Shown: positions 1 to 62,954, counted from the first letter of the stretch. The stretch is 62,954 bases of DNA from Thermoproteota archaeon (GCA_029887795.1 JARXPE010000004.1:1-62954); one strand, 5' to 3'. Made by a program: numbers and translations. Notes: generated by a model not told the origin, from the letters alone.

Positions 1-241
1 TGAGGTCATCATATGTTGGTCCGAGTCCGCCAGTTGTTATAATGAGGGAGGGGCGCCTAGCAATGGATTCTGAAATTGCCCGTGAGATCTCATAAACACT
101 ATCCCCCACTATTGAGATCCTTGAGACCTCAATACCGATAGATATTAATTTGGACGAGATCCAAACGGCGTTTGTGTTTTGTGTTCTTCCAATAAGCAGC
201 TCCCTACCTATGCTAATGATCTCGGAGATTATCCTGAACAC
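1..241 (-). CDS. CinA/MoaB-type molybdopterin-binding domain protein, partial (runs off window start)
   Basis: Reverse-strand reading gives ..IISEIISIGRELLIGRTQNTNAVWISSKLISIGIEVSRISIVGDSVYEI...SLIITTGGLGPTYDDL, the CinA N-terminal signature; GTG start near 241. Confidence 0.85.
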   Translation of the reverse strand, partial: MFRIISEIISIGRELLIGRTQNTNAVWISSKLISIGIEVSRISIVGDSVYEISRAISESIARRPSLIITTGGLGPTYDDL

Positions 242-454
242 CTGCCTAATCCTTACTTTTTGCTTCCACCTTCTTCTTTACTTTCTCTTTTCCTTTTTTA
301 CGTCTTTTCTCCTCGTTCTACATAGTGATTTTATTTTTTCTATTTTCTTTGTTCTTAATTTTCAGCCTTCTTTCTTAAGCCTTAATTCTTTTGTGCCGTC
401 TACCTTTAACGCTTTATCCTTAACCTTTTTCATCTTTAGTTCGTTAGCAATTTC

Positions 455-652
455 TCATTTCTTGGTTGACCACCATTTGAGGTACTCTTTTCTTAGCCTT
501 TCCTTTTCGTCTTCCGCGGCTGTGACGGCATATTTTGCCTTAATCTCGTCTATCTCGTCCCTAGTAAGCGAAAGACCGCAACTTAGACAGACGTACCTCC
601 TTTGAGAAGGCTCAAACTTTAATTCCCCTCCACATTCAGGGCATACTGCCAT
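455..652 (-). CDS. small zinc-ribbon protein
   Basis: 65 aa with CPECG...CLSCG at the N-terminus; ORF ends before a purine-rich intergenic stretch. Confidence 0.75.
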   Translation of the reverse strand: MAVCPECGGELKFEPSQRRYVCLSCGLSLTRDEIDEIKAKYAVTAAEDEKERLRKEYLKWWSTKK

Positions 653-728
653 ATAATCTTCAAACTCCTAAGTTTACTTAGAGGAGTTATTATTAATAAG
701 GATAGTTTTCGAAGGGATATGACGAAAA

Positions 729-1840
729 TTAGGTTATCACGTTAGATAGCCCTAAAGAGTCCGCCATTTGAAGGGCGAGCTTCCACTCCGAATGGCTAAG
801 GCGCCTAGTGATCTCAGGGGCTTCTCTAGCTCTCCAGTGCGGAGTGTATTGATCCATGAGGTTTACGCGCGTGTCTCTACCCAACTCTTTGGCAATGAAC
901 TCCAAGATCTTGGAGAGGCAGCAATCAAGATGATTCGGGAGGACCAGTATGCGTATTATCAGCTCGCCATGCTTTTTTGCCAGTTTCAGGTTTCTGGTGA
1001 GAACATCCCAGTACCTAGGGGCATCAGATATGCGCTCAGCACACCGGTCGTTGCCGTACTTAAAGTCTATTTTATATATATCCGCAACCCCTCTCAGGAG
1101 CTCGGAGGACTCAATAGAGTAGTGACCGTTGGTGTTGAAGAATACTGGCATATTCTCTTTCTCGTGGAGTAGGACTCTAAGCCAGAAGGGTATGTGTGGA
1201 ATAGGGTCTCCGCCGACCCAGTTCTGGTTCCTGCACCCTCTCCTCCTAGCGTCATCTATCAATAGTGCCAACTCTTTCTCCGAGTATAGGTCCCCTCGCT
1301 CTATCTGCTGGCTTATGCCCCAGTTCTGGCAGTGGAGGCACCTGAAATTGCATCCCAAGCTAATTCGGCCGACTTTTGGTCGTATACCGTAAAGCTGGGA
1401 ACGATTTCAGGTTCCTCCCCCATGTGGTCAAAGCAGGAAGACACATACATGTCTTTCCCTACTTTGCAGTATCCGAGTTCACCATGAAGCCTGTCCTTCA
1501 TGCATCTGCGCTCGCATAGGACACAACTTTCCATGATCTTATGCGCAATGACGGACTTTAAGTGAAGGAGAGATGACCTCGGAACGTCCAGATCGGAGTA
1601 GCGGACTTTTCCTTCATCGAGTGACCTCTCTAGTTCAGATTCTTTTTCTAGTGCTTCGCTATGCAGCCGCCAAAGCTCGTCTATTGACAAGTCATCTGAG
1701 AACTCAACGGGAATTACTCTGGAGATCCTGAATTTTGCTATACTTTTGTTCTTAACAATGTTAACGTACCTAGGGAGTGAAGAGAGAACCTTAGGATCCT
1801 CCAGTGCGGAGGCGGCATCTGGTCTCAGGAAGTACCAGAT
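729..1840 (-). pseudogene. COG1313/PflX-like radical SAM protein, split by a frameshift (ORFs 1313..1690 and 729..1358)
   Basis: Upstream part has CVLCERRCMKDRLHGELGYCKVG..SSCFDHMGEEPEI; downstream part has GCNFRCLHCQNWGISQ radical SAM motif. The two lie in different frames. Coding continues upstream of 1690 to about 1840 with no ATG/GTG/TTG. Confidence 0.7.
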
Positions 1841-1860
1841 ATGGTGTCACCTCCTCTCAA

Positions 1861-2868
1861 TCAAATAACAATATTGATTTCTTCACCACAAAATGCGCAT
1901 TTTTTACCTTTCAGGCGGGTATGTATAACATCAAAGCCAAATCGCTCAATCAATATCTTATTGCACCTTGGACAGTAAGTGTTTTCGTACTTGTGACCAG
2001 GGACATTCCCGAGGTACACGTATTTGAGCCCCTCTGATTTTGATATCCTCCAGAGTTCCTCCAGAAACGATATCTGAGGCGGAAGGCTGTTGGTGTAGAT
2101 GTAGCTAGGGAAGAAGCGGAGAATGTGAATCGGAACATCGTCCCCTAAATTGTCGATTATCCACCTAATGAGTTTAAGGAAGGCGTCTTTTGAGTCTCCT
2201 CCCCCTGTAACAATCAGGTTTGTTATCTCTATGAAGATCTTCTTCTCTTTCATCTCTAAGAGGGACTGGTAAATGGGCTCTGTGTTGGGGACCTTGCAGA
2301 AAGATCTATAGAAGTCTGGATCGCCGCTACCCTTGAAGTCCACCGTCGCTGCGTCGAGGTAGCCGTTAATGGTGTCAACAGCCTCGGGGGTCATGTAGCC
2401 ATTGGTCACGAAAGTATTGTAGAGGCCTTCCCTGTGGGCAATTCTCGCAGTGTCATAGGCATACTCGAAGAATATTGTGGGCTCAGTATACGTGTAACTG
2501 ATGGACAGGCATCCGGCTTGTTTTGCCATTGAGACTACTTCCTCAGGCGGCAGATCTTCCCCTTTTATTTCACGGTCTTGGCTTATGCTCCAATTGTCGC
2601 AGAATATGCATTTAAAATTACAACCCACAGTCGCAATCGAAAAGGCAGTGCTGCCTGGGTGGAAGTGGTAGAGTGGCTTCTTCTCGATGGGGTCTACAGC
2701 GTAGGATATCGCCTTACCGTAGACTAAAGAGTGAAGGATGCCCCCCCTGTTCTCTCGGACGCCGCATATGCCTCTCTTGCCTGATTGAATGGTACACCGC
2801 CAGCCACAGAGGTTGCACTTTACTGCAGAATTCAGCTTTTGATAGAGCATGGCTTCCAATACAACCAC
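1861..2868 (-). CDS. amrS: AmmeMemoRadiSam-type radical SAM enzyme (AmrS/PflA-like)
   Basis: CNLCGWRCTI..GKRGICGVRENRGG, GCNFKCIFCDNWSISQ, YTYTEPTIFFEYAYDTA, VTNGYMTPEA, C-terminal CPRCN..CAFCG. Confidence 0.88.
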   Translation of the reverse strand: MVVLEAMLYQKLNSAVKCNLCGWRCTIQSGKRGICGVRENRGGILHSLVYGKAISYAVDPIEKKPLYHFHPGSTAFSIATVGCNFKCIFCDNWSISQDREIKGEDLPPEEVVSMAKQAGCLSISYTYTEPTIFFEYAYDTARIAHREGLYNTFVTNGYMTPEAVDTINGYLDAATVDFKGSGDPDFYRSFCKVPNTEPIYQSLLEMKEKKIFIEITNLIVTGGGDSKDAFLKLIRWIIDNLGDDVPIHILRFFPSYIYTNSLPPQISFLEELWRISKSEGLKYVYLGNVPGHKYENTYCPRCNKILIERFGFDVIHTRLKGKKCAFCGEEINIVI

Positions 2869-2920
2869 TCCATAAAACTCTTAAGAGAAGCTTAAAGATA
2901 AGAGTTTGGAGCGATTTGGT

Positions 2921-3796
2921 ATGATTGTCGTGCCAGGACCTTCGTCAACAAAACTCGGGGGCAAAGTTGCCGAGATACTAGGCGTAAGAAAGGTTGATGT
3001 GGAATACAAGAATTTTCCGGACGGCGAGTCCTATTTAAGGCTATCAGAAGCGGTGAGTGGTGAGGAAGTGGCGCTAATACACACCACTTACCCCCATCCT
3101 GACAAGAGGATTTTGGAGCTTCTACTCTTGATAAACACGTTGAAGGACCTTGGGGCACGCCACATCACCGCGGTGGTGCCGTATATGGCGTATGCCAGGC
3201 AGGATAGCAGGTTCAGGGAGGGAGAGGCCATAAGCATAAATACTATATTCAGGCTGATAGAGGGAGCAGGTGCCGACGAATTCATCACGGTTGATGTTCA
3301 TAAGGAGTTCTCCCTTAAGGTATTTGGGATTGAAGCGAAGAACATCCGGGCGGCAGAAGCTATAGCGGAGTATCTGAGGGGCATGGATCTTGTGAGGCCT
3401 TACATACTTTCACCTGACAGGGGCGCACTCAAGATAGCCCAGAGTATAGGGGAGAGGTTGGGTGCAGAGTATGGTAACTTCGAAAAGACTAGGGACAGGA
3501 TAAGCGGAGCCATTACTGTCAAAGGGGAGAGAGTTGAGGCGAGGGGCAGAGACGTAGTCATTGCTGACGACCTCATCAGTACAGGTGGAACGATTGCAAG
3601 TGCGTCCAAGATAGTCAAAGGGGAGGGTGCGAGGAGAGTAATAGCCGTGTGTACGCACCCACTTCTGGTCGGAGACGCTCTTCCAAAGATGAGAGGAGCA
3701 GGTGTCGACGAAGTTATAGGGACTGACACAATAGAGAGTGAGGTTAGTAGGATCTCGGTGGCACAGCTCATCGCGAAGGAGTTAAGCAAAAGTTGA
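2921..3796 (+). CDS. prs: ribose-phosphate pyrophosphokinase
   Basis: MIVVPGPSSTKLGGKVAEIL..FPDGESYLRL, PYMAYARQDSRF, PRPP loop VVIADDLISTGGTI. Confidence 0.96.
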   Translation: MIVVPGPSSTKLGGKVAEILGVRKVDVEYKNFPDGESYLRLSEAVSGEEVALIHTTYPHPDKRILELLLLINTLKDLGARHITAVVPYMAYARQDSRFREGEAISINTIFRLIEGAGADEFITVDVHKEFSLKVFGIEAKNIRAAEAIAEYLRGMDLVRPYILSPDRGALKIAQSIGERLGAEYGNFEKTRDRISGAITVKGERVEARGRDVVIADDLISTGGTIASASKIVKGEGARRVIAVCTHPLLVGDALPKMRGAGVDEVIGTDTIESEVSRISVAQLIAKELSKS

Positions 3797-4890
3797 TCGG
3801 GAAGATAAGGGGGATGGAAGAAGAAAAAGATCCAGAAAGGAGAATAGGAGTTAGCAAAAGGAATAGAATCTTGCTCCTCCTTTCAGGGGAGCATCCTTCC
3901 CTACCCTATTCTGAGGTTTATGCAGTGCTTGAGGGTGAAGGTGTTGAGTTTGTTGAGTTGGAGCGGTGCGATCAGGTACTGGTTGTAGAGGGAGACGAGC
4001 GAATAGGAAGACACTTGGAGAGAAGGGCAGCCTACGTGATGGAGGGAGGGGCGTTGATACTCCAGTCAAAGCCGTCGGTAGGAGAATTGCTCCAAGCATG
4101 TAGTCGTGCAGACTGGAGTTTTTTGAAGGGACAGAGTTTTGGCGTTAGGATCTCGAGAGTCAAAGAGTATTGGAGAGAGATCTCTTCATCTGAAGTTGAA
4201 AGGTTGGTGGGAGGTGCCATAAAGGACTTAACTGATTCTCGCGTGGATTTGGAGTCGCCAGAAGTATGGATTAGAGGGGTTATTACCAACTGCGGGATTT
4301 CACTTTATAGACTTGACTTTAGGACGGATAGAAAGGCATTCGTAAGAAGGAGGCCCAAGAGCAGACCTTTTTTTCATCCTGGAGTGCTTGAGCCTAAGAT
4401 AGCCAGAGTCTTTGTGAACCTCTCGAGAGTTAGGGAGGGAGAGAGATTTCTAGATCCCTTCAGCGGAACTGGTGGTTTTCTCATAGAAGCTGCTCTTTTG
4501 GGGCTCCACACCTACGGAGCAGACCTTGATATAAGGATGGTTAAAGGTGCAGCTAAAAACCTGAGATATCACGGACTTGATGCAGATTTAATACTTGGGG
4601 ACGCGAGAAATCTTCCCTTTAATGAAGTTGATGGTATAGCCACCGATCCGCCGTATGGTAGGGGAACCTCCACAAAGGGCGAGAGTGTTAAAGAGATTCT
4701 GACTGATTTTATGAGGGAAGCGCACGGGGTTATTAAAGAGGGAGGGTTCATGTGCATCGCAGCCCCCCAAGAGGTTGCAATACAGGAGATTGCTATTAGT
4801 TCTGGCTTTAAGCTTCACGAAATGCATACTATGAGGGTTCATAAGTCACTTACGCGCTCTATAGTTGTGGTGGAGAGGGTTGCAGGTTAG
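3793..4890 (+). CDS. tRNA (guanine-N2) methyltransferase, TrmG10-type (THUMP + MTase)
   Basis: DPFSGTGGFLIEAALLG, GDARNLPF, TDPPYGRGTSTKGE motifs. Confidence 0.88.
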   Translation: MIGKIRGMEEEKDPERRIGVSKRNRILLLLSGEHPSLPYSEVYAVLEGEGVEFVELERCDQVLVVEGDERIGRHLERRAAYVMEGGALILQSKPSVGELLQACSRADWSFLKGQSFGVRISRVKEYWREISSSEVERLVGGAIKDLTDSRVDLESPEVWIRGVITNCGISLYRLDFRTDRKAFVRRRPKSRPFFHPGVLEPKIARVFVNLSRVREGERFLDPFSGTGGFLIEAALLGLHTYGADLDIRMVKGAAKNLRYHGLDADLILGDARNLPFNEVDGIATDPPYGRGTSTKGESVKEILTDFMREAHGVIKEGGFMCIAAPQEVAIQEIAISSGFKLHEMHTMRVHKSLTRSIVVVERVAG

Positions 4891-5791
4891 AGTCGTAGTA
4901 CTCGGTTCGTCCGGAGGGCTGCCGACCCCCGAGAGAGGGCTCCCGGCCGTGATTTTGGAGGGGGGCGGATGGATCATTTTGATGGATTGTGGAGAGGGGA
5001 CTCAGAGGCAGATGATGAGGGCGGGCTACAGCCTCTGCAAGAAAATGAAGGTTTTCATCACACACCTACATGGCGACCATGTTTTCGGGCTTCCAGGCAT
5101 GATACAGAGCATGAACCTGCTGAACAGGATCCATCCCCTTGAGGTTTATGGACCGAAGGGGCTGAAGGACTTCATAGAAGATACTACGATCTCGACGATG
5201 TCGGAGCCCAATTTTGATCTTTCAGTTTTTGAGGTGGAGGAGGGAGAGATCTTTTCTAGCAGAGACCTGGTGGTTAGGGGAGTTTGGGCTGATCATTCAA
5301 GAGCGAATATGTCTTACAGGGTTAATTTTGGGAGGAATCAAGGTAAGTTCCACCCGGAGAGAGCTAAGGAGCTGGGAATTCCCGAGGGACCCTTATGGGG
5401 GATGCTCAAGTCTGGTAAAAGTGTAATTCTTGAAGGAGGGAGGGTTGTGGAGCCGAAGGAAGTGCTTGGGGAAATAGTCCCAGGAATAAGCGTGGTATAC
5501 ACTGGCGACACCCGATACTGTGAGAGGGTCGTGGAATTGGCCAATGGAGCAGACCTTCTTATACATGAGGCAACTTTCGGATCAGACCTCGCAGAAAGAG
5601 CGAGGGAGGAAGGACACTCCACAGCAGAAGATGCTGCCATGGTTGCTTCCTCTGCGGGTGTGAAAAAACTGATCCTTACGCATATAAGCAGCAGATACCC
5701 AGACGCTAAAATTCTTGAAGATGAGGCGAGGAGGATCTTTCAGAACGTAGAGGTGGCAAGGGATCTAGGAGCCTATGACCTGAAGAGTTGA
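4880..5791 (+). CDS. rnz: ribonuclease Z
   Basis: LGSSGGLPTPERGLPA, DCGEGTQRQM, ITHLHGDHVFGLPG, YTGDTRYCE, HEATFGSD, LTHISSRY. Confidence 0.95.
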   Translation: MQVRVVVLGSSGGLPTPERGLPAVILEGGGWIILMDCGEGTQRQMMRAGYSLCKKMKVFITHLHGDHVFGLPGMIQSMNLLNRIHPLEVYGPKGLKDFIEDTTISTMSEPNFDLSVFEVEEGEIFSSRDLVVRGVWADHSRANMSYRVNFGRNQGKFHPERAKELGIPEGPLWGMLKSGKSVILEGGRVVEPKEVLGEIVPGISVVYTGDTRYCERVVELANGADLLIHEATFGSDLAERAREEGHSTAEDAAMVASSAGVKKLILTHISSRYPDAKILEDEARRIFQNVEVARDLGAYDLKS

Positions 5792-6543
5792 ATCGCTCTT
5801 TCAAAGGATCGCCTTGCGTCTTCAAGGTTGTTGTTCTCTACCACAGCAGAAACCTTATTTTGGCGGATCCTTTCCCTTAATAATGACCAGTTCACGGTGC
5901 CATCTCCTATGATCCTGTGCTCGTCATCTTTGCCGTAGTTGTCGTGAAGGTGTAGGTGAATAATACGGTCGTTTAATTTTGATAGGAAGGCTTCAAGCTG
6001 TGATGTGGTATTCGCATGACCAACATCTAACGCGATGTAAATCGAGAGACCATTCTCCATGAGGGAAAAGAACTCTTCAGTCCTTTGGAGTAGGCATGGG
6101 GTGTTCGCTGGCATGTTTTCTATCGCGACCTTCAAACCTATCTTCTCTCCGTAGCTCACTATTTTTTCTAGGGAATACAAGTTTAGAGAGCTGTTTACAT
6201 TGGGCACAAGGTTCTCCAAAGGAGTTCGGAGGCCTGGGTGGACAACGTAAACTTCGGCGCCTATATCATGAGCCCTCTCCATGGACTCAAGGATAAGCTT
6301 CAGTGCACATGTCCTCACCCTAGGGTTTGAGGACGCAATGTTAAGGTCAAGGATCGGTCCATGTACTGTGTACTTCAGCGGGAAAGATGCGCAGAGCTCA
6401 TTTAGGACCTTGACCCTTGCCTTTGTGAGACGATCCTTCCATTCGTCTAGAACTTCAAGAAGACCTATTTTGAGCGAGAGGAGCTCGTCCATTACCTTGA
6501 ACGTCTTTCCGACTGTGCAAAGTGTTGAGATCCCGATTTCCAT
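5773..6543 (-). CDS. sugar phosphate isomerase/epimerase (AP endonuclease family 2 TIM barrel)
   Basis: KYTVHGPILDLN, VYVVHPG, VAIENMP, ALDVGHAN, IIHLHLHDNYGKDDEHRIIGDGTVNW. Confidence 0.85.
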   Translation of the reverse strand: MEIGISTLCTVGKTFKVMDELLSLKIGLLEVLDEWKDRLTKARVKVLNELCASFPLKYTVHGPILDLNIASSNPRVRTCALKLILESMERAHDIGAEVYVVHPGLRTPLENLVPNVNSSLNLYSLEKIVSYGEKIGLKVAIENMPANTPCLLQRTEEFFSLMENGLSIYIALDVGHANTTSQLEAFLSKLNDRIIHLHLHDNYGKDDEHRIIGDGTVNWSLLRERIRQNKVSAVVENNNLEDARRSFERAIQLFRS

Positions 6544-6974
6544 AGCTCATCGACGGGAACTCCGTCTATCGTCTTTGTGGCTAACCAGTCTATTAACAAC
6601 TTCGGATCCTCTGTCTTTATGTGGAAAGTTATGGGACCCAAGGGTGACTCGCCCTCTGGCATGCAGAAGCTAACATGACCGGCGTAGGCGACCTGCTTGT
6701 TTAAGTGGAAGGTTATTGTAGAGCCTTCAACCCCGGCCAACATAACCTTCCGTGCCGCGTCAAGTATGCGCTCTCTCCTCAACAACGCCCTCAGTTTTGA
6801 GAGAAGTGAGGCATCACCTTCTAGGACTATGTAAGCACGGTTTCCATGGGCGTGCTTCGTGAAAGATGGAACATCAATTAGATTTGAGAGTGCCCTAATG
6901 ACCTTCGACTCATCCTCGGTTGGGTTTAACTCAACCTGGACTATTACTTTGGCCTCCATGGATCTCCCTCGCAA
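6492..6974 (-). CDS. UPF0201-like protein
   Basis: VIVQVELNPTEDESKVIRALSNL..; PLGPITFHI; next to a UPF0200-type kinase. Confidence 0.8.
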   Translation of the reverse strand: MRGRSMEAKVIVQVELNPTEDESKVIRALSNLIDVPSFTKHAHGNRAYIVLEGDASLLSKLRALLRRERILDAARKVMLAGVEGSTITFHLNKQVAYAGHVSFCMPEGESPLGPITFHIKTEDPKLLIDWLATKTIDGVPVDELWKSGSQHFAQSERRSR

Positions 6975-7491
6975 AGAACTCCTTCACAGAATTGATTAAC
7001 TCTTCCATGGTCCCCTCATTGATGAACACCTTATCGGCCAGGGCTATCACAGACCCTATGCCGACCTGAAGCTCGCGCATGTCCCGTTCGTTAAAGGTCT
7101 CTAGGTCTTTTGGATCGTCGGGCCTTCCTCGTTTTAGTAGCCTCTGAAACCTTGTATTTGGGGAGGCGTGCACCGCCAAAAGGCATACTTTGGCATTTCT
7201 CCTGAAGAAGTTCAGCTCATCTAGACTTCTGATGCCCTCTATGACGGCTACACTTGCATCAGAAACTTTTGAGAGGCATCTCTTTGCGACTACGTCATTT
7301 CCCTCCTCTTTGCGGAGTGCGAGCATCAGCTCGCCCAGAGACCCGGGGGTCTTTTTGATGCCCCTCGCTTCGGCTTCCTCCCTTATTATGTCGCCCATTA
7401 CTATAACTTTTAGACCGAGCGATCTTGCAGTCTCCGATATTACGGATTTTCCTGAGCCTGGCATGCCGGTAATGCAGAATAAAAATACCAT
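6931..7491 (-). CDS. UPF0200/dephospho-CoA-kinase-like P-loop protein
   Basis: ITGMPGSGKSVISETARSLGLKVIVMGDIIREEAEARG; VIEGIRSLDELNFFRR. Confidence 0.85.
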   Translation of the reverse strand: MVFLFCITGMPGSGKSVISETARSLGLKVIVMGDIIREEAEARGIKKTPGSLGELMLALRKEEGNDVVAKRCLSKVSDASVAVIEGIRSLDELNFFRRNAKVCLLAVHASPNTRFQRLLKRGRPDDPKDLETFNERDMRELQVGIGSVIALADKVFINEGTMEELINSVKEFFAREIHGGQSNSPG

Positions 7492-7564
7492 GCAAGAGAT
7501 TAATTATTACCAAGGATATAACGATTATCTGGTCGTGGGCTCCTTGGGAGGAGGGTGTGATGGT

Positions 7565-8122
7565 ATGGAAAGAGTGAGGGCATTCCTTGCGATCGATATA
7601 ACTGAAGAAGTCAGGCAAAAGATCGCAGAGTTTGAGAGGGAGATAGACCTGGTCGGAGCGGATATAAAGCTGGTTGAAGTGGAGAATTTGCATGTGACAA
7701 TGAAGTTTCTTGGCGAAGTTGACTCGGGGATTTTGGAGAAAGTATATGATGTAATGAAAATGGTGAAAGGAGAGAGTTTTGCCATGAATGTGGAAGGGGT
7801 AGGGGTTTTTCCCAACTGGAGGATGTTTCGAGTTGTCTGGGTTGGCATAGGGGAAGGGGGAGATAGAATCGCCAAAATTCAGAGAGAGCTCGACGCAGGG
7901 TTGGCTAAGCTTGGATTTGAGAGGGAGAGAGACTTTGTCCCGCACATCACCGTAGGAAGGGTGAGGACACCAAGGAACAGGGACAGGTTGCTACAACTGC
8001 TGGAGAAGTACAAGAACCATCAGTTTGGCAGATGTAAAGTGGAGAAGCTGGTTCTCAAGAAGAGCACGCTTACGCCTAAAGGACCCATATACTCAAATTT
8101 AAGAGAGGTTGATCTTGCCTAA
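7565..8122 (+). CDS. thpR: RNA 2',3'-cyclic phosphodiesterase
   Basis: MERVRAFLAIDITEEVRQKI, HVTMKFLG, PHITVGRV (two HxT motifs). ORF track start at 7190 is too long. Confidence 0.93.
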   Translation: MERVRAFLAIDITEEVRQKIAEFEREIDLVGADIKLVEVENLHVTMKFLGEVDSGILEKVYDVMKMVKGESFAMNVEGVGVFPNWRMFRVVWVGIGEGGDRIAKIQRELDAGLAKLGFERERDFVPHITVGRVRTPRNRDRLLQLLEKYKNHQFGRCKVEKLVLKKSTLTPKGPIYSNLREVDLA

Positions 8123-9516
8123 TGCATACCATTCAAGAAGTGCTTACAGAGGTCATGAAGAGAGTTAAGCCGAGCCCAGAGGACCGCGAGAGAGTCATGA
8201 GGGTAGTAGACAAAATAAAGGGCAATATAGAGAAGGCGGCGAGCGCCAGAGGGCTAAAGCTCAGAATAGAGGTAGAGGGTTCTCTAGCTAAGGACACATG
8301 GGTAGCCACGGACAGAGACATAGATCTATTCATAATATTTCCGCATGGGACTTCGAAAGACTTTGCCCAAGAGATTGGGCTCGAACTCGCAAAGTCTGGT
8401 GTTGGAGAGGGATGGAGGCTTGGTTACGCGGAACACCCTTATGTGGAGGCTTCTGTGGATGGATATACCGTCGACATCGTTCCAAGCATTGAGATTGGGG
8501 AAGGGGAGAGACCTGTCACCGCTGTGGATAGAACGCCTCTGCATACGAAGTTTGTTTTGAAAAAACTGGACGAAAAAATGAGAGATGATGTGAGGCTCTT
8601 GAAGCAGTTCATGAAAGGGATAGGAGTATACGGAGCAGAATTGAAAGTGGGAGGCTTTTCGGGCTATCTATGTGAGCTTCTTGTTATCAATTACGGTAGC
8701 TTTGAGAAGGTGTTAGAGGAGGCTTCCAAGTGGAAGAGTAGAACCGTAATAGACTATATGAAGTACTACAAGGAGGGTGAGGCCGAGCAATTATTCAACT
8801 CTCCTTTAGTGATGATAGACCCTGTGGATCGGAGAAGAAATGCAGCAGCTGCGGTCTCCCTCCAATGCTATGCAACTTTTATAGCTGCAGCTGGACGCTT
8901 CTTAGAAAATCCAAGTAGAGAATATTTCTTTCCCCCAAAAGAGCAGGTAGAAATCAATAAAACGCTTGAAAAATTGAAGGAAAGAGGATCTTCATTGGTA
9001 GTTGTAAAAACCGGATGCCCAAAGCTTCCTTCAGATGTCTTGTGGGGGGAAGTACAGAGGAGCCTGATGAAGGCTGTCGGGCTTTTGGAGAGATATGACT
9101 TCGTGGTTTTAGATCAAAAGGCTTGGAGTGACGAAGAAAGACATGTGCTCTTCATTTTGGAACTTGAGATGAGAAGGCTTAGGAAAGGGAAGGTTCACCA
9201 AGGACCAAAGGTGTGGTATCAAGAAGATGTGAAAAGATTCCTTGAAAAGCATCTGAAAGGGGAGAATGTTTTAGCGGGACCTTCAATTAAAGGAGATCGT
9301 TGGTATGTTGAGCTTAAAAGGAAGTACACAGAAGCCAAGGAGCTTCTGGAGAGAGAGTTTGCTAAGTTATCACTGAGCAAGGACATGATGGAAGAGGTCA
9401 AGAAAGGCTTCAGTGTTTACGTGGATGAAGAGATCGAAGAGCTGTTCATAGAAGAGCCCAGACTGCTCAGCGAGGTCAATGCTCTTGTAAGGAAGAGACC
9501 TCTATGGTTGAAGTAA
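8122..9516 (+). CDS. cca: archaeal CCA-adding enzyme (class I)
   Basis: LRIEVEGSLAKDTWVATDRDIDLFIIFP, KLDEKMRDDVRLLKQFMKGIGVYGAELKVGGFSGYLCELLVINYGSFE. Confidence 0.95.
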   Translation: MHTIQEVLTEVMKRVKPSPEDRERVMRVVDKIKGNIEKAASARGLKLRIEVEGSLAKDTWVATDRDIDLFIIFPHGTSKDFAQEIGLELAKSGVGEGWRLGYAEHPYVEASVDGYTVDIVPSIEIGEGERPVTAVDRTPLHTKFVLKKLDEKMRDDVRLLKQFMKGIGVYGAELKVGGFSGYLCELLVINYGSFEKVLEEASKWKSRTVIDYMKYYKEGEAEQLFNSPLVMIDPVDRRRNAAAAVSLQCYATFIAAAGRFLENPSREYFFPPKEQVEINKTLEKLKERGSSLVVVKTGCPKLPSDVLWGEVQRSLMKAVGLLERYDFVVLDQKAWSDEERHVLFILELEMRRLRKGKVHQGPKVWYQEDVKRFLEKHLKGENVLAGPSIKGDRWYVELKRKYTEAKELLEREFAKLSLSKDMMEEVKKGFSVYVDEEIEELFIEEPRLLSEVNALVRKRPLWLK

Positions 9517-10244
9517 TTCCAATAGATGACGAGAGGTTAAAGAAGGTTCTTTCATATCCACATTTTTCGGAAAGTCATTATTGTAAGGTCCTTAGTGACT
9601 TGAGAGAAATAGGTGTGAGAGGGGTCATCTCACAGGGAGGAGTTGATCTTGCTAATTTTAAAGTACTTGGCAAGGGCTGTGTGGGAGTGGTTTTGTTGGG
9701 TTTATTAGGAGAGAATAGGGTCGCATTGAAGGTTCTCAGGTCAGATGCCGACAGAAAATCGCTCCGTAAGGAAGGAGAGATATTGAAGGAAGTTAATATG
9801 GAACAGATAGGCCCTAGAACTGTAGCAGTGAGAGATAACGTTATTGCCATGGAGTACATTAGTGGTGATTTTTTATCGAAGTGGTTGAAGACCCAAAATG
9901 ATGGATATAAGGTAAGAGTAGTTGTGAAGGAATTGTTAAGGCAATGCTGGAGGTTGGATGAGATGGGGATAGACCACGGAGAGTTGTCAGATGCTAAGAA
10001 GCATGTGCTAGTAGATGGGCAAGGGGTCCCAAGAATAATAGATTTTGAGACTGCGAGTAAAGAAAGAACATGTAGGAACGTGGTTTCAATAGCGGGCTAC
10101 CTTTTTTTCAAGAGTGGGATTGCAGATTACTTGAGACCACACCTTTCATGGAATGATAACAACCTGAAGGAGTTGCTCAGGCAGTACAAGAGAGCCCGCT
10201 CCCCTGAGGTTTACAGAGAAATTCTTGAAGAATTAGGGCTTTAG
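9504..10244 (+). CDS. RIO-like predicted Ser/Thr protein kinase (COG2112-like)
   Basis: LGKGCVGVVLLGLLGENRVALKVLR, DEMGIDHGELSDAKKHVLVDGQGVPRIIDFETAS. Confidence 0.85.
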   Translation: MVEVIPIDDERLKKVLSYPHFSESHYCKVLSDLREIGVRGVISQGGVDLANFKVLGKGCVGVVLLGLLGENRVALKVLRSDADRKSLRKEGEILKEVNMEQIGPRTVAVRDNVIAMEYISGDFLSKWLKTQNDGYKVRVVVKELLRQCWRLDEMGIDHGELSDAKKHVLVDGQGVPRIIDFETASKERTCRNVVSIAGYLFFKSGIADYLRPHLSWNDNNLKELLRQYKRARSPEVYREILEELGL

Positions 10245-10281
10245 TGCGCATTTCAAAAGTAATGGTTGTTTATTTGAGTTG

Positions 10282-11508
10282 TCAACTACCCATGAATAAA
10301 TTCATGGGCTTGTCTCGGAGATGATTAACATGTTGCAAACACTTCAAACTCATCTCGTCATGGACAAGAACCCCTCCGTTGACCGAGAGGTTTCCCTCAG
10401 AAAACTGGGCGAAGGGACCGTTGGTCTTGGGATCGTTTATGCCCGCTCTGAGGGCGATGTTTACGGATGCGTTTCTATCCGCGTTTCCCTCATATCCGCA
10501 GTTTGGACATTTGAAGATTGCCCCGTTTCTTACGCCTTTGCTTCCACATCTGGAGCAAGTGTGCGATGTTCCTCTTGGACGGACTGCAACCACAAGCCTT
10601 CCGTTTTGCCCAGCCACGCTCAAAGGCGCCGCTCTGAGCTTGGCGTAGGGCATCCTTTTGGCTTTGCGGTTGCCTTTCCTATTACCTTTAGCGTTTATGA
10701 GTCCATTCAAGTCTTCTATGGCGATGAAGGCATTATACTGTTCAGCGAGTTTAACTATCTCATGGGCTACTTGCCAACACCTTGTTGTAGTGTAGTCGCT
10801 TTCTTTTCTCTTAAGCCGTTTGAGGGCTTGTCTTGCATATCTGCTTCCCTCATCAGCATAACTTTGCAATATGCTCCGTCTGAGGCAAATGTCTCTTTGG
10901 CGGTCTCCAACATCCTCTCCAAGATAAAGCTGCTTCAAGACCTTGCCCTCTCTGTTAATTATGGAAACTGTAGCCAGCCTCTTAACCCCGACGTCCACTC
11001 CAAGAACGGCATCATACCTTTCCTTAATTTGATATTGCTTTTTGAGAACTACATGGACTCTTCCATGATTAAGCCTGAAGAAGGTTGTTTTGTATCCTTC
11101 ATTCAAGTAGTCCTTGTATCTTCTATAAGCTCCATCCATAGCGATGGGAACAGCAACTCTCCCATTAAGGGCTACGAAGCAGACTACTGGTTTCCCCCTC
11201 TTTGTCAAAGCAAAGCTTCCGCTCCTCGGAATGTTGAAGGGTACAGTAACATTACGCTTAACTTTCCCAACATTATTCAAAATCGCAACAGCGTCCTTGA
11301 ACAAGTCATTAGCAACTTGACTGTGGAGACCATACCCTCTAACTTGTTCATAAAAGAGGCTTTGAAGCTTCATCCTATGGGCTAAGATGTTTTGAGAGAC
11401 TACGAAGGAGAGAGCCTCTCGATAAGCGCGCATAAGGTTATCTATTGCTTCCTGCTTAACCTTTGTAGGCTCGAGGACGTTCAAGGTTACGGTTTTAACG
11501 ACTTCCAT
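10282..11508 (-). CDS. tnpB: TnpB, IS605-family RNA-guided nuclease
   Basis: RuvC-like GVDVGVKRLATVSI, IEDLNGLI, NADRNASVNIAL; zinc finger CSRCG..CPNCGYEGNADRN. Confidence 0.95.
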   Translation of the reverse strand: MEVVKTVTLNVLEPTKVKQEAIDNLMRAYREALSFVVSQNILAHRMKLQSLFYEQVRGYGLHSQVANDLFKDAVAILNNVGKVKRNVTVPFNIPRSGSFALTKRGKPVVCFVALNGRVAVPIAMDGAYRRYKDYLNEGYKTTFFRLNHGRVHVVLKKQYQIKERYDAVLGVDVGVKRLATVSIINREGKVLKQLYLGEDVGDRQRDICLRRSILQSYADEGSRYARQALKRLKRKESDYTTTRCWQVAHEIVKLAEQYNAFIAIEDLNGLINAKGNRKGNRKAKRMPYAKLRAAPLSVAGQNGRLVVAVRPRGTSHTCSRCGSKGVRNGAIFKCPNCGYEGNADRNASVNIALRAGINDPKTNGPFAQFSEGNLSVNGGVLVHDEMSLKCLQHVNHLRDKPMNLFMGS

Positions 11509-11580
11509 CCAAGACCGATAGAAAGGTAAACCTTCAAGTATTTAAAGCTCTCCAATTCCTCCCACGATTAAAATCGTGAG
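10289..11580 (-). mobile_element. TnpB-only IS605/IS1341-type element (minimum extent between terminal hairpins)
   Basis: Hairpins CCCATGAA-TAAA-TTCATGGG (10289-10308) and CCCACGAT-TAAA-ATCGTGAG (11561-11580) in the same orientation flank tnpB; no tnpA adjacent. Confidence 0.75.
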
Positions 11581-11670
11581 CTTCCTTGGAGAGGAGGCTG
11601 TGAATGTTCCGAGTGGGCATGTTTATAATAAATCAACATCAATGTCAATACAAATGGTGATAGGCCTACA

Positions 11671-12102
11671 CTAATGTTTTAAATTTATGACCTCAAAGCC
11701 GAGAGATGAAAGTTTCTCTGTTATGTACCGGCGGTGGCACCTTTTAAAGTCAGGTTCCAAGCAGAGTAAGCATAGATTACCCTTCTCGGAGAGCGAGATT
11801 AGAGAACGGATGCCTTCCTCAAAATCCTGTGAATTCATATACTGCTGATACCCACCTCTTCTGAATCCTCCCAGTTTATCACCGAGCCAGAGATATTTTA
11901 TTCCAGCGTCCTGAAGAAAGGATTCAAGATTCTCTTTTTTGAAGTGTTCAATCTTTGAAGTTGGCCAACGTCTGACGTCTACAACTATGTTGATATTATG
12001 TTCACTCATAATTGAAAGGAAGCGCTCCTTGGAAAGGGACCCGTAGCCGATACTCCATATCTTTAAGGTTCTTAAAGGAAGTTTTACTTCTGTTTCTGAC
12101 AT
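11671..12102 (-). CDS. DUF488 family protein
   Basis: KIWSIGYGSLSKERFLSIM, VVDVRRWPTSK, YLWLGDKLGG, NLCLLCLEPDFKRCHRRYI. Confidence 0.9.
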   Translation of the reverse strand: MSETEVKLPLRTLKIWSIGYGSLSKERFLSIMSEHNINIVVDVRRWPTSKIEHFKKENLESFLQDAGIKYLWLGDKLGGFRRGGYQQYMNSQDFEEGIRSLISLSEKGNLCLLCLEPDFKRCHRRYITEKLSSLGFEVINLKH

Positions 12103-12173
12103 CGTATTATAAGAACTTGCAGCAACTTAATTTGCTTACGTATGAAAGAGAAAATGGCAATTTTTAAGCTATG

Positions 12174-12230
12174 CCAAGGATGGGCGCCCTACAAAGGGGT
12201 TCCTAGTAGACAGGAGAGGGCGCCCCTTGG
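12174..12230. other. strong GC-rich intergenic hairpin
   Basis: CCAAG-gat-GGGCGCCCT ... AGGGCGCCC-CTTGG, with an inner TCCT-agtagac-AGGA helix. Confidence 0.6.
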
Positions 12231-12408
12231 CGTCGGACGGGTAACTTTGCACAAGCCAACATAAAAATTTTGCTGATTATCAAAACGGCAGATCAGTAGA
12301 TTTTTAATGATCCGGAGGTCGAATTGTGCCCAAAGTTTTGCTTACAATGGGATTATGTATGCTTTAAATTGAGAAATGTTCTTAATGATTTTGTTGAGCT
12401 GAAAAAGA

Positions 12409-13389
12409 ATGTCGTTTCATGAAAAGGGAGAATATATGTCCATGTTTGAGGTAAAATTTAATGATTATCTTGAGTACCTAAAGTATCATAAGAAGATTTT
12501 AATCGAGGGTTCAGAGTTAGAGATAGGCATCAAGAAAAGAATCGAAAGATACCAGCCTGAAGAATTTAAGCTTGAAGAGACAACCGTTTGGTCCTTTCCG
12601 GAGAGGGGAACCTGGGCAACTCACCGGGGCGATTATAGGGGAAACTGGCCCCCGCAGCTGGTAAGAAATTTAATATTGAGGTATAGTAGACCAGGAGAAA
12701 TCGTACTAGACCAGATGTGTGGTGGAGGAACTACCTTAATAGAGTGTAAGCTGTTGGGCAGGAGGGCAGTTGGTGTTGACATTAATTTTGAGGCACTGAT
12801 TTTGTGCTGGGACAGGTTGAACTTTAATATTGGTGGTGAAGGGGTGTCACAAGCGGATATTAAACTATACCAAGGGGACGCTAGAAACCTGAACCTGATA
12901 GAGGATGAAAGTGTGGACCTGATAGCAACGCATCCACCATATGCAAGCATAATTAAATATTCGAGGAATAGGTCATCTAATGGTGACCTTTCAAAAGTAT
13001 CTATAGAAGGCTTTCTGGAAGGTATGAAGGAGGTTGCAAAAGAGAGCTACAGAGTCTTGAAGCCAGGCAGATATTGCGCTATATTAGTGGGCGACACAAG
13101 GAGGCACAGACATTATGTGCCATTGGCGTTTAGGGTTATGCAAGGCTTCTTGGATGCGGGATTCATATTGAGAGAAGATGTCATAAAACACCAGTGGAAG
13201 GTTAGAAAAAGCGGTGAGAGATGGAAGGGACTGGCCAAGACTGCTGAGGAGTGTTGGGCAGAGGAACCGTTTGGTAAGAGATACTGGACAGATTTTTTAC
13301 TTATCTACCATGAACATTTATTCGTTTTCAGAAAACCAAAGAAAGGAGAAGTGTTGGACAAATTGAGTAATAGCATGAAGTGGTGGTAG
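12409..13389 (+). CDS. SAM-dependent DNA methyltransferase (HPPY-type motif), orphan
   Basis: VLDQMCGGGTTLIECKLLGRRAVGVDINFEAL, GDARNL, DLIATHPPYASIIKYS. Confidence 0.8.
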   Translation: MSFHEKGEYMSMFEVKFNDYLEYLKYHKKILIEGSELEIGIKKRIERYQPEEFKLEETTVWSFPERGTWATHRGDYRGNWPPQLVRNLILRYSRPGEIVLDQMCGGGTTLIECKLLGRRAVGVDINFEALILCWDRLNFNIGGEGVSQADIKLYQGDARNLNLIEDESVDLIATHPPYASIIKYSRNRSSNGDLSKVSIEGFLEGMKEVAKESYRVLKPGRYCAILVGDTRRHRHYVPLAFRVMQGFLDAGFILREDVIKHQWKVRKSGERWKGLAKTAEECWAEEPFGKRYWTDFLLIYHEHLFVFRKPKKGEVLDKLSNSMKWW

Positions 13390-13656
13390 TATTTATTTGT
13401 TGAACTTAATTAGTTCACTTTTTTCTTGTCCAAAAAATTGTGAATAACACAAAGCAAAACTTTTTCTATTTTGTTAAAAGTAAGGGAAAATGCGTATTAA
13501 TATTGCCAAAGGACGGAAAATCTGCGAGAGCTTTTTAAAGCGAGAAAAGAACGAAGATGCTAAGGCGACATCTTCACTAGTTCTAGAGGAATTCTCGTAA
13601 TCCAAAAATATTAATTGAACGCTGGGGAAATAGGCGTACTTACATGTTGGAAATAT

Positions 13657-14466
13657 TTAAGGCCCTGTTGGCTTCATTTGGGGCATGGCCTTGACTCTGA
13701 ACATGCAGACGTGGTCGCCCTTGGCTATGCACTCCTCCTCCACGACGTTGAAACCGTAGCCGAAGAGCTCAGCCAATATGCCAGCGATTATCCCCCTAAC
13801 GAACTGGCTGTAGACGGTCGCGCTGTTCTTCCCGAGCTCGCACTCGAACGAGTCTTTGACCACTATCACCCCGCCGTCTGCAGTCAACTCCTCGACCTCC
13901 AAAATGCCGAATCCCGCCCACTGGAACATCGCCGCGCTTATGTTCTTATATGTCTGAACTGGGTCCTTAATTCCTATCTTTTCTGCCAACTCCTTGTGGA
14001 ACGATACATGGCCCATACCAACTCGGTACCCGATGTGATATAGAAAGTCCTCGCCGCTCCTTCCAAACCATTCGCGAATACCTAGTAAGAATTCCTCATA
14101 GCCAGGACTCCTAAGGAGTATAGTTCTGTATTGTCCAGCAACGAGCGGGTGTGAAGCTCTGTCGATTATGAAACCGTCTACGGGCGATTTTATGATCATC
14201 TCGATCTTGATCAGGCCAAGAGCTTCCGAAGTCTTCCCTATCTCATCGACGGGCACAGTGGAGTCAGTAACGTCCAAGAATGCCAAGATTCTGGCGCACT
14301 CGCCGTCGAAGCTAGCAAAAGCCTTGCATATCTTGATTTGTTCCCTTTCCATGAGCGAAAATAGGCGGGCAACAGCATCGGACTTCATGTTTACCTTGCC
14401 GATTATTGCCATTAAGCGCCTGCCAGGGAGAACAAGGAAGCGACTTAAATCCAACTGGTAGACCAT
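13657..14466 (-). CDS. V4R-domain protein with N-terminal ligand-binding-like region
   Basis: YHIGYRVGMGHV..GFGILEVEEL..GGVIVVKDSFECE..FVRGIIAGILAELFGYGFNVVEEECIAKGDHVCMFRV. Confidence 0.85.
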   Translation of the reverse strand: MVYQLDLSRFLVLPGRRLMAIIGKVNMKSDAVARLFSLMEREQIKICKAFASFDGECARILAFLDVTDSTVPVDEIGKTSEALGLIKIEMIIKSPVDGFIIDRASHPLVAGQYRTILLRSPGYEEFLLGIREWFGRSGEDFLYHIGYRVGMGHVSFHKELAEKIGIKDPVQTYKNISAAMFQWAGFGILEVEELTADGGVIVVKDSFECELGKNSATVYSQFVRGIIAGILAELFGYGFNVVEEECIAKGDHVCMFRVKAMPQMKPTGP

Positions 14467-14979
14467 TATATATCACTCAATATAAACAACTATTTACTAT
14501 CTAATAAATGGGTGAGTAAATCTGTAATTTTTACCTAGCATTAACTTTCAACTCGCCTAAATTCTTTATGCAAAAGTCCATAAATGGTAAACACTCATGA
14601 TTATAATCCAAAGCAGCATAGAACTCAGGCGGTTTTGGCGGAAGACGTTTGAGAGGCACATCCGCTCGGTTGAACTTAGTTCAGCAGAACCTTAAAGAAC
14701 ATTGCGTAAGCCTTGAAAACTTTGAGCCAGCTGGTGAAGGTTTGTTGTTCTTCATATTAGAGAGGTGCGGATCGATTTTTCGTTAAAATCGAATTTGTTC
14801 AAGAAATTGCTAATGCACTTAGTATAAAGAGCCACAGTACTGTGGGAAAGACGTAAATCCACCTAACAGAAGCCTTGAATTCGTCCAAATGCGCCGTAAA
14901 CTTGGGTTTTGAGTGCCCTACATGTTTTGCGTTTACTTAAAAAGCGTCTTTCTTGATCAAACTTTGAAAAAAGTTTGCA

Positions 14980-15058
14980 TGGTGGGGCCGTCGGGATTTG
15001 AACCCGAGATCACAAGCGCCCCAGGCTTGCATCCTAGTCCAAGCTAGACTACGGCCCC
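14980..15058 (-). tRNA. tRNA-Pro (GGG), CCA encoded
   Basis: GGGGCCGTAGTCTAGC..GCAAGC-CTGGGGC-GCTTGT..TCGGGTTCAAATCCCGACGGCCCCACCA. Confidence 0.93.
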
Positions 15059-15246
15059 ATCTGTAAAGACTCCCAATAGCAATTCTCCCATATATCTGCT
15101 ATCTTCCTAAATATTTTCCTCACATGAAGCGATTAAAATCAGAGTATTTTGGTTTATAAATACGATTATGGAGAAATGTTGTTTTAAAGCCAATTCTATC
15201 ATAATTTGTTTACTAAATTCATGATTAAGAAGTTAGAAGAAAATAA

Positions 15247-15830
15247 TTACAGAAGTGGGTTCAAAGATATAGGCATTCCATCAAAGGCTGAGAGGTAATT
15301 ATAAGGTCCCTTCGGAGTCAGAAGTTCGTCTTTGTGTTCCATTACAGCTTTTGTAATGTTGTATACAAGACCCTCTGGAAGGGTTTATTGACAAAGAAGA
15401 AGTAGGGTGGGTCAGCGTAGTAAAAGTATAATTGACTCCCATGTATGAGTTTGAAGGGATCTCTCCCTTGAGGAAGAAAGGATACTTAGAAGTTAATTTA
15501 CTGATGGCGTCGTCAGGAAAACTTATTATTTTTATATCTCTTACTTGCGACAAGTCCACAATCCACTGAACTGGTACTCCGCTGCCCCCTACGATTGATG
15601 CTTGAATTCGTCCATCCTTGAGGGCATCCGCGATGTCAGCCTGCGTCAGTCCGACCACATTTATCTTGTTTTATAGACCTAATTCTTGAAGGACTATTTG
15701 GGCGAGAATTTGAGATGCGGAGTCCGGAGGACCGATATCTACCGTTTTACCTTCCAAGTCATAAATACTGTTTATGCCGGAAGATTTTGGAGTGATAAGG
15801 TGGAATTAGTTTATTTCACATACAAAAATT
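15247..15830 (-). pseudogene. decayed TAXI-family TRAP transporter solute receptor
   Basis: SGINSIYDLEGKTVDIGPPDSASQILAQIVLQELGL*NKINVVGLTQADIADALKDGRIQASIVGGSGVPVQWIVDLSQVRDIKII.. then, in another frame, VYNITKAVMEHKDELLTPKGPYNYLSAFDGMPISLNPLL*. Confidence 0.75.
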
Positions 15831-15943
15831 TCCCGAAGATTTCGAGATGTCTGCTTAAACCACGGTCTATCGTTTGGGTTTAACCGTAACGGAGAGTTGT
15901 TCATAATTAATGCTTAAATTGTAGAAAAAGTTTACTTTAAAGT

Positions 15944-16423
15944 ATGAAAAAATTAGTAGTGTTTTACTCAAGAACCGGGACTACAAGTCTTGTTGCCCAA
16001 AAAATTGCGGAGAAGATCAATGGGGATCTTGAAGAGATAAAGGATGCTAAAAATCGAGCAGGAATTATTGGATTTCTGCGTTCTGGATACGAAGGTGCGC
16101 GCCGAAAGCTTACGATAATCGCCGAAACTAAGTATGACCCAGCCCAGTACGATCTTATTGTTATAGGAACCCCTGTTTGGGCGGGAAACATGTCTTCCCC
16201 GATTAGAACCTACATTGTTAAAAATAGGGAAAAGTTCAACAAGGTAGCATTCTTCTGTACGCTTTCCATGAAGGATGCACCAAAAATCTTCCAAGATATG
16301 AGCGAAACCTGTCAGAAAGAACCTGTCGCCACCGCCATGTTTAGGCGAAAAGAGGTAATAGGCAACGAATTTGCCAATAAACTGAACGATTTTGTGTCAA
16401 AAATAGAGGCGATGGGAAATTAA
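15944..16423 (+). CDS. flavodoxin family protein
   Basis: MKKLVVFYSRTGTTSLVAQKIAEKI, DLIVIGTPVWAGNMSSPIRTYI. Confidence 0.92.
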   Translation: MKKLVVFYSRTGTTSLVAQKIAEKINGDLEEIKDAKNRAGIIGFLRSGYEGARRKLTIIAETKYDPAQYDLIVIGTPVWAGNMSSPIRTYIVKNREKFNKVAFFCTLSMKDAPKIFQDMSETCQKEPVATAMFRRKEVIGNEFANKLNDFVSKIEAMGN

Positions 16424-16953
16424 CAGGTACATTCATTGGTATATAAATATGAGAGTGCCACAATTTCTTTCCAATTCGGCGTGGTGCCGCTTCCCAGACC
16501 GGGGCATTGGTCATCGTATGTTATGAAGTAGGTTGAACCTTCATATTTAATTCTTACAGCACTTTTAGGAATTTTCACCTTTAGGGCAATTAGATCCTCC
16601 TCAGAGATTGCAAAGAAAGGGTAAACCCTACAGATCTTGGGTCTTTTTTCATATACCATGCATATGTTACCATCCAAGAAACAACAAACAGGCACGTCAT
16701 CTTTAACAACTTTCTTTGTGGTGCGCCACTTGATGTCAACATTTTCGCCGAAGTTTTGAATTTCTTCATTGGTCAGTGAAACATCAAAGGAGCAGCACTT
16801 CGCACACCTTATGCATTGGAATTTTGTCGACGTAGATGCAAAACACATGCGCATATTTCTAACCATACAATTAGAGTAAATGGAAATAAAGAATAAAAGC
16901 TCTTGGTTTACGGAGATCGTTAAGTATTTAAAAGCACGAGGTCCTCTAACCAT
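16420..16953 (-). CDS. YkgJ-type cysteine cluster protein
   Basis: FQCIRCAKCCSFDVSLTNEEI, CCFLDGNICMVYEKRPKICRVYPF. Confidence 0.88.
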   Translation of the reverse strand: MVRGPRAFKYLTISVNQELLFFISIYSNCMVRNMRMCFASTSTKFQCIRCAKCCSFDVSLTNEEIQNFGENVDIKWRTTKKVVKDDVPVCCFLDGNICMVYEKRPKICRVYPFFAISEEDLIALKVKIPKSAVRIKYEGSTYFITYDDQCPGLGSGTTPNWKEIVALSYLYTNECTC

Positions 16954-16956
16954 TGA

Positions 16957-17052
16957 GCGGCCGTAGTCTAGCGTGGTCTAGGACGTCGGCCTTCCATGGA
17001 TAAGATCCGGAGAGCGCCGAGGACCCGGGTTCAAATCCCGGCGGCCGCACCA
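16957..17052 (+). tRNA. tRNA-Gly (TCC) with predicted 18-nt intron at 37/38, CCA encoded
   Basis: GCGGCCG..TCGGC-CTTCCA-[TGGATAAGATCCGGAGAG]-C-GCCGA..CCGGGTTCAAATCCCGG-CGGCCGC-A-CCA; central helix CTTC/GGAG and intron helix GGAT/ATCC fit a BHB. Confidence 0.92.
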
Positions 17053-17264
17053 ATGTAGTGCTTTGCACATTATTTAATTTTGAAACATGTAATGTAAGTC
17101 AATTTGTGGAAAAATCGACTAAATTTTTACGGAGATGGCTATTAAAAAGATACTTGTAAACTTTCCACGCATAAAAGGTGTGGGCTTACTTGAGGTGTAG
17201 TAACGCATAAAAAGTCATAAAAAATAATTTTTTAGGACTGTTTGATTTGCCTCATTCATTAGGA

Positions 17265-18539
17265 TTATTTAGCGCGAAACGCGTTAAAGCCCGCATAATT
17301 TGCATCAGAGCCTAACATCTCCTCAATGCGTATCAGTTGGTTGTATTTGGCGACGCGTTCACCCCTAGCGGGGGCGCCTGTTTTTATCTTTCCAGTGCCT
17401 AGCGCCACTGCGAGGTCTGCAATATAGTGGTCCTCTGTCTCCCCAGACCTATGGCTGACTACTACCCCATATTTATTTTCAAAAGCGTATTTGGCAACAT
17501 CAATAGCCTCTGTTAGAGTTCCGATCTGGTTGACCTTGAGGAGTATGGCGTTTGCGGCACCCATTTCCACGCCTTTACGGAACCTCTTGATGTTAGTCAC
17601 GAATATGTCATCACCGACAATCTGAACCTTTTTGCCCAGTTTTTTAGTTATATCCACAAAGGATTCGTAGTCCTCCTCGTGGAATGGATCCTCCAAGAGG
17701 ATTATGGAGAAATCTGAGATCAATTCAGAGTAAAAGTCGATAAGTTCTCCGGGAGAGAGCTCCTTACCATCAATAAGGTACGAGCGCTCGCTGTAAAAAC
17801 TTGATGCTGCAGCATCCATAGCAAGTCTTACTTCCTTTTTCGAATAACCAGCCTCTTCTATAGAGATATCAATTGTGTCTAGAGCGTCCCTTGTGCAGGA
17901 TATTGGGGGGGCAAATCCGCCTTCGTCGCCTATATTTACTGAAAAGGGACCGTATCTCTTCCTTAGGCGTTTCTTCAGTTGCATGTAAATCTCACAACCC
18001 GCCCTTATAGCATCCTTGATAGAGTCAAACCCGCCAGGGACTATCATGAACTCCTGTATTGATAGATTACTACCAGCGTGTTTTCCACCGTTTATAATAT
18101 TCATTAGGGGGACGGGGAGTAGTGATGCGGACTGATTCAAGTATTTAAAGAGAGGAAGACCGGCGGTGCAGGCTGCTGCCTTGGCAACGGCGAGCGATAC
18201 GGCTAAGATCGCGTTTGCACCGAGCTTGGACTTGTTCTCGGTGCCATCAATTGAGATCATCTTCTCGTCTATTTCCTTAAGATTGCGCGAGTCCATCCCT
18301 ACGATCGCAGGACCGATCACTTCATTAATGTTGTGGCATGCCTTAAGGACGCCTTTTCCCATGAACCTCTTGTCACCGTCCCTGAGTTCAAGAGCCTCAT
18401 GCGTCCCCGTAGATGCCCCCGAAGGGACTGAGGCTCTTCCAAAGCCGCTACCAGTGAAGACGTCTGCCTCGACTGTCGGATTCCCGCGGGAGTCAATTAT
18501 CTCTCTGGCAAGGACTTTTTTTATTGTGAAGTCGGCCAT
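17265..18539 (-). CDS. eno: enolase
   Basis: ILAREIIDSRGNPTVEADV-type N-terminus, SGASTGTHEALELRD, GDEGGFAPP, LKVNQIGTLTEAI, SHRSGETED. Confidence 0.98.
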   Translation of the reverse strand: MADFTIKKVLAREIIDSRGNPTVEADVFTGSGFGRASVPSGASTGTHEALELRDGDKRFMGKGVLKACHNINEVIGPAIVGMDSRNLKEIDEKMISIDGTENKSKLGANAILAVSLAVAKAAACTAGLPLFKYLNQSASLLPVPLMNIINGGKHAGSNLSIQEFMIVPGGFDSIKDAIRAGCEIYMQLKKRLRKRYGPFSVNIGDEGGFAPPISCTRDALDTIDISIEEAGYSKKEVRLAMDAAASSFYSERSYLIDGKELSPGELIDFYSELISDFSIILLEDPFHEEDYESFVDITKKLGKKVQIVGDDIFVTNIKRFRKGVEMGAANAILLKVNQIGTLTEAIDVAKYAFENKYGVVVSHRSGETEDHYIADLAVALGTGKIKTGAPARGERVAKYNQLIRIEEMLGSDANYAGFNAFRAK

Positions 18540-18545
18540 AACAAA

Positions 18546-19745
18546 TCACTCCAACTCGTAGTGCTCGAGTTGTTTGAGAACGTAGTCCCTTATGAGCTTG
18601 GGGGGTTTCAGTTCTCCGACGACCTTGCCATTCTCAATGTATTTTTCCAAAATTGGAAAGGTTTTGACGCCGCATGACGGACAATTCGGCGGATCTGAGT
18701 TGAATGGTGTGACCTGCCAGGTGTAGCACCTTTCGCAGCGCCATGCTTGCTTCCTTCCACTGAATTTTCCCCTCTTGGAAAGGGGCTTTCCCTCCACCTC
18801 AACTATGTCCATAGAGAAGTCTATGGTAGGGGCGTTGGATACGGATGTTCCTACGCCGAAACCATCGACAGGACCCTCTGCCAGTTTCTTCACAGAGTTT
18901 TCGTCTAACCCACCTGAGACGTAGATCTTGACGTGTTTGAAGCCGCGAATGTCTAATTCCCATCGCACCTCTCTCACGATTTCTAGAAAGTCGCCGCGCC
19001 TAGATCCTGGTGTGTCCAAACGGACTCCGCTTAGGCGGTCTCGAAGGGTATCAGCCGCGAGTATGGACTCAAACTTCTCGTCGTAGAGGGTATCAACCAA
19101 TGCGATCCGGGGTACTGATGGCTCGATCACTTCATCAAATGCCTTCCAAGCTGAGACCTGATCCCCAAAAATGAGTATCAAAGGGTGGGGCATTGTGCCC
19201 GAAGGTGTGATCCCGATAAGTTTTGCGCCGAGAACTCCTGAGACTCCGTCAAACCCCCCGATGTATGCTGCTCGGTCGAGCATTGGTGCGAGGGCGGGAT
19301 GCATTCGCCTAATGCCAAATGCAAATACTTCCTTTCCTTTGGCAGCCTTCTTCACCCTGGCCGCAGCAGTGGCGACGCCGGAGGCCTGGCAGAGCAGTCC
19401 TACAGTGGCAGTCTCCACACTTATGAAGGAGCCATAAAGACCACCAATTGACATCTGTGGAACCCTAAAGCCGTTGATGTCCTTGGTGGGGAATATTGTC
19501 CCCTCTGGCATCGCATAAAGGTCAACAGGCATACCTTCGTAGAGGGCGACAACCTCCTCGAGACCACAGAATACCCCCCATCGCCAGTTTTCCGGCAGTT
19601 TTCCGACGGTAACCTCCGCCACGACTCTTTTGTCCAACCCTTTGCTCTCAATAATCTTCTTAGTTCTAAGATAATATATGTCAGAAGTCTGACCAGACCT
19701 AATCTCTTCGTCGGTAGCAACATGAAAATGGCGCATTGTGACCAC
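18546..19745 (-). CDS. nicotinate phosphoribosyltransferase-like enzyme
   Basis: MRHFHVATDEEIRSGQTSDIYYLRT, FGIRRMHPALAPMLDRAAYIGGFDGVSGVLGA, YVSGGLDENSVKKLAEGPVDGFGVGTSV. Confidence 0.9.
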   Translation of the reverse strand: MVTMRHFHVATDEEIRSGQTSDIYYLRTKKIIESKGLDKRVVAEVTVGKLPENWRWGVFCGLEEVVALYEGMPVDLYAMPEGTIFPTKDINGFRVPQMSIGGLYGSFISVETATVGLLCQASGVATAAARVKKAAKGKEVFAFGIRRMHPALAPMLDRAAYIGGFDGVSGVLGAKLIGITPSGTMPHPLILIFGDQVSAWKAFDEVIEPSVPRIALVDTLYDEKFESILAADTLRDRLSGVRLDTPGSRRGDFLEIVREVRWELDIRGFKHVKIYVSGGLDENSVKKLAEGPVDGFGVGTSVSNAPTIDFSMDIVEVEGKPLSKRGKFSGRKQAWRCERCYTWQVTPFNSDPPNCPSCGVKTFPILEKYIENGKVVGELKPPKLIRDYVLKQLEHYELE

Positions 19746-19942
19746 TTGTGAAGAATTATCTCAGCGCCCTTAAATATAATTCTTGAGCTGTAGTCACAAA
19801 TAAGACTGAATGTTAGTTCCTAATCGGGTACTAATTTCGCATACTACTTCATTTAGTCATTTTTATTCTGGTTCTAGTATTGAAAGAGTTTATTTCAGTG
19901 CAGTTTAGGGTTTTGCTCATAATTTTTAAATTGTGTTGAAAT

Positions 19943-22900
19943 TTAGTATTCGTCTATGGAGAGTTGTTTTGAAGTTCTCTTGGATTTTATGAGTGACCAT
20001 TCCTCCTTGGAGACTGTCCCGCCGACCTGCTCTTTTATCAGTCTGGCGGTCTCGTAGCCTATTTGTGGGACCTTTATGAGGTCTGAGGGGGACGCTGCGC
20101 GGAGATCCTCCAATGTCCTGAAACCTGCTGAGTAGAGAGCCCTCGCTCTAACTCTCCCAACGCCCCTGAGCGAGACTAATGGGAGTAGTTCCTCCTTGAC
20201 ACCGTTTTCTATGCGCAGGTAAAGGTTCCTGAGAGGTCCTATGGACTCGGTAAAACCAAAGAGTCTCGCGAGCTCGTGTGTCGAGTGAATCAACCACCTC
20301 GCTGATTCGACGAAGGAGTAAATGTCGCCAGAGCCAACATCAAACCTCTCCACGATGCTGTCCTCAGGGGACTCCTCAATCCAGTCCTTCAGCAGCAGGG
20401 CGGTCTTTACCTCCTCCAAGAGTGACTCGTATTCAGGGTCGTCCTCGTCAGAGACCTCAAAGAGGAATAGATCGGAGTTCGATTCGATGAATGAGGACAA
20501 AGGCTCGATCTCCCTCTTTCTGATATAGAGTTTGGGCATGTCAGGGGTGTGGCATATGAGTGTCAAGTAGCTTATTGGGGGCAAACCCGACCTGCGGAGC
20601 TTTAGGGCATCCCTTATTATCACGGCAGAGACCGGATCAATGTAAAGCTCCGCAACCCGCATGCCGAACCTAGTAGGGATGATTTGGTGGTTCTTATATT
20701 CTACAAGACCTTCTTTTGTGAGCATCTCGAGAGACTCAGCAACCTTCTTCTTGAAGGAATGGAGGCCGTATTGGTGGGCGAAGAGCGTCCTGCCGAAGAA
20801 CTCAAAGAGGTCTTCTTCACTATGTGCTAACCCCGTGGTAATGGTTGCGAGGGTGTGGGACCTGAGTGAGGATGCCGCCCCAAGTTTGGACCAGATCTTC
20901 TCAGGCTCGGATAGGACGTACTCCTCTAAAAGGAAGTCGCGCTCAGCCTCACTCCTCGCCAACAGTATTGCCTCGCCCTCCTTGTCGTACTTGGGCCTTC
21001 CAGCCCTTCCAGCCATCTGCTTCTCCTCGAGAATGGGGATGTTTGTTTGACCGTAGCCAGGCTCGAACCGCCTGTACTCATAGATGAGGACGCGCCTGGC
21101 GGGGAGGTTGACTCCCGCTGAGTTATGTACGGAGAAAGAACCTGTATAACTGGAATCCCCATCTACTTCCAAATTATAAACTAGCCCTTTATAGTCAGTT
21201 TGTCTAATTCTTTTTACGACCATATAGTAATTATCATCGTCTATAAAGTTTATGTTGTAATTTCTGTTGCCTTTTAGGGTGAGAGGGCGATTCAGTATCA
21301 GTCTCCCAAAACTTGCTAGTTGTTTTCCTGAGAGCTTAACTTCATAAAGATCATGCTTGCCCACAATGGCATGGCTCTTATCAGATCGTCTTGTTTTCGA
21401 AATTGATGGCATAAATCCGAGCTTTACCAAAATTGCGAATAACTGTTTAGCTAGGAGGGGTGAAATAGTTGAATAACTAACACATGGCGTCGAACGGTCA
21501 TTATCCTTATAGATCCAACCGTCCCCCATCCACATACCACGAACCAAAGGAATGAGTTTCTCCTTTGGTAAAAGGAGAAAATAATCAGGCAGGTGTTTAT
21601 TAAATGCGCTATCCCCAAAGAGCTCACGAAGTTTTGATGCCAATTGTTTGGAACAGGCCCTTATGATTCTTCTGTTCCTCTCAAAGTCTTTGATCGCGCA
21701 CCTCAACCCTAATGAGCTTAATACGTCAACAATATTTTTTGTTAAACTTTCCTCCTTTGAATTGAGGGCAAACATGATGGCGCCGTTCTTCCCGCAATAT
21801 CCCTCGGCTACAAACAGACCAAATAATTCAAGATACTTTTCTGTCATCGGGATCTTGTCGGTTTTTATCCTTGTCCAGTGTTTACCCACGATACCAAACT
21901 GATTGGCCAATAATCCGGGAGGCGGCAGGTCTATGAATTCTAGGCTAAATTCGGTCTTTATTCGCGGGAATATGACCAAATCCCCCTTCTTGAGATACCT
22001 TGCCTCTACCCATTCTGGTTTTGTGTATTCCCACCAGTGGATGTTATGAGTACGATTATGTATGGAGCGGCGGCGCCTTTTTGCACGAAGCACCTTGTGT
22101 TCAGGTGTCATCCTCATAGGGAACTGACCATAAGTGCTTATCTCCAATAATTTGCCGGCGTAGGGTCTCTGGATTTTAGCGAATACTGTTTTAAATTGAC
22201 CGTTGTGAGTCAGAACTTTATCCCCTGGACTCAGTTCTTCAATTTTTTTTGGACCCCCCTCACAAAATATCTCCTCGTCCCCGGGAAGACATAGGGTAGG
22301 GGTGGCGCATATGCACTTTATTAAAAAAGACCTGAACGCTTCCTCAATCGCCTTCCTCTGCTCGTATGTCAGACCGGCGTGGTGGAATGCAACGCCATGC
22401 GAGACAGCCCTAGAGAGCATGTCGGAGATCCTAGTGCGCTCACCCATTCTAAGTATAGCGGAGGAGAGCTCCAAGAGGTGCTTCTCTTCCTTTCTCTTTA
22501 GAAGGCGCCTGACATGTTCTGAGAGGCGCTTGGCCAGTGAAACAGCAGAGAGCCTGCTGCCGGTGAATATGAGCATCTGGCCGCCCGATTTGATCACATC
22601 CAAGGTGAGGAGGGTGACGGGATCTTTATCTGGTCCGTCGATCCGTACGACGCTACCATCCTTGAAGAAGACCGAGTCGCGGAAGCACACGCCCTCCTTT
22701 AGGGGGACAGGCCTCCAGTCGCTGGTGACAAGCAGCGCATCCAGCCACTCCGCGATCTCGGCGGCGTTCTTTATGGTCGCGCTGAGGGCGAGGAATTGTG
22801 CTTTAGGGTTGGTGATTCTGAGGGCGGTGAGCAGAGCCTCAAGCGTCGGGCCCCTTGACGGCTCACCCAAGAGGTGAACTTCGTCGGCGACGATTAAGGA

Positions 22901-23317
22901 GATCTTATCGATCCATTGTGGTCTGTGCCTTATTATCGAGTCAGCCTTTTCGTTTGTTGCGATTATTAGGTCGTATTTCGCGAGGGAGGGATCCACGGTG
23001 TCAAAGTCCCCCGTAGAGAGTGCCACTTTTATCCCTAGATCCTCAAGTAGTCTGAATTCTTCGTACTTCTCGCTGGCCAAAGCCTTTAGCGGGACTAAGT
23101 AGAGAACCTTACCCTGCCTTTCCATAATGTGCTTTATTGCGCAGAGTTCAGCAACGAGGGTTTTTCCAGAAGCGGTCGGGACTGAGAGTACCAGGTTTTT
23201 ACCTTCCAGAACCCCTGCTCTAATTGCCTCTTCTTGTGGAGGGTAGAGTTCCTGTATGCCCGTCTTCAGTAACGCTTTTTTAGCGGCATCAGGTATTGGG
23301 AGATCCTCAACCCTAAT
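19943..23317 (-). CDS. hel308: Hel308 DNA helicase precursor with intein; predicted ATT start
   Basis: IRVEDLPIPDAAKKALLKTGIQELYPPQEEAIRAGVLEGKNLVLSVPTASGKTLVAEL..DEVHLLG..LSATIKNAAEIAEWLDA; motif SAGVNLPARRVLIYEYRRF resumes after the intein. No ATG/GTG/TTG in frame before 23125. Confidence 0.93.
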   Translation of the reverse strand: MRVEDLPIPDAAKKALLKTGIQELYPPQEEAIRAGVLEGKNLVLSVPTASGKTLVAELCAIKHIMERQGKVLYLVPLKALASEKYEEFRLLEDLGIKVALSTGDFDTVDPSLAKYDLIIATNEKADSIIRHRPQWIDKISLIVADEVHLLGEPSRGPTLEALLTALRITNPKAQFLALSATIKNAAEIAEWLDALLVTSDWRPVPLKEGVCFRDSVFFKDGSVVRIDGPDKDPVTLLTLDVIKSGGQMLIFTGSRLSAVSLAKRLSEHVRRLLKRKEEKHLLELSSAILRMGERTRISDMLSRAVSHGVAFHHAGLTYEQRKAIEEAFRSFLIKCICATPTLCLPGDEEIFCEGGPKKIEELSPGDKVLTHNGQFKTVFAKIQRPYAGKLLEISTYGQFPMRMTPEHKVLRAKRRRRSIHNRTHNIHWWEYTKPEWVEARYLKKGDLVIFPRIKTEFSLEFIDLPPPGLLANQFGIVGKHWTRIKTDKIPMTEKYLELFGLFVAEGYCGKNGAIMFALNSKEESLTKNIVDVLSSLGLRCAIKDFERNRRIIRACSKQLASKLRELFGDSAFNKHLPDYFLLLPKEKLIPLVRGMWMGDGWIYKDNDRSTPCVSYSTISPLLAKQLFAILVKLGFMPSISKTRRSDKSHAIVGKHDLYEVKLSGKQLASFGRLILNRPLTLKGNRNYNINFIDDDNYYMVVKRIRQTDYKGLVYNLEVDGDSSYTGSFSVHNSAGVNLPARRVLIYEYRRFEPGYGQTNIPILEEKQMAGRAGRPKYDKEGEAILLARSEAERDFLLEEYVLSEPEKIWSKLGAASSLRSHTLATITTGLAHSEEDLFEFFGRTLFAHQYGLHSFKKKVAESLEMLTKEGLVEYKNHQIIPTRFGMRVAELYIDPVSAVIIRDALKLRRSGLPPISYLTLICHTPDMPKLYIRKREIEPLSSFIESNSDLFLFEVSDEDDPEYESLLEEVKTALLLKDWIEESPEDSIVERFDVGSGDIYSFVESARWLIHSTHELARLFGFTESIGPLRNLYLRIENGVKEELLPLVSLRGVGRVRARALYSAGFRTLEDLRAASPSDLIKVPQIGYETARLIKEQVGGTVSKEEWSLIKSKRTSKQLSIDEY
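21122..22291 (-). other. intein (390 aa) with LAGLIDADG-type homing endonuclease domain in Hel308
   Basis: TPTL|CLPGDEEIFCEGGPKKIEELSPGDKVLTHNGQ .. LFGLFVAEGY .. LVRGMWMGDGW .. VYNLEVDGDSSYTGSFSVHN|SAGVNLPARR. Confidence 0.95.
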
Positions 23318-23330
23318 TTTCGGCCCTCCG

Positions 23331-25400
23331 TTAGGCCTTCTTTATGTAACCAGGCTTCGCCTCGTATATTATTCCCTCGTTGGTCCACTTTGCAAGAGCA
23401 TTCTCTACAAAGCTCCTGTTGAAGCCCTCCACCTCTGCTCTGGATATGAAGGACTCTCTCTTTATTGGACCCATCTCGTTCTCCCTTTCCATTGCCATTA
23501 GGAGGTCGAAGAGAGCTGCAAGCTTGTCGCTCGCAGACTTTGGTCTGCCGACCATTATGGTGTCGATGTCGACCTTGCCTGTTGTCCTGTCGATGCCTAC
23601 CTGCATGAGGTATGACTTCATAAGCTTCGTTACGGGCTCCACGTCTTCCTCCGTGACCTCCTCCTTAAGAGCCAGTTTGGCTCTAGCCTCTGCGAGCCTG
23701 ATTACCGCCTCAAGCTGCCTCATGGTTATCGGGACCGGCGAGTCTGCGCCCTCTCCCTTGCTCCTCATCTCCAAGAAGAACTCCTCGATCTTCTTGCTGG
23801 CGCCTGGACTCAGTTTGGGGTTGGCGTTTTTGCGGACGTAGTAGAAATACTTCTTGAGGAGGGACGGGTCTATTGTGGGAAGCTTCCCAGAGGGCATTCC
23901 CTGGTGTAGCGCAAGTATGTGCTCAGTCATTGCCCTGTCCCTAGCCTCTTCTGGACGGTCTATCAGGACGAATATCAAGTCGAACCTAGAGATTATGGTT
24001 ACAGGCAACTCGGATATGTTCTCGGATATGGAGCGCTGAGGGACGTAGCGACCGAAGGTCGGGTTGGCAGCCGCGAGTATGCTCGTTCTAGCGTTCAGCT
24101 GAACAACGATCCCGGCCTTGGCTATGCTTATAGTTTGCTGTTCCATCGCTTCATGTATTGCAGATCTGTCCTCTGGGCGCATCTTGTCGATCTCGTCAAT
24201 GCAGGCGACGCCCTTATCAGCGATCACCAAGGCACCAGCCTCAAGGAAGAATTCATTCGTGTTCTTGTCCCTTATCACCGTGGCGGTGAGACCAGCTGCG
24301 GTTGAACCCTTCCCCGACGTGTAAATGCCCCTCGGAGCGACTTTGGCTATGTATTGAAGAAGTTGGGACTTTGCCGTGCCTGGGTCTCCGACGAGGAGGA
24401 TGTTGATATCACCCCTTATCTTTATGCCATCAGGCATAATCTTGGTAACGCCACCGACTAGCTGGTATGCGATCGCCTCTTTGATCTCCTCGTAGCCGTA
24501 TATGGAGGGGGCTATTGAGGAGAAGATCTTCTGGTAGAGAAGGGGGTCCTTGGAGAGCTCCTTTATGGCTCTCTCGTCTTCAGGGGTGATCTGGATCTCC
24601 TCAGTGCCCTTCTCGGAGATCTCGATGTAGTTTGTGTCTATACCAGTTGAGAAAGTTGCTAGCCTGAAACCTTTTGACGTGAACTCCTGCTTCGCTTGGA
24701 GAATCCCTACCACATAGACCCTGTCGCCTGGACGGGTGACGTCGACAATGTCTCCCTGCAGGACGCACTCTATGGATCGTGGTAGCTGACCGGGCGGTAG
24801 CTCCTCGGGCCGCTCCTGGAGCTGTATCATCTGCCAGTCCACAAAGGTCGATTCCTCTGGTATTAGCCTGAAGAAGCCCTTTCGGGCACAGTCAGGGTTA
24901 GTGCACTGCGGGGGCATGACAAGCACGGTGCCAGTCTGCTCCATCTTTATCTTCTCTCCGCACTTAGGACATTGGAAGACCGCGATCTTGAGGAGTTGCT
25001 TTATGACGGAGGCCCTAGTGATTATGCCCTCCACCATTATGAGCTTGCCCATGAAGGAGGACTTGAGGGCGCGGAGCGGTATTACCTCGTCCAGCTTTCT
25101 GAAACGGGCCTTAAACTCCTTAACCTTGGCGGCGTAGTCCATGTTCTCTGCGCGCATGGCATCAGATATGGCCAGGTTAGCCTTGGGCAGCACAGCGGCG
25201 GGCTTTTCCTTCAACTCGGCCGCTAGGTCCGGATCAAAGGATATCAGATCATCGAAGTCTATAATCAAGGATGTCTTTCCAGAGGAGGCCATCTGGGCGA
25301 TCGCGTCCCGGTACTTAAAGGCGCCCCTCTTATCCTGAAAAGACTTTAAGAAGTTTACGAAACGCTCCCTATAATCCATTGTTTCTTGGAGTAGTTCCAT
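23331..25400 (-). CDS. mcm: MCM replicative helicase
   Basis: Zinc finger CPKCG..CTNPDC, GDPGTAKSQLLQY, CIDEIDKM, ARTSILAAANPTFGRY, SRFDLIFVL. Confidence 0.98.
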   Translation of the reverse strand: MELLQETMDYRERFVNFLKSFQDKRGAFKYRDAIAQMASSGKTSLIIDFDDLISFDPDLAAELKEKPAAVLPKANLAISDAMRAENMDYAAKVKEFKARFRKLDEVIPLRALKSSFMGKLIMVEGIITRASVIKQLLKIAVFQCPKCGEKIKMEQTGTVLVMPPQCTNPDCARKGFFRLIPEESTFVDWQMIQLQERPEELPPGQLPRSIECVLQGDIVDVTRPGDRVYVVGILQAKQEFTSKGFRLATFSTGIDTNYIEISEKGTEEIQITPEDERAIKELSKDPLLYQKIFSSIAPSIYGYEEIKEAIAYQLVGGVTKIMPDGIKIRGDINILLVGDPGTAKSQLLQYIAKVAPRGIYTSGKGSTAAGLTATVIRDKNTNEFFLEAGALVIADKGVACIDEIDKMRPEDRSAIHEAMEQQTISIAKAGIVVQLNARTSILAAANPTFGRYVPQRSISENISELPVTIISRFDLIFVLIDRPEEARDRAMTEHILALHQGMPSGKLPTIDPSLLKKYFYYVRKNANPKLSPGASKKIEEFFLEMRSKGEGADSPVPITMRQLEAVIRLAEARAKLALKEEVTEEDVEPVTKLMKSYLMQVGIDRTTGKVDIDTIMVGRPKSASDKLAALFDLLMAMERENEMGPIKRESFISRAEVEGFNRSFVENALAKWTNEGIIYEAKPGYIKKA

Positions 25401-25401
25401 A

Positions 25402-25971
25402 TCATCTCATCCCTTCTGAAAGTATCCTCTGCCTCCACTCCTCTATCTCAGAGCGGAGGGTGTTGAAGAGGGCCAGCTCCTCCGGCTCCAGCATCTCTAT
25501 CGAAGGTTTTGAGGGCACCCTTTCGAATGACAGCCGGAGGATCTTCTGGAGTCTACAGTTTAGTAGGTCTAGTGCCTTGATAGAGACCTGCCTCTGCTCG
25601 TTGAGGGCGGCAGGGGTGGGGTTCTTCTTAATATTATCGTTTAGTGACCTGAGGAGCTCCCTCAGCCTCGGATAAAAGTTGGGAGGGAGCTTCGAGAGGG
25701 ATTCCGACCTTTCCTCCTTCCAAGAGAGTTTTATGACGTCGTTGGACTTTAGCTGCAGTTCCTCCTTGGTCTTGATCTTTACGTAGCCTTCCTCCTCCAA
25801 TGCCTTTGCTGCCCAGAGCGGGATCTTCAGCTCTGAGCCCTCCACCGGGGAGCCCATGTCCTCCCCACCGATCTTCAGCTGGGGGAGGGGTTTCTGGAAG
25901 ACCACCTCCACAGGACCCTCCTCGTAAAGGAATTGTGAGAACCTTATTTCGTCAGGGGGTCTGGGGGGCAT
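25402..25971 (-). CDS. GINS complex subunit (B-A order, Gins23-like)
   Basis: VEVVFQKPLPQLKIGGEDMGSPVEGSELKIPLWAAKALEEEGYV, LPPNFYPRLRELLRSL; abuts mcm. Confidence 0.82.
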   Translation of the reverse strand: MPPRPPDEIRFSQFLYEEGPVEVVFQKPLPQLKIGGEDMGSPVEGSELKIPLWAAKALEEEGYVKIKTKEELQLKSNDVIKLSWKEERSESLSKLPPNFYPRLRELLRSLNDNIKKNPTPAALNEQRQVSIKALDLLNCRLQKILRLSFERVPSKPSIEMLEPEELALFNTLRSEIEEWRQRILSEGMR

Positions 25972-26002
25972 AGTAATATCTCTCTCCCGCTAGGGATTTT
26001 AA

Positions 26003-26722
26003 TCATTTGGTAAGCCTCAAAGCCTTCAGCGAATTGTAAGCCGGAACCGAAACAATTATGCCCACAAGGACCTGACCTATATTGAACGGAACCTCGGCGA
26101 TGGCGACGTAGCCCAATACGAACTGTTCGTAAAGATAGTATCCAAGAACCATAAGGCTACCGGATATGGAGCACGACAGCACGAGCCAGCCGACCTCTGG
26201 GCGGACCATGAATGAGATCACCATCAGTGCAACAAAGGATGCGACAGCCAATACCGCCCAAAATAGTTCGGTTAGAGCGATATTCAGAGTCGAGGAGATC
26301 CCTGGGAGCCCTATCGAGAGTTCGGAAGATCCCACGTAGTATCCCCTCCCGATGAGAAATACAGAGGCTGAGAGTAGGAGCGCCACGCATGTTGAAAGGA
26401 GGCGCCAGCTCCGATCTGAGAGGTTCGGAGCTTTTTTTGCAAGAATGCCAAGCACCCCACCCTCTAGACCCTTAATCACGAGTGTGGCAGGTGCAAAAAA
26501 GAGGTAGCCAAGGGAGATGTCGGCTAGCATTGAACCGACTCCACCAGCGAAGGCACCAACGTAGGGACCTGCCAAGAGTGCCACAAGGTAAACCGCGGAC
26601 TCGCCGATGTTGAAGTAGCCACGGGTGGCGGGCACGTATACGGTGAATATGAGGGTCGATATCGTGACAAGACCTGTGTAGAAGGCTACGAGTGGAATGG
26701 TCCTAGCCCTAGGCATTTGCAC
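26003..26722 (-). CDS. ECF transporter S component-like membrane protein
   Basis: YFNIGESAVYLVALLAGPYVGAFAGGVGSMLADISLGYLFFAPATLVIKGLEGGVLGILAKK. Confidence 0.82.
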   Translation of the reverse strand: MQMPRARTIPLVAFYTGLVTISTLIFTVYVPATRGYFNIGESAVYLVALLAGPYVGAFAGGVGSMLADISLGYLFFAPATLVIKGLEGGVLGILAKKAPNLSDRSWRLLSTCVALLLSASVFLIGRGYYVGSSELSIGLPGISSTLNIALTELFWAVLAVASFVALMVISFMVRPEVGWLVLSCSISGSLMVLGYYLYEQFVLGYVAIAEVPFNIGQVLVGIIVSVPAYNSLKALRLTK

Positions 26723-26916
26723 ATCCCCAGAGTTTGTATTCAGAAGACGGCAGACCGTTATTTAGTGCTTTCTGTACATATTTGATGCTCGATTTTAAGA
26801 TAGTACATACCTTATTTGGTCAGCGCAGGTCTGAAGATAAGGACGAAGATCTGTGAATCAATCCTCCTTAGAGTTAAATATCCGACCTAGCTAAGAAGAT
26901 AGAAGGGTGTAACGTA

Positions 26917-27900
26917 ATGTCGGTGGTCCGTCCTGAGATCCGAGAGGTAATGTGGGCCGAGAAGTACCGCCCAAAGACTCTAGACGAGATAGTCAACCAA
27001 GAAGAGATCGTGGAGAGGTTGAAGAGGTTCGTTAAGGAGAGGTCTATGCCCCATTGCCTCTTCGCTGGACCTCCTGGAACTGGAAAGACGACGGCGGCCC
27101 TTGCATTGGCAATGGACCTCTTCGGAAAGGAATATCATAAGAATTACCTTGAGCTGAACGCCAGCGACGAGAGGGGGATAGACGTTATCAGAACGACTGT
27201 TAAGGATTTTGCCAGGACTGTAAGCATGGGAGACGCCCCTTTTAAGATACTAGTGCTGGACGAGTCGGACAACATGACGACAGAGGCCCAACAGGCGCTC
27301 AGGCGGACAATGGAGATGTACACGAATACATGCAGGTTCATATTGGCCTGCAATTATTACACAAAGATCATTGAGCCCATCCAGTCGAGGTGTGCCTTCT
27401 TCAGGTTCACGCCACTGAAGGCAGAGGACGTTAAGGCGAGAGTAAAATACATCTGCGATATGGAGGGAGTGGAGATAACTCCAGAGGGTTTAGAGGCGCT
27501 AGTATACATAGGGGGAGGTGATCTCAGGAAGGTCATAAACACGCTGCAGGCGGCGGCAGCTCTAGGAAATAAGGTGGATGAAAAGGTCATTTACAGGATC
27601 GCTGGCAGGGTAAGCCCCAAGGAATTGAAGCTCGTCCTAGAGAGGGCCCTTGATGGGGACTTCGCCTCTGCTAGGAACGAAGTGATGAGACTCATCACAG
27701 AGTATGGGCTTTCTGGGCTCGATGTGGTTAAGCAGATTCACAGAGAGGTACTCTGGCTCGATGTTGATGAGAAGCTGAAGCTAAAGATAATAGACCTGCT
27801 GGGCGAGACCGAGTATAGACTTCTAGAAGGCGGAAGCGACGAGGTCCAGCTGAACGCCCTGATAGCCAAGATAGCAATGGTTGGCAAGGGCGGAACCTAA
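26917..27900 (+). CDS. rfcS: replication factor C small subunit
   Basis: WAEKYRPKTLDEIVNQEEIVERLKRFV, FAGPPGTGKTTAALALA, ELNASDERGIDVIR, LDESDNMT. Confidence 0.98.
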   Translation: MSVVRPEIREVMWAEKYRPKTLDEIVNQEEIVERLKRFVKERSMPHCLFAGPPGTGKTTAALALAMDLFGKEYHKNYLELNASDERGIDVIRTTVKDFARTVSMGDAPFKILVLDESDNMTTEAQQALRRTMEMYTNTCRFILACNYYTKIIEPIQSRCAFFRFTPLKAEDVKARVKYICDMEGVEITPEGLEALVYIGGGDLRKVINTLQAAAALGNKVDEKVIYRIAGRVSPKELKLVLERALDGDFASARNEVMRLITEYGLSGLDVVKQIHREVLWLDVDEKLKLKIIDLLGETEYRLLEGGSDEVQLNALIAKIAMVGKGGT

Positions 27901-27907
27901 GGAAAGT

Positions 27908-29119
27908 TTGGTGGGAGCCAAGTTGGGCGCCCCTTGGTCTGAGAGTTACAAGCCAAAAACTCTGCAGGAGCTCGTCGGGAATTACGATTCGGCAGAGGAG
28001 CTATTGAAATGGGTAAAGGAGAGCATCGCGGGGAGGGCTGACAAGAAAGCGGCGCTCGTATGCGGACCACCTGGCACGGGTAAGACCCTTGCAGTAAATC
28101 TGATTGCGGATGCCTTGAATTTAGAACTAATAGAAATGAACGCGAGTGATTTTAGGACTGAGGAGGCTGTGGAGAGAGTCGCGGGAGGCGCGACTTTGCA
28201 AGGCTCACTGCTGGGTAAGAAGGGAAAACTGATATTCTTTGACGAGCTCGACGGGATATCAGGTAAGGAGGACAGGGGAGGGCTCGGGGCCATTATGAGA
28301 ATAATAAAAGAATCCAAGTACCCTGTAGTGCTCGCGGCGAACGATCCCTGGGATCCGAGGTTTAGGCAGCTGAGAGACGTCTGCCAAATGATAAAGTTCA
28401 AGAGGATAAGGGCGCCTAGCATAGTGGTTAGACTCAGGAGGATAGCGCAACTGGCAGGTGTGAGTGTGGAGGATGAGGCGCTGAAGAAGATAGCGGAAGC
28501 AGCAAACGGGGACATGAGGGCTGCTGTGAATGACCTGCAGATGCTGGCCGAGGGTAAGAAGATCCTGAGAGCGGCGGATGTGGGGAGGTTGTACTCTAGG
28601 ACTCAGGAGATGGGAATATTCGATGTTATGAAGGAGATCTTCTCGGCTAATACCATAATGGAAGCTAGGGCGGCAGCAGAGAGTGCCTCTGTGGATCTAG
28701 AGATGCTGCTCCAGTGGATCAACGAGAACATACCCAACCAGTACAACGACCCACGCGAGAGGGCGGAAGCCTACGACTGGTTCTCAAAGGCAGACATATT
28801 CATGAATAGGGTGAAGAGAAGGCAGATGTGGGATCTAATCAGTTATGCGGTGGAGCTGGCAGTGGGCGGAGCTGCACTGGCGAGAAGAGGACCATACAGG
28901 TTCACGAAATACTCGTTCCCAACGAGAATAGGCATCCTAAGCCAGAGCAAAGAGACTAGGGGAAAGCTGATGGAAGAATACATGACACTCGCGAAGGAAC
29001 TGCACACCTCCGTTAAGAAGGTCAGGACAGAATATCTACCCTACATAGAGATACTTGATGAGGCAGGGCAGAGACCGTTCTTCAGGTCTGTCGGGAGTAG
29101 TAGGGAGAGCGGAGGCTGA
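27908..29119 (+). CDS. rfcL: replication factor C large subunit
   Basis: PWSESYKPKTLQELVGN, CGPPGTGKTLAVNLIADALNLELIEMNASDFRTEE, FFDELDGI. Confidence 0.96.
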   Translation: MVGAKLGAPWSESYKPKTLQELVGNYDSAEELLKWVKESIAGRADKKAALVCGPPGTGKTLAVNLIADALNLELIEMNASDFRTEEAVERVAGGATLQGSLLGKKGKLIFFDELDGISGKEDRGGLGAIMRIIKESKYPVVLAANDPWDPRFRQLRDVCQMIKFKRIRAPSIVVRLRRIAQLAGVSVEDEALKKIAEAANGDMRAAVNDLQMLAEGKKILRAADVGRLYSRTQEMGIFDVMKEIFSANTIMEARAAAESASVDLEMLLQWINENIPNQYNDPRERAEAYDWFSKADIFMNRVKRRQMWDLISYAVELAVGGAALARRGPYRFTKYSFPTRIGILSQSKETRGKLMEEYMTLAKELHTSVKKVRTEYLPYIEILDEAGQRPFFRSVGSSRESGG

Positions 29120-29993
29120 CCGCCTTCAGAAAGAGTGCCCTCAGGTCGTCATCTGAGGTCCCGCACCTCATCGGGCCCAAGAGGTCCACGAGGTTGTCAG
29201 AGCGCATCAGGCAGGGCTTTATCTTCCCGTCACTCGTCACCCTTATCCTTGAGCATCGGGCGCAGAATTCTGGGTTGTTGGTTGGGCGGACCACCTCCAC
29301 GGGTGTGCCACCGACTATGTAAATGCGCCTTTGGTTCATATCCTCCCTTAGCAAGACGCGCTCAGCCATTTTTTGTAACATTAATTCAAGTTTAGAGAGA
29401 TCCAAGTAATGGGTGCTGAAGAAAGAGTCGTCCAAGTTGAGGTTCTCTAGTTCAATAAACTGCAAAGAGCCGTTTACAGCAGATGCGAGTTCTATGAAGC
29501 GGCGGACCTCCCCCTCGTTCACCCCCTTCATCAGCACAGTGTTGATCTTTATGTTTATTCCGCCCTCGGCAGCCTCTCCTATTCCGCTTATTGTTCTCGA
29601 GAGATCCCCACCTGTAAGGGAGAAATAGAGCGACGGGTCCAAGCTGGGGATGGAAACGTTCATCCTTTTGAGGCCTGCCCTCGTAAGTTCCGGGATCCTT
29701 CCCTTCAGAAGTGTGCCGTTTGTGGTTATTGCCACATCCTCTAGCCCCATCGCGACAGACCCCTTTATGATCTCAGAGAGATCATCCCTAAGGAGGGGCT
29801 CACCCCCAGTGTATTTGACTCTCCTGATACCTAGGGAGGATGCGATCTTGAGTATCCTCAGAACCTCGCCAGCAGTCATCTCCTCGGATGTCCTACCCTC
29901 TCCCTCGTGGTGGCAGTACCTACAGTTGAGGTTGCACCTCTGCGTGAGGCTTATCCTAAGACCGGTGATCCTCCTTCTGTAAGGGTCAATCAT
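29082..29993 (-). CDS. moaA: GTP 3',8-cyclase
   Basis: RISLTQRCNLNCRYCHHEGEG, KYTGGEPLLRDDL, C-terminal FCARCSRIRVTSDGKIKPCLM. Confidence 0.95.
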   Translation of the reverse strand: MIDPYRRRITGLRISLTQRCNLNCRYCHHEGEGRTSEEMTAGEVLRILKIASSLGIRRVKYTGGEPLLRDDLSEIIKGSVAMGLEDVAITTNGTLLKGRIPELTRAGLKRMNVSIPSLDPSLYFSLTGGDLSRTISGIGEAAEGGINIKINTVLMKGVNEGEVRRFIELASAVNGSLQFIELENLNLDDSFFSTHYLDLSKLELMLQKMAERVLLREDMNQRRIYIVGGTPVEVVRPTNNPEFCARCSRIRVTSDGKIKPCLMRSDNLVDLLGPMRCGTSDDDLRALFLKAVSLRSPYYSRQT

Positions 29994-30538
29994 GGTGCAC
30001 CACAGCCTCTAATGTAGGAGAGGATGAAGCTAGCAATAGTTGATGGATCCTTATTAAGAACCGGGACTTTTAATCCTAGTCCTATTTCCCCTTGAGTAGG
30101 AGCGTCAAATATGATGCCAATCACGCCCTCCAGTGCCTCGATCCTTTGGAGCTCCTCGGTGGACTGTGCGATGACCAGTTTTGGGTAGGGCGATGATTTG
30201 AAGCCCTCGCAGAGAATCAAATCCACTCCCAAGTGCGATATTATGGAAATCAGGTTGTTTAGGGAGGACTTTGATAGGTATAGAACGCCTTCCCCTTCAT
30301 TAGTAAGGACGGCTGAGGCGAGTGCGCCAGACGCCATGAAGCGGTCCGTGTCCTTCCCTGAGTCGCCTCTTATATGATGAACCGAGTGTTTAATGACGGA
30401 AACCCTCACACCCTTTGATGCTAGAATCTTTGTGATCCCTTGAATAATGGTTGTTTTTCCATATTTTCTTCCGAACGCAGTGATGCAGATCACAGGAGGG
30501 GCATAACTCATGAAGGACACGATCTCCAAACCTCGCAA
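29990..30538 (-). CDS. mobB: molybdopterin-guanine dinucleotide biosynthesis protein B
   Basis: GRKYGKTTIIQGITKILASKGVRVSVIKHSVHHIRGDSGKDTDRF. Confidence 0.92.
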   Translation of the reverse strand: MRGLEIVSFMSYAPPVICITAFGRKYGKTTIIQGITKILASKGVRVSVIKHSVHHIRGDSGKDTDRFMASGALASAVLTNEGEGVLYLSKSSLNNLISIISHLGVDLILCEGFKSSPYPKLVIAQSTEELQRIEALEGVIGIIFDAPTQGEIGLGLKVPVLNKDPSTIASFILSYIRGCGAP

Positions 30539-30755
30539 ACAGTCTTAAATCTTAGCCTGTTACAAGGCGCCTGTGTCTGGTATAGTAAATTTAGCCCATC
30601 TCTCATATTCCTCAACTTTAAAATTTTGCATTTTACTTTTTACTTCATTTTGCATTTACATGTTCCCTATTATTTTGATTTTCTGATAGGTAGTCTGGTA
30701 TTCTGACGTTCTGGCGTTCTGATATTTCGACCATAATTTTTATCGTCCGACCTTA

Positions 30756-31289
30756 TCAGGCGTGGGTAGAACCACGAACCATCTTTACAAGGTGGGGAGA
30801 CTCTGGGAGAATAATTTTATCAATTGCTAACTTTACAGCGTCCGGCGATCCCGGTAGTGCGAATACGACAACTCCATTTATTACCCCAGCTGTGGCGCGG
30901 GAGGCTATGGCGGGGGTCCCCACTTTTTCGTAGGACATCTGCCTGAAAAGTTCCCCAAAGCCAGGGAGCTCCTTTTCGAATAGTGGTCTAATAGCCTCAA
31001 CAGTCACATCCCTTGGACCAGGCCCTGTTCCTCCACTTATCAATATGATGTCTGCCATCCCTTTCAGGGCAGCACCCCTAATCGCCTCTCTTATGAGAGA
31101 TATGTCGTTGGGCAGGTAGAGGCGGTCTACGACGGTGTGTTTGGCTGCCTTTATTGAGTTTATTGCAAAATCGCCACTCTTATCCAAGAACTGTTCTCCT
31201 TTAGAGATCTTATTCGCTATACTGTCGCTGGTCACCACTACCAGAAAGCGTAGGTTGCGGGGGAGGTCTGAATGATGGTTCAATATCAT
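30756..31289 (-). CDS. moaB: molybdenum cofactor biosynthesis protein B
   Basis: VVVTSDSIANKI..SGGTGPGPRDVTVEAIRPLFEKELPGFGELFRQMSYEKVGTPAIASRATAG. Confidence 0.93.
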   Translation of the reverse strand: MILNHHSDLPRNLRFLVVVTSDSIANKISKGEQFLDKSGDFAINSIKAAKHTVVDRLYLPNDISLIREAIRGAALKGMADIILISGGTGPGPRDVTVEAIRPLFEKELPGFGELFRQMSYEKVGTPAIASRATAGVINGVVVFALPGSPDAVKLAIDKIILPESPHLVKMVRGSTHA

Positions 31290-31727
31290 CTACCCTTTCA
31301 GCTTCTTGGTCACCCTTATCTCCTTTATGAGGGTTGTGGGATACTGCCCGGAGGCGTCCTTCTCATACTTTTTCGTCATGTCCCAGATGGTCAGGAGGGC
31401 GATCGAAACTCCTGTGAGCGCCTCCATCTCCACGCCCGTCTTGGCTGTTGTCTTGACCGAGACCACCGCAGAGATTTCGCGCTCACCAACCTCAAAGTCC
31501 ACTGAGACATGCTCCACGGGTATGGGATGGCAGAGCGGAATAATTTCAGAGGTGCGCTTTACGGCCTGTATGGCCGCAACCCTCGCGACGGCAAAGATGT
31601 CCCCTTTTTCGATTGCGTTCTTTTTTATTAGTGCGATGGTCTCCTCTTTGAGGGAGATGGTGCCGGACGCCCTCGCCTCCCTTATGGTAGGATCTTTGCG
31701 GGTTATGTCAACCATCTTAACACTCAA
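31290..31727 (-). CDS. moaC: cyclic pyranopterin monophosphate synthase
   Basis: MVDITRKDPTIREARASGTISL, IPLCHPIPVEHVSVDFEV, KTGVEMEALTGVSIALLTIWDM. Confidence 0.96.
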   Translation of the reverse strand: MSVKMVDITRKDPTIREARASGTISLKEETIALIKKNAIEKGDIFAVARVAAIQAVKRTSEIIPLCHPIPVEHVSVDFEVGEREISAVVSVKTTAKTGVEMEALTGVSIALLTIWDMTKKYEKDASGQYPTTLIKEIRVTKKLKG

Positions 31728-31740
31728 ATTTTCATCCCTC

Positions 31741-32016
31741 TTAATTTTTCATTCCCTTTTTGAACGAGTCGAAGAGGGTCTGTATCGCCCATGCGCGCGG
31801 ATCTTCCCTCTTAAGGCGGAAGATCCTTATCCTTCCGAACCTTTTCTCCTCGACGATCCCAAGTTCGCATAGCCTCTTGAGGTGGGAAGATGTGGTGGCG
31901 TGGTTCAGGCTAGCCCTGCGCGTAATGTCAGAGATGTTGAGTTCTCCCCTCTCAGCCAAAACCTTTAGCACCTTGATCCTCCCCTTTGAAGATAAGATCT
32001 CCTCCAAGGACATCAA
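31741..32016 (-). CDS. ArsR-like winged-helix regulator
   Basis: SSKGRIKVLKVLAERGELNISDITRRASLNHATTSSHLKRLCELGIVEEKRFGRIRIFRL. Confidence 0.85.
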   Translation of the reverse strand: MMSLEEILSSKGRIKVLKVLAERGELNISDITRRASLNHATTSSHLKRLCELGIVEEKRFGRIRIFRLKREDPRAWAIQTLFDSFKKGMKN

Positions 32017-33197
32017 ATACCACCCGATAGTACAGATTCTAAAGCCTCTGCAGGCATATTCATGAGCCCTATCAGTGTGGTCTTGCCCTTAAAACCAGAC
32101 CCAGAGATCTTCGTCTGGAGGATGCCTAAGTTCTTCAGATTTTGGAGGTATTCCCAGAATTGAGTGTGCTTCCTTGGCTCGATGGACCTCGTCTCGCAGA
32201 CAACTCTGTACACGGACTCTACTTCACCCATGGTGACGTATGCAGACTTGCTCTTCCTTAGAGCCCTCGCGACTGAGAGTAGGAATAGGCGCTCGTGGAG
32301 GGGGAGGTCCATTATTATGTGTATAGGGAATTGGAGGACGTCTGACTGGGCTCTCCTTACGTGCTCAGGAAGGATCTTGCTGGACCCCTCGGCGTCGGCG
32401 TATTTGCCAGACCTCCAAAGGAGCTCCAGCGCGTACCTTGCGTCCCCCCGCGGACCCGCTATCTCAGCTATCATGGAAAGGACCTCGTCGCTCACCGCGC
32501 CCTCCTTTATGGATTCCTGGCTCCTCATCTTTATAATGTCATACAATTCTTCTGATGTGTACCTATCAAAGCGTATAATGTTGTGGAGGAGGGTACTCTG
32601 GACACTTCTGTCCAGATCTGATATGAAGTCTAAGTTCCGAGTGATGAGAATCAAGCTCAGGCGCTGCGGCCTGCCTATGTACTCGTCGGCCACCCTAGTG
32701 AGAAAGTATAGCGGGGCGTCTTTCTCGTTAGCCACGAGGAAATCTATCTCATCGAGTGCGAGCAATAGGTAGGAATTCTCGCCTTCAAGCGTCTGCCAGA
32801 CGGTTCCAAAGAGCTCCTGTGCTGAGAACCCCCTCTCCGGGAGACCTGGTATGAGTTGCTGTGCCACTTTCCTCACTACGAGAAAGAGCGTCCGATCCTT
32901 GTAGCAGTTCACGTGGATGTACCTGAGGTTAAGCCCCCTCTCCTTCGCGAGCGACTCCACAGTCGAGCCGAACCTCTTGGCGACTGCAGTTTTGCCTACA
33001 CCGACATCGCCGACGAGTGTGACTTTCTGCGAGACTGAGCCGGGGGATTCGAATATGACCCGAAATATTCTGCCCAGAGACTTGAGCTGCGGCTCTCGGT
33101 GGACAAGGTTCGTTGGTACATGATCAGGGAATAGTGCAGACTCCTCCTTGAAGACGGTCGGCCGTCGCATCTCCTGGGCGATTATGTCATAGGCCAA
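32013..33197 (-). CDS. cdc6: Orc1/Cdc6 replication initiator
   Basis: REPQLKSLGRIFRVI, GDVGVGKTAVAKRFG, LDEIDFLV, winged-helix C-terminus. Confidence 0.93.
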   Translation of the reverse strand: MAYDIIAQEMRRPTVFKEESALFPDHVPTNLVHREPQLKSLGRIFRVIFESPGSVSQKVTLVGDVGVGKTAVAKRFGSTVESLAKERGLNLRYIHVNCYKDRTLFLVVRKVAQQLIPGLPERGFSAQELFGTVWQTLEGENSYLLLALDEIDFLVANEKDAPLYFLTRVADEYIGRPQRLSLILITRNLDFISDLDRSVQSTLLHNIIRFDRYTSEELYDIIKMRSQESIKEGAVSDEVLSMIAEIAGPRGDARYALELLWRSGKYADAEGSSKILPEHVRRAQSDVLQFPIHIIMDLPLHERLFLLSVARALRKSKSAYVTMGEVESVYRVVCETRSIEPRKHTQFWEYLQNLKNLGILQTKISGSGFKGKTTLIGLMNMPAEALESVLSGGI

Positions 33198-33374
33198 CGC
33201 TTATACCCACAGACTAATAGGGCATGGGTTGATTTATGGTTTTTGTACTTTAGAAAAAACATAAAGCGGAGACAAGAGTGAAAGTAATAGCTTGGCTGGT
33301 TTGGTAGACTTATTTCAGAAGAGACGGAATTTTTCAAAAAGCCGTGTGTGAAAGAATTACGCAGACTCGGTAAT

Positions 33375-34373
33375 TTACTTTACACCGCGCCAGAGTTCGT
33401 CCGTCGATGGGGGCTCCAGTGGGAAGGTCATCCCTTGGAGGTCCATGTATTGTCTGCCCCCTGAAGCGGGCAACATCTCCCCGATCTGCGCATATGGAAT
33501 ACCAGATCTCTCCAAAGCAAGCTCTACTTGATGCTCCGAGCCGCGGGCGACGGTGAAAAGGAGTGACCCTGAGCTGATGAGCCTATAGGGGTCCAGCCCC
33601 AGCTCATTGCAGATTATTTGGGTCTCTCGGAGTACTGGTACGCGCCTCAGGTCTACGTAGACTCCGATGGAGGCTGCCTCAGCCAGCTCCCATACGCCCC
33701 CCAGAATCCCACCCTCGGTCAAGTCATGCATGGAAGTGACTCCCTCGATGTCCCTTAGGATTCGGCACTCTTTAACCACGCTTATGAGTGAGAGGAAGTT
33801 CTTGCAGGCGGATACAAAAGATTCTCCATAGCGGGATAGTATTTTTTTGTCTGAAGATAGTATGGCGGTCCCCTCAATTCCAGCGTATTTGGTCATGTAG
33901 AGCAGGTCGCCGGGTTTCGCGCCACCAGAAGTGAAGAAGCGGCTGTTTCTTACTATTCCTAGCATTGATCCGACCACAATTGGGCGTTCTATACCAGGTG
34001 TCACCTCGGTGTGACCGCCCACTATTGAAACGCCAATCTCCTTGGCGGCTGAGTCCATCTGTTGTGTGATTTTGTCAAGCGAATCGAGAGTTGAGCCCTC
34101 CGGGAGCAGTATGCACTGAAGGAACCACTTCGGCTCAGCCCCCCTGGTCGCGATATCGTTGGCGTTCACGTGGATCGCCAAAAATCCCAACTCTTCAATA
34201 GAGCCCGTAATGGGGTCTGACTTAAACGCCACAAGGTCTCCGCCTATCTTTATTATTGCGGCGTCCTCTCCGATGTTAGGACCGAGTAGGACAGACGGGT
34301 CGCCAGCTCCAAGGCGTGGGAATACGTAGTCCTTGAGAATCTCGTTAGGGACCTTACCTATATTGAGCCTCAT
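33375..34373 (-). CDS. HypE/AIR-synthase-like protein
   Basis: IGEDAAIIKIGGDLVAFKSDPITGSIEELGFLAIHVNANDIATRGAEPKWFL, GGHTEVTPG, SMHDLTEGGILGGVWELAEA. Confidence 0.88.
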   Translation of the reverse strand: MRLNIGKVPNEILKDYVFPRLGAGDPSVLLGPNIGEDAAIIKIGGDLVAFKSDPITGSIEELGFLAIHVNANDIATRGAEPKWFLQCILLPEGSTLDSLDKITQQMDSAAKEIGVSIVGGHTEVTPGIERPIVVGSMLGIVRNSRFFTSGGAKPGDLLYMTKYAGIEGTAILSSDKKILSRYGESFVSACKNFLSLISVVKECRILRDIEGVTSMHDLTEGGILGGVWELAEAASIGVYVDLRRVPVLRETQIICNELGLDPYRLISSGSLLFTVARGSEHQVELALERSGIPYAQIGEMLPASGGRQYMDLQGMTFPLEPPSTDELWRGVK

Positions 34374-34894
34374 TGGATCATGCCCCTCAATTTTCTGGCA
34401 TACCTCTCAGGGGGTCCTACGGAGATCGTTGTCCATTCCCCTATTATATCTATCCGAACTAATGTCTCTGGAGACTTTATCTGGACAGTGTGCCCAATGG
34501 ATGCGAGGGCTGATCCTACGGCTGATTCTACGTCTTGGCTTGACTTTATGTGGCGTCCCCTCCTTTGGCACTCTATGCGGACTTTGGTCCGCATTTTTGG
34601 CATCAGTTGTAGCACTGCGCCAATTATTGAAGCGAGGTCTGACTTTATCATCAAATCTACGGGTATTATCTGGTGGACGTAAGCGGTTGGACAGTTTCTA
34701 ACAAGAGCTGCAGCCTCGTCAGAGGATAATCTGGTGTTAATTAGAAGCAGACCCTTGTAATCGTGGGGGATTAATGAGGGGGCAGAGTCGGCGTGGAGTA
34801 TACAGTCAAAGATTTCCAGTTTCGCCGCCTCTTCCTTGCCGCAGGGCGTAGTCACGAGAAGTAAACCCATAAAAATCACCTGTTGGATGCTCAC
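34370..34894 (-). CDS. THUMP-domain protein
   Basis: LLVTTPCGKEEAAKLEIFD, RTKVRIECQRRGRHIKSSQDVESAVGSAL, VRIDIIGEWTTISVGPPE. Confidence 0.8.
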   Translation of the reverse strand: MSIQQVIFMGLLLVTTPCGKEEAAKLEIFDCILHADSAPSLIPHDYKGLLLINTRLSSDEAAALVRNCPTAYVHQIIPVDLMIKSDLASIIGAVLQLMPKMRTKVRIECQRRGRHIKSSQDVESAVGSALASIGHTVQIKSPETLVRIDIIGEWTTISVGPPERYARKLRGMIQ

Positions 34895-34955
34895 CGGCTA
34901 ACGATGTGTGTTCACTTAACCATCACCTAAACGGTAAAAAATCATTGGTGAGTTC

Positions 34956-35897
34956 TCATATCCAGCCAAGTTTCTTGAAGTATATCACCATAATGATGGC
35001 GGGCAGAAACGATATGATCAAGAGTATTATGAAGGTAGTGTAAGGTCCAAGGAAGGTCCAAGGTCCAGTTTCAATGCCACCTGGCAGGGGGATGTTCATG
35101 CCATAGAAGGTGCCAACAAGGGTGGCTGGTATAGTAATTGTAAATATCACTGTCAAGATTACAAGCGCCCTGTTCATCCTCTGCTGTCCTAAGGTAAAGT
35201 CTGTGTCCTTATATATCTCGACCAGTTCCCGGCACATATCGGAGAGTTCCCATAGCTTCTCTATGTGATCCTTAAGGTCTGAGAAGTAAATCTCGAGGTC
35301 CTCCCCAGTCTGATCGCTGAGACCGTCCTCAAGGTCAGGAACGACCCTTCTCAGCGGAGACAATACCCTTCTGATGTCAGATGTCGTCCTCCTGAGGTTT
35401 GTGATCTCCAACAGGACTTCCTTCCTCACACTGAAGATATCATCCTCGAGATCTTCTAGTCGTTCCAGAAGGTTTTCCATTATTGGGAATATCGAGCTGA
35501 CGATCTCCCGGAGTATCTTGTAGAAGAGGGGCCCAACACCCTCGAGCGCGAATTTTCCTGTCTCCTTATACTGGGTCTCACACTTCATGAATACATTGTT
35601 TATTGCTTCGACGGTGCCATCGTGGATCGTCACCAAGAAGTTTTTCCCCACGAAGAAAGATACTTGGGAGGGGGTGCATCCTCCCTTCTCGCAGAGTCGT
35701 GTGGGAAACCTCAGCACTGTGAACATATAATCCTTATATTTCTCGACCTTAGTGAGGACCCGCTTGGACAGCGTGTCCTCGAGACTTAGGACGTGAAATG
35801 GGAAAGAGTTAGCTAAGGACATTACCTCTTCTTTTGTCGGACGCTCCAAGTTTATCCAAGTGATCTCCTCGGTCCTTAGCTCTTTCATACCAATCAT
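34956..35897 (-). CDS. corA: CorA-family divalent metal transporter
   Basis: ITWINLERPTKEEVMSLA, LTVIFTITIPATLVGTFYGMNIPLPGG (GMN motif). Confidence 0.95.
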   Translation of the reverse strand: MIGMKELRTEEITWINLERPTKEEVMSLANSFPFHVLSLEDTLSKRVLTKVEKYKDYMFTVLRFPTRLCEKGGCTPSQVSFFVGKNFLVTIHDGTVEAINNVFMKCETQYKETGKFALEGVGPLFYKILREIVSSIFPIMENLLERLEDLEDDIFSVRKEVLLEITNLRRTTSDIRRVLSPLRRVVPDLEDGLSDQTGEDLEIYFSDLKDHIEKLWELSDMCRELVEIYKDTDFTLGQQRMNRALVILTVIFTITIPATLVGTFYGMNIPLPGGIETGPWTFLGPYTTFIILLIISFLPAIIMVIYFKKLGWI

Positions 35898-35979
35898 TAG
35901 CTTTTAAAGGACAGGATATTTATAAAGAAAGTGCACAGATCGTGCTCTTTCGCTGGAACAAAAACGACGATTCGAGGGG

Positions 35980-37080
35980 TTGGCGTTAATGGTTTCCGAG
36001 GTTTATTTCCTGGACCTGAGAAAGTGGAGGAATCCATTGAAGGGGATCGATTCGCTTCTGAAGACCACCATTGGAGATATAGATGCTGGCAAGAGCGTGG
36101 CGGTCAAAGTTCACTTCGGAGAGAGGGGGAATTACACTTACATCAGGCCTGCGTTTGTTAGGACGGTTGTGGATTTTTTAAAGGAGAGAGGCACCAGACC
36201 ATTTGCCACAGAGACCACGGCGTTATATCCCACTGGATTCAGGAGCAGTGCGGAAGAGGTCATAGAGACTGCGAGGTTCAATGGTTTCACTGAGGAAGGG
36301 TTGGGGTGTCCCATTGTGGTGGCGGATGGACCCTCTGGCGAGGATGGGGTTGAAGTTTTGCTTGAGAAGGTGTTCCGGGGGTGCCAAATCAGGCAGATTA
36401 GCGTGGCGAGGGGCATAGCGAATGCGGACGCTTTGGTGGTCTTGAGCCACGTCAAGGGGCATCTGCTCTCGGGCTTCGGAGGGGCAATCAAGCACCTCGG
36501 TATGGGTTGCACAACAAAGAGAGGCAAGAGGGAGCAGCATGCGGCACATGGGCTAGTGATCCATTATGAGAAGTGCACAGGTTGCGGCGAATGTGTTAAG
36601 GCCTGCAGGTTTTCAGCCATGAGCATGGAGGGCGGGCGACCAATAAGGGACGAGGATAAGTGTGTTTACTGCAACACGTGTATGTTTAGTTGCGATCAGG
36701 ATGCAATAACGCTTCTTGAGGACGGGAAGGAAAGGTTTCAAATAGCCCTAGCCCATGCGGCAGCGGGCGTTATGAGGGCGATGGTAGGAAAGCCTACGGT
36801 GTTCCTTAATTTTGTGCTGGACGTGACCGTTTTGTGTGATTGTGCGGCACCCGCCGGAAACATAATAACCCACAACGTAGGCATACTGGCGTCGAGGGAT
36901 CCTGTCGCCATAGATAAGGCCTCTCTTGACCTCATAGATATAAGCCCAATAATACCCGGGGTCAAGGCATCTTCTCCTGACCCGCTGGGTAAGCTAAATG
37001 GAACAGACAGTACGATACAGATCAAGGTAATGGAGGAGTTAGGTTTTGGAAGCACGGATTACAGGCTGATCGAGGTCTGA
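35980..37080 (+). CDS. DUF362 domain protein with 4Fe-4S ferredoxin module
   Basis: VAVKVHFGERGNYTYIRPAFVR, LSHVKGHLLSGFGGAIKHLGMGC, CTGCGECVKAC..CVYCNTCMFSC. Confidence 0.92.
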   Translation: MALMVSEVYFLDLRKWRNPLKGIDSLLKTTIGDIDAGKSVAVKVHFGERGNYTYIRPAFVRTVVDFLKERGTRPFATETTALYPTGFRSSAEEVIETARFNGFTEEGLGCPIVVADGPSGEDGVEVLLEKVFRGCQIRQISVARGIANADALVVLSHVKGHLLSGFGGAIKHLGMGCTTKRGKREQHAAHGLVIHYEKCTGCGECVKACRFSAMSMEGGRPIRDEDKCVYCNTCMFSCDQDAITLLEDGKERFQIALAHAAAGVMRAMVGKPTVFLNFVLDVTVLCDCAAPAGNIITHNVGILASRDPVAIDKASLDLIDISPIIPGVKASSPDPLGKLNGTDSTIQIKVMEELGFGSTDYRLIEV

Positions 37081-37091
37081 GGGAAGGACTG

Positions 37092-37463
37092 ATGCCAGAT
37101 TTTGTGGTGCACGAGCATAAAGCTAGGAAGCTGCACTGGGACCTAAGGCTGGAGCTTGACGGTGTTCTCGCAAGCTGGGCTGTGCCTAAAGAGCCGCCAA
37201 ACAAGGCTGGTGTTAGGAGGCTAGCGATAAGGGTGGAGGATCATCCTATTGAGTATAAGGATTTTGAGGGGGTGATCCCCGAGGGTAACTATGGGGCAGG
37301 AACCGTGAAAATATGGGACCGCGGCGGGTACTCCATAATAGAAAGGGCGCCAACAAAGCTCGAGATCTTAATGGATGGTAAGATCCTAAAAGGAAAGTAC
37401 GTCTTGCTGAAGTTCGATAAGGGAGGAAAGGATGCTTGGCTTTTCTTTAAAGTGAGAGATTAA
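37092..37463 (+). CDS. stand-alone LigD-type 3'-phosphoesterase domain protein
   Basis: FVVHEHKARKLHWDLRLELDGVLASWAVPKEPP, EDHPIEYKDFEGVIPEGNYGAGTVKIWDRG. Confidence 0.92.
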   Translation: MPDFVVHEHKARKLHWDLRLELDGVLASWAVPKEPPNKAGVRRLAIRVEDHPIEYKDFEGVIPEGNYGAGTVKIWDRGGYSIIERAPTKLEILMDGKILKGKYVLLKFDKGGKDAWLFFKVRD

Positions 37464-37549
37464 TTAGCATGAGTCCACAAAAGTTTTAAGCCAGCCAGAA
37501 TTCTCTGCCCAGATTGGCTGAAAATTAAGGTTGATAAATGTTCTTTGAG

Positions 37550-37663
37550 GGCCCGGGGCGGGGATCGAACCCGCGAGCTGGGGCTCTCCGCGGATGGGCT
37601 CCACAGGCCCCCGGGATAACCACTACCCTTCGGGGGTAGCGATTTCGCTACCTTACCCGGGCC
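37550..37663 (-). tRNA. tRNA-His (GTG) with two predicted introns (9/10 and 37/38), no encoded CCA
   Basis: G-1, GCCCGGG-TA-[AGGTAGCGAAATCGCTACCCCCGAA]-GGGTAGTGGTTATCCCG-GGGGC-CTGTGG-[AGCCCATCCGCGGAG]-A-GCCCC-AGCTC-GCGGGTTCGATCCCCGC-CCCGGGC-C. Confidence 0.88.
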
Positions 37664-37868
37664 ACCTAGGCCCTCAGCCCGAATTGGGCAGGATAAGATG
37701 CTCCAACATTATTATTTAACCCTGTCGGCAGAAATATCTTTGATTTTTAACTAAGAATTTTGGGCTTCTTTATCTTCATTTTTGTTAATAAACTGAGATC
37801 TAAGATATCTAAGCTTGAAACTAAAGGCTTTTTAGTTTACCTTTACATATGTAAAGGTGGGGAGGGGC

Positions 37869-38411
37869 TTGTTTTTAGAGATAAGGCTCCACGGAAGAGG
37901 GGGCCAAGGGGTTGTGACTGCTTCTGAGATGCTGGCGGAAGCCGCCATCCTAGAGGGCTATCATGGGCAGTCCATCCCGTACTTCGGAGCAGAGAGGAGA
38001 GGTGCGCCTGTGGTCGCCTCGGCGAGAATATCCGACAAGCCTATCAGGAGACACGGTCAGGTTTACACGCCCGATACCATATGCGTCTTCGATACCATGT
38101 TCGTCCTGAGGAAGGACGTAAGGGAGGGGCTGAAGGAGGGTGGAACGGCAATCGTGAATCACAAAAAGTTTCCGAAGATCGATAAATTCAGAGTATACGT
38201 CGTGGATGCAACGAAGATCGCAGTTGAGAATGGTCTGATGGTGGCTGGATGGGCTGTCGTGAATACTGCGATGGTGGGGGCGACAGCCAAGGTACTCGGC
38301 ATTATCTCAAAGGAGGTGCTGGAGAGTGTTGTCAGGAGGAGGTGGCGCGGTGAGCTAGGCGATAGAAACTTGCGTGCAACACTTAGGGCTTTCGAGGAGG
38401 TTAGAGGATGA
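37869..38411 (+). CDS. porC: pyruvate/2-oxoacid:ferredoxin oxidoreductase gamma subunit
   Basis: LEIRLHGRGGQGVVTASEMLAEAAILEGYHGQSIPYFGAERRGAPV. Confidence 0.93.
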   Translation: MFLEIRLHGRGGQGVVTASEMLAEAAILEGYHGQSIPYFGAERRGAPVVASARISDKPIRRHGQVYTPDTICVFDTMFVLRKDVREGLKEGGTAIVNHKKFPKIDKFRVYVVDATKIAVENGLMVAGWAVVNTAMVGATAKVLGIISKEVLESVVRRRWRGELGDRNLRATLRAFEEVRG

Positions 38412-38674
38412 AGTCGATTCTGTCAAAGCCATCAGAAGGTGCCAGCGGGTTGACGGGGATGTGGAGGATAAAGAGACCGATCATGGATACGGATAAATGC
38501 AACATGTGCATGCTCTGCTGGTTATACTGCCCCGAGGGAACCATAACGAAGAGGGCGGGCGGAAAGCCGAGGATCGTTTACGAGTACTGCAAGGGTTGCG
38601 GCATATGCGCAGAGGTCTGCCCTTCGAAGGCGATAATTATGCTCAGGAGGGAGAAGGGTGCTGTTGACAGGTAA
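38408..38674 (+). CDS. porD: pyruvate/2-oxoacid:ferredoxin oxidoreductase delta subunit
   Basis: CNMCMLCWLYCPEG..CKGCGICAEVCP double 4Fe-4S. Confidence 0.93.
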   Translation: MKSILSKPSEGASGLTGMWRIKRPIMDTDKCNMCMLCWLYCPEGTITKRAGGKPRIVYEYCKGCGICAEVCPSKAIIMLRREKGAVDR

Positions 38675-39815
38675 CCACGCAGTAGCCTACGGCGTGAGGG
38701 ACGCCTCCGCAGAGGTAGTTGCAGCATATCCTATAACGCCGCAGACCCAGATCGTAGAGAAATTGGCAGAATTTGTGGAAAAGGGGGAGATGAGGGGCAG
38801 ATACATAAGGGTTGAGTCCGAGCACAGCGCAATGGCGGCGTGTATAGCTGCCGAGGCTTGTGGTGCGAGGAGTTTTACGGCGACCTCTTCCCATGGTCTT
38901 CTCTACATGAGCGAGATGATCTTCTGGGCGGGGCTTGGAAGCTTTCCCGTGACAATGGCTGTGGTGACAAGAACGCTGGCACCACCTTGGAGCATATGGA
39001 ACGAGCACACAGACATCCTCTCCCAAAGGGACGCCGGATGGGTGATTATGATGTGCGAGAGCGCTCAGGAAGCCTATGATACGGCTATACAGGCTTTCAG
39101 GATAGCGGAAGACGAGAGGTTGGTGCAGCCTGTGATGTACGGGCTGGATGCATTCTCTGTGTCGCATACCGCGGAAGAGGTTGATCTCTTAGAGAAGAAA
39201 GATGTCGAAGGTTACCTACCACCATTGGAGCCGTCTAGGCTCAGGGTTTACATGGACCCTGAAAATCCAGGAACATTCGGGAACTTGGTCGGTCCGGACA
39301 GGATGATGGAGATTAGGCACTCCATAAAGGAGGCATTTGATAGGGCGCGGGTTGTGATAAAGGATGCGGTGAGGGATTATGAGAAGATCAGTGGGAGGAG
39401 ACAGGTCGGGCTGATAGAGGAGTACAGGTGCAGCGATGCAGAGGTGGTAATGATTACAACGGGCGCCTCCAGCGGGGACGCGAAGGACGCAGCGGACTAC
39501 CTCAGGGACGAGGGTGTCAGGGCAGGGTTAGTGAGGCTTAGAGTCATCAGACCGCTGCCCCGTGAAGAGATCTCAGACGCGGTAAAGGGCGCGAAGGTTG
39601 TTGCCGTCGTGGACAGGGACTACTCCTTCGGGTACGGGGGTATATTGGCGGGAGAGCTGGAGGGATACATTGGAAAGAAAATGTGTAGGTTTGTTGCAGG
39701 GCTGGGAGGGAGGGACCTGACCCCAGAGGACTTTAAAGGGATAGCCATGAAGGCGCTTGAGATGGGGGAGAAGGGAGATGTAAGTAAAGAAATCTGGTGG
39801 GGGCTTAAGGGATGA
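38658..39815 (+). CDS. porA: pyruvate/2-oxoacid:ferredoxin oxidoreductase alpha subunit
   Basis: LTGNHAVAYGVRDASAEVVAAYPITPQTQIVEKL, ESEHSAMAACIAAEACGARSFTATSSHGLLYM. Confidence 0.95.
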   Translation: MLLTGNHAVAYGVRDASAEVVAAYPITPQTQIVEKLAEFVEKGEMRGRYIRVESEHSAMAACIAAEACGARSFTATSSHGLLYMSEMIFWAGLGSFPVTMAVVTRTLAPPWSIWNEHTDILSQRDAGWVIMMCESAQEAYDTAIQAFRIAEDERLVQPVMYGLDAFSVSHTAEEVDLLEKKDVEGYLPPLEPSRLRVYMDPENPGTFGNLVGPDRMMEIRHSIKEAFDRARVVIKDAVRDYEKISGRRQVGLIEEYRCSDAEVVMITTGASSGDAKDAADYLRDEGVRAGLVRLRVIRPLPREEISDAVKGAKVVAVVDRDYSFGYGGILAGELEGYIGKKMCRFVAGLGGRDLTPEDFKGIAMKALEMGEKGDVSKEIWWGLKG

Positions 39816-40726
39816 GCTCAGTATTGACAATTAAGGACCTCACCGAAGAAGAGTTTACGCTACCGGGGAACGCCGCATGCCCTGGGTGTGCGGCGGCGCT
39901 CTCCCTGAGGATAGCCCTTAAGGTTCTGGGACCCAAGACCATAATGATAGTTCCAGCGAGCTGTATCTCGGTGATCCAAGGATATTATCCCAAGACGCCA
40001 TGCAGGGTTCCAGTTCTTAATGTTGCATTCGCATCGACAGCTGCTGCGGGCAGTGGCGCGGTTGCCGCGCTTGAGCTTAAGGGGAAGAGCGGTGTTAAGG
40101 TCCTCTGCTGGGCGGGGGACGGCGGGACGGCCGACATCGGCTTGCAGGCCCTAAGCGGAGCGGCAGAAAGGAACGAGAATATGATATACGTATGCTACGA
40201 CAACGAAGCATACATGAATACGGGCACCCAGAGGAGCGGGGCAACTCCAAGGGCTGCCTTTACAACGACGACCGTCACTGGTAAGCTAGAGAGAAAGAAA
40301 AGTGTTCCAGAAATAATGATAGCCCACAGGATCCCGTACGTGGCGACTGCGTGCGCGGCGTTTCCGCTCGACTTTGCTAGCAAGCTGAAGAGGGCTGAGT
40401 CCATGCCGGTTAGAGGGCTGAAGTACATACACCTCCTTTCACCGTGCCCACCAGGGTGGAGGTTTCCAGCAGAAAAGACCGTGGAAGTCGGGAAATTGGC
40501 GGTAATGACTGGGATGTGGATTCTATACGAGTGGTACGATGGGGGATACAACCTCACTGGCCCATCCAAAGCGCTCTTGGAAAAGAGCAGGAGAAGGCCT
40601 TTAAAGGATTACCTATCGATCCAAGGGCGGTTCGGACATCTCAAGGAGGAGGATCTCGAATCCCTGCAGAGAGACGTTGATGAACACTGGGAGGAGTTCT
40701 CCAAAAAACTAGGGATTCGAGCTTAG
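39812..40726 (+). CDS. porB: pyruvate/2-oxoacid:ferredoxin oxidoreductase beta subunit
   Basis: CPGCAAALSLRIAL, GDGGTADIGLQALSGAAERNENMIYVCYDNEAYMNTGTQRS. Confidence 0.95.
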   Translation: MSSVLTIKDLTEEEFTLPGNAACPGCAAALSLRIALKVLGPKTIMIVPASCISVIQGYYPKTPCRVPVLNVAFASTAAAGSGAVAALELKGKSGVKVLCWAGDGGTADIGLQALSGAAERNENMIYVCYDNEAYMNTGTQRSGATPRAAFTTTTVTGKLERKKSVPEIMIAHRIPYVATACAAFPLDFASKLKRAESMPVRGLKYIHLLSPCPPGWRFPAEKTVEVGKLAVMTGMWILYEWYDGGYNLTGPSKALLEKSRRRPLKDYLSIQGRFGHLKEEDLESLQRDVDEHWEEFSKKLGIRA

Positions 40727-40768
40727 TCCACATCATCGACAGAGCGTACACCACTCTGACTTTTTCAT

Positions 40769-41797
40769 TCAAAGCATGAGGTTCCCGTCTTCCATTATTG
40801 TGAGACGCTCGCCGGAGGAGAGTTTCACCTCGACTGTGGGAGAAGATATGAGAAAGTCCATGTGTGTTGCAGAGTTGTTCATCCCACCAGGATAGTCAGA
40901 GTTGTGGCCAAAAGCGATATGTACAGTCCTGTAGACCTTTTCAGCTTCCAAGAAGTTCGCACTGAGGCGCGCCTTTTTGTTAAGACCGAAGGCGAACTCG
41001 CCAACATGCCTCGCCATTTCGTCAACGCTTAGGGCAGCGTCCACTCTTTTCCTGAGGACATCGTCAGAGGAGCTTATCTCCAAAGCCTTGCCGCCTTTAG
41101 CCCTTATCGTTATTGGGGACTTTATTGGGCCGATCCCTCCGACCGCCAGGTCGCAAACAAGGGTGCCATTCAGCGAAGACTCCACAGGTCCTGCGATGAC
41201 CTCCCCAGTCGGCAGGTTCAGCCACTTGAAGGCCTTCCAGTCGAATTGGGTGTCCGTAAAGAAAGGTCTGCCAGAGACTGAGAAAGATATGTCAGTGCCT
41301 GCTGGGTTTGTGACCCGAATCTCCTCGGCGCCTTGGAGGCGCATTAGCAGTCGATAAGCAGAATCTCGAAGTTCCCTGTGATCCTCGTGCGAGAGAGCCA
41401 ATGCGCCCTCCGTCAACATATCAAAAGTTATCCCTGGGCAGTGACCGAGCCGGTACTTTCGGTACCTCGTTATCAGACTGATTATCTTGACCCTAAACGG
41501 TGTTTCTTTCTCGCTCTCCCTGAATATGGTGACGAATATGTCTGCAGATCCTTTGGAAACCAATCCATATATCTCCCGTGGGATGTCCTGGCGGACCTCC
41601 GGACCTACTCTCAGCTCAAGAAGTCTAGACCAGAGCCCAAGTTCCAAGGCACCTTCGGCGAAAGCTCTTCCGACTTGTAGCAAGGGGGAGTCACATATCA
41701 CCACCAAACTCTCGCCCTCAACGGCGCCAAGGACGTACCGGAGGGCATTTTTTGCGGATTCAGATGCGTCCATTAAAGACCACATTATCATTATCAC
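40769..41797 (-). CDS. M29-like aminopeptidase family protein
   Basis: LPTGEVIAGPVESSLNGTLV, ANFLEAEKVYRTVHIAFGHNSDYPGGMNNSATHMDFLI. Confidence 0.8.
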   Translation of the reverse strand: MIMIMWSLMDASESAKNALRYVLGAVEGESLVVICDSPLLQVGRAFAEGALELGLWSRLLELRVGPEVRQDIPREIYGLVSKGSADIFVTIFRESEKETPFRVKIISLITRYRKYRLGHCPGITFDMLTEGALALSHEDHRELRDSAYRLLMRLQGAEEIRVTNPAGTDISFSVSGRPFFTDTQFDWKAFKWLNLPTGEVIAGPVESSLNGTLVCDLAVGGIGPIKSPITIRAKGGKALEISSSDDVLRKRVDAALSVDEMARHVGEFAFGLNKKARLSANFLEAEKVYRTVHIAFGHNSDYPGGMNNSATHMDFLISSPTVEVKLSSGERLTIMEDGNLML

Positions 41798-41900
41798 TTC
41801 AGAGGGTATTTATGTGATGCTGAAAGGGTTTAAGGGGGCATTCGAATGACCGTGCATGAATAAAAGCCTCAAATTTGTGGTATTTATAACAAAACGGATT

Positions 41901-42743
41901 TTACGTTATGCCCCCCACCAAGAGCGAAATTACTACAGAGATTATGACTAGGGCTACCGTCTCCACGAGTGTGACTCGCCAACGAACATTCATCTTTTTT
42001 GACCTGTACCGGGCCAAGAACACTCCTATAACAATCCCGACGAATATCAGTGAAGCAAGTATGCCAAAGGGAGGAGGTATTGAGACGAAAAGGGCAATAG
42101 GAATAATCCCGGAAATGAAAGTCGTCAGACCGCAAAGAAATGCAGAATAAAGGTTGGATTTGCTGATCTCTTTTTTCAGGACAGTGAATAGTCGCTTCAG
42201 AAGGACGAGGGACTTGTCACGCTCTTCACCGTCCTTTATGCCATTGATACTGTACTCCATAAGGTTTTTAAGGGATATCAGATCCGCCAAGTCTTCGGTT
42301 TTCCCACCTAGTATGAAGCTAGAGAAGTTCGTAAGAGAGACTGCGGAGAGAGTGAGGGCAGCGGCGAATATCGTGAGGGAGGAGCTAAGCCCCGCAAGGA
42401 ACGTGGAGAGGGTTACTATAAGGGCGGTTATTGATCCGTCTGTAAGTCCAGCCACTACCTCGAGGACTGGCTCGTCCTTGAAAAGGAGGTTCTTCATCTC
42501 ATCGCTTAGGTAATGACCTCTGTCAGTCAGGGCGATCTTCTCGCCGCTCCTCTTTATCAATCCCTCCGCCGCAAGTTCATTTAAAGCATGCTCAAACTCC
42601 TCGGGCTCAACGCATCTGGGGCAACCTATGAAATGCTCTATCTTGTGCCGCAACGGCTCGCGTTCGCACTCACAGCCCTTCTTAACGCTGAGGAGAACAA
42701 GTATCCTTATAATGTCACGTATCTCGCTGACCTCGAATGCCAA
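41901..42743 (-). CDS. VIT1/CCC1-like membrane protein with N-terminal winged-helix-like region
   Basis: VVAGLTDGSITALIVTLSTFLAGLSSS; N-terminal HALNELAAEGLIKRSGEKIALTDRGHYL. Confidence 0.75.
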   Translation of the reverse strand: MAFEVSEIRDIIRILVLLSVKKGCECEREPLRHKIEHFIGCPRCVEPEEFEHALNELAAEGLIKRSGEKIALTDRGHYLSDEMKNLLFKDEPVLEVVAGLTDGSITALIVTLSTFLAGLSSSLTIFAAALTLSAVSLTNFSSFILGGKTEDLADLISLKNLMEYSINGIKDGEERDKSLVLLKRLFTVLKKEISKSNLYSAFLCGLTTFISGIIPIALFVSIPPPFGILASLIFVGIVIGVFLARYRSKKMNVRWRVTLVETVALVIISVVISLLVGGIT

Positions 42744-42896
42744 CGGTTTAAAGCCTCAGGAAAGGGATTGCAGATTGGATTTTTAAAGTTTTTCTAAGTC
42801 CGCCTTGAAGCTTAAACTGGGATTTTAAGAGGGTGGAGGGAGTGTAAAAGGTGATGGTTAAAGTTGAACGTATCAAATCATCAGCTTACTGAAGTC

Positions 42897-42956
42897 AAAT
42901 AATTGGGATTTTAAATACCAATAAGTATATAAATAATTGGGATTTTAAATACCAAT
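42897..42956. repeat. two tandem 26-bp direct repeats, each a near-palindrome, upstream of the AAA ATPase gene
   Basis: aaataattgggattttaaataccaat at 42897-42922 and 42931-42956, 8-bp spacer; ATTGG.ATTT.AAAT.CCAAT dyad. Confidence 0.95.
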
Positions 42957-42957
42957 C

Positions 42958-44295
42958 ATGGACATTTGGGTACACAATCCTTGGTGGAAAGGCAGAGAGG
43001 GTATAAAAGAGGATGAAGACTTTAGAAAGTGGCAAGATAGCAAAATAAAATGGACGCCTCAAATCTTAGAAAATGTATTGGAGGCAATGTCACCATTTTC
43101 TGTCCATTTCATCTTCGGACCAAGGCAGGTCGGAAAAACAACTTTAATCAAGCTCTTGATAGCAAGGTTATTAGAAAGAAAAGACCCAAAATCAATCTTC
43201 TACTTTAGGTGCGATCAACTCTCCGATTATAAAGAGCTGGACGAAGTTTTAAAAAAATACTTAAAAATTAAAGATATCGAAAAAATAAAGAGTTCTTATA
43301 TTTTCCTCGATGAAATAACTTTTCCAAGAGAATGGTACAGAACGTTGAAATGGCATATTGACATGGGAAACTTCAAGAATGACGTTATTGTGCTTTCTGG
43401 TTCCCTAAGCACGTCCGTAAAGGGAGAAACCGAGACTTTTCCTGGTAGGAGGGGGCATGGCAGGGACTTCATAATGTATCCTTTGAGCTTCAGGGAGTTT
43501 GTTAGGGTAGTTAACAAAAGCATTTTTGAAAGATTAGAAAAACTTGAAAATTTAGATGAGAGAGAGATTAGGGAAAAAACAATTAATGCCATGCCTTGGC
43601 TAGATGAACTGAACACTCTTTTTGAGGCTTATTTAAAGTGTGGAGGTTTTCCCTTATCCATAAAGTCCCTGTTTGAGAGAGGGAAAATAATCGATGAGGT
43701 TGTAATAACATACCTGAGCTGGATTAAAGGAGACATAATGAAGCTTAGAAGAAGCGAGGCCATAACGAAAAGGGTTCTTAAGGCCCTCATAGAAAAAGTG
43801 CCCTCTACGCTAAGTTATCACAGTATAGCGAAAGAGTTCGAGGTGCCATCTCACAAAACAGTCTTCCAACACATAAACCTCTTAGAAAAGCTTTTCTTGG
43901 TCAAGGTTCTCAACTTTATCGATCCAAATAAAGGAATTGAGGTCTTTCGCAAACAAAAAAAGATCCACTTCTTGGATCCTTTTTTGTATGAGATCTTTTC
44001 TTATTGGTGTTTAACCAAAAAGCCTGAAGATCCGGTAATGGTCGAGAGCGTGGTAGCGGCACATCTGGCAAGGAAGTTTAACATTGGTTACTGGAAAAAT
44101 TCTAGCGAAGTTGATATAATGGTCTTACATGATGAGAAAATTGTCGGAATAGAAGTAAAATATAGAAAGAAAGCAGAGGCGGCTAGGTTAAAATTAGGTA
44201 GGATGAAACACATGATAACTCTTTCCATAGACCGATTTGAAGATCAACCACTGATAGTGCCAACTAGCATATTTCTGGCATTACTTGAAGTATAG
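42958..44295 (+). CDS. AAA ATPase with DUF4143-type C-terminus
   Basis: FIFGPRQVGKTTLIKLLIARLL, YIFLDEITFPREWYRTLKWHID, VIVLSGSLSTSVKGETETFPGRRGHGRDFIMYPLSFREF, EVDIMVLHDEKIVGIEVKYRKK. Confidence 0.92.
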   Translation: MDIWVHNPWWKGREGIKEDEDFRKWQDSKIKWTPQILENVLEAMSPFSVHFIFGPRQVGKTTLIKLLIARLLERKDPKSIFYFRCDQLSDYKELDEVLKKYLKIKDIEKIKSSYIFLDEITFPREWYRTLKWHIDMGNFKNDVIVLSGSLSTSVKGETETFPGRRGHGRDFIMYPLSFREFVRVVNKSIFERLEKLENLDEREIREKTINAMPWLDELNTLFEAYLKCGGFPLSIKSLFERGKIIDEVVITYLSWIKGDIMKLRRSEAITKRVLKALIEKVPSTLSYHSIAKEFEVPSHKTVFQHINLLEKLFLVKVLNFIDPNKGIEVFRKQKKIHFLDPFLYEIFSYWCLTKKPEDPVMVESVVAAHLARKFNIGYWKNSSEVDIMVLHDEKIVGIEVKYRKKAEAARLKLGRMKHMITLSIDRFEDQPLIVPTSIFLALLEV

Positions 44296-44626
44296 GAGAG
44301 GGGATTGATCTTCCAAATCTTTTGGATCCACCACTCCACGACCAACGTCAGCAGTTTGCTTAAGATATTTTGAGAGGTTTATTAGTTAGGTGGCAATATA
44401 AAGATGCTATGACCGAAACTTTCGCAAGAATTTACTGATAAAGGCTAGAAGCATTAGATGTGCAAAAATTCGAAATGAAGTATGATAGTAACTTCGATCG
44501 TTCACCAATTAGTCCAATGGTTAAGTCCTACGGGATGGAGAGCATGGTACACCGGAACTCAGGCTAGGCTGAAAATATCTTCCAGCAATAAAGCACTCTG
44601 TGTGTGGATCTTGGCAAAAAATAAAA

Positions 44627-44704
44627 TGGTGCTCCGGACGGGATTTGAACCCGTGTCACTGGCTCGAGAGGCCAGTATACTTGACCGGACTATACTACCG
44701 GAGC
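44627..44704 (-). tRNA. tRNA-Glu (CTC), CCA encoded
   Basis: GCTCCGG-TAGTATAGTCCGGTCAAGTATA-CTGGC-CTCTCGA-GCCAG-TGAC-ACGGGTTCAAATCCCGT-CCGGAGC-A-CCA. Confidence 0.94.
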
Positions 44705-44801
44705 CCGTCATATTTCCAAAGAAATTGGCAATTAAAGTTTTCGGATGTTCTTACAACTCTGATTACGTAATCACTTCGATATTTGATGGTTTACCTTCGA
44801 A

Positions 44802-45953
44802 TCATCGCCTTAGAAGGCTAGTGGACAGAAATGCGCCGATAGCTGCTATACCAGCACCGAGGAGATAAATGAAGTACGGGGATTGCTCCATGATTAGACC
44901 GCCAATCGATATGCTAGCAATTCCGCTTAGCATGCTAAGGGAGAGTAAAAGGCCGTAGGAGGTCCCAACTATGCTGGCGGAGGTCGCCTCACGCATTAGC
45001 AAGTAAAGAGCAGGATATACTCCCCAGAGCGCAATGCCCATTAGGAATATGAAGGCTGCGGCAGGGAGGATAGACCTGACGAAATAAGAACATGCCAAAA
45101 GTATAGAAGAGGACAGGAAGAAGGCTAGCGTCATATGTTTTGCGCCGTAACGATCCACCATTTTCCCTCCGAGTATTCCGCCGATAATTCCCGCCCCCAC
45201 TAGGACCGCGGTGATGGAATCGGCGAGCCCTATTTCAATTCCCTGGAAGAATAACACCGTTGGGAGGTATGTATTTATCAGCCTTTGTGCGGCCCCCAGT
45301 ATGGCGAAAAGGACCATTATGAGGATGGCCTCCCTTTTAAGGAGCAGAGATAGTGTTGAGACTTTCAGATCACTTGCTGAGATACGCTGAGGCGATTTTT
45401 GCTCGAGCGCATCTCCCTTAAATATGAAGATCAATGATGCCACCAAAAAAGACGAGATACCTAGACCGCCCCAAAATAGAAATACCAGACGCCACCCGCC
45501 AATCGCAATCAGCGGTCCGGCTGTCAGTAGGGCGGCAAGTATACCCATATCGCCGGAGCTACTCTGAATTCCCAATGCGGTGCCAGTGCCGCTGTTTCGG
45601 ACAATTTTGGCTGTATATGCGTAGCCCACTGGGTGGTAAATGCTGCCGCCTACTCCTATCAAAAATAGGGAAGGGATGAGTAATGATGGGGAGAGGGCTG
45701 CGAGAAATGCGCCAATTGAGACAACTAAGATCCCAATCCTCAGCAGAAGGGTGTTGGGATAGCGGTCTGAGACGCTTCCTATGGGGGTTTGTAGGACTCC
45801 GAGGCAGAAGGGGATTATTGAACTCAGAAGACCAGCAGCACCGAAAGATAGCCCATATTCAAGGATAATAAGGGGTAGGACGGAAGGTAACAAAAATACT
45901 GTCCCGTCGTTCATGAAGTGAATCATGAGGTTGGCATAGTATCGAGCGTCCAT
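44802..45953 (-). CDS. MFS transporter
   Basis: 12-TM-like hydrophobic pattern, PIGSVSDRYPNTLLLRIG, GGKMVDRYGAKHM. Confidence 0.88.
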   Translation of the reverse strand: MDARYYANLMIHFMNDGTVFLLPSVLPLIILEYGLSFGAAGLLSSIIPFCLGVLQTPIGSVSDRYPNTLLLRIGILVVSIGAFLAALSPSLLIPSLFLIGVGGSIYHPVGYAYTAKIVRNSGTGTALGIQSSSGDMGILAALLTAGPLIAIGGWRLVFLFWGGLGISSFLVASLIFIFKGDALEQKSPQRISASDLKVSTLSLLLKREAILIMVLFAILGAAQRLINTYLPTVLFFQGIEIGLADSITAVLVGAGIIGGILGGKMVDRYGAKHMTLAFFLSSSILLACSYFVRSILPAAAFIFLMGIALWGVYPALYLLMREATSASIVGTSYGLLLSLSMLSGIASISIGGLIMEQSPYFIYLLGAGIAAIGAFLSTSLLRR

Positions 45954-46162
45954 GGTTAGAGCACAGAAGTTCCGTAGGAACGACTGTTATTTAAAATAAT
46001 TGCACAGCTGTTAAGTTTCTGTTCAATCACCGCAGAACCAAAGCTCTATGCTTTCCGTGCACCCATCTGATAAAATATATTGCTATGGATGTGCGTTTAT
46101 AGTGCAAATTCCTAGCTATCCAGAAAAGGCCGTGATATTGTTGATTATTTTATTCTTCAGGA

Positions 46163-47773
46163 TCATAAGTAACCCGTAATCTCCTTCTGCCCCTTCTCTG
46201 GCATTCGGGCGAGATCCTCCTCCCTTACAAATTGCGTGAATCCGTAGACTTTCTCGACCCTCCTCATCACAGAAAGCAATTTCCGCCTTTCGTGTGTCAT
46301 CAGGCTTATAAGAGCATATATACTTGCAACCTTCTTCTTACCAGAATGGCGGAGGATCCTCCCGAACCTTTGAATCCATTTCTTTGGATTGCTCGGAGGA
46401 TCCATCCAGACCTCTAGATCCGCCACAGGTATGTCCAATCCCTCTTCGCCTATACTCGTGCTGACCAAAATTCTAGCTCTCTCCTTGAATTGCAGAAGGG
46501 CCGAAGCCTGCTGCTCCATGGACATACTTCCCTTTCCAACAAGTACCGCCACATCTTCCAACCCATAAACTCCGTGGAGAATTGTCCCGAGTTGCTTTGC
46601 GCATTCGACAGATTCTACGAACACAATAGCCTTCTCGAAACTCTTTCTTTTTAAGATCTCCTTTGTAGCGGCGAACTTGTGGTTAAAAGATGATTTTAGC
46701 GCCTCTCGGTACAAATCGTATATACTCCTCCCGCCGAGTTCCTTCAAACTCTGTCTTAACTCCCTCACCCGCCATATGCCGTAGTTCAGTACGCTGCTCG
46801 CGCCGTCTTCTACGATCCTCGACCTCATTATTCTGAGGGCAAGTAAAGATACACAAAGGGGGTGCTTCTTGCAGTATCCCTTCAGGTGCTGAGATCCGTA
46901 GGCGCTTTTTACTCTTTCTCTATAATCCCTTATCACCTTAGCGAGCTGGTTATAGACCATTAGGAGCTTTTGGGGCACATACAGCCTGACGATAGTTATG
47001 GACCTCTCCGGTAGGAAGGATCTTATATCGGGATCGTTTATCGAGAAGACCTCTATTTGACCAAAAATTCTTTTCAACTCGAGAAGTCGGGAGGGAGCGT
47101 GAAGTTGCGGAGTGGCGCTAAGTGCGAGAATCTTCGCCCCACAGGCCTTAGCAGAGAGGAGTATGGAGTACCCGTCAGTCTCCCCTATGTAACCATGGCA
47201 CTCATCGGCGACAAGGATATCGAAAGGGAACTTGTAGGCAGGCATAAACTCTCTCAGAGCACTAACAGGATCCTCGGACTTCTTTGCCTGGCGGATCTCC
47301 TGTTCATGTTCAGCCAGAAAATCATTGAAGAATGTCTGTGGGGTTGTGACGATGTAACCAGCGTTCCAGACACCCAGCGATTTACGCCTCCCCGGGGGAA
47401 GAGTCCCAGATATTAGATAAGCTTCTTGAACGCCCAGGTTATTTCGTGCGAAGAGGGTTTGTTGTACGCCAAGAGGTATCGAGGGGGTTAAAAATAGGAT
47501 CCTCTTAGGATATTGAGCGGTTTCGCGTGCTAAGAAGGCGCCTGCAACGTAGGTCTTACCAAGCCCCGTGGGCAATCCTATGATTAGCGCGTCTCCCATA
47601 ACCCTATCTAGGATCCTCTGCTGGAAAGGGTATAAGGAATAGCCGATTTTCACCGCAACTCTCTGCTCTTTTTCGATTTTATAGCGGGGCGCAAGGCTTG
47701 AAGCCAGAAGTTCGGTGGAATAAAGGCTGTTGCCTAAGAACTCCAAGTATTTTCTCCAGCCGTTTCGGAGCAT
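46163..47773 (-). CDS. Hef/Mph1-like SF2 helicase (no nuclease domain)
   Basis: YPFQQRILDRVMGDALIIGLPTGLGKTYVAGAFLA, VADECHGYIG, LSATPQLH, TSIGEEGLDIPVADLEVWMDPPSNPKKWIQRFGRILRH. Confidence 0.87.
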   Translation of the reverse strand: MLRNGWRKYLEFLGNSLYSTELLASSLAPRYKIEKEQRVAVKIGYSLYPFQQRILDRVMGDALIIGLPTGLGKTYVAGAFLARETAQYPKRILFLTPSIPLGVQQTLFARNNLGVQEAYLISGTLPPGRRKSLGVWNAGYIVTTPQTFFNDFLAEHEQEIRQAKKSEDPVSALREFMPAYKFPFDILVADECHGYIGETDGYSILLSAKACGAKILALSATPQLHAPSRLLELKRIFGQIEVFSINDPDIRSFLPERSITIVRLYVPQKLLMVYNQLAKVIRDYRERVKSAYGSQHLKGYCKKHPLCVSLLALRIMRSRIVEDGASSVLNYGIWRVRELRQSLKELGGRSIYDLYREALKSSFNHKFAATKEILKRKSFEKAIVFVESVECAKQLGTILHGVYGLEDVAVLVGKGSMSMEQQASALLQFKERARILVSTSIGEEGLDIPVADLEVWMDPPSNPKKWIQRFGRILRHSGKKKVASIYALISLMTHERRKLLSVMRRVEKVYGFTQFVREEDLARMPEKGQKEITGYL

Positions 47774-48021
47774 ATTGTACCCTCGGAGATCCTTAAGTTT
47801 ATGTTGTTATATTTGGTGAGGTCGTATATATGGGAAGTCTATCCCTAGATTCAACGGAAAAAATGGACCTTTGAACTCTATGTGCTACCCTCCATGGCTC
47901 CGGATTTGCCAAGATGGACATTTGGAGGACATGGTTGTCTTCGCACTATGCCCCCTCTTGGCTCTCATCTCAGAGCGTTGAACATAATTTCTCTGCTTCA
48001 GGAGGAGGGGCTTAAGGAGGT

Positions 48022-51000
48022 TCAAAGTGCCCAAACGTCTAACTTTATTTGGTCTGCGTTGAAATCGAATGGGCTTTGCTCATTTTTGAAGGCGTAGATC
48101 CGCAGTCTCGACTCGCCTGAGCTTATGTACTTCAAGAAGTCAGAGGTTACGGTTATCGATGCTATTTCAGGAGTGTTTGCTGGGCCCGATATATAGTTTA
48201 TAGAGTAAACGGTGCTCCACGAGGAAGTAGAGTAGTCCCACAACTGAAAGGTCACATTTACTGAGGTCATATTAAATAGGGAAGTAATGTTATACGTCAT
48301 GTTGAATATTGTCCCTACAACTACATTTTGAAATACGAAATAGGCGTCTATTTGCTGCTGCGAGACCAAAGTCGGTGAGTAGAGCATGTAGTCGCTGAGC
48401 ATGTAAAACTGTCGGCCCACTTTTGTGGCACTTATAAGAATCTTCCAATTCCCAGAGGCGTCCTTAAAATCTCCAGGGCGTTCTGTTGAGCTCTGGGAGA
48501 AAGACTCAAATGAGAATGGGGAATTGGAGGATGTGTAGCTCAAGTACCCGAACCCCGAGCTCTGGTAGGATCCCGCCGTATAATTGTAAAGTTGTATGGT
48601 GACCTCGACTGAGGGGACACTGAAGGCCTGTGTCGAGTTCCAGAGCAGAGAGATCCATTCGAGGGTGTCGCTAGTGCCCTCGAACTCCACCGAGACTGAG
48701 TGTACATTCACCATTGGGATAAAGTTCAGCATGTTCAAGCCAAATTTTAATTCATTAGAACCGCAGGCTAGGCTTATGGAGATATTCCAGCTGCCCGAAG
48801 CATCCCTAAAGCTGTTTGCTCCTGAAGCTATCTCCAGTACCCTATTCTCTTCAGACAAGTTCTGGTAGGTGAAGTTGAAGTATCCCTGCTCGCCAAAGAC
48901 AGGGTACCTGCCCAGATCGAAGTTGTACACACGCACAACGCATTCTGTGGGCACCGTTGTAACGTTGGAGGTCATGTTTACCAATATCTTGGACCATTCG
49001 TCTGTGTCGGAGGTTCCGGAGAACTCCACGTTGAGAACTGCCGAATACCCGATGAATGAGATCCCCACATCGTCAATTCTTGTTGTTATGTGGGATAGGT
49101 CTGAGGGATCAGAGCAGCTGATATTGAAGAGGACCTTGAGCTGGTAATCTGTATTTTGCTGCATGGGGTAATTCACGGATATGTTAGTTCTATATAAGTA
49201 ACCAACGGAGAGCCCAACCCACCCATTTCCATAGTTGTCGTCTAGGTACAATACGGCGAGATCGTTCCCACCCGAGTCCGCCAGCACCAAGGCAACTGAG
49301 TCCAGCTTGACGTGGCTGTAGTCGCCGTAGTTATATTTTCGGGTTGGGGTGAGATTAAACTGCCAAGCAAAACTCGCCTTAGCCTCTTCCCAAGAAGAGG
49401 GCGAAGTAAAATTCGTAAAGTAAGAAACTATAAACCTATGGAATGAGTAATCAAAGTGTGCATCGTCGATATCAAAGGAGAGCGAGCCCCCACCACTGCC
49501 GTAGGGATTGCCATTCGCAGGATCGTAGTTCGGGCCTACGGTCTTCGCGAGTCCAGTCGGGAAGATCGACCCGTAGAGTATAATTTCTGTCCTATCCAGC
49601 CATACAAAGTCCACAGAAGAGAAGGAGGGCCTATAAATGGAGTTGGGTAGGGAGTACTGAGTGCCAGCGTAATAGAGATACTCGCCAGACCAAGACCCGT
49701 CGTAGTACCTGTAATAGATCCGAGATTGATCCGTATACAGGATGTAGATCCTGCCCGCGATGCAGGTTAATGTAGGATATCGCATAGATGTGGATGGAGG
49801 GCTGATGTTAATTTGAGCGTTTGCTGATGTGAAGTAACGGACTTGTGTGTAACCCGTGTTGAGCACGAAGGCAAATACCACGTAATTATTATAAGGCTCC
49901 GGTGCCGAGGAGAACTCGGCATAATTCACACCGGACGTTATTGTGGTCGAACCGCTTATCGCGCCCCAGTTCCCTGTATCGGGGTTCCACCTGTAGACGC
50001 GCCTGTAGATGATATTCTGCTGATCTGCGCGGGTGAATATAAAGTATATGTTATTGGTATTCGGCTGGAAGGTCATTGAGACCCTAGTCTCTCCAGTTGC
50101 GGTAACTTGGTATATATTGTCAGGGGTGTTGCTGCTGCCTGCATAGTTGTACCAGCTGGGGGTTAAAGAAGGATCGAGACCAGGGCGGCACCTTATGAAC
50201 ATGACTCTCAGTCTGCTTGTGCCCGTGGGAGCTTGGTAGTACCAAGAGAGGGCGGGTCGTTCGTCCTTCGAGGCATAGGTGCGGAATGAAAAGTCCCATG
50301 CCTGAGGAGTCCATGTCTGCCCACCGTTGGAACTGCTGGCGGCATTCCCATTAGGATAACCATCACTAGCGCTCCGATACCATATCCAATATGCTGACGA
50401 ACTCGAGCCCGGCGAGTAGACCACGATCCAGTAGGTCTGCGAAGTATCAAGATAAGCGGGCAGCGCGAATATGCAGTCAAACCATTGGGCAGCCGCTACG
50501 TCTATTACCCTCCCGTAGTCTATCCTGCCGGAGGCGAGTATACCAGAAGAGGACATGTCTGGGGAGGTTCCGTTGTTCTTCCTTATCTCGACATATAGAT
50601 GGTCGCCCGGCGATCCCAATCGGTACAGGTAGAGCATAATGCCGCTTAGGACATTAGAAGATGGTACAAAGGACTGGGCGTAGTAGTTGCTCCCGTAGAC
50701 AGAGATAGACGACGCAGCGGAGTAGAACTGCTGATCCTGCGACGTTAGATAGGGGTAGGTGGCAATAACGGGTCTCTGCAGGAGGATGGTGCTTGGAACC
50801 GAGTAAATTGTAATTGGAGAGGACGAGGTCCAGCCAACCCAGCCGGGTATTCTGAGGCAGAAGTTGTAATGCGGATATGTTAACCATGAAGTCATGTTGT
50901 AGGACCAGCCACCTAGGCTGCCTGCGTAGGAAGTGGTGGTGTACGCCCATTGGAATGAACCGTTAGTGCTCAGAACCACTGCGTATTGAGATCCTTTGTT

Positions 51001-52506
51001 TAAAGGCACCTCTTGAGGGAACTCCGCGTTGACCCAAGCAAAGGAACTGGTGGGCACGTTTGAGATATTCACACTTGCCACTAAACCAGATAAATTCAAG
51101 TCTGGAGTCCCGTCAATAAGGATCTTTCTAATTTCTAATTTCAGCCAAGAAGGGGATGTGCTGGCGTTTCTAAGATAAATTTCGATGGTAGGAAGTTCCG
51201 ACTTCATTGCTACAAAGTGAGATGCCCACCACATGCTTTGAGAGATCGTCTGGTAAGATGTTGAAGTCCTAGGGTTCCCTCCGTAGCTGGAGTTGTATGT
51301 GAAAAGGACATATTTTATCTGGTTAAGGGTTGCAGTATACCCTTCGTAAGTTATGTGTATGTTGTTGTTGATGTCTGAGGCTATGCTCGGGTTCCTTCCT
51401 TGCTCATACCAAGAGCCGTTGCTTATTCTTGGAAAGCCATACCAAGCAAATGAGAAACCGTCATTGACACTCATCGAGTAGGTAATAAAAACATCGTAAT
51501 TGTAAACCGCAAAAATGGTTTTGTAGGGGTCTCCAGTTCTTGCCAAAGCCCTCTGATTGGCAGAGACTAACCCCGAGGCTTTAGTAGATACCTCCGGAGG
51601 TGTGGAGGGGCGGGGCGGCGAATACTCGGAGAGGTCGCCGTACCAACCTGAGCTATTTGAAGTGAAGTTCATGTTGCTTATTGGGAAAGTGGTTTGCTGC
51701 GATATGTTGGCTGAAAATACCATCCTTCTTTCATCTTCAGCGTAAGTATCTTCTAAGGATCCGCTCTCCCAAGATCCGTTAATCATGGTATAAGATGAGG
51801 CATTATACCTCCTAAGTATCTGAGTCAATGGAGAGCTCAGGAAGTACATGGACTGGGAGTCCTGAAGTTGCAGTAGCGAAACCGAGCCGTTGACATAAGA
51901 CCCCTGATAAACCGTGAAAGAGGACGGATGATACTCGTAGCTATCGAAGGAAGGAGAGGATGCGATGGTATAGTAGGACCCGTCGACGCTCTCGACCGAA
52001 GATGGTAGTGAGCCACTTACATAACTTCCGGTAATTATGTTGCATAGAGAGGGGTAGTAGGTCAATAGTGAAGGCATCGTTGGAATAATGTTGTATTTGA
52101 CGAGTTCCAATGATGAGGCAATTGTGCCCCTTTTGGTGGCGAGCTTAAAGTTCAGTGGTGCAGAAAGGTCAAGACCTCCTCTTGGGATGGCAATTCTCAC
52201 AATTTCTCCAGCAGAGACGTTATAATAAACCGGTACGCGCATTAAAAACGTCCCTGAGGGGGCTTCCACGTATACGCTGTCTACAACAGCGTCAATCCCT
52301 CCCCTGTTAAGCGTGTATATGTAGACGTGATCGCTGTCGGCAGCAACATTAATAATCTTGAGGTCCTCAAGAAGGTCTGAGGTTTGATACGGCCCAGTAG
52401 CTGTGAGTCGGGTCACCGAGCTGTATATGACTGAGGCGGAAGCCACAACTATCATGATAAGGAGTATGGAGGCGAATATTGGCGATACTCCTTTCCTATT
52501 TGCCAT
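48022..52506 (-). CDS. giant surface protein with type IV pilin-like N-terminus (putative adhesin)
   Basis: MANRKGVSPIFASILLIMIVVASASVIY class III-type signal; about 1450 aa Ser/Thr/Tyr/Asn-rich beta ectodomain with repeats. Confidence 0.85.
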   Translation of the reverse strand: MANRKGVSPIFASILLIMIVVASASVIYSSVTRLTATGPYQTSDLLEDLKIINVAADSDHVYIYTLNRGGIDAVVDSVYVEAPSGTFLMRVPVYYNVSAGEIVRIAIPRGGLDLSAPLNFKLATKRGTIASSLELVKYNIIPTMPSLLTYYPSLCNIITGSYVSGSLPSSVESVDGSYYTIASSPSFDSYEYHPSSFTVYQGSYVNGSVSLLQLQDSQSMYFLSSPLTQILRRYNASSYTMINGSWESGSLEDTYAEDERRMVFSANISQQTTFPISNMNFTSNSSGWYGDLSEYSPPRPSTPPEVSTKASGLVSANQRALARTGDPYKTIFAVYNYDVFITYSMSVNDGFSFAWYGFPRISNGSWYEQGRNPSIASDINNNIHITYEGYTATLNQIKYVLFTYNSSYGGNPRTSTSYQTISQSMWWASHFVAMKSELPTIEIYLRNASTSPSWLKLEIRKILIDGTPDLNLSGLVASVNISNVPTSSFAWVNAEFPQEVPLNKGSQYAVVLSTNGSFQWAYTTTSYAGSLGGWSYNMTSWLTYPHYNFCLRIPGWVGWTSSSPITIYSVPSTILLQRPVIATYPYLTSQDQQFYSAASSISVYGSNYYAQSFVPSSNVLSGIMLYLYRLGSPGDHLYVEIRKNNGTSPDMSSSGILASGRIDYGRVIDVAAAQWFDCIFALPAYLDTSQTYWIVVYSPGSSSSAYWIWYRSASDGYPNGNAASSSNGGQTWTPQAWDFSFRTYASKDERPALSWYYQAPTGTSRLRVMFIRCRPGLDPSLTPSWYNYAGSSNTPDNIYQVTATGETRVSMTFQPNTNNIYFIFTRADQQNIIYRRVYRWNPDTGNWGAISGSTTITSGVNYAEFSSAPEPYNNYVVFAFVLNTGYTQVRYFTSANAQINISPPSTSMRYPTLTCIAGRIYILYTDQSRIYYRYYDGSWSGEYLYYAGTQYSLPNSIYRPSFSSVDFVWLDRTEIILYGSIFPTGLAKTVGPNYDPANGNPYGSGGGSLSFDIDDAHFDYSFHRFIVSYFTNFTSPSSWEEAKASFAWQFNLTPTRKYNYGDYSHVKLDSVALVLADSGGNDLAVLYLDDNYGNGWVGLSVGYLYRTNISVNYPMQQNTDYQLKVLFNISCSDPSDLSHITTRIDDVGISFIGYSAVLNVEFSGTSDTDEWSKILVNMTSNVTTVPTECVVRVYNFDLGRYPVFGEQGYFNFTYQNLSEENRVLEIASGANSFRDASGSWNISISLACGSNELKFGLNMLNFIPMVNVHSVSVEFEGTSDTLEWISLLWNSTQAFSVPSVEVTIQLYNYTAGSYQSSGFGYLSYTSSNSPFSFESFSQSSTERPGDFKDASGNWKILISATKVGRQFYMLSDYMLYSPTLVSQQQIDAYFVFQNVVVGTIFNMTYNITSLFNMTSVNVTFQLWDYSTSSWSTVYSINYISGPANTPEIASITVTSDFLKYISSGESRLRIYAFKNEQSPFDFNADQIKLDVWAL

Positions 52507-52850
52507 AGAACTCGATGTAATTTTATTCCTTTAAATGTTTAACTTTATCGGTGCGAATCGGCTAATAGAACATATTATTCCCCATATAAATCTAGTAGGT
52601 CGAGCCCTCATAATAGCGAGTTAAGGGCTGTCCAAGCTGGTTTTTATCCTGAAGATGTAGTCCATGATCCGCTTTATTGCTCTTGCAGCCTGCATGACAA
52701 GAAATCCCAGTTTGGGAATCTGGAGCTTCCTCGTCCGATTAAAATGGGCATTCATTCAGTGTGGGACTTCCCGATATTAATGCAGAGAGCACAACTAACT
52801 CAAAACGTCTTATATATTTGGCACGATATTATTTCAGTGTTGACCCGTAT

Positions 52851-53282
52851 ATGTCTAGAGGTATAAGCGAGATCGTTGCAACATTAATGATTATAACAAT
52901 AGTCTCCGGGATAAGCCTGAGCATCTATGTTTACAGTCTAGGTTACTTTACTGGAACAGCCTCGGCTTTCGGGGAGATCGTGAAGATGAACACTAACACT
53001 TTGAGAGAGAGATTTGCTGTGGTGGATGTGATAATAAGGAGCTCTACTGAGGGTACAGAGGTCTCGGCTGCGGTATACAACTACGGGAAGACAGAAATCA
53101 CCCTTAGAACGATGTTTTTAAACGGCACTGAGCTGAGCGTAGGGGGCCCGAAAGAAATCCTTCCTTCAGAGGTCGCATGGTTCAACGGGAGCATGTCAAT
53201 CGCATTAGTTAACGGGTCCATTTGTTCCTTGAGAGTCGTTAGTGAGTTGGGGAACTTCTATGAGACTACGGTGGTCTATTAA
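52851..53282 (+). CDS. type IV pilin-like protein
   Basis: MSRGISEIVATLMIITIVSGISLSIYVYSLGYF. Confidence 0.8.
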   Translation: MSRGISEIVATLMIITIVSGISLSIYVYSLGYFTGTASAFGEIVKMNTNTLRERFAVVDVIIRSSTEGTEVSAAVYNYGKTEITLRTMFLNGTELSVGGPKEILPSEVAWFNGSMSIALVNGSICSLRVVSELGNFYETTVVY

Positions 53283-54114
53283 GACTAGGGATAAAGCGGT
53301 TGGCACGATTATAGGCGCAACGATCTTCCTAGGAATTTTCTTAGTATCTGTGTCCCTCTTGTTGTTTTGGATGCAAAGCTACGCGAACTACGCGGGAGCG
53401 GCGTTAAAAGAGACGGGATTTGAAGTGGAAAGGGCGAGGGAAGATCTGGTATTGACATTTTTAAATTCCACGGCGAAGCTTAAAGTGATCGCAAGAAACC
53501 CAACGCCGTACACAATTATAATAACCCAAGTATGGTCAAACCACTCGTTTCTGACCGGGGAGTGGGTCGTGCCCGCAAAGGGGAGTGCCGAGATCAATAC
53601 TACGCTTGATTATGCAGGGATGGCTCTATGCAAGGTCGTAACAAGCAGGGGTAACATATTCTCAGGCCCCCAGACCGTTGGTGAGGACTTGGAGGAGTAT
53701 ATGATAGAGGAGGGGAGGTGGTATGTTCAATGGTACAACCTCTCCGCCAGACGTGTCTTTGATATGAAACTGGGAGAGAGCTACTGGCAGAGCCTGAGCA
53801 TATCGTTCCAGTGGGGGTCTGCACAAAATGATCCTATATTCGGAGGGTACACGAAGGTCGGCTTTAATGCGACAACGCGCGTGGTGGCATTTGGAACTAA
53901 GATGTACATAAACTGGTATGTGAATGAGGATGCGAGAGTGATAATAAAGGAATTGAACATAGACTCTGGCTGGCAGACTGGAGCAGGGTATGTTGAGGCT
54001 AACGTTTCGCCAGGAGGTGCCTACACAGTCACAGTACTCTACAGCAGGTGGACGGGCGCGCCCTTCATGACTCTGAATGTGGTGAATGCCGACTTTATAA
54101 GTTCGGTCAGGTAA
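53260..54114 (+). CDS. pilin-like/archaellar-type secreted protein
   Basis: MRLRWSIKTRDKAVGTIIGATIFLGIFLVSVSLLLFWMQSYANY then beta-rich domain; overlaps upstream pilin gene. Confidence 0.7.
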   Translation: MRLRWSIKTRDKAVGTIIGATIFLGIFLVSVSLLLFWMQSYANYAGAALKETGFEVERAREDLVLTFLNSTAKLKVIARNPTPYTIIITQVWSNHSFLTGEWVVPAKGSAEINTTLDYAGMALCKVVTSRGNIFSGPQTVGEDLEEYMIEEGRWYVQWYNLSARRVFDMKLGESYWQSLSISFQWGSAQNDPIFGGYTKVGFNATTRVVAFGTKMYINWYVNEDARVIIKELNIDSGWQTGAGYVEANVSPGGAYTVTVLYSRWTGAPFMTLNVVNADFISSVR

Positions 54115-54182
54115 TAAAAAGTTACCTAAAATAAAAAATTATTATTTAAATAAAAAAATAAAGAAATAAAAAAATAAAAAAA

Positions 54183-54680
54183 TTATTTCCTCACCGCAAA
54201 CTCAAGGGTCGTTCCATCCTCGCAAACTATGCGAATGGTTTGGGTCCTGGCAGCAGGGTTCGAAGACTCTATATATAAGGTTCCAACTGAGGCGACATCC
54301 AAGGAAGTAGTGGGTGTACCAGCAACAAAGAAAGCCCATTCCAGAGTGGTATTAACAGCCAGTTGGGTCCAGATTTGAGATTCGCTATTAGCCGTACTGT
54401 TATATGATATTTTTACTCCATCGACGTACACAGAATTTAATACGACAGCCTTTCCACCGGTGTTGCGTATGTATGCAGTAATTGAGCTGCTGGTTGTGCC
54501 GTTGACCGAGTAGGAGTCGTAGGTAAGTTGACCTTGAACGTTAGTGGAGGTCTGAGTGCCTGTGCCTACGAACCCCATGACAAAGGTGTAGGTCACAACT
54601 ACTGCTGCTACCGCGATGACTATGAGAAGCAAAGTCGCAATTATCGGTGAGACTCCTCTTCTATCTAAATTTATATTCAT
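54183..54680 (-). CDS. type IV pilin (candidate major subunit)
   Basis: MNINLDRRGVSPIIATLLLIVIAVAAVVVTYTFVMGFVGT. Confidence 0.9.
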   Translation of the reverse strand: MNINLDRRGVSPIIATLLLIVIAVAAVVVTYTFVMGFVGTGTQTSTNVQGQLTYDSYSVNGTTSSSITAYIRNTGGKAVVLNSVYVDGVKISYNSTANSESQIWTQLAVNTTLEWAFFVAGTPTTSLDVASVGTLYIESSNPAARTQTIRIVCEDGTTLEFAVRK

Positions 54681-54889
54681 GAATTAATGTTGAATTTGAC
54701 TTTAATATAAATATTTCCTTTTTATTTTTGCGATATTGGGAGTTTTGAGGTTCTCATGGTAAGTCGAGCATCCACTATGAACGGGGCTTCCATAACCGAG
54801 TCCGCCAATCGCATCGCCTGTTAAAATCCAAAAATTACCCTTCCCTTTTATATATGAAAAAGTAAAATATTCCAATAGATCACTAATTA

Positions 54890-56380
54890 GTGATGCAAAT
54901 GGAAGACATAGAAGTTCAGTTCAAGACTACATATCCTATCGAGGAGCCCTATGCTTATGCGGCAATCTTAGAGGATCCCCAGACTAAAGAGATCACATAT
55001 AAAGTGATAGAACCCACGCTTACGCCACAGGACAGATCCTTATTAGAGAAGATAAAGAAGATATTTCTTGACGAGCTTGACGTGGATGTTTCAGAACTGA
55101 ATAAAGAGAAAGCTCGCAAGATCATAGAAGAAAGAGTAAGAAAAATTATAAAGAACTATGAAATGAACCTAGACGAGGGAATGGTAAGAAAATTTCTCTA
55201 TTTTATAAATAGGGATTTCCTTGGATTCGAGAAGATCGATCCTTTGATGAAGGATCACTATATTGAAGATATATCATGTGATGGTGTAGGCGTGCCCATA
55301 TACGTCTGGCATCGGGAGTACGAATCGATCAAGACCAATCTCGTTTATGATAATGAGGAGGAGCTAAACAGGTTCGTTGTGAGGTTGGCATACCTTTGTG
55401 GAAAACACCTGTCTATAGCGGATCCGATTTTAGACGGCTCGCTCCCAGACGGTAGCAGGGTTAATGCCACATACAGCTCAGAGATCTCAAGGCGCGGGAC
55501 CACATTCACCATTAGGAGGTTCAGGGCAGATCCTCTTACGATTGCAGACCTAATCAATTTGGGCACGATCTCTTTGGATATAGCCGCATATCTTTGGTTC
55601 GTCATTGAGAATAAGAGTTCCATATTAATAGCCGGAGAGATCGCCTCAGGAAAGACTACTCTCCTCAACTGCACCTCGATGTTCATAAGGCCAGATATGA
55701 AGATAGTTTCCATAGAAGAGACGCCCGAGCTAAACCTCCCTCACATAAACTGGATACCGATGAACACCAGGACAGGCTTCGGTAGGAAGGGAAGCGATGT
55801 CACTCTATTCGATCTTTTAAAGAACGCTCTCAGGCAGAGACCTGATTACATAATCGTGGGCGAAGTGCGAGGGCAGGAGGCATTCACACTCTTCCAAGCA
55901 TTATCCACGGGTCACGGTGTTCAGGCGACAATCCACGCCGACACGCCGGAAAAGGTAGTAAGCAGGCTCGAGTCGGAGCCCATGAATGTGCCAAGACCAA
56001 TGATAGGACTGCTAGACATCATAATAGTACAGGGGAGGGTAAGGATTAATGAGAAACCTGCCAGAAGGACGTTATATGTAACAGAGGTCAAGGACTACGA
56101 TAGGGAGAACGATGAGATTCTGCTCAATGAGATCTCCAGATGGGAGCCTGCCAAGGATGAACATATCAAAACAGGAGAGAGTGTGCTTTTAAAGAAGATA
56201 GCTGAGAGAAAAGGATTTTCAATGGAAGAGGTCATGTCGGAGATAAACAAAAGAAAGGTCGTGCTGAACTGGATGGTCAAAAAGGGAATGAGGAGGTACA
56301 TGGAAATCGGGACCATGCTTCGGGAGTACTATGCGGATAAGGAGAGGACTTTCAAGAGGGCGCTGGTGGAGAGTTTATGA
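54890..56380 (+). CDS. type II/IV secretion (pilus assembly) ATPase
   Basis: FTIRRFRADPLTIADLINLGT, IAGEIASGKTTLLNCTSMFI, VGEVRGQEAFTLFQALSTGHGVQATIHAD. Confidence 0.96.
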   Translation: MMQMEDIEVQFKTTYPIEEPYAYAAILEDPQTKEITYKVIEPTLTPQDRSLLEKIKKIFLDELDVDVSELNKEKARKIIEERVRKIIKNYEMNLDEGMVRKFLYFINRDFLGFEKIDPLMKDHYIEDISCDGVGVPIYVWHREYESIKTNLVYDNEEELNRFVVRLAYLCGKHLSIADPILDGSLPDGSRVNATYSSEISRRGTTFTIRRFRADPLTIADLINLGTISLDIAAYLWFVIENKSSILIAGEIASGKTTLLNCTSMFIRPDMKIVSIEETPELNLPHINWIPMNTRTGFGRKGSDVTLFDLLKNALRQRPDYIIVGEVRGQEAFTLFQALSTGHGVQATIHADTPEKVVSRLESEPMNVPRPMIGLLDIIIVQGRVRINEKPARRTLYVTEVKDYDRENDEILLNEISRWEPAKDEHIKTGESVLLKKIAERKGFSMEEVMSEINKRKVVLNWMVKKGMRRYMEIGTMLREYYADKERTFKRALVESL

Positions 56381-57264
56381 AGAGGAGGCGCCTCTCTTTT
56401 CCTGATATATACTATATATCATATAGACTCCTTGGAAGATGGGCAGAGCTCGTTCTGCCGTACTTTGAGGATCTTGAGAAGGATATAAAGCGCGCGGGTA
56501 TGAAGGTTTCGTTGAATAGATACGTCAGCAATATGTTGTTGGTCACATTCATCGCGTTCATATTGGGTTTTTTGTTACCACTGCCTATCCTGATCCCTAG
56601 GACGGCGGTCTTCTATGCTTTGACGGCGAGTCTAGGAATTGGGCTTTTGGCATCAGGGATATCATTCTGGATAATGTATGTAATCCCAAATGTACGTGCC
56701 AGTACCAGGAAAGATAGGATAGGGAGGGCTTTAAGCTTCGTAGTGAATTACATGGCAATATTGTCAACGGCGGGCGTAGTGCCAGAGAGGATCTTTAAGA
56801 GCATGTCCAGTTCCGATATAGACCCCATTTTAAGAGAAGAGGCCTCAGAGGTGGTGAGGGGGTTCGAGATCTTGGGGGAGGACTTCTATTCGGCGCTTCG
56901 GAGGAGATGTGATGAGACTTCTTCGAAGCAGTTCTCTGAGCTCCTAAGGGGATTATCAATGGTCAGTTTGGCTGGGGGGGACTTGACTAGGTACCTAAGG
57001 ACACAGGCAAAGTATTTTATGAGGATGAGGAGAGTGGCTCTAAGAAAGGGGCTGGACCAGCTTGGAGTCTTGGCAGAAGTCTATGTGACTGCAGGGATAG
57101 TCATGCCGATGGTGATAATCATAATGCTCTCTACCATGTCACTCATTGGAGGAGGGCTTATGAACGTTATTCCTTGGCTTTACTTGGTAACCTTCTTGAT
57201 TATACCAGTTGTATCCATTTTACTCATTATACTTATAGACACCATGGTGCCAAAGGAGGAGTGA
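56377..57264 (+). CDS. TadC/GspF-like pilus assembly membrane protein 1
   Basis: Multi-TM; RIGRALSFVVNYMAILSTAGVVPERIFKSMSSSDIDPILREEASEVVRGFEILGEDFYSALRRR. Confidence 0.88.
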   Translation: MKRRRLSFPDIYYISYRLLGRWAELVLPYFEDLEKDIKRAGMKVSLNRYVSNMLLVTFIAFILGFLLPLPILIPRTAVFYALTASLGIGLLASGISFWIMYVIPNVRASTRKDRIGRALSFVVNYMAILSTAGVVPERIFKSMSSSDIDPILREEASEVVRGFEILGEDFYSALRRRCDETSSKQFSELLRGLSMVSLAGGDLTRYLRTQAKYFMRMRRVALRKGLDQLGVLAEVYVTAGIVMPMVIIIMLSTMSLIGGGLMNVIPWLYLVTFLIIPVVSILLIILIDTMVPKEE

Positions 57265-57266
57265 TT

Positions 57267-58094
57267 ATGCCCTACGTCAAAAAGAACGAGAGATATATCT
57301 TATATGCGATATCCTGTGGCTCAGGGATTATTCTAGGGATCTTAGGCTACTACATAGGAACAAACAACGTCAGGCTCGGGGATTATATAATTGTAATAGC
57401 GGTCATGCTAACGTTATTCCCGCCAGGCGCTCTCGACTACTTTGAGTTCAGATGGAAAAAATCCATCGAGAACAGGATGCCAGACATTCTCTACGACATT
57501 GCCGAAGGGCAGTTGACTGGCATGACTTTTATAAGAGCACTACAGACTGCAGCTACAAAGGATTACAGTGCAGCATCTAGAGAGCTCAGGAGGGTGCTTG
57601 CGCAGATCAGACTTGGAATGAGTCTGGAAGAAGCATTCCAGTCTTTTGCAAAAAGGGTTGACTCTGAGATTGTGAAAAAAGTAGGAATTGTAATATCCGA
57701 GACCAGCAAGTTCGGGGGAGACGTATCAAAAATAATAAGGAGCCTGGCAGATTATGTAAAGGACATAATACTTATTAATGAAGAGAGAAGGGCTACTATG
57801 CGAATGTATATAGGGGTCACATACATAGCTTTCGGCGTTTTACTTTTTACGATAATGATACTTTTGAATAACTTCTTTGTGCCGATAATTCAGTTAAGCG
57901 GAACTGTGATCTTTGTATCACAAGCGCCCTACGAAGAGTACAGAAGAATTTTCTTTTATTTATGTGTTGTACAGGCCATCTCTTCAGGACTTGTTGCGGG
58001 AAAGATGGGGGAGGGGACGATGTCTGCCGGGTTGAAACATGTAGTTATTATGCTCTTCTTGACACTATTACTCTTCTCAATCTTCATAATGTGA
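57267..58094 (+). CDS. TadC/GspF-like pilus assembly membrane protein 2
   Basis: RMPDILYDIAEGQLTGMTFIRALQTAATKDYSAASRELRRVLAQIRLGMSLEEAFQSFAKR. Confidence 0.87.
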   Translation: MPYVKKNERYILYAISCGSGIILGILGYYIGTNNVRLGDYIIVIAVMLTLFPPGALDYFEFRWKKSIENRMPDILYDIAEGQLTGMTFIRALQTAATKDYSAASRELRRVLAQIRLGMSLEEAFQSFAKRVDSEIVKKVGIVISETSKFGGDVSKIIRSLADYVKDIILINEERRATMRMYIGVTYIAFGVLLFTIMILLNNFFVPIIQLSGTVIFVSQAPYEEYRRIFFYLCVVQAISSGLVAGKMGEGTMSAGLKHVVIMLFLTLLLFSIFIM

Positions 58095-58207
58095 AGGCTA
58101 TGCCATGGTAGCCTCAATCTTTCTTCCTTATAAATTGATATAATAAAAATTACTAAACATTGGGGAAGTTTTGGATTTTTCGGAAAACTTGCAAAAGATA
58201 CAGGCTA

Positions 58208-59218
58208 TTACGCCAAGACTTTGAGGCTTGTGGAAATAATGGACTTTAGAGGCGCCATTATGTCTGATACGGAAGTCCCTTCCACTATTTTTATTCCGTA
58301 AAGCGGGGCTAGTTTCTTTGCACCTTCCTGGATGCCCGGTATACAGACCAATATTGTGTTTGTTGGGTTGGTGTCCAATACTTTGACGAACAAGTTCATA
58401 ACAACAGATTCGTTAATTGGTTCTTTGGATACTGCGACATCCACGGCAACGGTGTTTCCAGACTTATCGACGCCCACTACATCGAAGGGGTGAGAAACGC
58501 CAGATTTCCCCAGAAGGGTTCCTGGTGAGCTCACGACATATCCCTCCTCTCTAAGTGTGCTTACTATAGGGTTGATGGCGAGGTGTCGCCGGGAGAATTC
58601 TTCTATGGCAGCTTTGTTTATTACAATGCGCCCAACGGAGGAAATGATTAAGCCATGCGCAGTTACCTCCTTCTTGCATCCCCTGCAGAGGTAGGTTATC
58701 TTCGGCAGGTCCATCTGCCGATAGCATGTGAGGCACCTGTACCAGACGCCAACAGTCCTATAGTCTCTGCCCTCTAGGGACAATTTAGATCCGCAGCTCG
58801 GACATATCAGCGTCCCTGTAGGGTCTTTAAACTTGGAGATAGGACCGATCACGCCATCCCTTATGTGCTCCAATAGCAACTCTTTGTAAAGTTGTGTTGA
58901 GTTACAGAAGTGGCAGTGGAAATAGACGCGGATTTGCTCAGACCCGCAATACGGGCACCTAAGTACTTGATCATGGTATTCTCTAGTGCCTAGACCTAGG
59001 GAGATGATCTTGTTTACAACCTCGATGGACTCAGTAGGAGAGACTTTGCAGGAGTTTATTATATCAGGGTAGACATATCCAAAACAAGCGTCAAATTCTG
59101 GTAGGAGCACATCTTTATTCCCCCTAACGAGATGTTCGAAAAGGCAGACTAGCCTCTGATCGCTTGTAATCGCCGAGTAATAAGAGCTTGGAGGGAGGGG
59201 CGACGACAATGACTCCAC
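58208..59218 (-). CDS. multi-zinc-ribbon protein (TackOD1-like) with restriction-endonuclease-fold-like C-terminus
   Basis: CPYCGSEQ..CHFC, CPSCGSK..CLTC, CRGC; C-terminus HPFDVVGVDKSGNTVAVDVAVSKEPINESVVMNLFVKVLDTNPTNTILVCIPGIQEGAKKLAPLYGIKIVEG. Confidence 0.65.
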   Translation of the reverse strand: MESLSSPLPPSSYYSAITSDQRLVCLFEHLVRGNKDVLLPEFDACFGYVYPDIINSCKVSPTESIEVVNKIISLGLGTREYHDQVLRCPYCGSEQIRVYFHCHFCNSTQLYKELLLEHIRDGVIGPISKFKDPTGTLICPSCGSKLSLEGRDYRTVGVWYRCLTCYRQMDLPKITYLCRGCKKEVTAHGLIISSVGRIVINKAAIEEFSRRHLAINPIVSTLREEGYVVSSPGTLLGKSGVSHPFDVVGVDKSGNTVAVDVAVSKEPINESVVMNLFVKVLDTNPTNTILVCIPGIQEGAKKLAPLYGIKIVEGTSVSDIMAPLKSIISTSLKVLA

Positions 59219-59527
59219 CTACTCGATAGTAGTTATCATAAACATTAACTCATGAATATAAACTATCAATCAAGTATATAAATAATCATATAGTATGATT
59301 AAAGCCTTATTATGAATTTTAGTGAGATATAATTAACTTTGGGGTGGTGAACCGCCCTACTTGAAGCGCAGTTAGCTTCGGTGTTAAAGCTGCTTGGGGG
59401 TTAATTCTACCGCCAGAGGCACTCTTAGTGGGCGAGTCAGAGCTGCCAGCTACCTTATCTCTTTATTGTCAAATCCCTCTGCCTAGCACGGATTTTTAAG
59501 GTCAGTAGTTCTGAGTCCCAAAAGGAG

Positions 59528-59577
59528 TGGACCGGTTTGGACTTGAACCAACAGTCATGGGTGGATCTCCCATCCTC
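59528..59577 (-). other. 3'-half tRNA-like sequence (anticodon-arm-like, T-arm, acceptor 3' strand)
   Basis: ATGGG-AGATCCA-CCCAT-GACT-GTTGG-TTCAAGT-CCAAA-CCGGTCC-A; no matching 5' half seen in the window. Confidence 0.45.
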
Positions 59578-60265
59578 TTTTTTCCTATAATTGCACACAT
59601 ACTGGAGAACAGAATTCTGTCTAAACAAAAATCCCACACTACGTCAAATAAATCCATACATATTCACCATCACCTGATAGTCAGATTTCGTTTTTATTTT
59701 ATCAGCCATTTGTCACACTTACATAAAACCACCATCACCTTCCATAAAGATCACCCATTTTTCGCAATAAATTTTCCATTAGTTTTTGAGGGCAAGTCCT
59801 AAAAAAGTGCGATATGTTAACATTATGACTAAGATGGACAAGACAATGGTGGACTTATAGTAGAAGCAACATAATGAACGGCTCACTTTTTTCTTGAATC
59901 ATCTAAACTACTACTTCTTTTATTAAGACAAAGCTATTGCAGGAGTGCACATTTTATTGGGTAACAACCTGACAGTCTGGTCGCGCTCGGCTTGAAAGTC
60001 ATTAGGAAAATTTTCAAGTCCGGAGCCAGAGAGAGCATTCCCCTATACGTGTCATGTCATTTAAAATTATTATATCTAAACTAATCTAAACTAAAATATA
60101 TACTTCATAATATTATTCATCTATAACCTCAACTTTCATGAGGCTAATACTTTTAAATCTAGATATCCAATATGTGAATTTAACACATTTAAAAATAAAA
60201 TCTTTAATTATAAAAAATATTATAATTTATTTTATAAAAAATAAAAATTTATTTGTTATGCGGTA

Positions 60266-62954
60266 TTACGGTTGTACCCTCCTTAGTATTAATATGATGG
60301 AGCCCAATGCAACGATTACCAAAATGACTATTATGTACAAGGTGTAGTCAACTGGAAGCTTGATTGTGAAGGACCAAGTGGCGGTTGCAGTATTTCCTGA
60401 GGTATCTTTTACAGTTAGAGAGACGATATGACTACCTTCTTCAAGCGTCGTGAAATAGGTTATGCTGACTGGTGTGACTATTGAGTATGCGGTCACATCC
60501 CTTCCATCCAACTTTAATGTTATTGATGTAGTATTTATTCCGACGTCATCTGAATAGGATGCATTAATTGTTATTGATTTAATGGAGAGGATTGTTCCAT
60601 TGAGAGGCGAGATGATGAATATCTTAGGAGGCGTAATGTCGGGAAGCTTGATTGTGAAGGACCAGGTGGCGGTTGCAGTATTTCCTGAGGTATCTTTTAC
60701 AGTTAGAGAGACGATATGACTACCAACATCAAATGTTGCTGCATATTCCACATAGGAGTTGTTCAGCTTAGTTGGAATTACTATACTGTCATCAATTGAG
60801 AGGATTATTGAAGATACATCGATTCCCACATCATCTGAGTAATGGGCATTAATTGCCACTGCTGTATCATATATGAGAGCTCCATTGGATGGATATACAG
60901 AATATATGGTCGGTGGTTTTATGTCGGGAAGCTTGATTGTGAAGGACCAGGTGGCGGTTGCAGTATTTCCTGAGGTATCCTTCACCTCAAAGTAGACTGA
61001 ATGGACTCCTTCGGAGATATCTGCGATTGGTGTATATATCACCATGGAGGAGTTTAGGATAGCCAAAGAGGTTACATCAACTCCATCAAGCAATAATCTA
61101 ATGCTAAATAGGGCTATTCCCACATCGTCCGAGTATTTCACTGTTATGAGGGGTCTCTTCTCGGCTACGGTCCCTTCTGGGGAGAACGAGGCTATTGTGG
61201 GAGGAGTGGTGTCTGGTGCGAGAGTTTTTGCACCTACGGCAAAGTATGAGAAGCCGGGCGAGACTGCCTCGAAGTAGTAGTAATCATCGTCCTGGGAGAC
61301 TAAGGATGTGGGGAGTCCGGTCCATGTGGTGTCAAGGCGGTAGAGCTGGACGGAGGAAGGATCGAGCCCCAGAGAGGAGAGAGTTGCCTTCGAGACCCTG
61401 AACTTGATGGTGGCTTGGGTGACGGCACCGGAGGGGACGTTGACCTCGATCTTTATGAAAGATGTGGGAGTTACTCCCGCCGGGAGCGGTACGGAAGTGG
61501 GGTTCTCAGAGTACTCCTCGGTGGTGACTTGGAGGGACGGGAATGACTCGTTCGTAACGAGTTCTATTGTCCTCACTGAAGCTGCGGGTGCCTGGGTGCC
61601 TACGTCCACAGTGGTGGGGGTGTTAGCGGCTATGGACAGGATTATGGAAGCGGTAGTGCCGGATACAGGTGTCGGTGCTGGAGGCGGTGGTGGAGGTGGT
61701 GGTGGAGGTGCGGGTATTGAGACTGTAAAGGACCAAGTCTTTGTCGCTTGGTTACCGACTGTGTCTTTCACGGAGACGTAGACTGTGTGGGAGCCCTCGC
61801 TGAGCCCTGCCGGGGTGTAAGTGAACCCGGTCTGAGTTACGGTGGAACTGGAAGTCACGTCAACACCATCCACCTTTACGATAACCGAGGCTGCGTCAAC
61901 GGCAACATTGTCGGAGAAGGAGGCGCTTATGGTGGGCGTAGTTGTAGTTACGGTGGAGCCGTCGGCGGGTGAGAGTGAGGATATGGTTGGTGGGACTGTA
62001 TCGGGTATGGCGACTAGGAATGTCCACTGAGTCGTCGCGCGGTTATTCAATGTGTCGTTCACGGACAGGTAGACTGTGTAGTAGCTCCCGTTAGTCAGGG
62101 CAGGCGGCGTATAAGTTATTCCAGATGCGGTGACGGTAGACGCCGAAGTGACGTCGCTACCATTGATGAGGATCCTGACTGACGATACAGATATGCCGTT
62201 TGGATCGGAGTAGCTGGCGGATATAGTGGGGGTAAGGGTCGTGATTGTGCTACCAGGCGTGGGTGTCAGGGAGTGTATGAGGGGCACACCCACATCAACA
62301 CCGAATGTCCAATTGGACCATGCCCTGTTGCCAGCAACGTCGCCGACCCAGAGGGCTATGCTGTGGGATCCGTCTGAGAGGTTGGCGGCGGGTGTGTAGG
62401 AGATCCCGGTCGGACCAACCGTTGCGAGTCCGGTGACGTCCACACCGTCCACGTAGAGTCTTATGGAGGGTACAGATATTCCAGAGACGGTGTCGGTGTA
62501 GTTGCAAGATATGGTTGGGCGGTTGTTTCCTGTAACGGTGTTGTTGGCTGGAGAAAGCGATGAAGTTGTGGGCGGGGTTGTGTCTACGAAGAAGATAATT
62601 GCGAAGGTGGCTGTGTTGCCCTGCGAGTCTGGTACGGTCACAGTGGCATTGTGGGGGCCGTCGGGGAGGGTTATAGTGTAGTTAATAGTCCATCCAGTCG
62701 CAGAGCCTCCCGAGACTGACGGAACCTTTGTGATGCCATCAACCTTGAAGACCACGCCAGCGGTGTTCACGGATGATACAGTGTCGTTCACCAAGAGTGT
62801 TATGTTGACTGAGTGAGTCGAGAGGTAGGAATTGTTAGCGGGCGTGTAGGAGATCAAGTATGGTGGCATCGAGTCTACGGTGAAGTACCATGTAGTGGAG
62901 TTCATGTTGTTGGACGTGTCGTTCACGGAGACGTATACGGTATGAGAGCCTTGT
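60266..62954 (-). CDS. Ig-like-repeat surface protein with PGF-pre-PGF-like domain and C-terminal TM anchor, partial (5' end beyond window)
   Basis: Many ~95-aa DTTPPTISSLSPA..TWSFTV-type repeats, Pro-rich linker APPPPPPPPPPAP, C-terminal VDYTLYIIVILVIVALGSIILILRRVQP. Confidence 0.88.
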   Translation of the reverse strand, partial: QGSHTVYVSVNDTSNNMNSTTWYFTVDSMPPYLISYTPANNSYLSTHSVNITLLVNDTVSSVNTAGVVFKVDGITKVPSVSGGSATGWTINYTITLPDGPHNATVTVPDSQGNTATFAIIFFVDTTPPTTSSLSPANNTVTGNNRPTISCNYTDTVSGISVPSIRLYVDGVDVTGLATVGPTGISYTPAANLSDGSHSIALWVGDVAGNRAWSNWTFGVDVGVPLIHSLTPTPGSTITTLTPTISASYSDPNGISVSSVRILINGSDVTSASTVTASGITYTPPALTNGSYYTVYLSVNDTLNNRATTQWTFLVAIPDTVPPTISSLSPADGSTVTTTTPTISASFSDNVAVDAASVIVKVDGVDVTSSSTVTQTGFTYTPAGLSEGSHTVYVSVKDTVGNQATKTWSFTVSIPAPPPPPPPPPPAPTPVSGTTASIILSIAANTPTTVDVGTQAPAASVRTIELVTNESFPSLQVTTEEYSENPTSVPLPAGVTPTSFIKIEVNVPSGAVTQATIKFRVSKATLSSLGLDPSSVQLYRLDTTWTGLPTSLVSQDDDYYYFEAVSPGFSYFAVGAKTLAPDTTPPTIASFSPEGTVAEKRPLITVKYSDDVGIALFSIRLLLDGVDVTSLAILNSSMVIYTPIADISEGVHSVYFEVKDTSGNTATATWSFTIKLPDIKPPTIYSVYPSNGALIYDTAVAINAHYSDDVGIDVSSIILSIDDSIVIPTKLNNSYVEYAATFDVGSHIVSLTVKDTSGNTATATWSFTIKLPDITPPKIFIISPLNGTILSIKSITINASYSDDVGINTTSITLKLDGRDVTAYSIVTPVSITYFTTLEEGSHIVSLTVKDTSGNTATATWSFTIKLPVDYTLYIIVILVIVALGSIILILRRVQP
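60354..60985. repeat. near-identical in-gene DNA repeats (three copies, period 288/285 bp)
   Basis: ggaagcttgattgtgaaggaccaggtggcggttgcagtatttcctgaggtatc starting at 60354, 60642 and 60927. Confidence 0.95.

Follow-up and report, generated by a model that had tools for sequence, protein, structure and literature searches.

A giant modular pilin with a candidate adhesive head in type IV pilus loci of Ca. Methanomethylicales

Here, we describe a 1494-residue protein encoded beside the type IV pilus (T4P) genes of a Ca. Methanomethylicales archaeon (Thermoproteota). We consider it likely that this protein is a modular minor pilin of an archaeal T4P, carrying an exchangeable adhesive head and probably located at the pilus tip. 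A complete N-terminal pilin module is followed by additional modules, which is the architecture that defines modular pilins. Furthermore, as judged from sequence comparison, relatives keep the pilin anchor and exchange the ectodomain for unrelated ones, a pattern that an earlier reading of this DNA from sequence alone (the sequence-only reading) had missed. The window, that is, the whole 62,954-nucleotide stretch analyzed, corresponds to one complete contig, C33, in a draft genome of 1.25 Mb.

A pilin anchor in an archaeal pilus locus

The giant gene occupies exactly the span first proposed for it and lies on the minus strand, which had been left unstated; the plus frame is full of stops. Its anchor comprises the following features, in which residue r ends at position 52506-3r+1.

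48022..52506, minus strand: giant modular pilin, 1494 aa
52414..52506, minus strand: class III (prepilin) signal MANRKG and hydrophobic N-terminal helix, residues 1-31 (TIGR02537, structure model, Kyte-Doolittle)
52102..52413, minus strand: pilin beta domain, residues 32-135 (profile and Foldseek against 8fk7)

The giant is single-copy in its genome, where the sole further match is the nearby PilA. The two N-termini are alike, as had been noticed (38% identity over residues 3-82, E 1.4e-6), and the quoted tenfold difference in size is about right (1494 aa versus 165 aa). The class III signal is recognized by TIGR02537 (archaellin/type IV pilin N-terminal; 32.4 bits, cut-off 20), and Pfam Pilin_N (PF07790) is sub-threshold in the window's copy (E 0.015), reaching E 3e-5 at best among orthologs. 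AlphaFold places the N-terminal helix at residues 9-29, and the highest Kyte-Doolittle window of the protein lies in this N-terminal region; windows along the whole protein revealed no second transmembrane-like segment. A profile of the orthologs aligns along residues 2-131 with the Pyrobaculum calidifontis pilus subunit of solved structure (8fk7, E 9.7e-9), and 8fk7 ranks first in a Foldseek search with the AlphaFold model (E 6.7e-6, TM 0.62 by target length). Because 8fk7 is matched by both sequence and fold, residues 1-135 are an entire type IV pilin of the archaeal kind, more than a signal peptide. These matches argue strongly that the giant belongs to the archaeal type IV pilins.

Colinear orthologs are present in related genera (G001, about 64% identity; G009, 58%) and fragments in three further genomes (G008, G012, and G013); thus, the open frame is not a product of chance or assembly noise. 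The giant is absent from G007, which is 97% complete. Scans with bacterial promoter and terminator models, which are not apt for archaea, gave hits at chance level.

Beside the giant gene lies a set of pilus genes:

52851..53282, plus strand: minor pilin A, with a GISEIVAT N-terminus (conserved alignment; accompanies the system across the family)
53242..54114, plus strand: minor pilin B, with a pilin-like N-terminus (alignment)
54183..54680, minus strand: probable major pilin PilA (PF07790 over cut-off, TIGR02537)
54890..56380, plus strand: pilus assembly ATPase (T2SSE PF00437, PilB3_C)
56377..57264, plus strand: TadC/T2SSF platform protein 1 (PF00482)
57261..58094, plus strand: TadC/T2SSF platform protein 2 (PF00482)
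58208..59218, minus strand: TackOD1 protein, a conserved neighbor of T4P genes (PF18551)

The order from the giant through minor pilins A and B, PilA, and the ATPase to the two TadC genes is the same in the window and in G001. Between these two genomes the giant (63% identity) is as conserved as its partner genes (PilA, 59%; minor pilins, 62% and 65%; ATPase, 80%). The TackOD1 gene is equally placed in seven other loci (L036, L039, L040, L042, L073, L081, and L082). A "Tad-like" pilus had been proposed here. TadC/T2SSF proteins are present, the ATPase scores below the TadA family cut-off (183 bits, cut-off 373), and the pilins are recognized by the archaeal Pilin_N/TIGR02537 models and are not of the Flp type. 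The ATPase scores highest with the archaellum FlaI model (432 bits, below its cut-off of 550). The machinery is therefore that of an archaeal T4P, and "Tad-like" is only loosely right. Other parts of that proposal, namely a pilin with a large ectodomain near ATPase and TadC genes, are borne out by the class III signal, the pilin module, the beta-rich ectodomain, and the linkage, and none of the outcomes named beforehand as refuting it was observed; the tip position, adhesion, and carbohydrate binding that it put forward are candidate properties. The linkage itself holds in most relatives but fails in G009, where the giant sits ~20 kb outside the pilus locus, and, on contig evidence, in G013, whose pilus locus is likewise without it and whose giant copy is broken across contig ends.

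The unlinked gene in G009 would also suit a different reading, in which the giant, though it bears a class III signal, is a surface protein that stays anchored to the cell, in the membrane or S-layer and outside any filament, like the sugar-binding "bindosome" proteins of Sulfolobus. Archaeal class III signals serve non-pilin surface proteins too, and the Bas ATPase model gives 244 bits with the window's ATPase (cut-off 1000). In addition, the minor pilin AapA of Sulfolobus was not found in the fiber and may act at the membrane (PMC11178785 and PMC11178815). We nevertheless regard this reading as unlikely: the giant has an entire pilin beta domain beyond the signal helix, family scans detect no solute-binding domain in it, and other pilins adjoin it in most relatives.

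Different heads on a common anchor

Slot pilins, as we call the giant and its counterparts, adjoin pilin genes in G012, G004, G006, G010, G014, and G018, and in the last five the ectodomains are unlike that of the window. Three kinds of ectodomain are seen: that of the window; 8 to 16 SdrD_B repeats (1205-2504 aa); and a short form (429-492 aa). The SdrD_B slot pilins have 2101 aa (G018), 2504 aa (G006), and 1205 aa (G004), with 16, 16, and 8 repeats among these forms. Two of the short ones, of 459 aa (G014) and 462 aa (G010), carry M-type modules (see below). All genomes are drafts or metagenome-assembled genomes, so the lengths of repeat-rich slot pilins may be affected by assembly. A guaA-type GATase gene flanks the slot pilin in G004, G006, G014, and G018 (PF00117 was checked in G004 and G014). 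Within one genus, this same guaA-flanked locus holds either a 462/459-aa or a 2101/1205-aa version.

We find that the anchors themselves form one lineage. In a tree of 14 slot-pilin modules, 10 PilA, and 13 minor pilin A sequences, the 14 slot-pilin modules make up one clade (support 98/93), separate from PilA and from minor pilin A. Within one genus, the SdrD_B forms branch in this tree as sisters of the short ones (91/84), as do their ATPases (100/99), and the ATPase and pilin-module trees agree. This fits a history in which anchor and machinery would have been inherited vertically and the head replaced, once or several times.

Architecture of the ectodomain

After the pilin module, the giant continues for ~1360 aa of beta-rich sequence, rich in S, T, Y, and N, with 31 N-glycosylation sequons and a pI of 4.9. 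A motif scan of the giant found neither CxxCH (heme) nor RGD. Its AlphaFold model has a mean pLDDT of 44.5, with mostly low confidence in the ectodomain; the C-terminal part averages 68 and reaches up to 93. The following segments are distinguished:

51712..52059, minus strand: three GS-x3-GS repeats, residues 150-265 (hhalign; tandem in L033)
51256..51555, minus strand: beta segment, possibly propeller blades, residues 318-417 (conserved in orthologs; model of low confidence)
50782..51255, minus strand: jelly-roll 1, residues 418-575 (hhalign against jelly-roll 2; pLDDT 66-87)
50227..50739, minus strand: jelly-roll 2, residues 590-760 (hhalign against jelly-roll 1; AlphaFold)
49537..50226, minus strand: beta segment, possibly further propeller blades, residues 761-990 (conserved in orthologs)
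49042..49506, minus strand: beta sandwich, residues 1001-1155 (structure model)
48025..49041, minus strand: C-terminal beta modules M1, M2, and M3, residues 1156-1494 (hhalign)

The GS repeats and the two jelly-roll-like copies had both been picked out in the sequence-only reading, and profile comparison upholds them. The three GS repeats, directly after the pilin module, can be aligned with one another when their ortholog alignments are compared (hhalign probability 58-84%), and their HMM also matches a large pilin of another family (L033) in tandem (iE 1e-6 and 1e-3). The jelly rolls are homologous to each other (probability 96%, P 5e-9) and belong to the few beta regions modeled with confidence, as beta sandwiches with pLDDT of about 66-90. 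The C-terminal modules are a set of repeats absent from that reading: M1 (1156-1265) aligns with M2 (1266-1390) at a probability of 99%, and M2 with M3 at 92%. M-type modules occur also in several short slot pilins and in L033 and L034. From the texture of the sequence, one might guess at a propeller formed by residues 318-417 and 761-990 with the jelly rolls inserted; AlphaFold is too uncertain over these residues to bear on this idea.

Searches of the ectodomain against Pfam and NCBIfam returned no useful match to a lectin, carbohydrate-binding module (CBM), enzyme, or other family, and we rejected a named lectin or enzyme family on this ground. DUF2341 and the PilY1 beta-propeller are absent at E 0.1 in the whole protein and at E 5 in alignment scans. 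Foldseek finds a weak similarity between the jelly rolls and the CBM22, CBM11, and Cwp84 lectin-like folds (E 3e-3 to 2e-2). When a profile was built from the C-terminal half, it retrieved no relative among PDB sequences; Foldseek matches of this half to reelin, Vip3, and GH101 were discarded, as they are low-TM and multi-domain and informative solely as "beta sandwiches."

An ectodomain so variable could be imagined as a spacer or structural decoration that adds length, stiffness, or passage across the S-layer and has no specific ligand. The SdrD_B forms look stalk-like, and length varies fivefold at one locus. We find this highly improbable for the giant, since two jelly rolls and several different modules, colinear in orthologs, exceed the needs of a stalk. 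Least probable of all is a surface enzyme, such as a propeller glycosidase, on a pilin anchor: it is suggested by the possible propeller-like segments and by an Asp-box-like motif (SVDGGLTF, in the residue 318-417 segment) in a single ortholog, but BNR reaches just E 0.86 in that one member, no enzyme family matches the giant at a useful E-value, and the repeats of the other slot pilins are non-enzymatic.

Candidate function and known systems

We therefore return to the modular minor pilin. The anchor, its linkage to pilus genes, and the exchange of heads can be read from the sequences; the following steps are what such a protein would be expected to undergo. The signal peptide would be removed by the only class III peptidase of the genome, a prepilin peptidase encoded elsewhere (Peptidase_A24, PF01478; G000:C22:6439-6777). 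The helix and beta domain (residues about 7-135) would then pack into the filament like any pilin, as a fixed anchor, and the ~1360-aa ectodomain would hang outside as the exchangeable head and might bind a partner cell, a polymer, or a surface. The giant would most likely cap the filament, jointly with minor pilins A and B; a position at the tip is probable because of the bulk of the head and by analogy with bacterial modular pilins.

In bacteria, modular pilins that carry vWA or lectin heads serve as adhesins and are probably located at the tip (PMC8179133 and PMC9934059). The giant resembles PilB and PilC of Streptococcus sanguinis, in which a small pilin module bears a large non-pilin module and is encoded with other pilins (PMC8179133 and PMC9934059); in that family, too, heads vary widely and a tip location is likely. 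However, a survey based on the bacterial IPR012902 signal describes the trait in bacteria, where the largest example given has 860 residues (PMC8179133), whereas the giant has an archaeal signal and pilin fold, the proteins reported here have 1494-2504 aa, and the head comprises ~1360 aa rather than the one domain of S. sanguinis PilB/PilC. Adhesion is proven for the S. sanguinis modular pilins and is a candidate function for the giant, which is known from its sequence.

Large size and the combination of a fixed part with a variable adhesive part are also shared with PilY1/PilC of bacterial T4aP and with archaeal DUF2341 "PilY-like" proteins, for which a tip role has been proposed by analogy (PMC4858521). 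Yet PilY1 is a non-pilin, and the giant carries its own pilin module and has neither DUF2341 nor the PilY propeller. The same 2016 census lists a "large signal peptide containing protein, minor pilin or adhesin" in Thermoproteales T4P loci and leaves its role open (PMC4858521). The giant is likewise a large secreted protein within an archaeal T4P locus, but the census does not define the Thermoproteales proteins as pilins with an exchangeable head, nor does it mention Verstraetearchaeota. AapA of the Sulfolobus Aap pili is, like the giant, an archaeal pilin suspected of tip adhesion, and is of low abundance; it is an ordinary minor pilin of a two-pilin aap cluster, and the accessible text of PMC11178785 describes no giant ectodomain for it. 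Reviews and structures of archaeal T4P do not settle what sits at the tip (PMC11178785 and PMC11178815).

The modular pilin is thus known from bacteria, and what is new is the giant version in archaea, in which one orthologous anchor bears exchangeable heads. We tentatively extend this to a broader proposal, to which we give somewhat less than an even chance: that Methanomethylicales T4P have a dedicated "tool-holder" pilin, one orthologous anchor that keeps its locus while unrelated giant heads replace one another on it, even between members of one genus. What the pilus tip targets would then evolve separately from the pilus. If so, these proteins, of up to 2504 aa, would include the largest modular pilins on record and a first defined candidate tip adhesin of an archaeal pilus. 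This suggests that archaea could alter the contacts open to their pili by exchanging the head of a single subunit. With a named candidate, a conserved anchor and partner pilins, and natural head variants, the question of an archaeal tip adhesin becomes testable. Methanomethylicales are H2-dependent methylotrophic methanogens, for which pilus-borne adhesins may matter in contact with partners.

We also ran a profile of the 14 anchors against 250 Thermoproteota genomes. Frames of at least 1200 aa occur only in the window's family among the matches listed, and large open frames are found outside it too, up to about 1100 aa among those matches. These include a 1092-aa protein with the lectin-like Laminin_G_3 (L090), a 434-aa protein with LTD (L095), and a 953-aa protein with CARDB that is encoded beside ATPase, TadC, and PilA genes (L093). 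Such pilins suggest that the grafting of heads onto pilins, described in bacteria, is used by archaea too.

Minor and giant pilins

52851-53282: minor pilin A of the window, aligned with its relatives (alignment A3)
L027:16978-19998: giant pilin of the related genome G013

Minor pilin A and nearly all its relatives in A3 carry the motif G-[IV]-S-E, which places an acidic residue directly past the cleavage site. In contrast, PilA and the giant pilin have S-P or S-V at the same position, without an acidic residue. The acidic residue of minor pilin A could have a role in subunit order.

The giant pilin of G013 is divided between two contig ends and contains one in-frame TAA, so this copy may have decayed to a pseudogene or may reflect an error in the MAG. 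In another family, f12, pilin-module proteins of ~900-1100 aa have LamG-like segments (L090, L091, L092, and L096), and open frames of similar size occur in several f12 genomes among the matches listed. An ATPase lies near the LamG-like protein in L096.

Neighbors of the pilus loci

58208-59218 (-): TackOD1-domain protein
46163-47773 (-): DEAD/Helicase_C helicase
60266-62926 (-): Big_13 (Ig-like) repeat protein

The TackOD1-domain protein, a candidate pilus regulator, is encoded beside the TadC genes of the T4P locus in several families of Thermoproteota (besides the window, L036, L039, L040, L042, L073, L081, L082, and L093). Within the family of the window, the DEAD/Helicase_C helicase is repeatedly found near T4P loci of the window type (L025, L077, and L078), and its place relative to the locus differs among members. 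The Big_13 repeat protein, also close to the pilus locus, has a PGF-pre-PGF domain and a C-terminal transmembrane segment; its 5' end is probably truncated by the contig end. Its counterpart in the related genome G001, at the corresponding place (L025:4503-8885), is 1460 aa long.

Other genes of the window

10282-11508 (-): TnpB-like gene (Cas12f1-like TNB, RuvC)
19943-23125 (-): Hel308/Ski2-type helicase gene

No obvious TnpA partner for the TnpB-like gene is present among the window ORFs listed. The Hel308/Ski2-type helicase gene contains an interrupting intein, which carries parts of a LAGLIDADG homing endonuclease.
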